The position numbers and the translations under genes were made by a program. The notes under the pieces were generated by a model, which saw only the letters and a program-made list of their open reading frames with translations, ran no database searches and had not been told where the DNA came from. From Zygnema cylindricum (Eukaryota; Streptophyta; Zygnematophyceae; Zygnematales; Zygnemataceae), in NCBI GenBank assembly GCA_037447655.1, contig JBBHKE010002078.1, positions 1 to 64,000 of the forward strand: a stretch of 64,000 bases of DNA, read 5' to 3'. Positions 1 to 64,000 of this stretch are shown in pieces. The stretch's first letter is position 1. Every line of letters starts with the position of its first letter.

Positions 1-3000
1 CACGGGGTTTATACTAGTGTTATTGATTCTAATTCAGGTCCAAATGACATGGCTGGATTTTAACGGTTCAAATGATTATCGCTTTTGTCCTTTCTCATGT
101 ACCCGAGATTAAAACCTGTTCATATTTTTAAAGCAGAACTTTTTTAATTTTCCTAACAATTGGAGGCTTGTCAAGTTTGTTGATGAGCTTTGGTGGTTCT
201 TTAGCCCCTCCAAAATTCAAACGGATATCCACTTGAAAGTGTGTACAGATGCTTGCTTCCCCACAAACACTGTTGCCATATTTTGACGTCACCTAGACAT
301 TTGACAGTTAAGATTAGGATTCCGAAAATTCAATTGTTAAATTCAAACTGAAGGTAGTAAAGGCCAATAAAGTCGAAATGACTTCACATTTCTGGATTAA
401 GTAGTAGTGTATATCAGTGTTGAATCCGATATGCCATTGTTTACTTCCTATTATACAGCGGTTTGTATCCATTTTAATTTGCAAGTATTGATAAATGGCC
501 GTTTGAGTCCAATGGGACCAGTCTTTGGTGAAAGGCTTAATGAAAACGACTGAGAAAAAATGTGCATAATCCTTATTATGGGAATGCAAATACGTTGTTT
601 GGATGCATCCAGTGATGTCTTTTTGTTTTTATTTAGTGATAATGATATAAGAATATATTGTACATTTCACACAAGTATCCCAAGTATCATGAAAACATGA
701 TGAATATACATCACAAGTAGGATCTCTGTTGTCTGGGACGTCACTTATACATTCATAAGATTTTTGCTGATTACGATAATTATGATGATATGTATGGCAA
801 GGATTATCATTCATATATAACAATAGCAGGTTTTAGTTTTGAGAAGGACAAGGAGTCTGTATTTCCCTTCCCACTCCTACATTTGTATATTCTCTATTCA
901 CGAAGGAAAGGACCTCCACATGGAAATGGAGTTGTCTAACGAAACTAACAAAGAAACTAGATGGACATGCTCCACCGTTTATTTGGCCGTGGTACCTTCG
1001 ATAGTGAATCTGCCGCCGACCCTCGCATTGAGGCATCTCTTCCCGAGGGGAGGGAGTGGTGGGTTTGATATTTACAGCACATGTGGGGTTGCTCCCTTTT
1101 TGGGGAGTTGGCGTCTTATTGCCTTTTTTTTCATCTCTCATTTTTTGGCCCAAGATTCTTACGTCCTTTCATCATCATCGCTCGTACTTCGGACACTGTC
1201 TTCTCTTTCCGTCAATTTCACAGAAGGCCTTTGTACTTCTCCTTACTTTGACAAGTATGCCGGTTTTCACCACCCTCATTACGGACACACTGGCATGTGT
1301 CAAAGACTTTTAAGTTCGAAGGCTGTTGTCGTGGTGCTCGATCCGAGGGTTCTCGAGGCACTTGTTTCCAACTCTGCACATTGCATCATTTCTCTTTTCT
1401 GGTGAAATTCTCTCTCGAATAGGTCGTCATTTTTTACAATAGAAATGTCTGTAACTTTCGACCATTCTTTCCACTCTTAGTTTCATAATTGCCTGTTGAC
1501 TTCACTATTGCCCCCAAGTTTGGTAGAAAATGAGGTATCCCTCATGTTTTATCACCACATTCCCTGGTTTGTACCGTGTGACCGTGTCACACAATCTGAG
1601 GGGCGTCCATTTGCTCTGTTTCTCCCATAGGGAAGAGATAATTCAGGTACATGACATTTTTTACGACCATTGCTAATGAGAAAAAGAAGACTTCATTAAG
1701 AAAGCTCTATGGTAAACCGTTTGAGTCCATGGGAACCATAAAAGATGTGTATAGCAAAGATAAAACTGAAAAACTGAACGCGGAGGGAAGCGAGTTACAC
1801 CATTGCTTTTGAGGAAAGATGTCCCATTTTTCCTTTGCGACAGATTGATATTATTTTGCTGGAATGAGTGACCCATTTTGTTCTTTTTATAGTTATTTTT
1901 GGAGACGTTGTTTTGTCGAACTTTGCCTTTGTTAAAGTCGTGGGTCACGGGGCTCAACACATATTGGAGTGGTCTTGAGTGATGCTCCTTGGGAAAAGGA
2001 GTGTGATTATGTTCTCTATCGTGATTTGTAAGGATTGCCTCTATTCTCATGGAGGTTGGGATATCTGGTGGTTTGGGCATTGCTTCGGATGAGTTTCTCC
2101 ATACTTGTGGTGGATGTTCTTTCGAGATGGGTGCCATGTCAAGTCCACAAAAAAAAAACTTGGAAACCCAAAAAAAAAAAAACTCGGAAATTATTCTCTT
2201 GTGCTCGTGAATTTTTATCGTCAAGGTTTTTATCTCTGGTTTTAGAGCTTGTGGAAGCTTCCGGCCTTCTTCCATTTTCTACGGCGGTTATGGATCGTTG
2301 ATGTGTTCGGAATCTCCCTCAACTTCCTCCACGGAGGAGTATACGTTTTTTCTTTGGGGAATATACAGGCTGCTCTTAGTTATTTGGCGATTGGTTGGGT
2401 GGCTTTCGTTAGAGTACGTTATGCTGTTGCTGGTTTTGTGCATCTTTTTCTTTTCGTTTTTTATTTTGTTAGTTTGCCCTTTTTTTTTTGTGCCAGTCTC
2501 TTTCTAGTGTTTCTCATTTTAGTTTCCTTCCTCCAGTGTTTGAAGTTCCAGTTTCGTTTTGACTTCCATTTCCTTTGTTTCCATGTACTTAGATGGTCTA
2601 CAATCACACTACTTCGTATTTGACGAACTCACTGTAGAATATGAGCTGGAACAAATGTTTCTCAAGTTATTATATCCAATCACATGAAAAAAAAAAAAAA
2701 AAAAAAAACATTACTATCCAGGAATCCCCATGCATTGTTTGGCATAACTATTTGGTGTGATTGGGGTAGTCGCATAAATTGAAGTACTTTTTCCAATTTG
2801 TAAGGGAAAAAATCTGTTAGGATACAAGTGCCTCTCATATGAAATAAGAATATTGCATTCCTCACAATTCTAGTCATAAAATGTTCATTATATTTCATCA
2901 GATAATATGTATCCTCTACATCTTCAGATTATTGATCCCATCTGCTTTACAGATTATATTCTTTTCATAGCTGTACAACACACCAATACCACTACGAGAT

Positions 3001-3150
3001 AAGATTCTCGGCCTCTCCTTTAGGCAAAAGCAACGGCACTAAAATATAAAATGCGTTCTATAAGGTATACTAAACCTATACTGCTTAATTTACAAATGTG
3101 TCTTACATATTACTAACTATTCAATGTGTACAACAAGTCGGTCCCAAACC
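1..3150. other. intergenic region, no gene recognised
   Basis: I see no convincing coding region here. The longest open frames (about 190-200 codons, at 839-1405 on + and 1673-2275 on -) have low-complexity or membrane-like composition, overlap each other in antisense and carry no recognisable motif. A poly-A run lies at about 2684-2708. The stretch may hold decayed transposon sequence and perhaps the 3' flank of the minus-strand gene that ends at 3165. Confidence 0.5.
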
Positions 3151-3164
3151 CTAAAATATGAGCA

Positions 3165-5518
3165 TTAAGACAAAACATGAGATGGCCTTTTTCTTGCATC
3201 CACATACGCCCAATATAAAAATATGTAGAGTAACAATAGGGAGCCCGATACAGCCACTCCAATTTGGATTAGCGAATGCCAACACATTTCCAAAGCTTCC
3301 ACCAACATCCGATTTTCCCGATTTCCTCGATTTTCTCGATTTTTTTGATTTTCCCAATTTCCCTGATTTTCCCCACATTCGATCTCCATTTTCTGCAAGA
3401 GTTGCGGTTTTCTGTGAAAGGCTAACAAACCATCTTGAAGGAGAGAAAACTGTTGCAGAAAACCCTGTTGTGTCGCATATGAACGGATTGAAGAGCCTCT
3501 CCCTCCACTCCCAGGCAACCTTTTCCTTTTATCTACAAAGTCGTCGTTAGGTTGATCTAATTTGTCATTTCGAAGACGACTCCCCTTAATCGACTGGCCG
3601 GCTCCTCTAGCAGTAGACAACACCCGTGTTGTTGCCCCATTTGGACCCGATAATAAACCCTCTTTGGAAGGCTTGTCACAATCATGTCTATCTAGTATTA
3701 AATGTTTTCTCGGGCTTTTACCTTTACTTTTTTCTACTAAAGAGGAATCATTTTTTACATTATTTCTACAGCTGCTCTTCTGGTCAGTAATGCGCCGTTC
3801 CGCTTCTGATGAGTCACTGTAGTAAATATTGTCAATCCATTGGTCTACATAGTCCATTTCCACGTGGTTATCAACAGGTAAAATTTTCGCTGCAGGAGTC
3901 GGATCTCCTCCAAAGAGCAGTTGAACTTCTTGGTACTCTAACAGTTGCTCTTTGGTTTTCGCCACCTGCTCGAGTTCCGCTTTCAAATCGACATACTCTC
4001 GAAACTTCGTCTTGAGCCAAGGGAGATCAGTTCCATCCACATCTTTCATCTGCTCAAAAACCACAAAATCACAAAGCCAGATATGAACATCGACACTCAG
4101 TACTGACCTTTCTCTACAATTGTCCAAAGATTGAACAAAGATTGTACAATTTTTTCACAAAGAATGTACAAAGATTTCACAAAAATTGTACAAAGATTGT
4201 ATAAAGACTGTGCAAAGATTGTACAAAGATTGTACAACGATTGAACCAAGATTGTACAACAATTGAACAAAGATTGAACAAAGATTGCCGCTCAAATTGG
4301 ACAATGACATCAACAGCTACAATCGTCCTCAGTTCAAGGCTTCCAGGTACGAAAAAAAAGTCTCCGAGGCTTTTTTCCCACAAAGTTATGTTCATTCACA
4401 AGCTCCAAATATGTACAACTACTTCAGTCCATTTGTAATATCCTCCTTTTTTTTCCGTTCATTTATCTCTTAAGCTCCAATACCTCCAATAAAAACTGAC
4501 AGTGTCCATACAGACAAAATAGAAAGGTAGATTATTGTGCAAAAATGTCAAAAACACTTGGGAACTCAGAAACTAAATAACTGTTTCCCATAACTGTTTA
4601 TAGTGAGGATTTGAGGCTAAGACAGCTTACTGTCGGCCTGCCTCCATTTCTGGCGGTATAAAAATCACTCCAGCTCCGAACTTGAGCTCGTGCCATCTGA
4701 TAACGCTTAAGTAGTGCCTTGAAGCTGTCCAAATTAGAGGCAGAAATACAAAGGTGATGATCAGCTATATACATACATAAATAATATCTAGGAAGCAAGA
4801 GAAGCATTTACATCAAAAATTCTGATAAAATCTTTACAATATACTAATAAAAATAAATCAAATCGATGGTATCAAAAGACAAAATTTCTTGCTCATCACA
4901 AGACATGAGATGTCGACAACGCCAACAACTCAAGACAAACATTGCGGTTGAAACCGAGAGCACAAGTTCAAATATTGGTCAAAACCTCTAAATATACCTT
5001 CACATGTCAGGGAATGTATAAAAAAAGTAGCATCTGAAAGGGTCCTCAAAGGGGGATCACCTGAGTCCATCAGGAATGGTACCAAACTCGTTTGGACTGT
5101 AGCGATCACTTCCAGCCAAAGGCTCCTCGGGCAAAAGCACTTCACCTTTCCTCCTCCGTCCGTACAGATTCCTCCCTTGCCGTCCGTACAGATCTCCTGT
5201 ATTCCTCTGCAGACTCTTGACTGGCTGCCACGTGGCAGCCACTAAGGAAGACTTGGACTCTGACTCACCGTCAGATCCTCCATACTCGGCCATGTCTCCT
5301 TCTTTCTCATCTTCGTTCATGAATCCCTTTCCCATCCCTTCTCTCGATTCAGCTTTTCTTTTCATAGCACCATTATCCACTCCTATTTTCACACGAAACA
5401 CCATACCTAGTCCGGAATCTACTCCCGAACCTAGACCCGCACCAGATCTCAAAGCGGATTCCAAACTTGAGCTTCGCCTTTCTATTCTGATAACCCTAAA
5501 ACTATGGCGATTAGCCAT
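3165..5518 (-). CDS. three-exon gene, unrecognised protein with C-terminal membrane segment
   Basis: Three minus-strand exons join in frame with good splice signals: 5518-5061 (donor CAG|GTGATC), 4724-4631 (acceptor GGACAG, donor ACA|GTAAGC) and 4049-3165 (acceptor GAGCAG). The product is 478 aa. I chose the ATG at 5518 because it reads ATGGCT with G at -3, a good plant context; an in-frame ATG at 5650 would add 44 residues. Residues 1-152 are polar and Glu/Gly/Ser-rich. Residues 153-225, spanning exons 2-3, form a compact charged block (FKALLKRYQMARAQVRSW, then GGRPT, then DLPWLKTKFREYVDLKAELE) and look like the conserved core. A Ser/Lys-rich linker and an Asn/Arg/Glu low-complexity stretch follow. 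The last ~30 residues contain a strongly hydrophobic segment (GVAVSGSLLLLYIFLYW) followed by basic residues, which suggests a tail-anchored membrane protein. The GGRPT..LKAELE pattern distantly recalls short conserved blocks of FAM13 or Sld2/RecQL4 proteins, but I cannot assign a family. Splice continuity argues for a real gene. Confidence 0.72.
4126..4290. repeat. degenerate ~12-bp tandem repeat in intron 2
   Basis: About a dozen imperfect copies of ACAAAGATTGT lie within the second intron of the minus-strand gene at 3165-5518, between its exon 2 donor (4630) and exon 3 acceptor (4050). Copies differ by one to three bases. No coding role is apparent. Confidence 0.8.
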
Positions 5519-5650
5519 AACTGTCCCTTTCATCCCTTCCGTTTGGTTCAATCTCCAACGGACGGCCAGTTTTCTCCCAGTCGTCCATCTCATCTGAAAT
5601 CCATCAAGATTCGGTGACACGTGTACAGCTGTCGGTGCTGGCAGCAGCAT

Positions 5651-6237
5651 GACGTGTCCAATGACGTAAGGAGAGGAAGAGAATGAATCCAGTTGTTTGC
5701 GATTGGACTACGGAAGAAGAAGAATGGATTGGATGATGAAGCTGGAGAATGCCGGATGTACGGAGAAGGAGACGGGAGTACAGAATAAGGGAGGTCTAAG
5801 GAGGAGCATGAAGGACGAAAAACTGACACGTGGCAAGAGGCGCACGGAAGCGAGAGCAAGAAACGAAATATAATCTGACGATGACATGTTTACCGTACCG
5901 TCCGCCTTAGGGTCAAACAATCGAGATGGCTTTCGTAGCGAATCGGCAAAGATCGTATCGATTCGGCCAGAACCCAGCCAAACGGTTTGGGACTGTCGAC
6001 TACCCGTACGATCGTCTCCTCGACCTCAGAATCGGCTTGATATTTGATTTCAAATTGTCAAAATATCGATCATTTCGTCACCGAAATTTACGGGATTTGA
6101 ACTCCGTGTGGCTAAAATGTTTCCACCGAGTGACGCACCAATAGAAAACATCGCGAATATATACTTCCGGCCAATCGAAGGACAATATGGTAACATCGAT
6201 GGTCCATTGAACTATCTATTTTTTTTGTACTCTACAG
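5651..6237. other. intergenic, putative upstream region of the minus-strand gene
   Basis: No gene is recognised. The stretch lies upstream of the 3165-5518 gene, so it probably holds its promoter and 5' UTR. ACACGTGT/ACGTG-type cores occur near 5620 and 5826, but I see no clear TATA box. The inverted-repeat element cluster begins at 6240. Confidence 0.4.
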
Positions 6238-6239
6238 TA

Positions 6240-6839
6240 CACCGCCAATCGTTATTAGCGTGGGAGTTTGATTAGCGTATAATAATAATTACAGTGGTGT
6301 ACGCTATTTAAGAATTTGAAAATTTTGGAAAAAATCATACATTCTAATTGTTACAGTGGTGTACGCTATTTAAGAATTTGAAAATTTTGGAAAAAATCAT
6401 ACATTCTAATTGTTTGATTATAGTAATTTGGATCTTTGAAAAAAAAATGTCGTTCGCAAACATGCTTACACTAATATAGGTTTCCGTACAAAATCTGACA
6501 AATCCTACACAAATCGTACATTCACACGGTCGAAACTCAGATGTCGGACGAATATGTGGGAACGGGATTTTTTACGAGCTGGTTTTTTTTCCTTTTTAGA
6601 ACACACATTCTCATGCGTCTGCGGTTACTAAAACTCATTTATTGTAATTTTTTAACTTAAAAAGGTACATTTATGTACGGTCTGATACTGACCGTACACA
6701 ACTCTATTTAAGAGACAACGTACTGAAAATAACCCTAAATAGAATAAAGAAAAAAATAGAATGAACTACACTAATAGAGAATAAAACAAAAAGAGTGGGA
6801 CGGAATTAGTGTACACAACGCTAATAACGATTGGCGGTG
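6240..6839. mobile_element. MITE, TA-flanked, terminal repeat CACCGCCAATCG (copy A)
   Basis: The element starts CACCGCCAATCGTTATTAGC and ends with its inverse, and TA sits on both sides (6238-6239 and 6840-6841). That is the target duplication expected of Tc1/mariner/pogo elements. It encodes no protein. A 62-bp tandem duplication (6289-6350 and 6351-6412) explains why it is longer than its neighbour. Its left and right parts match the two ends of the 9.2-kb element at 52495-61660 in the same orientation. Confidence 0.85.
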
Positions 6840-6846
6840 TACTGTA

Positions 6847-7403
6847 CACCGCCAATCGCTATTAGCGTAGAAGTTTCTTTAGCGTATATGACTAATTACC
6901 GTGGTTTACGCTAATTAAGAATTTGAAAATTTTGTTAAAAAACATACATTCTAATTGTTTAATAATTCTAATTTGGGTCTTTGAAAAAAGTAACGTCGGT
7001 CGCAAACATGCTTACACTAATATAGGTATTTGTACAAAATCTGACAAATCGTACACAAATCGTACGTTCACACAGTCGAAACGTGGTTATTGGACGAATA
7101 TATGCGAACGAGATATTTGACAACCCGATTGATCTCCTTTTTAGACCGCAAATTCTCATGCTTCCACGGCTACTGAACATAATGAATTGTACTTTTTTCA
7201 CTTAAAAGGTACGTTTTTGTTCGGTCTGACTCTGACCGTACACCACACTATTTAAAAGATAACGTACTTCTATTTTGTACGGTACTTGGAAAATAACCCT
7301 AAATGGCGTACAGAAGAAAATAGAATAAGCTACGCTATTGGAGAATAATAAAAAAAAAGCGGGACGGAATTAGCGTACACTACGCTAATAGCGATTGGCG
7401 GTG
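6847..7403. mobile_element. MITE, same family (copy B)
   Basis: This 557-bp element has inverted ends CACCGCCAATCGCTATTAGC and TA on both sides (6845-6846, 7404-7405). It lies 7 bp from copy A in the same orientation. It looks like the cleanest copy in the window and serves as the reference. Roughly 190 bp at its left match the left end of the 52495-61660 element, and about 340 bp at its right match that element's right end. Confidence 0.88.
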
Positions 7404-7405
7404 TA

Positions 7406-7997
7406 GCGCACCACTATTATTGAACTCATTGAACTCGGATAACCTCTATTTTTCCGCGGGGGTGGAACTTACAGTACGAACTTTCGTACCATGCCATCGA
7501 CAATTGTACGTCGTACCGGCGCGTTATGAAGGCGTATTATTCAATAACGAACAAACAACCGTGTTGTACCGGTACACCGTGATTATTAGCGTTAAAAACG
7601 CTAATTCGGCGCCCCCAAATTCTGACCCTCGAACTTAAAATATAATTAATAACTCTAAATGTTATTTACGTTACTATAGATTCTGTTTAATTGACATTAA
7701 TAACTATAATTTGGACATTTTCCAAATAGTGTATTGTACGAAATGTGTCACTTCGTACCAAAATTGTTCGTTATTTCGTATAATGGTACAGGAAGAGTGT
7801 CAAATAAAAGCATCGACACACGAAAGTGAGTGTTTCGACACTAAAAAACGCACTTAGATTTAATTCCCAGTGATAAAGACGAGGTAGAACACGCGAACCT
7901 ATTTTCACATATACAAACGTCGACTATGTGAACACAAACTATACCGGCTACACTATGGGAAAAATGTTCCCAAATTAGAGTTATGCATAAATTAGAG
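7406..7997. other. AT-rich spacer with a partial terminal-repeat remnant
   Basis: No gene is recognised. Around 7570-7600 the sequence TACACCGTGATTATTAGCG, followed shortly by an inverse ACGCTAAT, resembles ends of the MITE family and the diverged copy at 50168-50363. It is probably a decayed fragment. Confidence 0.4.
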
Positions 7998-7999
7998 TA

Positions 8000-8723
8000 A
8001 GGGTGAAGTTCCATTCGGACATTCTGTAATTTTACGGACAACATTACAGAATGCTACAATTTGAACGAAGTTCCATTGCGCAGAGTCTGTATTTCACATG
8101 TTTTTTAAAAAGTGGTGCTACGTAACTTTAGATTTGATATTAAAAATCGTCAATGATTTTCACACAAACCAAAAAATTTCATTTGCGTACCGTGAACGTG
8201 CGTACCAGATCATCGTTCAAGCACAACTTTTGAACTCTTTGCAGACGCCACCTCATTTTTTTAGGGTTCCTGTTTTTACGCGTGACGAATGAATGCTATC
8301 AGAAATAGTGTGACGAACAAGCCCTAACAAAAATAGCGTGACAAAAGTGGGTTACAAGATCTCGTTTGTATTTACTGTTGGATTTTTGAATGCATATATC
8401 GTGTGCGATATTTTTTGATTTCCGTTGGTTGCCATCTTGACACGAATGCTCATTATCCAACGTGTCACGGCTCAAATTTTTCTGTAATTGTTGATGTGAT
8501 GTACCTCTCGAGATACATCACCAATTAAAGTAACTTTCGAAGCGAATGCTTCGCGAAAAAATATCCAACGGACACCGTTAACTCCCAGAATTTTGGAGAA
8601 TATTGGCAAGATTCTCTGTAATGTTGTTTTCCAGATAAAAACAAAATAATAGGTACGATGTAGTACGGAGAGGTCCGAATTTCTGTAAACAACCTCACTT
8701 TTTGTCTAATGGAACTTCACCCT
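8000..8723. mobile_element. second TA-flanked inverted-repeat element family
   Basis: The ends AGGGTGAAGTTCCATT (8000-8015) and AATGGAACTTCACCCT (8708-8723) are perfect inverse copies with TA on each outer side (7998-7999 and 8724-8725). The interior has no credible ORF and includes ATAGTGTGACGA/ATAGCGTGACAA motifs. A related, inverted and partial copy appears around 49280-49625. The TA duplication fits a Tc1/mariner-like or Stowaway-like non-autonomous element, but the terminal sequence differs from the CACCGCC family. Confidence 0.75.
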
Positions 8724-8751
8724 TAATAACCCTAATTGTTTTTTTACACTA

Positions 8752-8967
8752 CACCGCCAATTGTTATTAGCGTTGTGTACGCTAATTCCGTCCCGCTTTA
8801 TTATATTTTATTATCAAATAGAATTATCCACACTATTTTTAAAAAACCCTAATTCCTAATTATAATAGACGATTTCTTCGAAAATTTCCAAATTCCCAAT
8901 TAGCGTAAACAACACTAATTATTCGTATACGCTAAAAAAACTTACACGCTAATAACGATTGGCGGTG
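8752..8967. mobile_element. short MITE of the CACCGCC family, inverted (copy C)
   Basis: A 216-bp element with ends CACCGCCAATTGTTATTAGCG and the inverse, TA on both sides (8750-8751, 8968-8969). Its subterminal order (ACGCTAATTCCGTCCCGC near the left end) shows it is reversed relative to copies A and B and has a larger internal deletion. Confidence 0.8.
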
Positions 8968-8969
8968 TA

Positions 8970-10579
8970 GCGATTCACGGTGTAGCCCTTGAAGACGAGT
9001 TAGACAGTCCATTTGCATTCGCCGTCAGTCGCAAATGTGATGTCTAACGAGCAGATTTCACCCGTACGGATATCTTGTACGCCCTTTTTCTTAAAAAAAA
9101 ACAAAAAAAATGGCTAGGCGTGACACGATTTATTTCCAAATGGTACGAATTTCAAAAGTACAACCGGCGTTCCCATATTGTACCACACCGCAAATCGTTA
9201 TTAGGCTTAAATAATTTTTCGGGCAGTTTAAAATATTATTTTGTCTCTATGATGGACCGTTGGATTGTTTTCACGAGACAAGCAATCGGAAAGGTAACAC
9301 TCACCCTTCAATGGCGAGATCACAATTGAACATCGCAATAATATATGACGAAATAAAAACCTGCTTCTTCCCGAAAAGAGTCCGGCGGACAAAAATAACG
9401 ACGGTCAAAGTACTGAGTTCTGCCAAAATGGTGTGTTAACGTGTGACATCATTTTGTCTCATTTCCTGTCACATCACGCAGCTACTCGGCTTGTTTCAAA
9501 ATTGTGGGGAGAATTCCAGGCTCGAGCACCAACAAAATTTTGAGTCCCCCAAATGCTTCTCACCTCAATTCTGAAATTGCACACAAAAGTGTTATTGAGA
9601 ATTTCCGCAACTTAGTAAATAAGGTGGCATAGGTAAACAAGTAGCATGAAATGCTAATGTAATCATACAAAACTCTAGATTTTTTGAATCTATCTGTAAA
9701 CTGTTCACATGGACGCCCAAGCACTGAAAATTCTATTTACGAGCATTAATCATAAAATTGTGCAATCGTTTGGCTTTATTTTTCAAGAAAAGAACCACAG
9801 AAGCCATATTCCTATGGGAGCTCACACGAGGCATAAATGGGTGCTCATATTATCGTGCGTGCCAGGTCCACAGAAATTTGAACCTCAGTCGCATTTTGAA
9901 CGAAAGCCGGCATCATATAAATTCTATATAACAAACTGTAGGTTCAACAATACTTGCAAAGATCAAAGTGAAACAGCAAAAAGTGCCAAAAGCCTTGCCT
10001 AATGAGCTGCAAAAAAAGGGAAAATCTCACATCAAAGCCAAAATTTGTTTAGAAATAATGTACAAGCTCAACAGCGCCTACCATTTTCAACATCTTCCAA
10101 AAATACAAAGCAAAGAGGGACAGCCAATGGGAAGAAGAGATGAAAGAACAGATAGTATCATCAACTATTATGGAATTTAATTCACCAGAAACTCTATCGA
10201 ACTGTGCAGGAGTGTCCAGTTGACAAGTGAATGGTCACGTTAAGGGCAACCTCACGACGACAACAAATATTCTTATTCTATGTAGGTTTGCGCTCTTAAC
10301 CAAGAGCTTAGCAGCAAATTACGATACTGGAGACGAAAATTAAATCCTTAAAGCAGACAGCATCAAAGTGCAAAAAAATCCACTTATAAACACACAAACG
10401 GCCTTCGTCATACATCTTGCCAACTGGAAAAGGAAAATTATTTATTTGCGGCCTAAATACTCAACTAGGATTTCATTTTGACAAAATTTTAATGTGGGAA
10501 AAAGAGGAGGTTAACAGCACTTATGCTTAAAAGCTTTGCTAGGACAACTGTCCTAGTATGATCACAGGCTCGAAGGGAC
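8970..10579. other. intergenic and 3' flank of TFIIA-L
   Basis: No independent gene is recognised. The part next to 10580 should contain the 3' UTR of the minus-strand TFIIA gene. Short open frames at 9709-10180 on + lack motifs. A fragment near 9182 (CACACCGCAAATCGTTATTAG) resembles the MITE terminal repeat. Confidence 0.45.
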
Positions 10580-16380
<5,801 letters not shown>

Positions 16381-17191
16381 ATTTGATCGACCGGTGCTTG
16401 GCACTATCCAAAATTCTAGCTTACACCGAAATTTATCGATCTTCTGTCCTTCCACCACTTATTACACAGAACTTTTTTTCGTTGCCTCAAAGACTGACTC
16501 TTGTAGTTTCCATATTATGCAAAGTATTCGATTCAATCTATACCTACTTTTTCACTTCTACAACTTCCTTCTTTTGACAAAAACCCACCACCTCTGGAAC
16601 ACCGACGTTCCGATTTCAATCCTGCACTCTTCTACGATATAAATGCTTTCTTAGAGAGACAAAATCGACGATCCTAACTTCCTATGGCCATACTTCAAGC
16701 TTCACAGAGGTTGGACTTCTCAATTTCTACAGAAGCGAGGGGCCACTTACAGCTGAGACGCTCTTACAAGACAACACTAAGGCGTGTTCCTTATTAGCAA
16801 TAATCGCAATAGCTGTCCTATTTGTAGTTTGTACAAGTGGCCTGCAAATGTTGTGAGCGACCGCAAAGTGCGAAGCTGCAGATAGCGCTCTGCCTGTGCG
16901 GCGAAGATTTGAACAGGCTGCACCTACCGGCTGCAGACATGTAGGGTCCTGCCTTATTTATAATACTCCTGCCGGCCTCGCCAGTTCTGTTGGCGAGTTC
17001 ATACTTTATACCTAGCACCACTAGTACGGACCACTGGGAGTACAGTCGTCCCGTCAGGTGGGCTATTGACCATTTGGCATTTGCCATTTGTCAGTTTATA
17101 TTGGGAATGACGCGTAGTTTTATTCCTACAAGCGCGATTGTCTGCAGGTATAAAATGGTACATATTAGTACTGTAATGTGCAGACCGTAAC
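16381..17191. promoter_or_regulatory. upstream region of TFIIA-L (promoter/5' UTR, inferred)
   Basis: No gene is recognised. Because TFIIA-L starts at 16380 on the minus strand, its promoter and 5' UTR should be here. I could not single out a convincing TATA element, which is not unusual for a housekeeping gene. Confidence 0.35.
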
Positions 17192-17466
17192 CGAACCGGC
17201 GGCTTTCTGTACAGCGTACTAACTAGATTGCTGTTTTTCACTCAGATGGCGGTTCAGTATGTAGCGGACGGTATATCGCGAATGCAATCAATTTAGAGAT
17301 CGGTTCATTTCGAATAAAACGATTTAGCGAACTGGCGGCTTTCTGTACAGCGTACTAACTAGATTGCCGTTTTTCACTCAGATGGCGGTTCAGTATGTAG
17401 CGGACGGTATATCGCGAATGCAATCAATTTAGAGATCGGTTCATTTCGAATTAATCGATTTAGCGA
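17192..17466. repeat. 136-bp direct tandem duplication
   Basis: Two nearly identical copies of ~136 bp run 17192-17327 and 17328-17466. Both contain GGCGGCTTTCTGTACAGCGT and GGCGGTTCAGTATGTAGCGG. Only a few substitutions separate them, so the duplication is recent. No coding function is seen. Confidence 0.88.
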
Positions 17467-17477
17467 TCTACAGTTAA

Positions 17478-17593
17478 ATCACTTCTGTTCTCGTTTATGC
17501 TCTCCCTTTACCCTCCTAATCCCTCTCTCCTACGCATCACTTCTATTCTCGTTTATGCTCTCCCTTTACCCTCCTAATCCCTCTCTCCTACGG
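17478..17593. repeat. 58-bp direct tandem duplication
   Basis: Copies at 17478-17535 and 17536-17593 share ATCACTTCT.TTCTCGTTTA and the following pyrimidine-rich sequence (CTCTCCCTTTACCCTCCTAA), with one obvious mismatch (G/A). Confidence 0.88.
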
Positions 17594-17619
17594 CTCCCCT
17601 CTCCAACTTCTAATCCCTC

Positions 17620-18080
17620 CCTCGGAGGAAGGCGGGAAGGGCGGGTGGGATAGAGAGGTAGAGAGAAAAAAAGAAAGGGAGATGTTATGGGAGAGAGTGG
17701 AATGGGTGAGAGAGAGACGAGAGGAGAAAGATAAAGAGAGGGATGAAAGGGGCCAAGAACATCAAAAGGCACAGAAGAAGGGGAGAAAAGTGGAAGGGAG
17801 ACGGAGAGGACAAAGGATAATGAGAGGGAGAGGAGGAGGGAGAGGTAGCAAGACACAAAGAGTGAAGGGGGAAGAGAGGGGGAAAAAGAGGGGGGAAAAG
17901 AAAGGGACAAAGAGATCAAAAGGGGGGCAAAGTGTGGGAGGGAGAGAGAGGGGAGAGAGAGAGAGAGATGGAAAGAGATATGGGAAAAATAAGGGAAAAA
18001 GAGAGAGAAGGAGAGGAAAAGAGAAATCTATAGAGAGAATGGGCGAGAGACAAATTCGAAGGGAGAGGGCACCTCGAAAA
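17620..18080. repeat. purine-rich (GA) low-complexity tract
   Basis: Irregular GAGAGG/GAGAAA-type sequence runs on the + strand, less regular than the array at 15780-16260. Open frames across it on both strands reflect composition only. Confidence 0.85.
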
Positions 18081-18089
18081 TAAATGTTT

Positions 18090-19700
18090 GAATCTGAAAA
18101 GACATGCAAAAAAACTAGATTCTTCTCAATAAATTTGATAAATGAAAATGTGAATGGGGTGTATCAAGTGTTTTTATATGTTTTACATCATAGCCTCGAA
18201 CATTTTGACAAGTAATAGGCCTAATCATGCCACTTAATGTAATACTACTAATTTCGATGGCCACAAGTTTTATGCGTGGTATTTTTAAGCAATGCATTTT
18301 TCTAAACATGAACAAATTGGAGACTTCTTTACTTGCGTTTAGAAATCTCTTGTCATCAATTCTACTAACTGTATCGAGGACAAAATTAAACGTATGCAAA
18401 ATTATTCATCGCCCTTCCTCTGTGGACCTATTTTATTGGTATTCAGTGGTTGTGTACATTCTTCGATGCTTCTTGGTAGGCCTATTCATAAATTCTCTCT
18501 TTTTTGAATTCCTCATTTCGAATGTTAAGATTTATACTTCTTGCGATGCATCTTTCGTCTTTTTGCCTTTGACATTGTCTATATCCTTACTTTGTTATAT
18601 TTGGTCTGACTTTGGTGCTCTCTATCTTTTCTCTAAATCTAATGCTTTCTCTCTCTCATGCTTTTCGCTCGATTTTTTCTCCTTTTAATCTCTTTAGATC
18701 TTATAAGACACATTCTGAGTTTATAACATGAATTTGTATAACTTTTTTGTCACTTTTTCTCTCACATAAAGTTGTCGGATTAACAACTGGTAGCCTTCTA
18801 ACATCTTTCTCCACGCATTCACATGGTGGCTAGGACTCCTTGCTCAATGAGACTAATAGAACGGATGCGTGTGGCCGTGGTAGATAATGTTTTTAAATTT
18901 TGTGGGGAGAGTCGCTCTTTCATTAACTTGCTCGATCGTCAAAGCATTTTTAGTGGGGAAAAAAGCCATTATCACAATCGACATTCTAATGTACAAACCT
19001 TTACAATCACACCATTTTTGTTACAAACTAATTGTGACTTACATATCTATTATAAGTTCAAAGTCCATTATAACATCCTCTCTATAATCTATTTTTTTCC
19101 ATTATGAGACTAAACCTTTAAAAACAATAGGGAGGCCAAAAGATTTTAAGAAAAAGAAAAAAATGTCACACCTTCCATAAAAGAGATTTCGATTACAAGC
19201 AAAGAAGTTGGAGAGGGGATAAACAATGAGTACACGGGAGCAAATCGTACTGATTACATGCGGATGATAGGAGTACACTTAGAACTTGGTGGAAAAACTA
19301 GTAGGTGTGTTCGAGAAAATGGCGATAGGAAAATGTATTGAAGTAGCAAATGGGCCCCGACCCAATGACAAAGTAATGGGAATATGAAAAGACAACAAAA
19401 TAGAAGTGCTCAAATCGGAAGAATCAGAAGTTTTGGATGATAAACATGAAAGAAAAATAAATATTTTAACCCTCAACAACACACCGTTGGCTCGGAAATT
19501 CATTACGTACAAATTATAAAATAGCCATTCGAGATAGAAGTATAGGTAAGAGCAAAATAAATATATGAACAACCCATAAACAAAGATAATACCCCAACAC
19601 TTCAGAGGAATATAAGACCAAACAAGTATAAGTAGAAGGCACAAACAATTAAAACCGACAATGATAATACTACAAAAAAATGATATTTTCTCTAACATGA
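18090..19700. other. AT-rich region, no gene recognised
   Basis: No recognisable gene is present. The open frame at 18227-18688 (+) is a hydrophobic string without motifs, and its antisense frame (18115-18399, -) is also unrecognised. The part below 19705 may be the decayed internal region of the minus-strand LTR element whose LTR lies at 19705-20225. Confidence 0.4.
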
Positions 19701-19704
19701 AAAA

Positions 19705-20225
19705 TGTTACAAATGTAAATTTGTGACCTCCATTGGTCCACAGAATGTCTAGCCTATATGAAGCCTCTAGGACAATATTTGCACTTTTGACTTTAGCAAT
19801 GAATAAGTGCCACCCTGGCACGCAAAAACTCTAACAAAATACACCCATGTGTAGCCTGGACTCTCTTGAGTCCGCAACAAAAAGAATCACTAAAATCTCT
19901 CACTTGAGCATTGAGTTATGACAGGCCAAAGATGGCCTGAAATCGCTCATCTGAGAATTGAGTTATGACTGGCCAAATAAAACCTATAAATACAGATGCA
20001 CTATGGGAGAGAGGCGGCTACTGAAATTTTTCTAAGTCTTAAGCTCCCTCTTTGAACCTACTACTAGCTTACCTAGCCAATCAAAGGACTGTAAGGTACA
20101 ACAAGTTACAAGTACCGTTGTATTTCCTGTACGGCATAGTATGGCATGGCCACTCTGCAGACGCATGTCAGTTCTAAGGCCGTAGTTGCTCCCCCCGTAA
20201 TATCCGTTTTCCAATCATAACTCGC
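19705..20225 (-). mobile_element. partial copia-type LTR, minus orientation
   Basis: Read on the minus strand, this matches the 3' part of the copia LTRs elsewhere in the window. Shared landmarks are AAGTCTTAG..ATTT, the hallmark CTC...GAGAG block, GGACTC..AGAGAGTCCAGGCTA, GAGGC.TCATATAGGC and the terminal TGTGGACCAATGGAGGTCAC. The LTR start is missing. It abuts the unit starting near 20230. Confidence 0.6.
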
Positions 20226-20833
20226 CACGTGTTTGTTAAGTCAAAGATTGTAATCGGTCGTCGCAGTCTGTCGTGCGGCCGGCTAGTTTGTCTTATTCAG
20301 TCAAAGTTGTAATTGACCGTCGCGGTCTATCCCGCGACTGGCTAATTTGTCCTTACGTGAAGATAGTGGTCTAGGGTGGGTCTGAAGTTATTTAGTCGTG
20401 TAGTACGAATCGTAGTTTCTTGGAGATTCAGTTTGACGCCCAAGTTATGTTTCGTTAGGTGTGTACGACATGTAGGTGCGGTTTGTCTTTACCTAGCTTT
20501 GAAAGTACGTGTGAGTAGTATTGGCAATTCTTTGTGTTTTGTTGTTGACGCGATTTGAGTTGTACGCACTTTGTACGCACTATCTGGTTTCGCTTGAAAT
20601 ATAGTTTGAGGTAGTGACGTCACAGTAGTTGTACTATATACTGCAGCTTAAAGGGAGTGGGAAGAAGATCTTTTTATGGGGAGAAAAATGTCTTTGAAAC
20701 ATATTGGCTTTCGTGGGAAGCTCTCTCTCGTGTGATTTTTTTTAATGCTTCCGCTATAGTCTTGCACTCTGATTTTGTGTAAGATCCTATCAAGTGGTAT
20801 CAGAGCTCGTGTGCTCCATTAAGGTGCAGAAGG

Positions 20834-21445
20834 GTGGCTAGTTTGGCCGCCATGGGTAGAAAGAAGAAAAATACTCCTTCTCCTATGATGCCTTCTTCTT
20901 CTACAGTTTTTCCTCACCCTCCAGATCCGGATCCTCCGGATCCATCCGAATCGGAATCATCATCGAATCTGGAAGTAGAAACTCGATTTGCTTTCATCGG
21001 CAAAACTTTTGAGGAAGTCGTTCCGGTCGAACCGTTCGGAAAAAAGAAGGAGAATGAGGGGAAAAAGAAGGAGGAAGATAATGCGATGGAAGATCGACTT
21101 CAAAATCTGATGGATGGTCTTTTTCGTTATGTTGATCAACGGATCTCGGAGGCGAATCGTGTCACGAGACCTCCACTTTTCGGAGATCCCATTCCGACAC
21201 AAAGCGTCGTTGATACGGAAGGAGATGAAGGAGATGAAGATGAGAGGAGGGAATTGATTCGAAAGGGGAAATTTCCCATCGATGACGATTCCGATCTTGA
21301 TGATTGGAGTGAAGGGGACGAACAAGTTGAATCTATGTCTGGAAAAATTGTTATCTTCAATGGAACAACACTCTTCAAGAGATGGTACAATCAATGGTTC
21401 ATAGATATTGGAGGAGTATTAATTCGTGGGGAGATGCAATTTTGA
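20834..21445 (+). CDS. gag-like protein of truncated LTR element
   Basis: A 203-codon ORF lies just 3' of the primer-binding site, as expected for gag. The protein begins with a basic stretch (GRKKKN), then Pro/Ser-rich and acidic segments, and a predicted helical part (NLMDGLFRYVDQRISEANR). No zinc knuckle is present in the surviving part. From about 21370 the frame runs into unrelated sequence, where the copia integrase frame takes over, so the last ~25 residues are probably not native. Assignment rests on position and composition, not on a diagnostic motif. Confidence 0.45.
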   Translation: MASLAAMGRKKKNTPSPMMPSSSTVFPHPPDPDPPDPSESESSSNLEVETRFAFIGKTFEEVVPVEPFGKKKENEGKKKEEDNAMEDRLQNLMDGLFRYVDQRISEANRVTRPPLFGDPIPTQSVVDTEGDEGDEDERRELIRKGKFPIDDDSDLDDWSEGDEQVESMSGKIVIFNGTTLFKRWYNQWFIDIGGVLIRGEMQF

Positions 21446-22053
21446 CGACGAATTATATTTGTAATCGGAGGATTACATCGGTTTCGGGTGGCAAAACTCC
21501 ATACGAATTGCGGTATGGTCGAAAACCTACTCTTCACTACATTCGGATTTAGGGATGCCGTGCATCGGTTTATATTCAAGCACAAAAGAGAAAAGGTAAA
21601 TTTGCATCGAGGAGTTGGAGTAGTTATTTTGTGGGGTATAGCACTAAAGGGAGTCCTTATCGAGTTTATGACCCGATTCCAAATGTCATTGAGGAATCGA
21701 GGAATGTCGATTTTCACGAGGATCTACTATCCACAATCTCTCGATCGGCTAAGCGACATTCTAATCTTGATTTTTATGAGGAATATAAAAATGGTGATCT
21801 TCAAGACATCGAGGGTTCGGATTTGGAAATTGATCCGGAATCCACATCCAATGTTAAGAGGGGTAAAGGTAAAATTGTTGAAAAAGTAAAATTTGACAAC
21901 ATTAATGGGGATTCAGGAAGAGAAAATTCCCGAATGTCTTCGGACACGAGGAAATCTTTGACTTCTAAATCGGGTGGTCAAAATATCTTTGAGGAGGAAC
22001 CGGCAAACGAAGAGAAAGAATTTGAGCTAAAGGAGGAGTATGCAAGAAAATAG
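21381..22053 (+). pseudogene. copia integrase C-terminal fragment
   Basis: In the frame of 21631, the stretch EMVQSMVHRYWRSINSW, ICNRRITS, GGKTPYELRYGRKP, GCRASVYIQ, SYFVGYSTKGSPYRVYDP matches the usual order of the end of a Ty1/copia integrase (RSML..A, L.NR, TPYE.W.G.KP, FVGY...GYR.YDP). One stop (TAG near 21549) interrupts it. An acidic tail follows to 22053. The upstream integrase core is missing, so this is a remnant. Confidence 0.7.
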
Positions 22054-22249
22054 GGGAAAGAAACCGGCTCGTCTTTCTTTTGACGGTAAGGGAAATATTG
22101 AAAATTCTTATTGTTTTATTTCGGCGGCTAGGGATGGAGATTTCCACTTATAGCAATCATTATGCGATAATATGCGGGGCGATCCCCAATCGTATATGGA
22201 AGCACAAAAATCATGCAATTTGGAGAAGCCTTGGAAACCGGCGTGGGAA

Positions 22250-23110
22250 AGAGAATGAAATTCTGTGGTCTCCATTGACCCACAGTATGAGCAGCCTATG
22301 CAAAGCCTCTAGGATAACATTTGCCCTTTCTACTTTCCCGCTGAATACGCGCCGCCCAGGCACACAAATATTCTGACCACTCTCACCCTTGTGAGGACAA
22401 GACTCCCCTGAGTCAAACGCAAAAAGAATCACTGAATTTGCTCACCCGAGCAGTAAGTTATGGCTGGTCAAATATGACCTTTATAGTTACAAGCTCTCTT
22501 AGAGAGAGAGGTACCTAAATATTACTAAGTCTCGGTCTGCCTACTCACGACTACCTACTATTAAACCCTAGTCCAATAGGAACACTATATAGTACAAGAA
22601 GGTACAATGGGTGATGTACTTATTGTACGACCATTGTACGACAAGGTCTACAAGGTGACACCTGTCACATCGGAAGCCATGGTTCCTCCTCCCATCTTCT
22701 CCGGTATCAAATAATGTGGCGCCACGTGGCACCGCGTGACGCTATATCCGTATGCCGCCAAAAAGCTCACTTCGCGTGGCGGCTATAATGCCGGCCGTCC
22801 GATCAAAACATATTTTACACGGTTCAGATTCGCGTACATGCAGAAATTGCTCCTTTTGGTTAGTCTGCTGTTAATTAGCTGTTTCGTTAGTATTTATATA
22901 TTTATGAAACCCATTGTGGATCATTTCATAACGCCTTAATGGTTAAGGCGTTAGGCTATTAAGAATCTAGAGGTCTCAAGTTCAGATCTAGACCTAGGCA
23001 TCATTTTAGCCAAAATACCCTTAACTGCAAAAACTGCCACTTTCTAAATATGGCGGCAGCCATGGCGCGCCTTTGTCCTCACTCTCTTTCTTTAAAGCGA
23101 AACTAAAATA
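22250..23110 (-). mobile_element. diverged copia-type LTR, minus orientation
   Basis: The minus-strand sequence ends with CTGTGGGTCAATGGAGACCACAGAATTTCA, like the other LTR ends in the window, and carries the shared GGCTGCC..CCATGGC landmark near 23060. The LTR start is unclear. It carries a plus-strand (antisense) tRNA-like module at 22930-22999. It interrupts the element at 20230-22249. Confidence 0.55.
22930..22999 (+). other. tRNA-like module antisense within LTR
   Basis: TTAATGGTTAAGGCGTTAGG resembles a D-arm/A-box, and CAAGTTCAGATCTAG 35 bases later resembles a T-arm/B-box. The host LTR is on the minus strand, so the module is antisense to it, as in the other LTRs. It does not look like a functional tRNA gene. 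Confidence 0.45.
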
Positions 23111-23129
23111 GGGAAGTGAACTATAAATT

Positions 23130-23801
23130 ACCTCTTTTTATTGACAACCGAACATTTGAGGAGATAAGCTTACCAAGGGGAAAAAGGTTATTGAGGACAG
23201 TTTCATAGACATTTTGGAAATAGAAAACTGGTCGGAAAAGGAGACTTCAACGGATTCCAAGGAAAGGGGAGAAGTGAAACTAGAAGGGGTTTTAAAGGAT
23301 AAGGGAAAAGAGGAATATTTAATGAAAGGTATAGCGGAGTAGAAATACTTATTAGGAATAAATTTAGAAAGTGAGAGTGGAAAGAAATTCATGGGAGAGA
23401 GTGAGGAAAGTTCATTTTTTGGGGGTAATGGGTTTGACATCACTAAAGGAAGTGATGGTATTTATGAAGGTGTGCCTCGAAAAGGGTTAGCACCTAGGTG
23501 TATGTTGCAAGTTGGAGATGGGGCTAGCTGTTTGGATTGCAAAAGGGAAATCGGGTTGTGTGTGGATGGAAAAGTGATGAGGTGGATAAAATCTTTGCTC
23601 GGATTCATGAAAAGTGGGATGTTAAATAAAATGTTTGATGCAATTATTATTTTGGTTAATCTAAAGCACTGTGAAAAATACGAGAGTATTTCCTTAAGTT
23701 TTATGAATGGAAAAAGAAAAAAGAAAAAGAAAAGGTGGAGGGGGTATTTGTTTATTTGTTTGTAGGAGTTGAAAGGAAAATAGACTAGAAAATAAGGGGA
23801 G
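23130..23801 (+). pseudogene. degenerate copia RNase H/3' region
   Basis: Around 23575-23700 the frame reads RWIKSLLGFMKSG, IILVNLKHCEKYESISLSF. This parallels the copia RNase H end seen intact at 40590-40740 (MWVKSLLQEFGYMKEG ... HHFKAKHINIRLSF). A polypurine tract (AATAAGGGGAG) then leads directly to an LTR start at 23802. The rest is scrambled. Confidence 0.5.
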
Positions 23802-24850
23802 TGTTGATATTTGAGTATTTTCTAGGTCTATATTAGGATAGGAAAAGAGCAGAGGCAGTTTGCCTCTAACTCCCCCTCTCCCAGCCCCCACACTTGTTGT
23901 AGTCACTGAAGGCTGGACACGGGATATAGAGCCATGGCTGCCTAGGTCCTCTAGAGAAGACATGGAATAGAGTGGGTAGATTTACCAAAAAGACAGTTGA
24001 CGAACCCCAAGATTTGAACCTGGAACCTGTCGTCCGTCAAGACAGCCGTTAACCGGTAGCTTTATCCAATTAGTCTAGGACGACTGCTAAGAGCTGTTAG
24101 GTTTGATAAAGATATAAATGTTATCAAGTAGATCAATTCATTTAACTAGACGAATTGATTCCTAGTACATAGAAATAGTTCAAATATAGTACTGTCTTAT
24201 GTACATTACGAAAAGGATTATGCGCATTTGTTTCGACCGCGAAACAAATACCGCGCACCCATTTTCAACGGTTAAAATTAAAGTCGGTTTTGATCGGACG
24301 GCCGCGATAGGCGCCGCGATCGCGGAATAGGTACTTTTGGCGTTTTAAGGTCATTGCCACCTCGAATGACACGTGGCGTGACAACATTGGATTGCGGCAA
24401 CTCGAGAGATTACAAGAACAAATCTCGATTTGACACGTGTTGACATTTTGGCCATGTTGTACAATGACCGTACAGAAAGTACATCGGTACCTGCACTTTT
24501 CTGTACGACACAGTAATTTGATTGGTGCCGTACGTCAATAGATAGAGTTTTAGAGAGAGAATAGGACTTAGAAAATTTAGTAGGCAGCAGCCTCTCTCCA
24601 AGAGAGCTTCTATACAAAAGGTCATCTTTGACCATTCATAAATATCAATTTACTTGACGATTTTCAGTGATTGTTTTTGCTGCAAACTCAAGGGAGTCCA
24701 CGCTACACAGGGGTGTAATCGGTCAGAGTTTTTTCTTGCCAGGGTGGCTGCATTTATAAGGGAAAGTCAAAGTGGGTGAATGTGTCCAAAACTCATATTC
24801 TAACTTTGCATTCTGTGGTGGAACTGAGCACACAGAAAGTCTTATTTCAC
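23802..24850 (+). mobile_element. copia-type LTR, plus orientation
   Basis: It starts TGTTGATATTTGAGTATTTTCTAGGTC after a polypurine tract, as the LTR at 40906 does, and contains GGAG.CAGTTTGCCTCTAACT, a GAGCCATGGCTGCCTAGG landmark, TAGGACTTAGAAAATTTAGTAGGCAG and CTCAAGGGAGTCCACGCTACAC. The 3' end is diffuse (~24850). It carries the antisense tRNA-like module at 24001-24085. Confidence 0.7.
24001..24085 (-). other. tRNA-like module antisense within LTR
   Basis: Read on the minus strand, TAATTGGATAAAGCT (A-box/D-arm-like) is followed ~40 bases later by CAGGTTCAAATCTTGGG (near-consensus B-box/T-arm). It lies antisense in the LTR at 23802-24850. Confidence 0.55.
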
Positions 24851-24959
24851 AGGGGTGAAGCTATAATGGATTTCTTATTGTCAAGGGGTCAATTATTTGG
24901 GTTTATATCAACTTTGAGTCGGCACTATCTAGATTAGCTTCTTTTGGATTTGGGATTTA

Positions 24960-25468
24960 TGTGGGCAATAGAGCACAGATAGTTTCATTGTCCAATTATG
25001 GCTTGCCACGTGTCATCCGTTGCTTTTGGCTCACAAACCGCCAAATGACCAATCCGGTGCTTCGTCTCCACTGTGAGCCGTCCGATTATAAGTCAGAATT
25101 TAATCACGTCCGTTTAAATTTGACGTCGTTTTGTTTTGTAATTCGCGAAATGTAGTATGCAAACTCTTACCATGTTTGAATACAAAACGCACCAAATACA
25201 TATAACGATCCATTAATAACTAATAGATAAGGTGTACGTCTACGCTATTTGATTTCATCTCGCAGGTCATAAGATTATTCTTGTTCGCGGCGCTTCAATT
25301 TTGCAAAGACTTATGTCTCCTGCTTTCTTAGTATGTCTATCTTTTTTATTGCTTATGGCAGCCTTAGCTCTCTTTGATTCCTCGGTGACTACTACAAGTA
25401 TGAGAAATAAATAGCCTTCATAGACAAACTAACAAAAGACAGAAAATAGAAAAAACCTTTTTTCAACA
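24960..25468 (-). mobile_element. 3' LTR (truncated) of minus-strand copia element
   Basis: On the minus strand the LTR starts TGTTGAAAAAAGG at 25468 right after a polypurine tract that follows the RNase H remnant. Its downstream part (24980-25150) matches the LTR at 47551-48408 (GCCACGTGTCATCCGTT..., AATGACCAATCCGGTGC) in inverse orientation. A degraded tRNA-like module may lie at 25214-25290 on +. Confidence 0.65.
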
Positions 25469-25484
25469 CTCCTCATATTTTCTA

Positions 25485-27880
25485 ATCTATCTTTTGCTTC
25501 AGTCCACACTTCTCCCTACAAAATATCAACTTCGGAGAAGAAACCGGTTTTAGTCATTATGTCTGCTACCATCTCCCCATCTTGTCCATATTCCAAACTA
25601 ATGATTTTATTCTCAACCTTCTCTCTAATAAAGCTCAAACAAATATCCATATGTTTTTATTTAAAGTGATGCTTAAGGTTTGTTGCAATTGCAATCGCAA
25701 CTTGATTTTCACAAAATATCTTTTGCACTAAATTCTTAATATATCCAAGTTCTTGAAGCAAAGATTTCACCCACATTAGTTTTTTCCCAGCCGAACAAGA
25801 GGCCATATACTGAGCCTCTGTGGTGGACTGAGCAATCACCTTTTGTTGCGTGTTGCTCCAGAAGCCTTATTCCCAACATACAACACATACCCAGAAGTAC
25901 ACCTCCTCATCGTAGCATCCCCATAACTGGCATCACTCTAAGTGGTGATGTCTGTATTATCCCCTCCGAAATGCAACCACAGATCTCTCGTTTCATCAAG
26001 TATTGCATGACCGTTTTGGCCGATACCCAATTTTTTTTCCTAAGATCATTCTGACTCCTAGTTAATATCCCCACTACTGTTGCTCTATCAGGACGAGTAC
26101 AATTTAAAAAATACATCAAACTAGAGAGAACCTGTATTTATCGAATAGTTTGCATAAACTTGCTTTCCTCAGGTCCTAACTCACTATCCAAGATCAAGAC
26201 TCCTTCTTCTAAGCTCCCCTCATTTCCTTTCTTTAAATCCATTGGAGTCGTACAATTATTTGCTTTATCGATTTGAATTTTTTCAAGCATATTTCCTATT
26301 GCTTATTGTTGAGTTAGTCTAATTGTTTTCTTCTATCTATCCCTCTCCATCTGAATTCCCAAAATGTACTTTGCCTCTCCTAAGTCTGTTATTTCAAATC
26401 TACTCTTTAGATCCTTTTTCAATCCATTAATTTTCTCCATTGATTTACTCAAAATAATCAATTTATCAACATAGATGGCAATGAAATTTATACCTTCCTC
26501 ATCCTCAAATAGATTGATAGAATGATCCGAACTGATTTGGATATATCCTAATTTTATCAAAAACTTGTCTAACTTCTTGTTTCCTTGGCGTGGAGCTTGC
26601 TTTAGTTCATAAAGACACTTTATCAATCTGCACACCTTACTTTCTTCTCTTTTCTCCACAAATCCTTCTGGTTGTCGCATGAAGATCTATTATTTTAATT
26701 ATCTGTGCAAGAAAGCGGTTTTGATGTCCATCTAGTGCACTTCCATGTTTTTCGCTGCCGCTAGAATAAGTATTATCGGGACTGAGGGAAATCTAAAAAG
26801 AGGAGCGAAGGTCTCCTCATAATCGATTCTCTCCTTCTTTGTGAACTCTTTTGCCACAAATCTGGCCTTGTATTGCTCGATAGTGTTATCCGTATTGAGT
26901 TTCAATTTAAATACCCACTTGAATCCTATTGGCTTTCTAGCGGAGGACAATCCACTAGCTCCCATGTGTTTGCTTCCATAATGGAAGCCATCTCATCATT
27001 AATGGGCTGTCATCCATCTACTACGTTCCGGACTATTATTTGCTTCTGTGTAAGTCTGGGTTCGCTTAAATGTGACAGTTTAGTTACCTTGTTGTTCACT
27101 TGTTTCTCTTGAAGTCTCTTCCTGCTTCTCCTTCCTCTTTCAAAATCTGATGTTAGAATAGAAGGAAATCTCAGATTTCTTCGGATGACTTCATCTTCTC
27201 CCCTATCCGTGGAGTCCATCTCCGGAGGTTCATCATCCATTTGCGGTCTTTCCTTGTTTTCTTCCTCGGTTTGAACTTGAAGCTATGACTCCAAGAGAGG
27301 GTCACTCTCGCTCAAATTTTTCTCTTCCTCTACAAGGTCAGGCTGAACCGGAGTTCGGTTAGAAAAATCTATATCTATCTCATTTTCCGATTCAATTCTA
27401 ATTCTAACTGGTATAGTGTATTTAAAGGGATATATGGACATTTCTTCACCCATGACTACCAAGTGTTTTACTAGAATGATGTCTTCTCTTCCAAGATCAT
27501 ACACTCTATATCCCTTTACATTTTCATCATACCCAAGTAGGTATCATTGCTTTCCGCTTGCATCTAACTTCCAATCACATTTTTTTGTGTTTAGACAAAA
27601 ATCTTGACTTTCGAACACCTTTAAGTGTTAAATATAAGGTTTTCTCCCGGTCCATCTTTCATAAGGTATTTGTCTTTTTAGTGCTGATGTAAGGACTCTA
27701 TTTTTGAGATAGTTAGGACAATTCATATCTTCTACCCAAAAGCTTTTCCTTATCTTTTTATGAGACAACATGCTACGGGCACTATCACTTAATGTCCGAT
27801 TTAGACTCTCGGCTACACCATTTTGTTTTAGGTTCTTTGGAACGGTCTTTTGGTATTGAACCCTTTCCTCTTTCAAAAAT
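25485..27880 (-). pseudogene. copia pol remnant: integrase, reverse transcriptase, RNase H
   Basis: On the minus strand, in order, there are an integrase end (KQNGVAESLNRTLSDSARSM, YLKNRVLTSALKRQ, PYERWTGRKP), a linker, reverse transcriptase (IGFKWVFKLKLNTDNTIEQY, RQPEGFVE, YELKQAPRQGNKKLDKFL, IAIYVDKLIIL, where the usual YVDD reads YVDK) and RNase H (STTEAQYMASCSAGKKLMWV, HHFK). Many stops break the frame. The catalytic change D to K in YVDD and the stops mean it cannot encode an active enzyme. The integrase ends abruptly at ~27880, where the large-repeat element is inserted. Confidence 0.88.
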
Positions 27881-27901
27881 TCCTAATCCCCCCAGTTAGT
27901 T

Positions 27902-29234
27902 GTCATGCCGCATTGTGTCAAGGCGTTAATTTAGTTTATTTGTAATAATATTACGGGCTACAGCCACACTACTTCTGGTTCGTGCAAAAATCATGTTTGA
28001 ATTCAAGAATTATTTTGTTATTACTTTGAAGTGACGCTGGGAATTCCGCGGGTGAACCGGAGATACGCATTCGCGTGAGCGACGACGTACGTACTTCAAT
28101 TTTCTGTTGGAGATTTTGCCGTGACGCGACGTATGATTTCGAACCATTAATGACGTGACTTACGATTTCGAACCATTAATGACGCGATGTGCAATTTCAA
28201 ACATTAGTGACGCGACGTACGATTTCGAAACATTCGTGACGTGACGTGCGATTTCGAAATATTGGCGATGGACGCTGATTCGTTGTAATTTAAGTCGTGA
28301 TCCCATGTAGGTTCACGCATTTCCATGTAGTTAGGAAGGGTTTTAATCCGCGGATTGTGAATTTTGTAACGTAGGCATATGGTTCTGGTCGCTTATTGAC
28401 CAAGACCCAAAGTAGGCGCAGATTGTATAGTGAAATACTCTCACGCTATTGTTTAGTTAGCATATGTTAGAAATTAGTACTTTGGCTATTTCGTTTGCAC
28501 TTAGGCTATTCTTTTAGGTTTGTACTCTCATAATTTGAGAGTATAGGAATGGGTCGAAGAGGATTTAGATTTTTCTGGCTTTTTCCCTTGTCTTTTTCCT
28601 TAGTCAAATTGTCAATTTTTTTTCCCTACAAAGCTTTTTCTACCTTAGTTTGTTAAGCGCTTAGCTTTTCTCTTTCCTCATTATAATTTCATTGTAAGCC
28701 CTACAAGTTAATTCACTCGGTTTCGGCCAGAGTCCGCACGGTTTCCCTTTAACAACCTCTTTTAGTGTGGATTCTGCCAACTTTCTCAGGTTGTTTTTCA
28801 ACCTTTGCGGATGCCTTTTGTGAATTAGTGTTTGAATTTTTCTTATCTAATTTTCGTTGCCTTGGTTGGAGTTTCCTTGTGGTTTGTTAGAATCCGGTTA
28901 TCTCGGATTCTCTATAGCTTCCAATTGCTTGTTTTCTATTATCATTTTCTGCAATTGGTTATTAGTGTGTCAAAATCCAGTTTTCTCAAATTTTGTGCAG
29001 ATTTTTGATGTTGCTTTCTTATATTTTTTTGTTGCTATTTTCACTTGTTTGTTAGAATTCGATAATTTCGGATTATCTACATATTTTCATTGTTTGTTTT
29101 CTTGTTGTAATATTTTGCAATCGGCGTGCCAGGATCTGGTTATCTCGGATTCTCCGCAGATTTTTATTGTTGTTTTCTTGCATTTTTCTCGTTTTGTTTT
29201 CTTTATTCGAAATCCTAGACCTAACTCCTCTAAG
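27902..29234 (+). repeat. long direct repeat, left copy (putative 5' LTR)
   Basis: It starts TCATGCCGCATTG and ends CCTCTAAGGAAT. It is almost identical to 33831-35117. It contains five ~36-bp tandem units (GACGCGACGTACGATTTCGA type) at ~28112-28265, against four in the right copy. The open frame at 28857-29279 recurs in the right copy and is hydrophobic and motif-free; I regard it as LTR sequence, not a gene. Confidence 0.9.
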
Positions 29235-29507
29235 GAATACGCCCAGACCGTAGAGCTTAGTAGCTACCCATCGGCTTAGTATTCCTGTACTCTCAAATTA
29301 TCATTCTCTTCTCTCTTGTTGTGTGTTTAAAAAATCAAAAAATGTTATATTTCATTTTCAGTTTTTTGTTGAAAAAATATAAAAAAAAATATTATCTTTT
29401 ATTTTCTGTTTTTGTTTTTTGTTTTGTCTTTTCCATTTTCAGTCCAATTTACCTGTCATTTTTAGTTTTTGTTCTCAGTTTGGTGTGAGAAAAAAAAAAT
29501 AAAGAAA

Positions 29508-29510
<3 letters not shown>

Positions 29511-29583
<73 letters not shown>
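29511..29583. repeat. TA dinucleotide microsatellite
   Basis: A run of TA repeats with one interruption (AAATG) lies just 3' of the left long repeat. The flanking 29280-30000 is T-rich low-complexity sequence without a gene. Confidence 0.95.
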
Positions 29584-29587
<4 letters not shown>

Positions 29588-31138
29588 TAAATTTTATTTA
29601 CGATATATAATCTATCTATCCATTTCTAAATTTTATCTCACCTATTTTTGATCCGCTTTCTTCCTTTTGATCCGGGTTTTTTATTTTTATAAGTTTTCAT
29701 TCTACTTTCTCTCTAGTTGTGATTTCGTTTTCAGTTTTGCCTTTGAAGGAAAAATTATAAAAAATTGATATATATCTTAAATTATATTTTTGAAATACTT
29801 TTATTTGGTTTTTTCAATTTATATCTTAAAGAGCTTTCCTCTTTCATTATCCTATTCTATTTCTTTGCTGCGGATTTACACCTATATTTCTGACAAGTTA
29901 GTTTTTTTAGTTGTCAAATCAGGATTTTTCTGCAGATTTAGGGTTTTTCTGCAAAATTAGGGTTGATTCGGGCCTAAGGTTTGCTGAAAACCTAGGGTTT
30001 GGGCAACCTGTTTTCCCCTCATCATAACCCCCTTCCAAGTTTATTTGCATTTCTTTCCTTTGTTACGTATTTTGCTTTTCCCCTTCTTTTGGGTGTGGAC
30101 ATCTACTAGGTGGAGGCCCGCACACTCCGGAGGCCACTTAGAAGAGACCCCTTTCGGAGGAAATTTTGGAGTGTACTGCGGAGCCGATTCACCCTTAGAG
30201 GCTTTGAAAAGCCCCAACTGTCGCGATCAGTTGCGGTTCACTTTTGATAATCACTAGATTATTGAAGGTGTTGTGTAAGTATTACGATGCCTTGTGGGTG
30301 CAGGCGCGTGATAGGATAGTTTGTTGATTGTTTAGAGGGTACGTGAGTGGATTCGGTCAATCAGACACAATTGTATTGAGCATCTGCGCTGTCCACACTT
30401 TCCATGCTTGCCATTTGGTCGTGAGTGGCTTTGTGTTTTTTGTTGTATGTTTGGCGTGGAATTTTCTGGTTAGATCTGGCCGTTGGTGGCCTTGGATATA
30501 ACTATTTTCTGCCTATGGAGCTTTAGATCTGCACCTCCGGGTGTCTGTTTAGCAATTTTTTGCTTTTATAGATTTGGCCCTTTGGCCTTGCCGACTTGTT
30601 TGCAGGGTAGAGGTTTCGGTAAAAGCAACTTTTTGATTAGATCTGGCCATCGCAGCCCTTTCTAGAGAATATTGGTGATTGTTGCCTACGTGTTTGTTGT
30701 GGTTCTCACTTGTTGTATTTCAGATAGATCCTGTTCATTACCCTGTCGTCGTGGTTCTGATTCTCCTTTTATGCCCACCGAGTGGAACAATTTTAATTTT
30801 TGTTCCGGGTCTACTCGTAGTGGCGCAGCTTTCCGCCAATCACGTGTAGACCCAACGGATTTAGCAAGCCTACCTATCTTATAGTTTTAGTTTCAGTAGC
30901 TAGAACTACGGATCTAGCTAGTCTACCTACTTATCCTATAATTTCAGTGCCGGTATCGAAAACATCTTCGGTCTAGTCAGGACTGACATCGGTCTCTTCT
31001 TTATCATCTGTCTCCTCAACGCTATATGTAGAGGAAACCGACGACGAAAGCCTCGAGGGATCCGACCCGGGTTCCCTCTCTTTTTGGTTTTCTCCAGTTA
31101 GGGCCTCGATCCGACCAATATCATTCCCATCTTTCAAT

Positions 31139-31647
31139 ATGACGTCCTCATCGGAAGGACCCATGGGTAAACTTCATTTCTATTTTTCAGGAATGATGGA
31201 CACGATGTCAATATCTCATTTTAGGATGTTGTATGATACCAAAATGCAAGACCTCGCATTTCGATATCAAGATCGATTTGACTTGCACGTAGCTTTCTCT
31301 CTACTAGGTCGGTACCTTAGAGGTTCGGCTCTCACCTTATATTCCCGCAAAAAGATAGTATACTCGCGATGACACAATTTTCCCCTCCTTTCGCTAGTAC
31401 ACTAGAGGTCATAGGACAACAGGATATCCCTTATCAGGCCGCTTTTCCCGAGGTCTTAGATGCCCAAGGTAATGTCCTAGTTCTTGCCGTCCCGGAAATT
31501 CCTCGGCTGTATGCTGTGGCCGCGCATGCTGGTGTCCCAGCACGAGCAGAGATAACGATTCCGTTGCGAGATCCCCTCTTTGTCATGTTTGATCATCAAG
31601 AAGCGCAGTATCGTATGCAATCAAGTAAAAGAATCGATGTAATTTGA
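31139..31647 (+). pseudogene. gag capsid-like fragments
   Basis: Two overlapping frames meet near 31370. The first reads GKLHFYFSGMMDTMSISHF, LAFRYQDRFDLHVAFSLLG, GSALTLYSR, resembling a retrotransposon gag capsid (the F.G....D......F pattern). The second encodes a Pro-rich stretch (AVPEIPRLYAVAAHAGVPA). A frameshift or stop separates them. Weak match, supported by the zinc knuckles downstream. Confidence 0.5.
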
Positions 31648-31861
31648 ACGTAAACCAGGTGAAACTGCCCCCGCTTTACGTGCTCACATAAAGACTCTAC
31701 GCGAAGCTATATTGGACATAATGTCTGATGCTGAAGCTGTCCAAAAATTTGTTGGACATTTTCCTGCTCACTTGGAAAGATTTATCCAAAGTCATCTAAC
31801 TCAGACGTACAACTTGAAATTCACCTTTCACCAGGCCGCCCAATATGCGGTTTAATATAAA

Positions 31862-32266
31862 ATGCAGTCGTGTTGGTGGGAAGCTCATTATCCTTCGGAA
31901 GTCGCTTCTCCATTTCCCCCACAAGGCAACCCATGGCCTAACAACAGTCCTTTGAAGGTGCCTGCCATGGGAGCTCCACCGTTTAACCATGGAAACAGAT
32001 TCTGTTTTCGTTGCGGGGAAAGAGAGCATGAGGCCCGCATGTGTCCTGATAAGATGGCCACTTGCACTCACTGCCAGCAAATGGGAAATTACGCCCATCG
32101 ATGTCATATTAAGAACCCAGAGTTCTCATATCAAAATCAGATAAAAAATGGGGGTATTCGCGCACGTTCCGCCAAGCTGGTCACCCCACCTAAGGAGAAC
32201 AAAAAAGAATCTACTCCTCCTAAAATTTCTCGTAGAGGGAGAGAAAAGATAGAGCTGCACCTATGA
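31862..32266 (+). CDS. gag nucleocapsid segment with two zinc knuckles
   Basis: The frame contains two CCHC-type knuckles in tandem: C-F-R-C-G-E-R-E-H-E-A-R-M-C (C2-C4-H4-C) and C-T-H-C-Q-Q-M-G-N-Y-A-H-R-C (C2-C with a shifted His). This is typical of gag nucleocapsid domains, which bind the element's RNA. A Pro/Gly-rich lead and a basic tail (KENKKESTPPKISRRGREK) flank them. The segment is 134 codons and lacks its own likely start, so it is probably the C-terminal part of a longer gag broken upstream. Confidence 0.7.
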   Translation: MQSCWWEAHYPSEVASPFPPQGNPWPNNSPLKVPAMGAPPFNHGNRFCFRCGEREHEARMCPDKMATCTHCQQMGNYAHRCHIKNPEFSYQNQIKNGGIRARSAKLVTPPKENKKESTPPKISRRGREKIELHL

Positions 32267-32663
32267 TGAAGGAACAGTTCGCAACCTTCATGGCGGAAAT
32301 AAAGCCGCAGTTTACCGGAATGGCCCGAACGGTCGTTCGTATGTCGACGTTAGCCGGTCGAACTCTTCAGGATTCTACCGTCCAGCAACGAGCAGCCACG
32401 TTTGACAAAGGCTTGAAAGATCATAATTGAGTTGGTAAATTAACAAATTCTCGAATCCTTCTATATTTCTAGAAAGAATCTCTCTCCCCTCTTCCAAAAA
32501 CAACTTCGGCTATCGTGGCTAAAGCACTTACAATCTTGGATAGTACAATTCAAGATGCTCATCGCGTCAAGGAACGGTTGAGCATTTTATTGTCTATGAT
32601 TGAGGACGTGCCCAAGGCCTCCCCTATTTTGGGTGAGGTCGCTGCAGCCGCTGCTTACGAGAA

Positions 32664-32927
32664 TTGCAGGTGAATCGTAATCTGTTAGCAGTCCAGCCAA
32701 TTTCGGCGAGCGAACGTTGTATATTGGATCCCCACATCAGCTTTCTTGATAATAGCCGACACTCATTCACAGTCAATGGTGTCGCACCTTCCCTCCCTGT
32801 CATATACACCGGAGCCAAACCTGTGATCCTTGGATCCGGATTTGCGTTGAAGCTTAGTGTCGCACCTTCCCTCCCTCCCATATACACTGAAGCCAAACTT
32901 GTATCATTGGATATGGATTTGTGTTGA
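32664..32927 (+). pseudogene. possible aspartic protease remnant
   Basis: The frame holds IYTGAKPVILGSGFALKL, which resembles the DTGA.P..LG active-site loop of retroelement aspartic proteases with the catalytic Asp replaced by Tyr. A second degraded copy follows (IYTEAKLVSL). Two short repeats of CGCACCTTCCCTCCCTCCCATATACAC type underlie this (32780-32815, 32862-32892). The call is tentative. Confidence 0.35.
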
Positions 32928-33615
32928 AGCTTGGCCTCACGCCAGACAAGCTACAACCCACAACCACACGTTTACTAACTTCAGCTGGTACCACGGAGGC
33001 GGTCGTTGGAATCACCAAGGACCCCCTCGTGTTCTAGTTTCAAAAATAAATCGAAATTGATTTTTTTGAAATTTCTTCACATGCGCTCGTTATTAAGTGT
33101 AACAATTACTAATGTTTGGTAGGCTAAGACGTTATATTTTGGGTTGGTGGTGGTGTAGATATGCATGACCAAACATTCTCTTACAGACCGAATCACTTTC
33201 CTGAGCGGAAGATTTGCCTTCCACTTATTTCGGCACGGAACCCATTGCCTATCAGGGCTCATTCGGCGAGAGCACTTCCTACTAATGCTGGTATCAACAC
33301 TTTAGCTACTGACATCTCTCCATGCATTATATCAATTGTCAAGACAACTTCTAATAGGTTGTTGAGTTCACACGATGCAGATTACGTGACTATTACGGAG
33401 CATGCCGAGATTGGTGCTTCACATTATTTGCAAGATTTTTCGCAGGATTTGGACTCCACAAGGATATTCACTATTAAAGAGACTTCCTATTCGCGTCTTC
33501 GCGGGCTTCTGATTGTGTTGACCAGCTCCTCCGCAAGCTAAGGTGACGGGGGGGGGGGAAGAAATGGATCTCTCTCTTAGCTGCCCACTCACCTTCGCCT
33601 TTCACTCCTTCGACA

Positions 33616-33826
33616 TAAATGGATCTCTCTCTCTCGGCTGCCCACTCACCTTCGCATTTCACTCTTTCGATCTATTTTCCTTTTTACATTGTCATATACA
33701 TTTTTGCTACGCATTATAATTTTTTTTGCTTCCATTTTTGCTTTGTTGTTGTTTGTTCCACTTTTTCTACTTGCCAGCTGGTTGTGTTGCATGTTTGTTA
33801 GTTCAAATAGACACATGCACGACTGC
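33616..33826 (+). repeat. ~210-bp direct repeat, left copy
   Basis: The sequence from AAATGGATCTCTCTCTC to ACACATGCACGAC recurs at 35118-35325, so the two copies bracket the right 1.3-kb repeat. A partial third copy sits at ~33564-33612 after a G run. Confidence 0.85.
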
Positions 33827-33830
33827 TATC

Positions 33831-35117
33831 ATGCCGCATTGAGTCGAGGCGTTAATTTAGTTTATTTATAAGAATATTACGGGCTACAGCCACACTAATT
33901 CTGGTTCGTGTAAAAATCAGGTTTGAACACATGAATTATTCTGTAATTACTTCGAAGTGACGCCGAGAATTCCGCGGGTGAACTGGAGATACGCATTCGC
34001 GTGAGCGACGGCGTCTGTACTTCAATTTTCTGTTATAGATTTTGCCTTGACGCGACGTACGATTTCGAACCATTAATGACGCGATGTGCGATTTCAAACA
34101 TTAGTGACGCGATGTACGATTTCGAAACATTCGTGACATGACGTGCGATTTCGAAATGTTGGCGATGGACGCTGATTCGTTGTAATTTAAGTCGTGATCC
34201 CATGTAGGTTCACGCATTTCCATGTAGTTAGGAAGGGTTTTAATCCGCGGATTGTGAATTTTGTAACGTAGGTATATGGTTCTGGTCGCTTATTGGCCAA
34301 GACCCAAAGTAGGAGCAAATTCTATAGTGAAATACTCTCACGCTATTGGTTAGTTAGCATATGTTAGAAATTAGTACTTAGGCTATTTCGTTTAGGTTTG
34401 TACTCTCATAATTTGAGATTATAGGAATGGGTCGAAGAGGATTTAGATTTTTTTGGCTTTTTCCCTTGTCTTTTTCCTTAGTCAAATTGTCAATTTTTTT
34501 TCCCTACAAAGCTTTTTCTACCTTAGTTTGTTAAGCGCTTAGCTTTTCTCTTTCCTCATTATAATTTCATTGTAAGCCCTACAAGTTAATTCACTCGGTT
34601 TCGGCCAGAGTCCGCACGGTTTCCCTTTAACAACCTCTTTTAGTGTGGATTCTGCCAACTTTCTCAGGTTGTTTTTCAACCTTTGCGGATGCCTTTTGTG
34701 AATTAGTGTTTGAATTTTTCTTATCTAATTTTCGTTGCCTTGGTTGGAGTTTCCTTGTGGTTTGTTAGAATCCGGTTATCTCGGATTCTCTATAGCTTCC
34801 AATTGCTTGTTTTCTATTATCATTTTCTGCAATTGGTTATTAGTGTGTCAAAATCCAGTTTTCTCAAATTTTGTGCAGATTTTTGATGTTGCTTTCTTAT
34901 ATTTTTTTGTTGCTATTTTCACTTGTTTGTTAGAATTCGATAATTTCGGATTATCTACATATTTTCATTGTTTGTTTTCTTGTTGTAATATTTTGCAATC
35001 GGCGTGCCAGGATCTGGTTATCTCGGATTCTCCGCCGATTTTTATTGTTGTTTTCTTGCATTTTTCTCGTTTTGTTTTCTTTATTCGAAATCCTAGACCT
35101 AAATCCTCTAAGGAATA
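33831..35117 (+). repeat. long direct repeat, right copy (putative 3' LTR)
   Basis: Nearly identical to 27902-29234. Differences include loss of one ~36-bp tandem unit and a short deletion near 34380. The high identity implies recent insertion or recent gene conversion. Confidence 0.9.
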
Positions 35118-35325
35118 AATGGATCTCTCTCTCGGCTACCCACTCACCTTTGCATTTCCCTCCTTCATCCTTTTTTCCTTTTTACATTGTCATATTCATT
35201 TTTGCTATGTATTATAATTTTTTTTGCTTCGAGTTTTACTTTGTTGTTGTCTATTCCACTTTTTCTACTTGCCACCTGGTTGGGTTGCATTTTTGTTAGT
35301 TCGATTAGACACATGCACGACATAG
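35118..35325 (+). repeat. ~210-bp direct repeat, right copy
   Basis: Matches 33616-33826 with moderate divergence (ATGGATCTCTCTCTCGGCTACCC through ACACATGCACGAC). It ends where minus-strand copia gag sequence resumes. Confidence 0.85.
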
Positions 35326-35329
35326 TTCC

Positions 35330-35563
35330 AAAAGTCAATGCTTGAACAATATTTCCTCCTCTCAGAATCTCAATTGTGCTTTCCCGAACCAAATCATCCC
35401 CACTAGGGAGTTCCAGATCTATCGATAATCTGGCAAATTTTGAACCTTGTTAACAATATTTTCATAATCATGTGGGAGTTTCATCAACAAAGCGTTGTTT
35501 TTTAGTCTAAAATAGACTGCAGAAGCCACCCAAACTATCATGCAAAAAGCTAAGCAAAACTAG
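35330..35563 (-). pseudogene. copia gag remnant, continuation of the minus-strand element
   Basis: The minus strand reads ALLMKLPHDYENIVNKVQNLPD, which parallels the gag segments at 37160-37220 and 44890-44940 (IIMKLQDEYENIVY, FIIKLPDMYESNVNKV). With the pol remnant at 25485-27880 on the same strand it makes one element split by the large-repeat insertion. Protease and the integrase start are missing. Confidence 0.65.
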
Positions 35564-36567
35564 TGTTGAAATAATAGTTTTTGGGTATTTTACAGGTCTA
35601 AATATATTTACGGAAACACAAAAGGAAAATACAGGCAACCTACTTTCATCTTTTCTCTCTTTCCCCCATATTTGTTGTAGTTACTGAAGGAGAGAGAAAG
35701 TGATGGAGCCATGGCTCCTTGAACTCCATATGCACGACTAAAGAGTGACTTAAGTCACTCTCAACAAAAGGTTGAGTCCGGCAGGACTCCAACCTCCGAC
35801 CAGCAGAGCGCGGCGTAGCCGTTAGCTCTAACCAGTCTGTCGTAGAAGTTCATTAGGATATATAGGGTTAAATATGTATTTAAACTATTGTATGGTATTG
35901 AAACCAATTAACTAAAATATGAACGAAGGAACATAAAACTAGATGAAGTTTAGTGGGGATGTCATTTCGCACGAAACAAATGAATCGGATATTTGTTTTG
36001 ACGATCGACATTCAATATCAGATTTAATTCGACGGCACACATCACTGTCGAGATCGCGGAATGGTCACTTTGGCGTTTATGGACGTGGCATGACCTGGCG
36101 CCACGTAGAGGGATCAAATTTGGTCGCAGGAATTCCGGGGAACATACGGACGAGTGGAAGGGTGACACACGTCCATTCAGAGGCCTTGTCGTACACAGGC
36201 TGTACAGAAAAGACATTAGCCGTAGTGCCTTTCTATACTTTACAGTCATATAATTAGTTCGAACTTTGGTAGATAGGGGTTGTGAGAGGGGTTTTGGACT
36301 TAAGAAAATCTGTTAGGTAGTCACCTCGCTCTAAGTTAGCTTTGTAGAAAATTGGCATTTTTGCTGGCTCATAACTTATCGGCTGGTTGGCCGTTTTCAA
36401 TGATTTTTTTTGCTACGGACTCAAAGGAGTCCAGGCTACACATGGATGTTGTCCGACTATCAGTTTGACTTCGTGGGCAGCAGTGGTTGTGGCTTGAAGT
36501 GGGTTAGTTAAAAACTATCAAGAGGCTTCCTAAATTCTGTAGTCCAATAGACGACACAAAATTGCAA
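35564..36567 (+). mobile_element. 5' LTR of plus-strand copia element
   Basis: It runs from TGTTGAAATAATAG to AATTGCA and pairs with 40906-41889. Shared landmarks are TACTGAAGGAGAGAGAAAG, GGAGCCATGGCTCC, GACTTAAGTCACTCTCAACA, TAGCCGTTAGCTCTAACCAG, CCTGGCGCCACGT, GGACTCAAAGGAGTC and the end block. Divergence between the pair is substantial, so the insertion is old. Confidence 0.85.
35770..35846 (-). other. tRNA-like module antisense within LTR
   Basis: Minus-strand ACTGGTTAGAGCTAACGGC (A-box/D-arm-like) is followed by GGAGGTTGGAGTCCTGCCGG (B-box/T-arm-like) ~40 bases later. Confidence 0.55.
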
Positions 36568-36599
36568 GCTATGGGCCCACCCTTTAGGGTACCCACCTT

Positions 36600-39500
36600 C
36601 AATGGATCAGGGTTCATCTTTTGAGAAGCCATGATAATGGGGGCTTTGTGCGAAAAACAATACTGGGGTATCGTCAGTGGACAAGTGAAACGTCCACATT
36701 CGGAAACTCCACCAGGATTTGGAGGAGTATGGTTTCTGCAGCACCGACTGCTTCAGCGGAGGAGGCAAATGATGGGGACATCATTGTGTCGGAAAAGGGA
36801 AAGGGGAAAGAGACACCCCTCACTCCTATTGCCACGGCACCAGGAGCGGCGGTTGTGAAGACTGTGGAAAACGATACTCAAATATGGGAAGACGTTAACA
36901 TGGCTGCCAAGAACTTCATTCTAATGCACCTCACTCAAGCTTTGGCCACCCCTCACCTTCACATTAACAAGGCTGAGGAGTTGTGGGTGAGTTTGGTGGA
37001 GATCTAAAGAGCTAGTACTATTTCAGGAGCTCTAGTTGGCTGAGAAAGAGCTAGTGAGTTACACATACAAAGGAGGAAAGATGTTAGATTATTGTAATGA
37101 TTTTTCTTGTTTGTATTTGGAGATGGAAAGTGATCGGTGGACAAGTACAATGAAGATGAAAGTTAACACTCTCATCATGAAGTTACAAGACGAGTACGAG
37201 AACATAGTGTATTGAGTATAGGAAATTATTGATAGATCATGGAAGTGGAATACAGTGGTCCGGATGATACTTGTGCAGGAAAACACCATGGAGATTGAAG
37301 AAGAGGAAAGAGAATTCAAGCTCTAACTGCAGGAGGGACTGATGGGGGAAGGATTTGAAGAAACTTTACAAAGGGGAAAAATATCAGTCTAGAGGACCGA
37401 GGGCCCCAAAGGGCCTTTGAAATTTTTGCAAAAAGCGAAGACACTTTATCATGGATTGTATCAAGCTGTCGGAGCTGAGGCTCTAAGAGAACCGTGGAGG
37501 GGGTCCTTCCGCAGGGAAAAAAAGGCACTTGTGGTCACAAAGATGACAAGAGAAACCAAAGACGAGTCCTCTGAGGAGGATGGGGAGCTTCTTCTTCACG
37601 AGAGTGTGGAGGAGAATGAGATCCCTCGGAGACAAAAGTGTTCCCTTGGAGCAATTCGGGAAGCTCCACAAGAAGGATGGATCATCGACTCAGGTGCATC
37701 CATGCATAGGTGTCGTGATAAACAACTTTTCACTAAGCTAAGAAAGATCCCTACTGTAGAGATAGAGTATGGGGATGGGAGAGTGGTTACTACAGATCTA
37801 GTGGGGTCAGTAGATTTGAAAGTCTAAGTGGAGGGTAAGACTTCTATACTCACATTCTCAGATGTACTATACATTCCTCAACTGAGCAAAAATCTTGTCT
37901 CTACATCTGTATTTGATGAGAAAAAGTTTGATACCTTCACTAGAAAAGGAGTCCTTACAGCTAAGTATGGGGATGAAGTTTACTTCACTGCAGATAAGGG
38001 AAGCCAAGGAATGTTTAAGTTTAACCTGATTATGAAAAAAAGAATGCTTACTTTGTAGGTGTACCAAAATTGATGATTTGGCATAAGCGATTGGGGCATG
38101 TCCATTTTGATAGGTTGAGCGAAATGAAAAAAACTTGGTGTAGTAGAAGTCATTCAGTTTAGTGATGTTGAAATGGTGAATGATTGTAGTGGTTGTGCCC
38201 ATGGTAAAGCTCACAAACTTCCTTTCCCTAAAGGCGCCACATATAGGTGAGAAAAGGTACTACATTTGATCCACTCACATATCTCAAACCAACAAGGGTA
38301 TCCTCAGTTGGAGGAAAGAGGTATATGTTGACAATTACTGATAACTAGTCTAGATATTCTAGAGTCTACTTCTTTAAAACCAATTCTAAAACGTCAACTT
38401 ACTTCAAAGAATATAAAGCCTACAGTGAGAAGTTGCATGGAACCCCCATTAAAAGAATAAGGAGTGATAATGGAGGAGAACACACGTCTAACCACTTTGA
38501 GGAATACTTGAGGGATGAGGGAGTTCAACACCAAAAAATTGAACCAGATAATCCTGAGCAAAATGGAGTAGCTGAGAGGCTAAACCGACCAGTAGGAGAT
38601 AGTGTAAGCAGAATGTTGGTTGACAAGAAAATAGGAAAGAGATTTAGGGTAGAAGCCATGAACTGTGCCAACTTTATTAAGAATAGAGTCTTTACCTCAA
38701 CAATCAAAAAAATGACACCTTATGAGAGATGGGTTGGAAGGAAACCAGATATCTCTCATCTTAAAGTATTTGGTAGCCAAGTTTACACTCTAGATAAAGA
38801 TAAGTAAAACTGGAAACTTGATGCTAAGGGAAAACCCGGATATTTTGTAGGATATGATGAGGATGTCAAGGGATATACAGTCTATGACTTAGCAAAGCAA
38901 GATATCATTTTGGTCAAACACGTAGTTGTCATGGATGAAAGAAAGTCAATTGACCCTTTCAAATATACCAAAAAGATAAGTATCAGGTTTGAGTCTGAAA
39001 GTGAGGAGAACTCTGTTTTTCCCGAAAAGGACATAAGTGAGACGGTGATTGCAGATTTAGGAAAGATCAAAGAAATATGAGAGTTACCAGATACCTCACA
39101 TATTCCTATGGACTTCAAAGAGACAGAAGTGGAGGAACCGGACCCGACTTCCATGGATAGGGGAGACGATGAGACAGTAAGGAGAAACCCAAGACTTCCC
39201 TGTATTCCAGCCTCAGTATTTGAGGGAGGAAGAAGGAGCAACAAAAGGATTCAGGGGAATCAAGTTGCTCGTAAGGTAACTAAGCTATCTCATCCTGATG
39301 AGCCTTAGTCATACTGAGACGTAGTGAACAACCTATAAAAATACAAATGGATTAGAGCCATAAATGATAAGATGGCTTCCATCATGGAAGAAAATACTTG
39401 GGAGCTAGCAGATTGTCCTTGTGATATTAATCCAATTGGTTGTAAATGGGTATTTAAACTAAAAGTGAACCCAGATAATACCATTCTAAGAAATAAGGCT

Positions 39501-40892
39501 TGTTTGGTAGCTGAGGGGTTCACCCAAAAGGAGGGGATTGACTATGAGGAGACGTCTGCTCCAGTTGTTTGATTCCCATTAGTAAGGATTCTCCTTCGTC
39601 TGGTAGCACCGGAAGACAGGGAAATACATCAGATGGACATTAAAACCGCCTTCCTCAATGGTGAGTTAGAGGAAGAAATCTTCATGCGGCAACCGGAAGG
39701 GTTTGTGGAGAATGGGGAAGAGAGCAAAGTTTGTAGGCTCATAAAGTCATTATATGGACTTAAGCAGGCTTCCAGACAGTGGAATAAAAAACTAGATGAG
39801 TTTCTTACTGGTTAGGGATATATTCGGATCAGCTCTGACCATTTTATCTATATGTTTGAAGATGAGGATGGTGTAATTTTTATTGCAATTTATGTGGATG
39901 ATTTTTTGGTGTTAAGTAAGTCTTTGGAAAAGACTTATAAGTTAAAGAAAGATCTAAGAATCAGATTTGACATGAAGGATTTAGGGGAGGCAAGATATAT
40001 TTTGGGAATCCAAATACAAAGATAAATGGAGAAAAAGATCATTAGACTCACTTAGAAATAAGCATTAGGATAAATGCTTGAGAAATTCCAGATGGAGAAA
40101 GCAAACAATTGTACCACTCCCATGGACTTGAAGAAAGTAAGTGATGGGAGTGTAGAAGAAGGAGTGACAATCTTAGAGGATTAGATGGGTCTAGAGGAGA
40201 GAGAGTGTATGAAGTCTATTCCTTACAGACAAGTTGTAGGATGCTTGATCTACTTTATAAACTGTACAAGATCAGACATAGCGGCAGCAGTGGGAGTCCT
40301 CAATAGGAGTCTTAACGATTCTATAATGAGAGATTAGGAGGCAGCCAAGAGAGTGATGAGATATCCGGTAGGAACCAGAGAGTTGTGGTTGCATTTGGGA
40401 GGGGAGCACACTGATATCAACACTTGGAGTGATGCCAGTTATGGGGATGCACCTAGGAGAAGATGCATTTTTGGATATGTTCTGTATGTGGGGGTAGGTT
40501 TTTGCTGTAAGAGCAGTAAGCAACAAAAGGTGATTGCTCAGTCTACTATGGAGGCTCATTATATGGCCTCTTATTCTACTGTAAAAGAATTAATGTGGGT
40601 CAAGTCATTATTGCAAGAATTTGGGTATATGAAGGAGGGAGTGCATAAAGTCTTTTGCGATAATCAAGCTTCAATTGCAATTGAACCCAATCCAAATCAT
40701 CATTTCAAAGCTAAACATATTAACATAAGATTGAGCTTCGTGAGAGAAAAAGTTGAAAATAGAATTTTGAATCTTGTGAATAGATTTGATGAAGAAATGG
40801 TGGCTGACATGATGACCAAACGTGTGCCCTCTCCTAAACTAAAATATTGTAGGAAAAAATGCGGGTTGAAAGAAAAATTAAAACTAGACTAG
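36600..40892 (+). pseudogene. copia gag-pol, full domain order but many stops
   Basis: Domains lie in Ty1/copia order. Gag is at 36600-37330. A degraded zinc knuckle follows near 37430 (GHFIMDC-like). Protease keeps IIDSGASMH at 37681-37707 with the catalytic Asp intact. The integrase zinc part is near 38080-38230 (LWHKRLGHVHFD, GCAHGKAH), and the integrase core at 38433-38807 has SDNGGEHTS and EQNGVAERLNR, ending GRKPDISHLKVFGS. Reverse transcriptase at 39370-40260 has KWVFKLKVNPDN, MDIKTAFLNGELEEEIF, YGLKQASRQWNKKLDEF and YVDDFLVL with YVDD intact. RNase H and the end are at 40350-40890 (WSDASYGDAP, STMEAHYMASYS, ADMMTK). At least ten stops interrupt it, several explained by C-to-T or G-to-A changes (CAG to TAG, CGA to TGA). 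It lies between matched LTRs. Confidence 0.93.
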
Positions 40893-40905
40893 AAAATAAT
40901 GGGAG

Positions 40906-41889
40906 TGTTGAAAATAAGTATTTTCTAGGTCTAAGTTAGATGAAAAGTGAAGAGAGCGCAAGCAGTCTATCTCCACCTCTCTCTCTCCATCCCCCATACT
41001 TGTAGTCACTGAAGGAGAGAGAGAGAGTAGTGGAGCCATGGGTGCCTCAACTCCACTTGTGAAAGACTAAAGAGTGACCTAAGTCACTCTCAACAAAAGG
41101 TTGAGTCCAGCAAGACTTGAACCGCGGACCGGCAAAGCAGGGCTTAGCTGATAGCTCTAACCAGTCTGTCGTAGAAGTTCGTAGAGTATATATGGTTTGA
41201 TAAATACTTAAACAGTGTTACGTTAGTTATTCTGATTAACGGAAGTATAGACATAAGTACATTGAGTGGATTAAATATAGTACGAATATGATTCCGCACG
41301 AAACAAATAAATCTAACATTTGTTTCGACGGTTGAGATCAAATACGAAATTCTATCCGACGGCGCACTTCATCACCAAGATCTCGGAATGGTCACTTTGG
41401 CATTTAGTGACGTGGCATGACCTGGCGCCATGTGGAGAGATAAAATTTGGTCGCGGCAATTCCTAGGAGAGTATGGATGAGTGAAAAAAGGACACGCGTC
41501 CACTTAATAGCCTTCTTTTACATAGGCCGTACAAAAGGTACACCGGCAATAGTACTTTTTGGTAAGGTACAGTATTCTGATTGGTTCGTACTTCGGTAGA
41601 TAAGATTTATTAGAGGGAATTAGGACTTAGTAAATTTTGGTAGTCAGTCACCTCTCTCTTTAAGAGTTTGTACAAATTGGCATTTTTACTGCCTCATAAC
41701 TTATAGCGTGGTTGGGCATTTTCATGGATTTTATTTTCTACGGACTCAAAAGAGTCAGGCTGCACAGGGGTGCAGTCAAATTTTCTGCTTGTCAGCTTGG
41801 GTAGTTGTGGTTGGCATTTAAAGTGGGTTAGTTAATAACTATCTAGAGGCTTCTGAATTTTGTAGTTTAATGGAGGACAAAGAATTGCA
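40906..41889 (+). mobile_element. 3' LTR of plus-strand copia element
   Basis: Starts TGTTGAAAATAAG after polypurine AAAATAATGGGAG and ends AATTGCA. Pairs with 35564-36567. Directly after it comes integrase sequence of another copia copy instead of flanking DNA. Confidence 0.85.
41101..41176 (-). other. tRNA-like module antisense within LTR
   Basis: Minus-strand ACTGGTTAGAGCTATCAGC (A-box/D-arm-like) is followed by CCGCGGTTCAAGTCTTGC (B-box consensus except one base). Confidence 0.6.
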
Positions 41890-44292
41890 AGTATACCTCC
41901 AATCAGTTTGAGGATTTTCTTAGAGAAGATGGAGTGCAACCCCAAAAGATAGTTCCTAAAAATTGTGAGCAAAATGGTGTAGCCGAGAGGTTTAATAGAA
42001 CACTAAGTGATAGTGTTAGGAGTAGTTGTTAAATAAGAAGATAAGAAAGAGATTTTGGGCCGAAGCTATGAACTATGCAAACTATCTCAAGAACAGAGTT
42101 CTTACTTCGGCAGTAAAAGGCCAAACACCTTATGAGAGAAAGACAAGCCGAAACCCAGATGATTCACACTTAAAGGTTTTCGGTAGTCCAGTGTTCATTC
42201 TAGACATAGATCTGTCAAATTCGAAGTTTGATCTAAAAGGAAAACCGCGATATCTGTTATGATATGTTAAGATGTAAAGGGATATAGAGTCTATGATCTC
42301 AAGAGAGAAGATATAATCCTAGTGAAGCATCAAGTGGTCATGAATAAAGGGAAATTTATAGATCCCTTTAAGCATACAAAGACATTGAAAATTAAATTTG
42401 AGTCTGAAAATTCTGATGACTTTAAGTTTCCTAACTATCCACGTTTCCGAGAAGATGATGATCTTATAGGTACGGATCATATCAAAGAGGACTCAATTGT
42501 GGAACTCCTAGTAACAACTCCAACCAAAGCGGAAGACGTGGTGGAAATATACCATGAATCAAGTGATAGGGGAGAAGTCGAAACTGTTCGGAAGAATCCA
42601 CGAGAGCCATCTTTTCCATCAATAAAGTTTGAGGGAGAAAGAATAGCAGCAAAAGACTGCAAGAGAGATATGTTAACGACAAGGTTACCAAACTGTCTCA
42701 CCCCGATGAACCACAAACTTATAATGAGGTAATGAACAATCTTGAAAGGAACCAGTGGAAGACAGTCATTAATGTGGAGATGGCTTGGATTATGGCGGTT
42801 GATACTTAAGAGTTGGTGGATTGTCCTCCTAACATAAAGCCAATCGGTTGTAAGTGGGTATTTAAATTGAAACTTAACCCGGATAACACCATTGAGCGCT
42901 AGAAGGCTCGGTTAGTGGCGAAAGTATTTACCCAGAAAGAGGGAATTGACTACGAGGAGACTTTTGCTCCACTCGTCAGGTTTCCCGCTGTTCTGATACT
43001 TCTCACTATGGCGATAGCACAAGATATAGAAGTACATCAGATGGACATCAAGACGGCCTTCCTACATGGAGAGTTGGAGGAGGAGATTATTATGCGACAG
43101 CCCAAAGGATTTGTGGAGCAATGGGAGGAGAGCAAGGTATGATGATTGATCAAATCTTTATATGGGCTAAAACAGGCGCCACGGCAATGGAATAAAAAAC
43201 TCGATGAGTTTCTTACGAGTTTGGGATATATTCGTATCAGCTCAGATCACTCAATTTATTTGTTTGAAGATAAGGAAGAAATTATCTTAATCGCAATTTA
43301 TGTTGATGATTTGCTTGTTTTAAATAAATCTAAAGATAAAATTAATAAGTTGAAAACGAATCTATAACGTAAACTTGAAATAAAAATATAGGAGAGGCAA
43401 GGTATATTTTGGGAATTCAAGTAGAGAGAGATGGAGATAGAAAGAAAATCAGATTAACTCAAAAAGAGGCCATTGGAAACATGTTACAAAGATTCGAAAT
43501 GGACAAGGCTAATACTTGTACCACTCCAATAGAACTAAATAAGGGAATTGAGGCGTGTGTGGAAGAGGGAGTTATAATCTTGGATGATAAGTTTGACCTT
43601 GAAGAGAAAAGATTTATGCAGACAATTCCTTATAGACAAGTAGTTGGCAGCCTAATATATTTTATGAATTGTACCCGATCGGACATAGCAGCAGCTGTAG
43701 CAGTACTAAGTAGGAGTCTGAATGCTTCAACTAGGAGGGATTAGGAGGCAGCTAAGAGGGTCCTCAGGTATTTATAGGGACTAGAGATCTATGGTTGCAT
43801 TTGGGTGGGAAAAATATTGACATCGCCACTTGGAGTGATGCCAGCTATGGGGATGCTCCTATGAGGAGATGCATGTCTGGATGTGTATTGTATGTGGGTG
43901 ATGGGCTTCTTGTTTGAGCAACAAGTAGCAAAAGGTCATTGCTCAGTACACCATAGAGGCTGAGTACATGGCCTCTTGCTTTGCTGTAAAATAATTAATG
44001 TGGGTGAATTCCTTGCTAGGTGAGCTTGGTCATTTTAAGAGTGGTGTCGAGATAGTGTTTTGTGATAATGAAGCAGCCATTGCCATTTCTGCCAATCGTA
44101 AACACCATTTAAAAGCAAAACATAAAGACATTAGACTTAGCTTCGTTAGGGAAAAGGTAGAAGACATAATAATCAGTTAAAAATATCGACCCGATAATGA
44201 AATTGTAGCAGATATGATGACAAAACCTCTACTTTCCCCTAAACTAATTTTCTACAAGGAGAAGTGTGGTCTTAAATTGAAAAGTGACTAGA
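41890..44292 (+). pseudogene. copia pol fragment (integrase end, reverse transcriptase, RNase H)
   Basis: The frame begins mid-integrase (NQFEDFLREDGVQPQKI, EQNGVAERFNRTLSDSVR), then YLKNRVLTSAVKGQTPYER, then reverse transcriptase at 42830-43370 (CKWVFKLKLNPDNT, MDIKTAFLHGELEEEII, YGLKQAPRQWNKKLDEF, YVDDLLVL) and RNase H to 44292 (WSDASYGDAPMRRC, LMWVNSLLGELG, HHLKAKHKDIRLSFV, ADMMTKPLLSPKL). YVDD is intact, but multiple stops and frameshifts are present. Gag, protease and the start of integrase are absent, because the fragment begins at the end of the preceding LTR. Confidence 0.92.
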
Positions 44293-44304
44293 GAATAAAG
44301 GGAT

Positions 44305-44848
44305 GGTAGAAATTATAGTTACTTTTAGTATTTTTAGGTTTAAACTTGTAAAAGATAAAATGCAGAAAACAAGCAGAGGCAGTTTGCCTTTAACTCCTCT
44401 TTTCAACTCCCACACTTGTCAAAGTCATTAGAAGTTACAGATGGAGCTAGAGCCATGGTTGGTTGCCTATGCTATCCAAAGGAAGACAGGCAATAGTTTG
44501 GTAGGGTTACTAAAAAAGAACATGACAAACCTAAGATTTGATCCTAGTACCAGCTGTCCTTCAAATAGGACTTAGAAAAATTCAGTAGGTAGTCGCCTCT
44601 CTCCGAGAGAGCTTTTATACAAAAGATCAATTATAACCCAACATAACTTACAGCTCAGGGGAGCAAATTTAGAGATTTTTTTTGCTATCAACTCAGGGGA
44701 GTCTTGCTTTCATAGAGGTGAATGTAGTCAGAGTTTTTGTTTTTCAAGGTGGCAGTTATTCTTGCTGAACACAAAGGGGTCAAGGTTATCCTAGAGGCTT
44801 CTTGTGAGTTGCCCATTCTAAGGACCTACGGAGGTCTCAGAATTGCAA
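44305..44848 (+). mobile_element. internally deleted copia LTR
   Basis: It starts TGGTAGAAATTATAG after polypurine AATAAAGGG and ends CAGAATTGCA. About half the length of the other LTRs; the middle is missing between ~44570 and the GACTTAGAAAAATTCAGTAGG block. Half of an antisense tRNA-like module survives at ~44524-44570. Confidence 0.75.
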
Positions 44849-44849
44849 A

Positions 44850-47537
44850 CTTGAGAGTGCAGGAAAGGTAAAGACAGAAAAACATAAAGTCGATACTTTT
44901 ATCATAAAACTTCCAGATATGTATGAATCTAATGTAAACAAGGTTTAGAAAATACATGATAATCGATAGATTTGGAACTTAGTTGTAGGGATGATCTTGG
45001 TCCAAGAGAATACTATGGAGCTCGTCGAGGAACTCTTAGTATACAAGCACTTGCTGTAGGGACAGATTGGAAGAACCGAAATAAAATGAAACCTAACAAG
45101 CATTTTGGTGGAGGGGGAAGAGAAAGACAATTTGAGGGACAAGGAAAGGTTGCCTCAAAGAGAGTATGCCATTTCTACAAAAAACCCGGGCATTACATGG
45201 CATATTGCACCAGATTGGCGGAGCTACGAATGAAAGATGGACAGGCACATTCTAGTCAAGGAGGAAAAAAAAAATACTTGTGGCAACACAATTTGGTGGC
45301 GACAAAGAGGAGGCATTCGACAAGGAGCATCTCCTTAATGAAAAGAAAAAAAGAAAGAACATGGAGACAGAAATTTGTAGATGGCAAAAGTGTGCCTTCA
45401 GAGGTATGTAAAGAAACAACCGAGGATGGGAAAATTATTGACTCAACAGCATCCATGCATATGTGTAGAGATAGAAAATGGTTCATATAACTGAGAAAGA
45501 TTACTTCTCAGATGATTTTTATATTCCTGAGTTAAAAAAAAATCTGATATCTTCATCGGTGTTAGATGACAAAGAATTTGAGACAAAAACAAGAAAAGGT
45601 GTATTCACACCTAGCTTTCAAACTGAGGTTTATTTCATTGCTGAAAAGGGAAGCCAAGGCATGTTTCGGATTGTCTTAAGCAATAAAAAGAAGGGAGTTT
45701 TCTATTCTTTTGCAAATAGAATGGATGCAAAAGGTAAACCTGGATAGTTAGTGGGATATGATAAGGAGGTAAAAGGATGTAGATTTTATGATCTTAACAA
45801 GAAAGGTATAATCTTGGTAAAACATCTAGTTGTAATGGATGAAGAAAAATTTGTAGATCTCATCAAATACAACAAAATTGTCAAAATCAAATATGAAACC
45901 GACCATGACTTTGAAATAGAAGATGTACTGTGGGAGAACTCATCAAGACAATGCTTGTACAACAAAGGAAAATTTGAAGTGGAAAAAGAGATTTCTCCCA
46001 TGTCGAACGAGAGGGGAGAAGAAGCTACTAAACCGGTCTCCATGGATAGGGGAGCCAAGGAGCATCCAAAGAAGAATCCGAGGATACCATCAATACCGGC
46101 AAGTGAAATTGAGGGAGGAATAAGAAGTAGTAAAAGACTCCAAGAAAAATAGAAAGAGGGGAAAGATTATGAGGAGACCTTCGCTCCGGTAGTGAGAGTT
46201 GTATGTAGTCTGATAGCAGCGGAAAACATGGAGGTTCAACAAGAATAAATCATCTAGTTATAATGGATGAAGAAAAATCTGTAGGTCTCATCAAATACAA
46301 CAAAATTGTCAAAATCAAATATGAAACAAACCATGACTTTGAAATAGAAAATGTACTGGGGGAGACTTCTCATCAAGACAATACTGGTACAACAAAGGAA
46401 AATTTGAAGTGGAAAAAGAGATTTATCCCATGTCGAACGAGAGGGGAGAAGAAGCAACTGAACCGGTCTCCATGGATAGGGGAGCCAAAAAGCATCCAAA
46501 GAAGAATCCGAGGATACCATCAATATCGGCAAGTGAAATTGAGGGAGGAATAAGAAGTAGTAAAAGAATCTAAGAAAAACAGAAATAGGGGAAAGATTAT
46601 GAGGAGACCTTCGCTCCGATAGTGAGAGTTGTATGTAGTCTGATAGCAGCAGAAAACATGGAGGTTCAACAAGAATAAATCTTCATGAAGCAACAAGAAG
46701 GTTTTGTGGAGAATGGACAAGAGAGTAAGGTGTGCAAATTGATCAAGTTTTTGTATGAACTTAAGCACAAGCCACAACAATGGAACGTCAAGTTGGATGA
46801 GTTCTTGACTAGCCTTGAATACATCCGAATTAGTTCGGACCATTCTATCTATTTGTTTGAAGATGAGAATGGTGTAATTTTTGTTGCTATATATGTTTAT
46901 GATCGATGAGTCTTGAGAAAGTCAATTGAAAAGATCAATAAATACAAAAAAGGTTTGAGGAGACACTTGGATATAAAGGATCTACGAGTAGCTAGATATA
47001 GGAACTCTAATGGAAAGAGATAGAGAAAAATAAACAATAAAACTGACTCAGAAAGAAGAAATAGGAAATATGTTCTATTGAAAAAGGTTTCACATGGAGA
47101 AAGCCAACAGTTGCTCTACTCCAATGGATTTAAAGAAGGCGTCTGAGGGAAGCTTAGAGGGAGGAATGGGAATCCTAGATCAGATGGATGAAAAAGCGAG
47201 AGAGTTCATAAAACACATTCCTTATAAACAAATCGTATAGAGTTTAATCGACATATTAAATTTTACCCACCCAGACATAACCGCAATTGTATAAGTTCTA
47301 AGTAGGAGTCTAAATGATCATAGGAAGAGAGGCTGGGAGGAACCAAAGAAATTAATGAGATACCTGGTAGGAACCAAAAATCTATTATTGCATTTGGGCG
47401 GGGGAAATGCTGACATCACCACTTGGAGTGACGCTAGCTATGGGGAAATGGTGGCGGATATGATCACGAAATCTGTGCTTTCTCCAAAATTGCTATTTTG
47501 TAGAGAAAATTATGGATTGAAACTTATAAGTGACTAA
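44850..47537 (+). pseudogene. copia gag-pol, heavily decayed
   Basis: Gag remnant (FIIKLPDMYESNVNKV) is at 44880-44945. A zinc knuckle follows at 45166-45210 in which the second Cys is Tyr (C-H-F-Y-K-K-P-G-H-Y-M-A-Y-C). Protease at ~45436 reads IIDSTASMHMC, with the Gly of DSGA replaced by Thr. The integrase core is almost entirely lost. A linker region is duplicated in tandem (45823-46676). Reverse transcriptase pieces are at 46680-46910 (QQEGFVENGQESKVC, IYVYD replacing YVDD), and the RNase H end at 47355-47537 (WSDASYGE, ADMITKSVLSPKL). The central RNase H part is deleted (DASYG joins EMVADMITK). Not functional. Confidence 0.88.
45823..46676 (+). repeat. ~427-bp tandem duplication inside copia remnant
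   Basis: Copies 45823-46249 and 46250-46676 differ at few sites. Both contain ATGGATGAAGAAAAAT.TGTAG, GGGGAGAAGAAGC and ATGGAGGTTCAACAAGAATA. The near identity shows the duplication happened long after the element decayed. Confidence 0.9.
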
Positions 47538-47550
47538 AAACTAAGGGGAG

Positions 47551-48408
47551 TGTTGAAAAAGTAATTCTCATGTCACTAGTTTATTTCCTATACTATAGAT
47601 AGGAGAGAGAGAGAGTTAAGCGGATAGCCACCATGGCTGCCTCCTTAGCAAACAAGGTACAGACTAAGGAGAGAGAGAGAAAATAGTAATTAACAAAATG
47701 ATTTGACCCCACTAGGATTTGATCCGGGTCTCTTCAAGGTCACCAACGTACAGGTGGACGTCGGTCTTATCCATTAGGTCTTCGTGAAACGTTAAATGTG
47801 TTGGGTGTGATTTGTATATAAAAATAGTACCAATCTACATACTCCATTTCACAGATTACGAAACAAAACGACATTGAATTTAAACGGACGTGATTAATTT
47901 CCGACTTCATATCGAACGGCTCACACTTAAGCCAACGCACCGGAGTGGTCATTTGGCGAGTTTGTGAGCCAATGTCAACGGATGAAACGTGGCAAACCAT
48001 AAGTGGACGGCATATATTACGGGAAGAGTGACCATGGCTCACGAACTAACAGACATTAGCGAGACGGCCATGCCGTACCATGGCCTTACAAAAAGTACCA
48101 CGACAACTGTGTTTCTTCTACTTTACACTCTTATGATTGGTTTAGTATTATAGTAGTAGGGGGTTTAGAGAGGGAATTAGGACTTAGACATTTTTGAGGC
48201 ACCTCTCTCTGAGAGACCTTTTGTATTTATAGGCCATCTTTGGCCGGCCATAACTTATTGCTCGCGCCTTCACAGAGGTGAAGGTGGTCAAAATACTTGT
48301 GTGCCAGGGCGACACTTATTTAGCAGGAAAGTCAAAAAGGCAAATATTATCTTAGAGGCTTTATATCGGTTGAACATTCTGTGGGCCACTAGAGGTCACA
48401 GAATTACA
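47551..48408 (+). mobile_element. 3' LTR of decayed copia element
   Basis: Starts TGTTGAAAAAGTAATTC after polypurine CTAAGGGGAG and ends CAGAATTACA. Contains AGCCACCATGGCTGCCTCC, TAGGACTTAGACATTTTTGAGG and TAGAGGCTTTATATCGGTTG. Its middle (47800-48000) is the inverse match of 24980-25150. Confidence 0.8.
47705..47786 (-). other. tRNA-like module antisense within LTR
   Basis: Minus-strand GACCTAATGGATAAGACC (A-box-like) and CCCGGATCAAATCCTAG (B-box-like) are followed by GGGGTC, which can pair with the leading GACC as an acceptor-stem remnant. Confidence 0.6.
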
Positions 48409-48419
48409 TATTTCGGGTT

Positions 48420-48823
48420 GGCGACTGCGATGGCGACCGTGTGATTAGATATATTTACATGGTTGTGATTCGCGTTCGTGCATGATGTCGTGATATGAAC
48501 ACATGCTGTCGGTTCATATGCGTCTCTTTGTCCGTTTGCAGTTTTAAATGAATTAGCTGTCACGTAGCTGTTTATTAAAATATCATACCTAGTAACTGTA
48601 ACGACTTTACAACAACTTAGCGGATAGGGCGGCAGGCTGAACTATGTAGGGCGTAGGATCAACCAGACTAATCTTTTTGTTAAAGTGACCTTCTGTCCTT
48701 TGCCTCAGTTTGCCATTTTGGCCACCAAGAAGGCAGCCATGGTTTCTTTCTCTCCGACTCTCTCTCTCTCTCTCTCCGAGACTGAAGAGTCTAACAAAAG
48801 ACTGCGAATTACCCTTTTCAACA
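48420..48823 (-). mobile_element. truncated copia LTR, minus orientation
   Basis: On the minus strand it starts TGTTGAAAAGGGTAATTCGC at 48823, then has a GA run and AACCATGGCTGCCTTCTTGG, as the other LTRs do. It is truncated near 48420. A tRNA-like stretch lies at 48610-48665 on + (TTAGCGGATAGGGCGGCAGG ... GTAGGATCAACCAGAC), antisense again. Confidence 0.65.
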
Positions 48824-48829
48824 ATGTAT

Positions 48830-50167
48830 AAGGTTATATGCCATTCCGCGTCTGGCCAACCAATATGTCTTTAGGTCCTCCAAAACATGTAGTCCGTCAG
48901 AATATCCCTCTCCTCTATAACTTGTAATCCTAGGCATGGTAGCTTTTAAGAAGGTTTGTGGAGGTTAAAGTGTGATTTTAATGGCGCCTACAATGGTTGC
49001 TTCATGGCTTCGTGGTAAGGAAGAAAGGCCCAAATCTCCCAATCCAATTCAAATTCGTGCCCAAAAATAAAGCAAAGTCTCTTTTCTGAAAATTTCTGTA
49101 CATTTCGTTTGTCCGTACAATTTATGTCCATACATTCCGTTTGTACACCAAATGTATAAGAATTTAACGAAAAGTTCAAAATTAAAAAAAAAGGCATTTT
49201 GTTGAAAAATTTGAAATCCGTACGAATAAAACTTATGTGATCTAACTAAACATCTAAAAGTTATTTCATAACAATCTATTTCTCGCAACGCTTTTTCATC
49301 ACACTATTTTTGGCAACTCTTTTTCGTCACGCGAAAAAAATAATAACCCTAAAAATGAGCTAGTGTAAAAGACAAGGCGTCACCAAAAAGTATTAGAGGT
49401 ATGTCGTAAGATGACTTGGTACGTAGGCAAATGAAGATTTTAAGTTAAAATTGGTTAATGTGAAAAATCTTTGACGATTTGTAATATCCGATCTTAATTT
49501 ACGTAGTACCACTAAATTTTGAATACGTGGTTTACAAGCTCTACGCGATGGAGCATCGTCCAGAATATAGCAGCCAATAATGTTGGTGTTACATTTAAAG
49601 AATCTCACGGTGGAACTTCACTCTTAGTGTTAGTAACGGTAATTGCATTTCTCGGTTAACTACGATACACTACTGTACTTCATCGACATTGTGAATCGCT
49701 ATTAGAAGTGTTGTGTATCCGTAGGGTTTTGTAGATTATTGATACGTTCCTTCAATTTGGATTACCGATAACCGATATATGGCACGATGTATTGAGACTA
49801 GTGGTATCGCGGTTTTTTATCGCGATAATACCGGTATGGAAATCTATCGGCTATAATTGTACACGTTTTCGTATAGCTATACGGATACCTATCCTTACTA
49901 AACTCACGTTATACAAAGTACGGAAGAGATTGTCATACGTGTCATGCCATGCTATATACTGTTAAAAATATAATACAACGTATTATAAATTACTATCATT
50001 TATCGTACCTTATTGCTTTTTACTTATCGTTTAAAAGGAATTTGTTGGTCTTGGAGCGATATATTGGGATCCCTCACCGTTCGATATTCGATAACTATCG
50101 GTATCAGTTTTATCGCCATAGCTTTTTTGCTGATACACAACTCTGCTGTACTGTAGCTATTACTGTA
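48830..50167. other. AT-rich region with a partial inverted-repeat element
   Basis: No gene is recognised. From ~49280 to 49625 the sequence resembles an inverted, diverged copy of the 8000-8723 element (CATCACACTATTTTTGGCAA, GTCACGCGAAAAA, ending GGTGGAACTTCACTCTTAG). The left terminus was not found. The rest is AT-rich and without motifs. Confidence 0.45.
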
Positions 50168-50363
50168 CACCGCGAATCGCCATTAGCATTAACAAATATT
50201 TAGTGTTAAAGAACTATTAATGTGATTAACGCTTGGAATTTTCAAGGAAATCAGTCACTCTATTCTGTTTTTAATGGTTTTTTTAATCACTCTATTTAAG
50301 AATTTGGGTACAAATTTAGGGGCGCCGAATTAGCGTGATCAACCCTAATAGCGATTCGCCGTG
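50168..50363. mobile_element. diverged short MITE (copy E)
   Basis: Ends CACCGCGAATCGCCATTAGC and TAGCGATTCGCCGTG with TA on each side (50166-50167, 50364-50365). The terminal repeat differs from the main family at several bases, and the interior is unrelated, so it is a subfamily. Confidence 0.65.
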
Positions 50364-50870
50364 TAGCGTGAATATCTTTTTCGCCACTCAAGTTATCTAT
50401 TCTCCGTGCACACTGTCGGGATTGATATTGGTGGAATGGTGAGTGTCAAACCTCCATTGGTTGTCTTCAAACGGGGATTGTACGAATGTGCCCATAGCAA
50501 ACACATCTGTACGTTTGCCAAAAAAACATTGATGCTACAGTACTGTACGGATTCACGCTGAACTTCATAGATGTCCCTTAATGCGCATAAAATGCACGGA
50601 GTAAACTAACGATTACTACGTACAGTGTGCATAAACAATTTCAATCTTATATAATTCGTCCTAAAAATTCGTACTTTTCTTTGAACTTTCAAATTTCGTT
50701 TTTTTTTATATTCAATACCCTAAAAAACTGAAAAGTTCAAAGAACTAGCGGCGAGCGGCGGAATTTACGGCTTCTCTAATGGCGGCTTCCTTCTAAAGGA
50801 GTGGAGAAAAGATAAAAAATCGCGCGCGCAAATGAAGCAAAACTCAAAACCTGAAAAGTGCAACGAACTA

Positions 50871-51425
50871 CACCACCAATCGCTATTAGCGTAGTGTACG
50901 CTAAATCCGTCCCGTTTTTTTTTTTATTCTCAAATAGCGTAGCTTATTCTATTTTTTTCTTTACGCCATTTAGGGTTATTTTCCAAGTACCGTACAAAAA
51001 GAAAGTACGTTGTCGTTTAAATAGTGTGGTATACGGTCAGTGTCAGACCGTACAAAATTGTACCTTTTTAAGTGAAAAAGTATAATTAATGAGTTTTAGT
51101 AACCGCGGACTCATGAGAATATGCGCTCTAAAAAGGGGATAAAATCGGGTTGTCAAATATCACGTTCCCACATATTCGTCCAACAAACACGTTTCAACTG
51201 TGTGAACGTATGATTTTTTTACGATTTGTCAAATTTTGTACAAATACCTATATTAGTGTAAGCATGTTTGCGGCCGACATTTTTTTTTTCAAAGACCCAA
51301 ATTAGAATTATTAAACAATTAGAATGTATGTTTTTTTTCAAAATTTTCAAATTCTTAATTAGCGTAAACACGGTAATTTTTCATGTACGCTAAAGAAACT
51401 TCTACGCTAATAGCGATTGGCGGTG
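50871..51425. mobile_element. MITE of the CACCGCC family, inverted (copy D)
   Basis: This 555-bp element has ends CACCACCAATCGCTATTAGC and the inverse, TA on both sides (50869-50870, 51426-51427). It is reversed relative to copies A and B and to the 9.2-kb element that starts 1.1 kb downstream, but is alignable along its full length to copy B. Confidence 0.87.
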
Positions 51426-51427
51426 TA

Positions 51428-52494
51428 CCTTCTCTGTGGTACAGATATTTCGTGCTGACTTTCCTTTTGTATATTTTTTTAAGATTTTCAAAATTTGGAC
51501 TTTAACCTAGTGGCGCCAATGATAATCGAGTAAAGTTATTTATTGGCCCGACAAAATAGAGCGGACTCCTAGTAAACACTTTCACTAGAAGTGACCGTAC
51601 ATTTACTGGGACCGCCTAATGGAATCGAGGCCTAACATGGTCAATCAAAGTCAATGACCATTTAACAGCCGGCAATAGAGTGCGAACCACCAATTATTTC
51701 CCGGTCACGGGCTTGCGTCGTCATACGTGGTCGCAAATATCTTTTAAAAGGTAGATCAATCGTACGTATTCATACGATCCGTACAACTAGAGATCTTAAT
51801 AATATCACGGTGGTGACAATGCCTTCAGTCAACAAAATCGATTAGAAAGGGAGGAAGCAAAATAGTAAATATTGAAAATTGAAAGATTTTGAGGGAACTT
51901 TAAAACCGATCCCGATTCGATATTCCATGTCAAGACTTTAACACGTGTGACAGATGTACTCCAAGCTTCTCCTATACGCCCTGGGCTCCCATTGGGCCAC
52001 GACAACCCTATTTTATGGGTTGTCTTATAATTACAACCATTTGCGTTATATTCGCAATTTTTGAAAAACGAAACGGTGCGTGTTTCTATCGCACAAAACG
52101 TATCGTCCACTTATAATTCGCCGCGTTAAAAGTACAAACAGGAAAAATAAAGAAGTCCTAAGGTTAAAAATATACCAAAAACGTTTTTTCGACTATTTAC
52201 GTGTAATTGCAAGATATCTTTGTATTAACTCCAAGATTTAAGCGAATATTCTCAAAAAAAATATTTCGTCCTGTTGTCTATTCTACCCCTTGATAACACG
52301 TGTTGTTTACTAACCGATCCGCCTGATTTTCCATAGCTACCCCAATAAAATATTAGGTTTGGACCCCATTGTGACCATTTTCGTCGCGTATTTTGGCATT
52401 TTGCTCTTGTTCAAAAACGCGATGAGCCGCGTATCATATATCCGGCGGACCTCTTGCTTTATTAGAGTGTACAGTACACCGTGTCTCGCTACTA
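51428..52494. other. AT-rich spacer, no gene recognised
   Basis: Nothing coding is recognised. Short frames near 51829-52110 (-) and 52337-52562 lack motifs. A stray TACACCGTG near 52475 may be another terminal-repeat fragment. Confidence 0.45.
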
Positions 52495-54197
52495 CACCGC
52501 CAATCACTATTACCGTAGAAGTTTCTTTACCGTACACTATAAATTACAGTGGTGTGCGCTAATTAAGAATTCGAAAATTTCGAAAAAAAACATACATTCT
52601 AATTGTTTAATAATGCTAATTTGGGTCTCTAAAAAAATAAATGTCGGTCGCAAACATGCATACGCTAATAAATGTACCCGTACAGTTTTTTTGAAATCTT
52701 ACACCGTCACGAAAAACATTCGTACGTACATGTCAGACTATTTTACCACAGTTAAGCGTGGACGCTACGCCGTAAAATTTGCATTTTCGGTCCAGTTGTA
52801 AGAAGTGTAATTTGTACGGATATAATGTTTACGCAACGCTTGTTGTAAAAAAAGTTTGTCGCTTCTCCGTTGTACCTCGATACTGTACGTTAATAAGGGT
52901 TCTTTACGCTAATAATGTTGCGATGTTTTGTTTTCTTAGAGTGAATTAATGCTAATATGTGTGTTATCTCTAAAATGGTTGCACTTTCGTTTGTTTCTTT
53001 GGCTTGTGACCGGTATTAGCGTTAATGTTATGACGTATTAGAGTACACTCTTATTCTAAATTGGTCCTAAATGAACAATCACAACAACCACCTCGTCTCA
53101 AGCTTATTTTGATTGGTCGCTTAAAATTACATGTGGTCAATTTTACATCCGTGCAAACATTACGGCTCCAGCACGACGTGACAAAAACCGCTTTTCATAC
53201 CCGCCGCCATTCCAAAAACGTTCCGTACATACAATTAGGAGCAAGCAGTTGCCATGGCTCTTTCATGAAAATCTTGCGTCGCTTATCACGTGTATACTCC
53301 CTCCCTCAAAACTGACAAAAAATATAAAACTTTCCCCCTTTCTCTGAGTCGTCTAAGATATTGGGATAACTCACTAACACGCCAAATGTTAAAATTCAAA
53401 TTTTGAACACCGAAAGTTTGAGCAAAGGTTTCCCTCCTTTTTGTCCCTTTTTTTTGTTTTTTTGGTATATATATCAGGCGTTCATTCCAACAATGGCACT
53501 CTCTTACCACATTCTCCATTTACGTATGCTTTTGCATCCCTATTATTTCATTTGTATCATTTTTTGGTCAAGACGTTTTTTGTATATTTGCAAATATGTG
53601 GCCCATTACTTCCCATATTACCTCATTTTTTGCGGCTAAAAACACCGCTACGGATGGATTATTGCCACCTCTTGCCGTAGAGGACATGGATGGTTGCGAA
53701 ACCCAAGGACCCGACCCACCGAGTGAAGAACTGGAATCACCCGACGTGGACCCCCTCGTGGAAGGCGATATTACCGGAAATTTGGACTCACCGTGTGATA
53801 AGTACGGGAACGTCTCGATGTCGATCCGAAAAGTTCAACAAGTTTCAACGAAGATTACTCGACTTCGAGTAATCAATTGGATGATCGCCGACTGTCACGA
53901 GAATGGCAAGGAACTGCTCATCCCGAGGACTGTCAAGAAGTTCCCGCAACATTTTACGGGGGTGTACCGTACAAGTAACAGTTTTTACCATTGTCCTTAC
54001 CTTCATATATCAAACTCCGGTTTCCTAATTTGTGTAGGGCTGTTTCCCATTGTTTGTAATTGTTTTTTTCTTATTTAATATTTTATCTTTGATTGTAACT
54101 CCCTCATATTGAATGTTTGTGTATGCCCTGTTCTTTCCATCTTCCACCTCGTGTCGTTATGACGGCGAGTTGTGCTGTGAGTCCAACCTATGGACCT

Positions 54198-54530
54198 GCG
54201 ACGACATGGTGTCGTCGCCTAAATTTGGTGAATTTTAGGGTACTACATCAGAGTTTCGGGAAATGTTGGAGAGATCGAAAAGGCGACGACAATGCGTCGT
54301 CGCCTTAACGTTGGAAGTTTCCAAACACGACTTCGGTCGGTTAATCATGTAGCCGTTAGTATAACGTAACGCCTTAAAAATGTTGAACAAGCGACGACGT
54401 CCAATATTGGAACCGTGTGTTAAATGAAACATGAAAATCATCGTTTCGTTTCGTCGCTGCAACGTTGGAATTGCCGAATGCATCGGTGAGGCGGCGAAGT
54501 ACTTCAGTGCACGACCATACAATGTAAGTA
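54198..54530. repeat. GCGACGAC palindrome group 1
   Basis: Short inverted repeats: GCGACGAC-ATGGT-GTCGTCGC (54198-54218), AAGGCGACGAC-AATGC-GTCGTCGCCTT (54280-54304), GCGACGACGTCC (near 54391) and TCGTCGC/GGCGGCGAAG near 54455-54500. Each could form a hairpin. They lie in the transposase's first intron, before the accessory ORF. Confidence 0.75.
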
Positions 54531-54662
54531 CCCTTCGCACGAAATCGCAATTTAGTACGTTTTGAAAGTAGGGTTTTATGTTTTACTTGTTTGGTTGCGC
54601 CTCAACTCTTCGTAGCCGCATCTTCTTCAATTTTTTTTTACACGCGTTTTTTAAGCTACGCT

Positions 54663-56378
54663 ATGGAAGCCGGCAATAAGCAAATTAGGCGACGACGTAC
54701 CGTGAGGGCTCGTCGCCGTCGCTATCCTCCCCTTGTCACGGCAACCGCGGAAGAGTTAGCGAGGCAACGGGAGGCAGCAACCCCGTTAGCCATTGGATGG
54801 GAAGGAGGAGAGAGAGAAAGGAAGGAAAAAGAGGCATCTATTGAGGTGAGTAGGGTGGATGAGGTAGATGGTGAGGAAGGAAGGGGAAAAGAGGCGACGG
54901 TTGAGGAGGGGGGAGAAACTGAGGGGGGGGAAGGAGTAGAGAGGAGGAGGAGGAGGATAAAAAGGAAAAATAGGGTTTTTCATGAGAGTGAGGATGAGGG
55001 TGAAGGTGAGGTGGGGGGGGAAGAGAACATATTGAGTGGGGAGGTTAGGGGGGAGGCGGCATTAGGTGAGGAAGGAAGGGGAAAAGAGGCGACGGTTGAG
55101 GAGGGGGAGGAAAGTGAGGCGGGGGGAGGAGTAGAGAGGAGGAGGAGGAGGAGAAAAAGAAAAATTAGGGTTTTCCATGGGAGTGAGGATGAGGGAGAAG
55201 GTGAGGTGGGGGGGGAAGAGAACATATTGAGTGGGGAGGCTAGGGGGGAGGCGGCATTAGGTGAGGAAGGAAGGGGAAAAGAGGCGACGGTTGAGGAGGG
55301 GGAGGGAAGTGAGGTGGGGAGAGGAGTAGAGAGGCGGAGGATAAGAAGGAAAAATCGGGTTTTTCATGAGAGTGAGGAGGGGGAAGGGAGTGAGGTGTGG
55401 AAAGAATTCGAGAGGAGGAAAGAAATAAAGTTAGGAAAAAAAAAAGTTAGTCATTGGAGTGACGAGGATTACGTCCCCTCAACTTATTGTAGCGACGAGA
55501 GCATCGAGGATGGGGAAGAACCAGCTTATGAGAACCATACCCTCGAGGTAGAACATTCCACGGACATTCGAGTATGTAAGGATGTGGATGAGCCCGCCAC
55601 CGAGGACGAGCAAATTCCGGATAGCGAGGGACGACAACGAGAGGATGAATACGCAGATGATGACGACGTGTTCGAGGCGCCTCCATCACCGAATAGAGAG
55701 AGAGGCATTGTATTGGATAATCCGGGTCCTCAAGCTCCCTACCGAGTTGAGGATCCGGATTGGTATTTTCCTCCTCCCACGGGAGAGGAAGAAATGGACA
55801 GTTTTGTTCCTCGGGCCGAGCATTACATTCCGGTTGCCAAATGGCCGGAACATTGGAGGTACGGTGAACCTCGCCCCCTAAACTAGAGGGGAAATCCCCG
55901 TCCGGAAATTCTCGACATCCCTCCGGATGTTCCCGCACATCCAACGTGGCTCTTCATTGACGGCGACGACCGTGGCTCGACATTTGCCCACATACGCCAA
56001 TTCAATCTGGCGGATCCACGGCATACGTGGATAATTCACGACGACCGCGGATTTCGGTTGAATGTTCCCGAGTTATTACGGTTTCACCATCCGTGGGACC
56101 CCCGACTATACACCGTCTTAAAATATTGTCGAAAAACTCCCAAGGTAATGGCTTTGCGAGCGGCTCGTACTTCGGTTCTTCATAAGCTCCGAAATCTTCA
56201 AGTAAGGCGACCTCGTTTATGCGAAATCCCAAGGGTTCCCCGTCCGATTACCCCACCTCCACCACCGGGAGAAGAGGATTGGCAAAGAATAATCGAGGCA
56301 CTCACTGAACAATTGGCCGCCCAACAAGAACAAGTGGCGAGGCTCACTCGGGACTTGTCTAAAAAAAAACTGCGGTAA
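54663..56378 (+). pseudogene. acidic repeat-containing accessory ORF of the transposon, one in-frame stop
   Basis: ATG at 54663 opens a 407-codon ORF that stops at TAG 55884-55886; the same frame stays open to 56378 (571 codons if the stop is ignored). The N-terminus is Arg-rich (KQIRRRRTVRARRRRYPP). Residues ~71-240 contain 65-aa repeats (195 bp units starting 54873, 55068, 55263) with the pattern EEGRGKEATVEEG, VERRRRR, FHESEDEGEGE, ILSGE. An acidic region follows. After the stop come a part with Trp, His and Arg (WLFIDGDDRG, HTWIIHDDRG), Pro-rich PITPPPPPGEEDW, and a C-terminal coiled coil (IIEALTEQLAAQQEQVARL). I recognise no family. The mixture of basic head, acidic repeats and coiled coil suggests a nucleic-acid or protein-binding accessory protein, but that is inference. 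Conservation of the frame beyond the stop suggests a single recent nonsense change (CAG to TAG). Confidence 0.6.
54873..55380 (+). repeat. 195-bp in-frame tandem repeats
   Basis: Two full units (54873-55067, 55068-55262) and a partial third (55263-~55380) encode 65-aa repeats in the accessory ORF. Unit length is a multiple of three, so copy changes keep the frame. Confidence 0.88.
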
Positions 56379-56520
56379 TCGGTATGTTTGTGATTTGCGA
56401 ATTTTGTAGGGTTTCCTTCTCTTCTTATCTTGTCATCGCTAATCCACCCACTCAATATGTTATTATTATTAATTTGTTGTTTATGTTAAATATACAAACG
56501 ACAGAGGATCATCCATAAAG

Positions 56521-56730
56521 CAGCGACGAATTCCAGTCGTCGCTGAACCATGATTCCATTGTCGTCGCTGAACCATGATTCCATTGTGGCGACAGTTGTT
56601 TGTCGCTGAATTAGCGACGACAGATTGTCGTCGCCTATTTTAGCGACGAGCAGCTATCGTCGCAAAAATAGGCGACGACAATCTGTCGTTGCTGAAATAG
56701 GGGACGACAATCTGTCGTTGCTAATTCAGT
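56521..56730. repeat. GCGACGAC palindrome group 2
   Basis: A dense series of inverted repeats: AGCGACGA..TCGTCGCTGA, GCGACGACAGATTGTCGTCGC (56613-56634), GCGACGACAATCTGTCGTTGC and related. TCGTCGCTGAACCATGATTCC is repeated twice in tandem. They precede transposase exon 2. Confidence 0.8.
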
Positions 56731-58951
56731 TCTCAATCTTGAATATATTCAGTCACTAATTATTTTTTGTTTCCTTACTCCAATTGCAGAGTATCAAAAG
56801 GCAAGGCAGTGGTGGGTAGAAAGGGTGGCAGTACTAAAAGGGATAAGGGAAACTACTCTCACCTTATCTTCTGCAGGTTTTGGAAAGAGAAGCGTTGCGG
56901 TAATGAAGGCGTTACCGGGAAGGGGTAGGAAAGAGTTACCATGAGTGGTGAAAGTTCACATGGACTTAGTGGACGAATTCTACCGATTCCAAAAGGCGGG
57001 GATGAAAATGTCCACTGTCATTGTCGGAAAAATGGCAAATCATATCATTGCCGAAATGAAGAAAGAGGGATCGACGGATTTTATCGACGACACAGGTGAA
57101 GAGATCAAGCCAATAATCACTCGGCGTTGGATTCAACGCTTTTTCGAAAAGCATAGCATTGTCGCCCGGGCCCAAAAGGGCAAACTACAATTAAGTCCGG
57201 AGAAGGAGGAATACATCGAGAGATCCGTGGCGTATCACATGGGCGTATTAAAGAGGGGATTTCTCTCGGGTAAGCTTCGTATTTTCCTATAATTTGTTGA
57301 TTCTTGTCATATAAAGTTGTTTTTTTGTTTCCCCTTTCATTATACTTATGTTTTGTTTCCTTTTGTTTCTTTCTATATTTTTGGTGGATAATAGGTCGTT
57401 TTAACGAGGATTTGGTGGAGAATATGGACGAGACCCTTTTAATTGTAAATATGGACAACAAGAAAACTTTAGGCTTTCGCGGCAACGAGGTTGTAAAGTA
57501 CGCCGACGTTGCGGGCGGTGGAGAGTCCATGACATTGATGGTACGACTCACGGGAGGAGCGAACGCCCGAATCGAGGCTCCGATGATTATATTCACAAAC
57601 CGCGCACGAAGTTACCCGATAAAGGGCCTTTCCGATGATGTACCGGGTAAGTTTCATTAAATTTTAATCGTTGACTTTTTATTCATCTTCCTTCGTTTCC
57701 TCTATTTTTGTACGTATTCCTCGCTACGAATATATGTTTTACCGTTTCATATTGGTTTTTAATGTTTCTTCACCCCTTTCCCTCTAACTCCTTATCTATC
57801 CCTCTCCCCCCCTCTCGGCCTCCTCTCCCTCACCCACTTTCTCTCCCCCTCATGTAACTCACCCCCTTCCCTATCCTTGTTTTTTTCCGATTGTAGGAGT
57901 TTGCTACCGATCGGGCCCCAAAGGATGGAATGATAAAACCGTATTCCCGCAATGGATAGAAGAGCCGAGATCTTATCAAGGAGACCGTGAAAGACGTGAG
58001 AAAATAATATTCCTCGACAATTGTGGAGGGCACAATAATTCCGAGGAGTTAAGCCGAGTATTACTCGCCAAGAGGACAATTCTCCATTTCTTCCCTCCGT
58101 GCGCAACTCACCTTGTGCAACCCGCTGACTCCTTCGTAATTTCCAAGATTAAGGAGGTTTGGTCTCGAAAATGGGAGGATTGGAAGATGAACGGGATCGA
58201 GAAGCATGCGTGGTCCCATCCGAGTGGCAAGGGTTGGTCTGGGAAGCTACTCGGGCCCGGGAAGGCTTTCTTCCTCAAGTTGGCTCGCGATTCAATTCGT
58301 GGAGTCAACGCAATGAAAAACGACCGTGGGATGGGTTTCGCACGTAAAGCTATGATCCAGTGCAGATTGTCATTGAAGGACGGGAAATGGGAGGAGAAAA
58401 TGCTCACCCAAGATTTACAAATCATCATCATGAAATGGCGATGCCATTTCGATGGCGATGAGGTGCCAATTCCTTCTACAGTGGCACGAGATTTTGTTCG
58501 AGGCATTCTAGATGCCGACACTAGGGAGGATGAAGTCCTTGAAGACGCTGACGTTGAATGGGAGAACGAAGATTTTGAGTCCTTTCAAAATGAAGTGGTC
58601 TAGTTTGTGAAGTGAAGAATCATGTTTAGCATAATATTATAGAATAAGTGTTTTTTTTTATTTTTTTATTGATTAGTACTTTTGGATGGTTAGTGTGGTA
58701 ATTGTACTTAGCGTTACTCAAAGTTTGTCGAGTAAATTGTATCCATGATAAATTCAATATAATCAAATCCTTATTTGCTTTTCATTTTGAAATTTCTTAC
58801 TGAAAATTATGTATGGAAAATGGACTTCAATGACACTGGATGTTACGGATATTTTCAGTGTGTTTGGGGATTCGTCGGTTACATGTTGTATTCCACGGTT
58901 GACGACAAATGCAGTACATTGCTAGGTCAATTCTGGCATTAAGACAGTTTT

Positions 58952-59250
58952 AGCGACGAGACAGTCTCATCGCTGAAGTGCAGAAATTCGGTATGATAAT
59001 CCAGCGACGAGACAGTCTCATCGCTGAAGTGCAAAAATTCAATATGATAATCCAACGAAGAGACAGTCTCATCGCTGAAGTGCAGAAATTCGGTATGATA
59101 ATCCAGCGACGAGACAGTCTCATCGCTGAAGTGCAAAAATTCGGTATGATAATCCAGCAACGATAACGCCTTGTCGCTGAATGGTAAATTTGATGTTAAG
59201 TTAAGTTTTACCATCAATGACGAAAATATATCGTCGCTGAATGATACAAT
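58952..59250. repeat. palindrome group 3: four 51-bp tandem units
   Basis: Units start at 58952, 59003, 59054 and 59105. Each contains AGCGACGAGACAGTCTCATCGCT, an almost perfect palindrome, then GAAGTGCAGAAATTCGGTATG. Partial units follow (CAACGATAACGCCTTGTCGCTGA, ATGACGAAAATATATCGTCGC). The array lies ~350 bp past the transposase stop. Confidence 0.9.
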
Positions 59251-60179
59251 TTTGTCCCCACTAAAAATACAATGTATACAAAGGCGTATTAATAGGAAAA
59301 TCCCCTAAATTACTTGTGTGTGATGCGCAAAACGCCAAGTATTTACATAGACATAAATTGCAATAAATTGACCTGCCGAAATCAAAATCAATAATTATAA
59401 CTCATTTTTATTTTTTGTCTTTTTTTTTTATTTCGGCACTAAAATGCCATTTTTTTATAAATCTCGATATTAAAATAACCTTGGATCATAACTTTTTAAC
59501 AGTGACAAACACAATTTATATACAAAGCAAAATCATATGGAATAAAAAAAAAAGTTTACACACATAAAAAACAAAGAAAAAAATATGGATAACATAAAAG
59601 AAAAACAGAACGACCAATTCTTTTCTTTTACATTCCTTTCACGGTGCACATAATAATTGTCCAAAAATTTACAAATGTACATATAAACCATAGCTATGGA
59701 AATGTACAGAGATGTAATTGAAAACGGAACTAGCCAAAACTTATCTTGGAAAAATACCAAATGAACAATCCTACTAAAAACATAAAAGATTATTCCTATC
59801 AAGATTTCTCCATATTATAGTTGAATTTGTCAATTGTGAGGAAAAAACCAAACTCAACAAACATCTATGCTACTCCTACCCTACATCTTTTATAATCTCT
59901 CCTTTTTTATTTCCCCTCTCCTCTCTCACCTCTACTCCCTTCCATTCCTCGCCTCCCTCTTTCTTCTCCTACCTCACTTTCCCCCTCTCGTTCAAAACTT
60001 ATTCTTTTATATTTTAATGGTAATGCAAATTTTTTCCATATGTAGAAGGAATAATGTGTACGTCACATATGCAAATAAGACAAATAAAGGAACAAAAAAC
60101 AAATTAGCATCCACAATGAAAATAATAAAAATTGAAGCAAACAAACAAATAAACCACTATAACAAAAAATGTACAAGGG

Positions 60180-60570
60180 GGAGAGGCAGATTGAGAGAGA
60201 GGGAGTTAAGGGTAGAGACATAGAAGAAGAGGGGGGGAAGGTAAATGGGATAAAAAATAGGGAGAGAGAGGGATTCACGGATAGAGAGAGGCAGATTGAT
60301 AGGGAGAGAGGGGGAGAGGCCGATTGAGAGAGAGAAAGGGGGAGAGGCAGATTGATAGGGAGAGAGGGGGAGAGGCAGATTGATAGGGAGAGAGGGTGAG
60401 AGGCAGATTGAAAGGGAGAGAGAGGGAGAGGCAAATTGAGGGAGAGAGAGGTAAGGGTAGAGAGATAAAAGAGGAGGGGGAGAAGGGAAATGGGAAAAAA
60501 AAATAGGGAGAGAGAGGGATTCACAGATAGAGAGATTCAGATTGATAGGGAGGGAGGGGGGGAGGGGGAG
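60180..60570. repeat. GA-rich imperfect tandem repeat
   Basis: Irregular units of GGGAGAGGCAGATTGATAGG occur about ten times on the + strand. The long minus-strand frames here (Pro/Leu/Ser-rich) are composition artefacts. Confidence 0.85.
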
Positions 60571-60825
60571 GTGGAGCAAACCTATGGGGAGACGAGGAGG
60601 CGTTGAATATGGCGAGGGAGAGCGACACGCAAAAAGGAAGAGAGAGCGCTTTTCACCATATATTAAGGGAGATACAGAGGAGACAGGGTGGCTGGATGAA
60701 AAAATGGCAGGTCGATAGGGAAGAAAGTGGGATGAAATGTGGAACAGGCAGCGGAGCTTTCGCTTGCGTCCTCGTGGACAAACCCTAAAAATTGTCAAAA
60801 CGACGCTGTAAGCGTCAGATCCCAC

Positions 60826-60900
60826 CAAGAAACGGGTGGTTGTGATTGGCCAAGAAACGGTTGGTTGTGATTGGCCAAGAAACGGTTGGTTGTGATTGGC
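60826..60900. repeat. 25-bp tandem repeat, three copies
   Basis: CAAGAAACGGTTGGTTGTGATTGGC occurs at 60826, 60851 and 60876 with one mismatch in the first copy. Confidence 0.92.
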
Positions 60901-61662
60901 CAAGAACGGATCCATTCTTTTATGGATTGTCCGCATTTGGCGTTTCCTGTCCCCGAATATCACCAACGCCAAATATTGTTGTTTTATTCTATTAAATTCA
61001 AATAATAACTTTAATTAAGGGTTTTTTGGCAAATCGACCCCGTATTAACATAAACGTTTACTTTATTTTGCGATGGAGACCATATTACAATGAACATCTA
61101 TACTAAATGGGACCATTTTCACCTTAATACCATAAACCTTTACGCTAATTGAACCATAAAAATAAAATAACATTAATAATAACTATAATTGCTTACAAGG
61201 AACCTACTTGGATTTGATAACCTATATATCAAAGTTACAGTAATACGTCGGCGCAACATTGCATTCAGTTACGTTCATTTACTGAAATTGATGACTTTCC
61301 TCTGGCGAATATGTTTGACGTTCACACTGTCGACCATGCGGTTGTTGGTCAAATATGTGCGAACGTAACTTTTTACGACCCGGATTGAACCCCTTTTAAG
61401 ACCGCACATTCTCATGCGTCCGCGGCTATTAAACATAATGAGTTGTACCTTTTTATTTAAAAATGTACGATTTTGTACGGTCTGACATTGTCCGTACACC
61501 ACACTAATTAAATGATGACGTACATCCGTTTTGTACGGTACTAAAAATTAACCTTAAATAGAGTACAGAAAAAAATAGAATGAACTACGCTAATGGAGAA
61601 TAAATAAAAAAAAAAGCGGGACGGAATTAGCGTACACAACGCTATTAGCGATTGGCGGTGTA

Positions 61663-63346
<1,684 letters not shown>

Positions 63347-64000
63347 TTGTTTTACTTCTTTTGGTGAAGATCTGTTTAGGGTTTGGAGTGTAGAAGGTAG
63401 AGAGCAGAAACTAATTCCTGTTGTTCTTTTTGTAATTGATGATTTTTCTTTGTGAATATCTGTTTAGGGTTTGGATTGTAGAAGGTAGAGATCGGAAACT
63501 GATTTCTGTTTTTTTTTTCGTAATTGATAACAATTAATCAGAGTTCTGTTCTGAAAACTTGTCAATTCGTTTTTTTGTCTGCAGGTTATGTAAGTTTTGG
63601 GGGGAATCAGTTATTCGATTGTTGTAAACCTTAAAATTGTTTTCATGTAGAACATGTGCTGCTTGTTGAATCTATTACTGTGTTGCTTTTTGTTGCTAAT
63701 TTTGACTACTGTGTTGTGTATTGCTGGTATTTTTTTCCACTGCTGCTGCTATGTTCTTTGAGTTTGCAGCTTTGTTTCTGGCAAAGCGTTCTATTACATG
63801 CTGGGAAACAGTGAAGTTGTAGGTGTTGGGGGAACAGAAAAATTATGCTGATTTTGTTGCGGAAAAATGACATTGTCAGATCTCTATAAATGTGGGAACA
63901 CACGTTGTTGTGCGCTTGAAGTTCCTGGGGAATAGTGCCGTGTTCTTGTAGCTGTAGAGGAGCATAATGTTGTGAATTTGCAGGTGCTGGGGAACAGTCT
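63347..64000 (+). other. 3' UTR and downstream flank of polyubiquitin
   Basis: A duplicated segment of ~85-90 bp (TCTGTTTAGGGTTTGGA.TGTAGAAGGTAGAGA... at ~63368 and ~63460) lies in the likely 3' UTR. No other gene is seen. Near the window end, short imperfect repeats of GGTGCTGGGGAACAGT type occur (63822, 63925, 63983). Confidence 0.6.

What the first reader, a model, noticed from the sequence alone, without database searches (positions are those of the whole stretch)
52495..61660. A 9.2-kb pogo-like transposon appears to be the parent of the window's MITEs
Both ends of this TA-flanked element are CACCGCCAATC-type inverted repeats. Its outer ~190 bp (left) and ~340 bp (right) line up, in order and orientation, with the two halves of the 557-bp MITE at 6847-7403 and the inverted one at 50871-51425. 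Inside lies a spliced pogo/CENP-B-like DDD transposase gene. Parent and offspring MITE in one window is rarely so clear. TA duplication and DDD triad both agree with Tc1/mariner-pogo mobility. The terminal-repeat match and gene content are seen; the parent-MITE relation is inferred.
Basis: partly seen in the sequence, partly recalled or inferred. Interest (0 to 1): 0.88.

Follow-up and report, generated by a model that had tools for sequence, protein, structure and literature searches.

The report
Giant pogo transposon with extra gene
A 9-kb jumping gene and the tiny jumping genes near it share their ends and belong to one family, but this copy looks like a damaged cousin rather than the parent, and its family carries an unknown second gene hidden inside an intron of its transposase gene.

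Summary
52495-61660 is a 9,166-bp TA-flanked element with about 22-bp inverted repeats. Its outer ~189 and ~342 bp align at 88% to the two parts of the MITE consensus. Left and right ends occur together in other large copies of this 353-Mb genome. The direct-parent claim is not borne out. The element's own subgroup consensus is 88-92% identical to the MITE consensus, while 31 MITE copies form a separate clade from 13 elements. This copy also has an in-frame stop in each of its two genes. It is a cousin. The transposase is pogo-superfamily, DD36D, most like the published Mover family, with four exons. More surprising, its 2.8-kb first intron holds a second gene of about 570-620 codons, under purifying selection in the copies tested (median dN/dS 0.26), found next to the transposase in many copies, with no relative found in Pfam or two searches of a 5.8-billion-protein set. 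GCGACGA palindromic hairpins lie mostly between the coding units. The published pogo size range is 1.2-5.2 kb.

The parts
52493..52494 (.). left TA target-site duplication
52495..61660 (+). 9,166-bp pogo-superfamily (Mover-like) element, damaged copy
52495..52516 (+). left terminal inverted repeat (about 22 bp)
53596..53974 (+). transposase exon 1 (first ATG in frame; start codon inferred)
   Evidence: splice join, nine of ten displayed homologues run unbroken across the exon 1/2 join; dN/dS 0.22-0.51 against about 0.97 in a non-coding control
54185..54475 (+). hairpin cluster 1 (GCGACGA...TCGTCGC) between exon 1 and the second gene
   Evidence: RNA fold z -3.8
54663..56378 (+). second gene (ORF2) nested in transposase intron 1, with one in-frame TAG at 55884-55886; open in L061
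56515..56735 (+). hairpin cluster 2 between ORF2 stop and exon 2
   Evidence: RNA fold -122.8 kcal/mol, z -13.4
56790..57269 (+). transposase exon 2, with an in-frame TGA at 56942-56944
57395..57646 (+). transposase exon 3 (first catalytic D)
57897..58603 (+). transposase exon 4 (second and third catalytic D; Pfam DDE_1)
58945..59245 (+). hairpin cluster 3 downstream of the transposase stop
   Evidence: RNA fold z -7.5
61639..61660 (-). right terminal inverted repeat
61661..61662 (.). right TA target-site duplication
6847..7403 (+). MITE A, 557 bp
6240..6839 (+). MITE B; MITE positions 50-113 are present twice
8752..8967 (-). 216-bp shorter MITE of the same family (about 95 bp of left end plus 90 bp of right end), TA-flanked
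50871..51425 (-). MITE D, 555 bp

Best explanation
The element is a decayed copy of a large, amplified pogo-superfamily transposon family, closest in known features to Mover. The five members read in full are 8.1-9.6 kb and carry two genes, intact or decayed: a four-exon DD36D transposase and, wholly inside its first intron and on the same strand, a second protein gene kept by selection. The transposase cuts at TA-flanked CACCGCCAATC ends and inserts at TA within a GTACAG-TA-CTGTAC-like palindrome (shown: ends, duplication, target context; inferred: cutting). Internal deletions leave shorter elements that keep both ends; one such deletion of another family member founded the 557-bp MITE, which then spread using the family's transposase (inferred from the shared junction, one clade and shared ends). 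The second protein, with a basic N-terminus, acidic in-frame repeats, a conserved orphan part and a C-terminal helix that looks like a coiled coil, most likely acts with the transposase at the DNA ends or at the target, as accessory proteins of other DNA transposons do (inferred). The palindromic hairpins between coding units probably separate the transcripts of the nested genes (inferred, weakest step).
For: Ends and TA; 20 of 20 fetched left ends and 20 of 20 right ends carry TA; 26 of 30 MITE loci have TA on both sides. Both ends in one element. Shorter forms that keep both ends, 3,365, 5,815 and 6,720 bp, interiors not read. Thirty MITE loci and D align to one consensus over its whole length, junction included, and form one clade of 31. 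Target palindrome: 9 of 26 MITE sites within 3 mismatches against 4 of 4,323 TA sites in the window. Transposase; spacing 36 in 81 of the 85 sequences with D then D/E at those columns, out of 95 aligned. ORF2: open in L061; 61 of 141 listed hits have a listed exon-4 hit 1.95-3.4 kb downstream on the same strand and none lies within 4 kb in another arrangement; 24 of the best 30 exon-4 hits have a listed ORF2 hit upstream; dN/dS median 0.255, range 0.157-0.518, 118 of 153 pairs of 18 sequences. Hairpins: 22 motifs in the element against 3 in the other 54.8 kb, with 21-27 in each of four relatives.
Against: No transposition, expression or splicing has been observed. ORF2's role is a guess: no homologue found and a poor single-sequence model (mean pLDDT 48). 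80 of 141 ORF2 hits and 91 of 150 exon-4 hits lack a listed partner; both lists are capped (138 of 1,532 and 150 of 780 candidates scored), so this may be sampling, but ORF2 copies without transposase are not excluded. The ORF2 loci used for dN/dS were chosen as free of stops, which may lower the ratio. Of the five elements read in full, ORF2 is open from start to stop only in L061 and the transposase only in L061 and L064. No element close enough to be the MITE's direct parent was found. Six exon-4 loci share 3,699 of 3,699 bp, and L061 and L064 match exactly over about 5 kb but about 95% outside it, so the apparently intact core may be an assembly product.
Confidence: 0.8

Rival explanations
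1. The window's 9.2-kb element, or its own subgroup, is the direct parent of the MITEs.
For: Matching ends in order and orientation; among five fully fetched elements it is about the closest to the MITE consensus.
Against: Subgroup consensus 89.9% (left, 1-190) and 88.0% (right) to the MITE consensus although the subgroup is tight, 97.5-97.6%; separate clades; other left ends (L098, L100, L087) are nearer to the MITE, 93.2% over 1-177 against 89.2% for the window copy; both genes of this copy are broken.
Confidence: 0.07
2. ORF2 is a host gene fragment carried by the transposon (transduplication), without a role in transposition.
For: Nested position and no homology found to any known transposon protein.
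Against: Purifying selection at dS up to about 1 across subfamilies, at a fixed place and strand relative to the transposase in the 61 paired hits. No copy outside the family was sought separately, so a host source is not excluded.
Confidence: 0.15
3. ORF2 and the transposase are expressed from one primary transcript by alternative splicing or retention of intron 1, and ORF2 is an alternative first part of a longer protein.
For: Same strand, inside intron 1; a pyrimidine-rich stretch precedes its ATG (read by eye).
Against: The one acceptor considered by eye would put exon 1 out of frame with ORF2 (no call); other acceptors were not tested.
Confidence: 0.2
4. The six loci with identical cores are recent insertions or gene conversions from one active source rather than an assembly product.
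For: 3,699 of 3,699 bp identical at six loci.
Against: L061 and L064 are about 95% alike outside the identical 5-kb block and have different flanks, which recent transposition of the whole element would not give; repeat collapse in the assembly would.
Confidence: 0.25

Closest known systems
Mover family of the pogo superfamily (Gao et al. 2020, PMC7386202; abstract, sections 6 and 8 and searched passages seen)
   Same: DD36D; no DNA-binding domain found by hmmscan; TA duplication; short TIR. Named homologues found here include Fragilaria, Phytophthora and Albugo (stramenopiles) and Spongospora and Plasmodiophora (rhizarians; group names recalled), groups in which Mover was reported; others come from liverworts and a chytrid.
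   Different: 8.1-9.6 kb rather than the 1.2-5.2 kb given for the superfamily; a second, nested gene; the host's adjacent polyubiquitin is of plant type (recalled), while Mover was reported from red algae and Chromista. Clade membership was not tested.
Lemi1/Emigrant of Arabidopsis (Feschotte and Mouches 2000; title seen in a reference list, content recalled)
   Same: pogo-like element and MITE family related by origin.
   Different: Recalled as a much smaller single-gene element; here the large and small elements are cousins, with shorter both-ended forms present.
TBE and Tec elements of ciliates (PMC7325037, searched passages seen)
   Same: Members of the wider IS630-Tc1-mariner group that carry extra genes besides the transposase, with purifying selection reported for TBE genes.
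   Different: DD34E, long TIRs in Tec, different extra genes (zinc finger, recombinase); nesting in a transposase intron is not mentioned in the passages seen.
CACTA and PIF/Harbinger elements with accessory proteins (recalled, not tested)
   Same: DNA transposons with a second protein that helps the transposase.
   Different: Different superfamilies, target duplications and transposases; ORF2 matched no Pfam family at E up to 1.

Membership tests
pogo superfamily | DDE_1 catalytic domain with DDD triad | tested here: met
pogo superfamily | TA target duplication and terminal inverted repeats | tested here: met
pogo superfamily | N-terminal HTH/CENP-B DNA-binding domain | tested here: inconclusive
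   Only sub-threshold HTH_Tnp_Tc5 in the window exon-2 piece; none in L061
pogo superfamily | reported length range 1.2-5.2 kb (descriptive, not defining) | tested here: not met
   8,130-9,639 bp in five elements
Mover | DD36D spacing | tested here: met
Mover | DNA-binding domain not detectable by hmmscan | tested here: met
   L061 protein; the window exon-2 piece alone gives a sub-threshold match
Mover | placement in the Mover clade of a pogo tree | not tested
   reference sequences were not held; the element is therefore called Mover-like only
Mover | reported hosts: red algae, Stramenopiles, Rhizaria | tested here: inconclusive
   host unnamed; polyubiquitin of a type recalled as plant-like beside the element
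MITE of this transposon family | both ends of the large element, no transposase gene, TA duplication, many similar copies | tested here: met
direct offspring of the window element's subgroup | MITE ends as close to the subgroup consensus as subgroup copies are | tested here: not met

The most novel reading that the evidence does not exclude
A new lineage of giant two-gene pogo transposons in a green-lineage eukaryote, in which an orphan protein nested in the transposase intron is an obligate partner of transposition or sets the strict palindromic target, with hairpins insulating the nested transcripts.
Probability: 0.35. Interest if true: 0.68.

Novelty: new variant of a known kind. Interest (0 to 1): 0.5.

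Why it matters
pogo elements gave rise to CENP-B and other host genes (abstract of PMC7386202) and are described there as 1.2-5.2 kb long, with one or two reading frames encoding the transposase. A family nearly twice that size with a selected second gene of no known relatives, nested in an intron, widens what this superfamily can be and offers a native pair to test whether pogo transposition can depend on a partner. Both-ended forms from 15.7 kb down to 216 bp in one genome, together with a MITE clade whose exact parent was not found, are a good case for studying how MITEs outlive their source.

Tried and rejected
Direct parenthood was tested with 25 left and 25 right ends and found unlikely. 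CENP-B domain: not listed by Pfam. Host identity: Closterium was considered because of genome size; PMC10407611 (searched passages seen) gives 438, 703, 876 and 975 Mb for its four main strains and no match to 352.8 Mb was seen, so the host is left unnamed. ORF2 homologues: none in two searches, the first with the whole protein, whose repeats may have crowded the word list (7,987 candidates scored), the second with residues 340-621 (3,429 candidates); both find only relatives that share short exact words. Fold of a 163-aa ORF2 piece: too poor for a fold search, none was run. Phage records: no match to exon 4. Solved structures: exon 4 gave only one weak histone match, E 0.82. A first alignment of MITE loci without turning them to one strand was useless and was redone. 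A genome count of the MITE junction and a search for nearer parents with joined queries were not obtained because the genome machine stayed busy; a search for the empty site was never sent.
Full report
What is there. The element at 52495-61660 begins with CACCGCCAATC, ends with GATTGGCGGTG and is flanked by TA. Its inverted repeat is about 22 bp, with mismatches in this copy; beyond that the two ends differ. The window lies in a 352.8-Mb genome of 2,689 contigs. Four relatives fetched in full are 9,412, 8,130, 9,563 and 9,639 bp and carry both ends with TA on both sides (the last bases of L064's right end are changed).

MITEs. MITE A gave 52 matches from 40 scored candidates out of 4,095 first-look candidates, 40 of them nearly full length at 92-100%, so the copy number is a lower bound. 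Thirty loci were fetched, MITE A itself among them; 26 have TA on both sides. They are 95.5-98.4% identical to their majority consensus, and window MITE D is 93.5%. These 30 were the best hits to A, so the divergence is biased low. They are 554-564 bp long and D is 555 bp, and they align over the whole consensus, including the junction between the left part (1 to about 190) and the right part (about 219 to 560); this points to one founding deletion. MITE B (6240-6839) has positions 50-113 twice, and 8752-8967 is a shorter derivative with different breakpoints.

Parent or cousin. With 40 scored left-end candidates of 2,384 and 40 right-end candidates of 3,096, 14 left-right pairs on 13 contigs, the window included, lie in the right order within 20 kb and none in opposite orientation; one left end on C816 pairs with two right ends. 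Sizes run from 3,365 to 15,716 bp, seven of them 9.1-9.6 kb; the interiors of most were not read. But the subgroup to which the window element belongs is 97.5-97.6% uniform at its ends and only 89.9% (1-190; 91.5% over 1-177) and 88.0% identical to the MITE consensus (20 fetched left ends plus 5, and 20 right ends plus 5). The consensus of all 25 reaches 92.1% left (1-190) and 89.8% right. Some other left ends reach 93.2% over 1-177 (L098, L100, L087). No right end exceeds 88.6%. A tree of 13 elements and 31 MITEs (548 columns, midpoint-rooted) splits them into two groups with support 1.0 and 0.975. The window element is therefore best read as a cousin of the MITEs' source; the compared ends were chosen for likeness to the window element, which limits this test.

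Transposase. Exons 53596-53974, 56790-57269, 57395-57646 and 57897-58603 join in frame with GT-AG borders; the first donor is changed in L063. In L061 and L064 the product is open, 605 aa in L061; L062 has a stop in exon 1, L063 has stops and a frame shift, and the window copy has a stop in exon 2. Ninety-four homologues score at E 0.001 or better, of 7,994 candidates scored; the top one has 52% identity over 81%. Nine of ten displayed homologues run through the exon 1/exon 2 join; P0063 begins after it. The aspartates are 36 apart in 81 of the 85 sequences that have D then D/E at those columns, out of 95 aligned including the L061 query. Exon 1 shows dN/dS 0.22-0.51 in ten pairs of five copies, broken ones included, against 0.96-0.98 in three non-coding control pairs. 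Exon 4 gives a median of 0.17 (maximum 0.64) over 250 pairs of 23 sequences; of 30 loci, L058 and six copies identical to another were dropped. Eleven of 30 fetched loci, the window's own included in the 30, read open over exons 2-4; one of these (L058) holds N there, and six are identical to each other. Mover in Gao et al. 2020 has DD36D and no DNA-binding domain visible to hmmscan; both hold here for L061, but clade membership was not tested.

Second gene. ORF2 (54663-56378) lies wholly in the 2,815-bp first intron on the same strand. In L061 it is 621 codons and open; in the window it has one in-frame TAG; in L062, L063 and L064, cut by alignment to the window, it is interrupted, although the matched C-terminal stretch is free of stops in all three. 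Its C-terminal 282 aa found 141 matches, 138 of 1,532 candidates scored. Of these, 61 of 141 have a listed exon-4 hit 1.95-3.4 kb downstream on the same strand, and 24 of the 30 best exon-4 hits, 59 of all 150 listed, have a listed ORF2 hit upstream; no pair within 4 kb is in opposite orientation or reversed order. dN/dS over 118 of 153 pairs of 18 sequences (those with dS 0.05-1.5) has median 0.255 and maximum 0.518; 16 of the 18 were picked for having no stop. No Pfam family at E up to 1 and no protein at E 0.001 was found. The N-terminal part carries in-frame tandem repeats of about 195 bp. A single-sequence fold of the last 163 residues is poor except for a helix at 129-161.

Hairpins. GCGACGA or TCGTCGC occurs 22 times in the element and 3 times in the remaining 54,834 bp; the relatives have 21-27. 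Most lie in three clusters: between exon 1 and ORF2, between ORF2 and exon 2, and after the transposase stop; a few lie inside coding parts. As RNA the clusters of the window copy fold with z -3.8, -13.4 and -7.5. A role in separating nested transcripts is my inference.

Target. Over 26 MITE sites the sequence around the TA reads like GTACAG-TA-CTGTAC; 9 of 26 are within three mismatches against 4 of 4,323 TA sites of the window. The motif was taken from the same sites and the cut-off chosen after seeing the logo. Four of 26 MITEs have another family end within 40 bp, so part of the flank signal may come from neighbours.

Caution on intactness. Six loci are identical over all 3,699 bp compared, and L061 and L064 match exactly over about 5.0 kb but at about 95% outside that block. 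Repeat collapse in the assembly is the simplest account; gene conversion is possible. No claim of recent activity is made.

Literature. Searches (titles and starts of abstracts of the 8-20 papers listed by each) showed none on a pogo element with a nested second gene or on Mover in a green-lineage host; most subscription papers and Repbase were not searched. The pogo size range of 1.2-5.2 kb is from PMC7386202 section 8. Extra genes in TBE and Tec are from passages of PMC7325037; its section on pogo was also read.

Noticed in passing
62201-63346 (+): A polyubiquitin gene of five identical repeats plus a final Q starts 540 bp right of the element, so the element lies upstream of it; the repeat has residues recalled as plant-type.
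   Followed up: partly
about 26300-26700 and 36500-46200: Copia-like retrotransposon remnants (integrase, reverse transcriptase and RNase H-like stretches) in several open pieces, judged by eye.
   Followed up: no
15560-16460: Long GA-rich simple repeat that is open in several frames; it aligns to the GA-rich tracts inside the element (60176-60570).
   Followed up: no
L061 3506-8516 (element 3157-8167) and L064: Exact identity over about 5.0 kb between two elements that are about 95% alike elsewhere; six loci share the core. Possible assembly repeat collapse.
   Followed up: partly
28851-29276 and 34729-35115: Two nearly identical open stretches about 5.9 kb apart, a direct repeat of unknown nature.
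   Followed up: no
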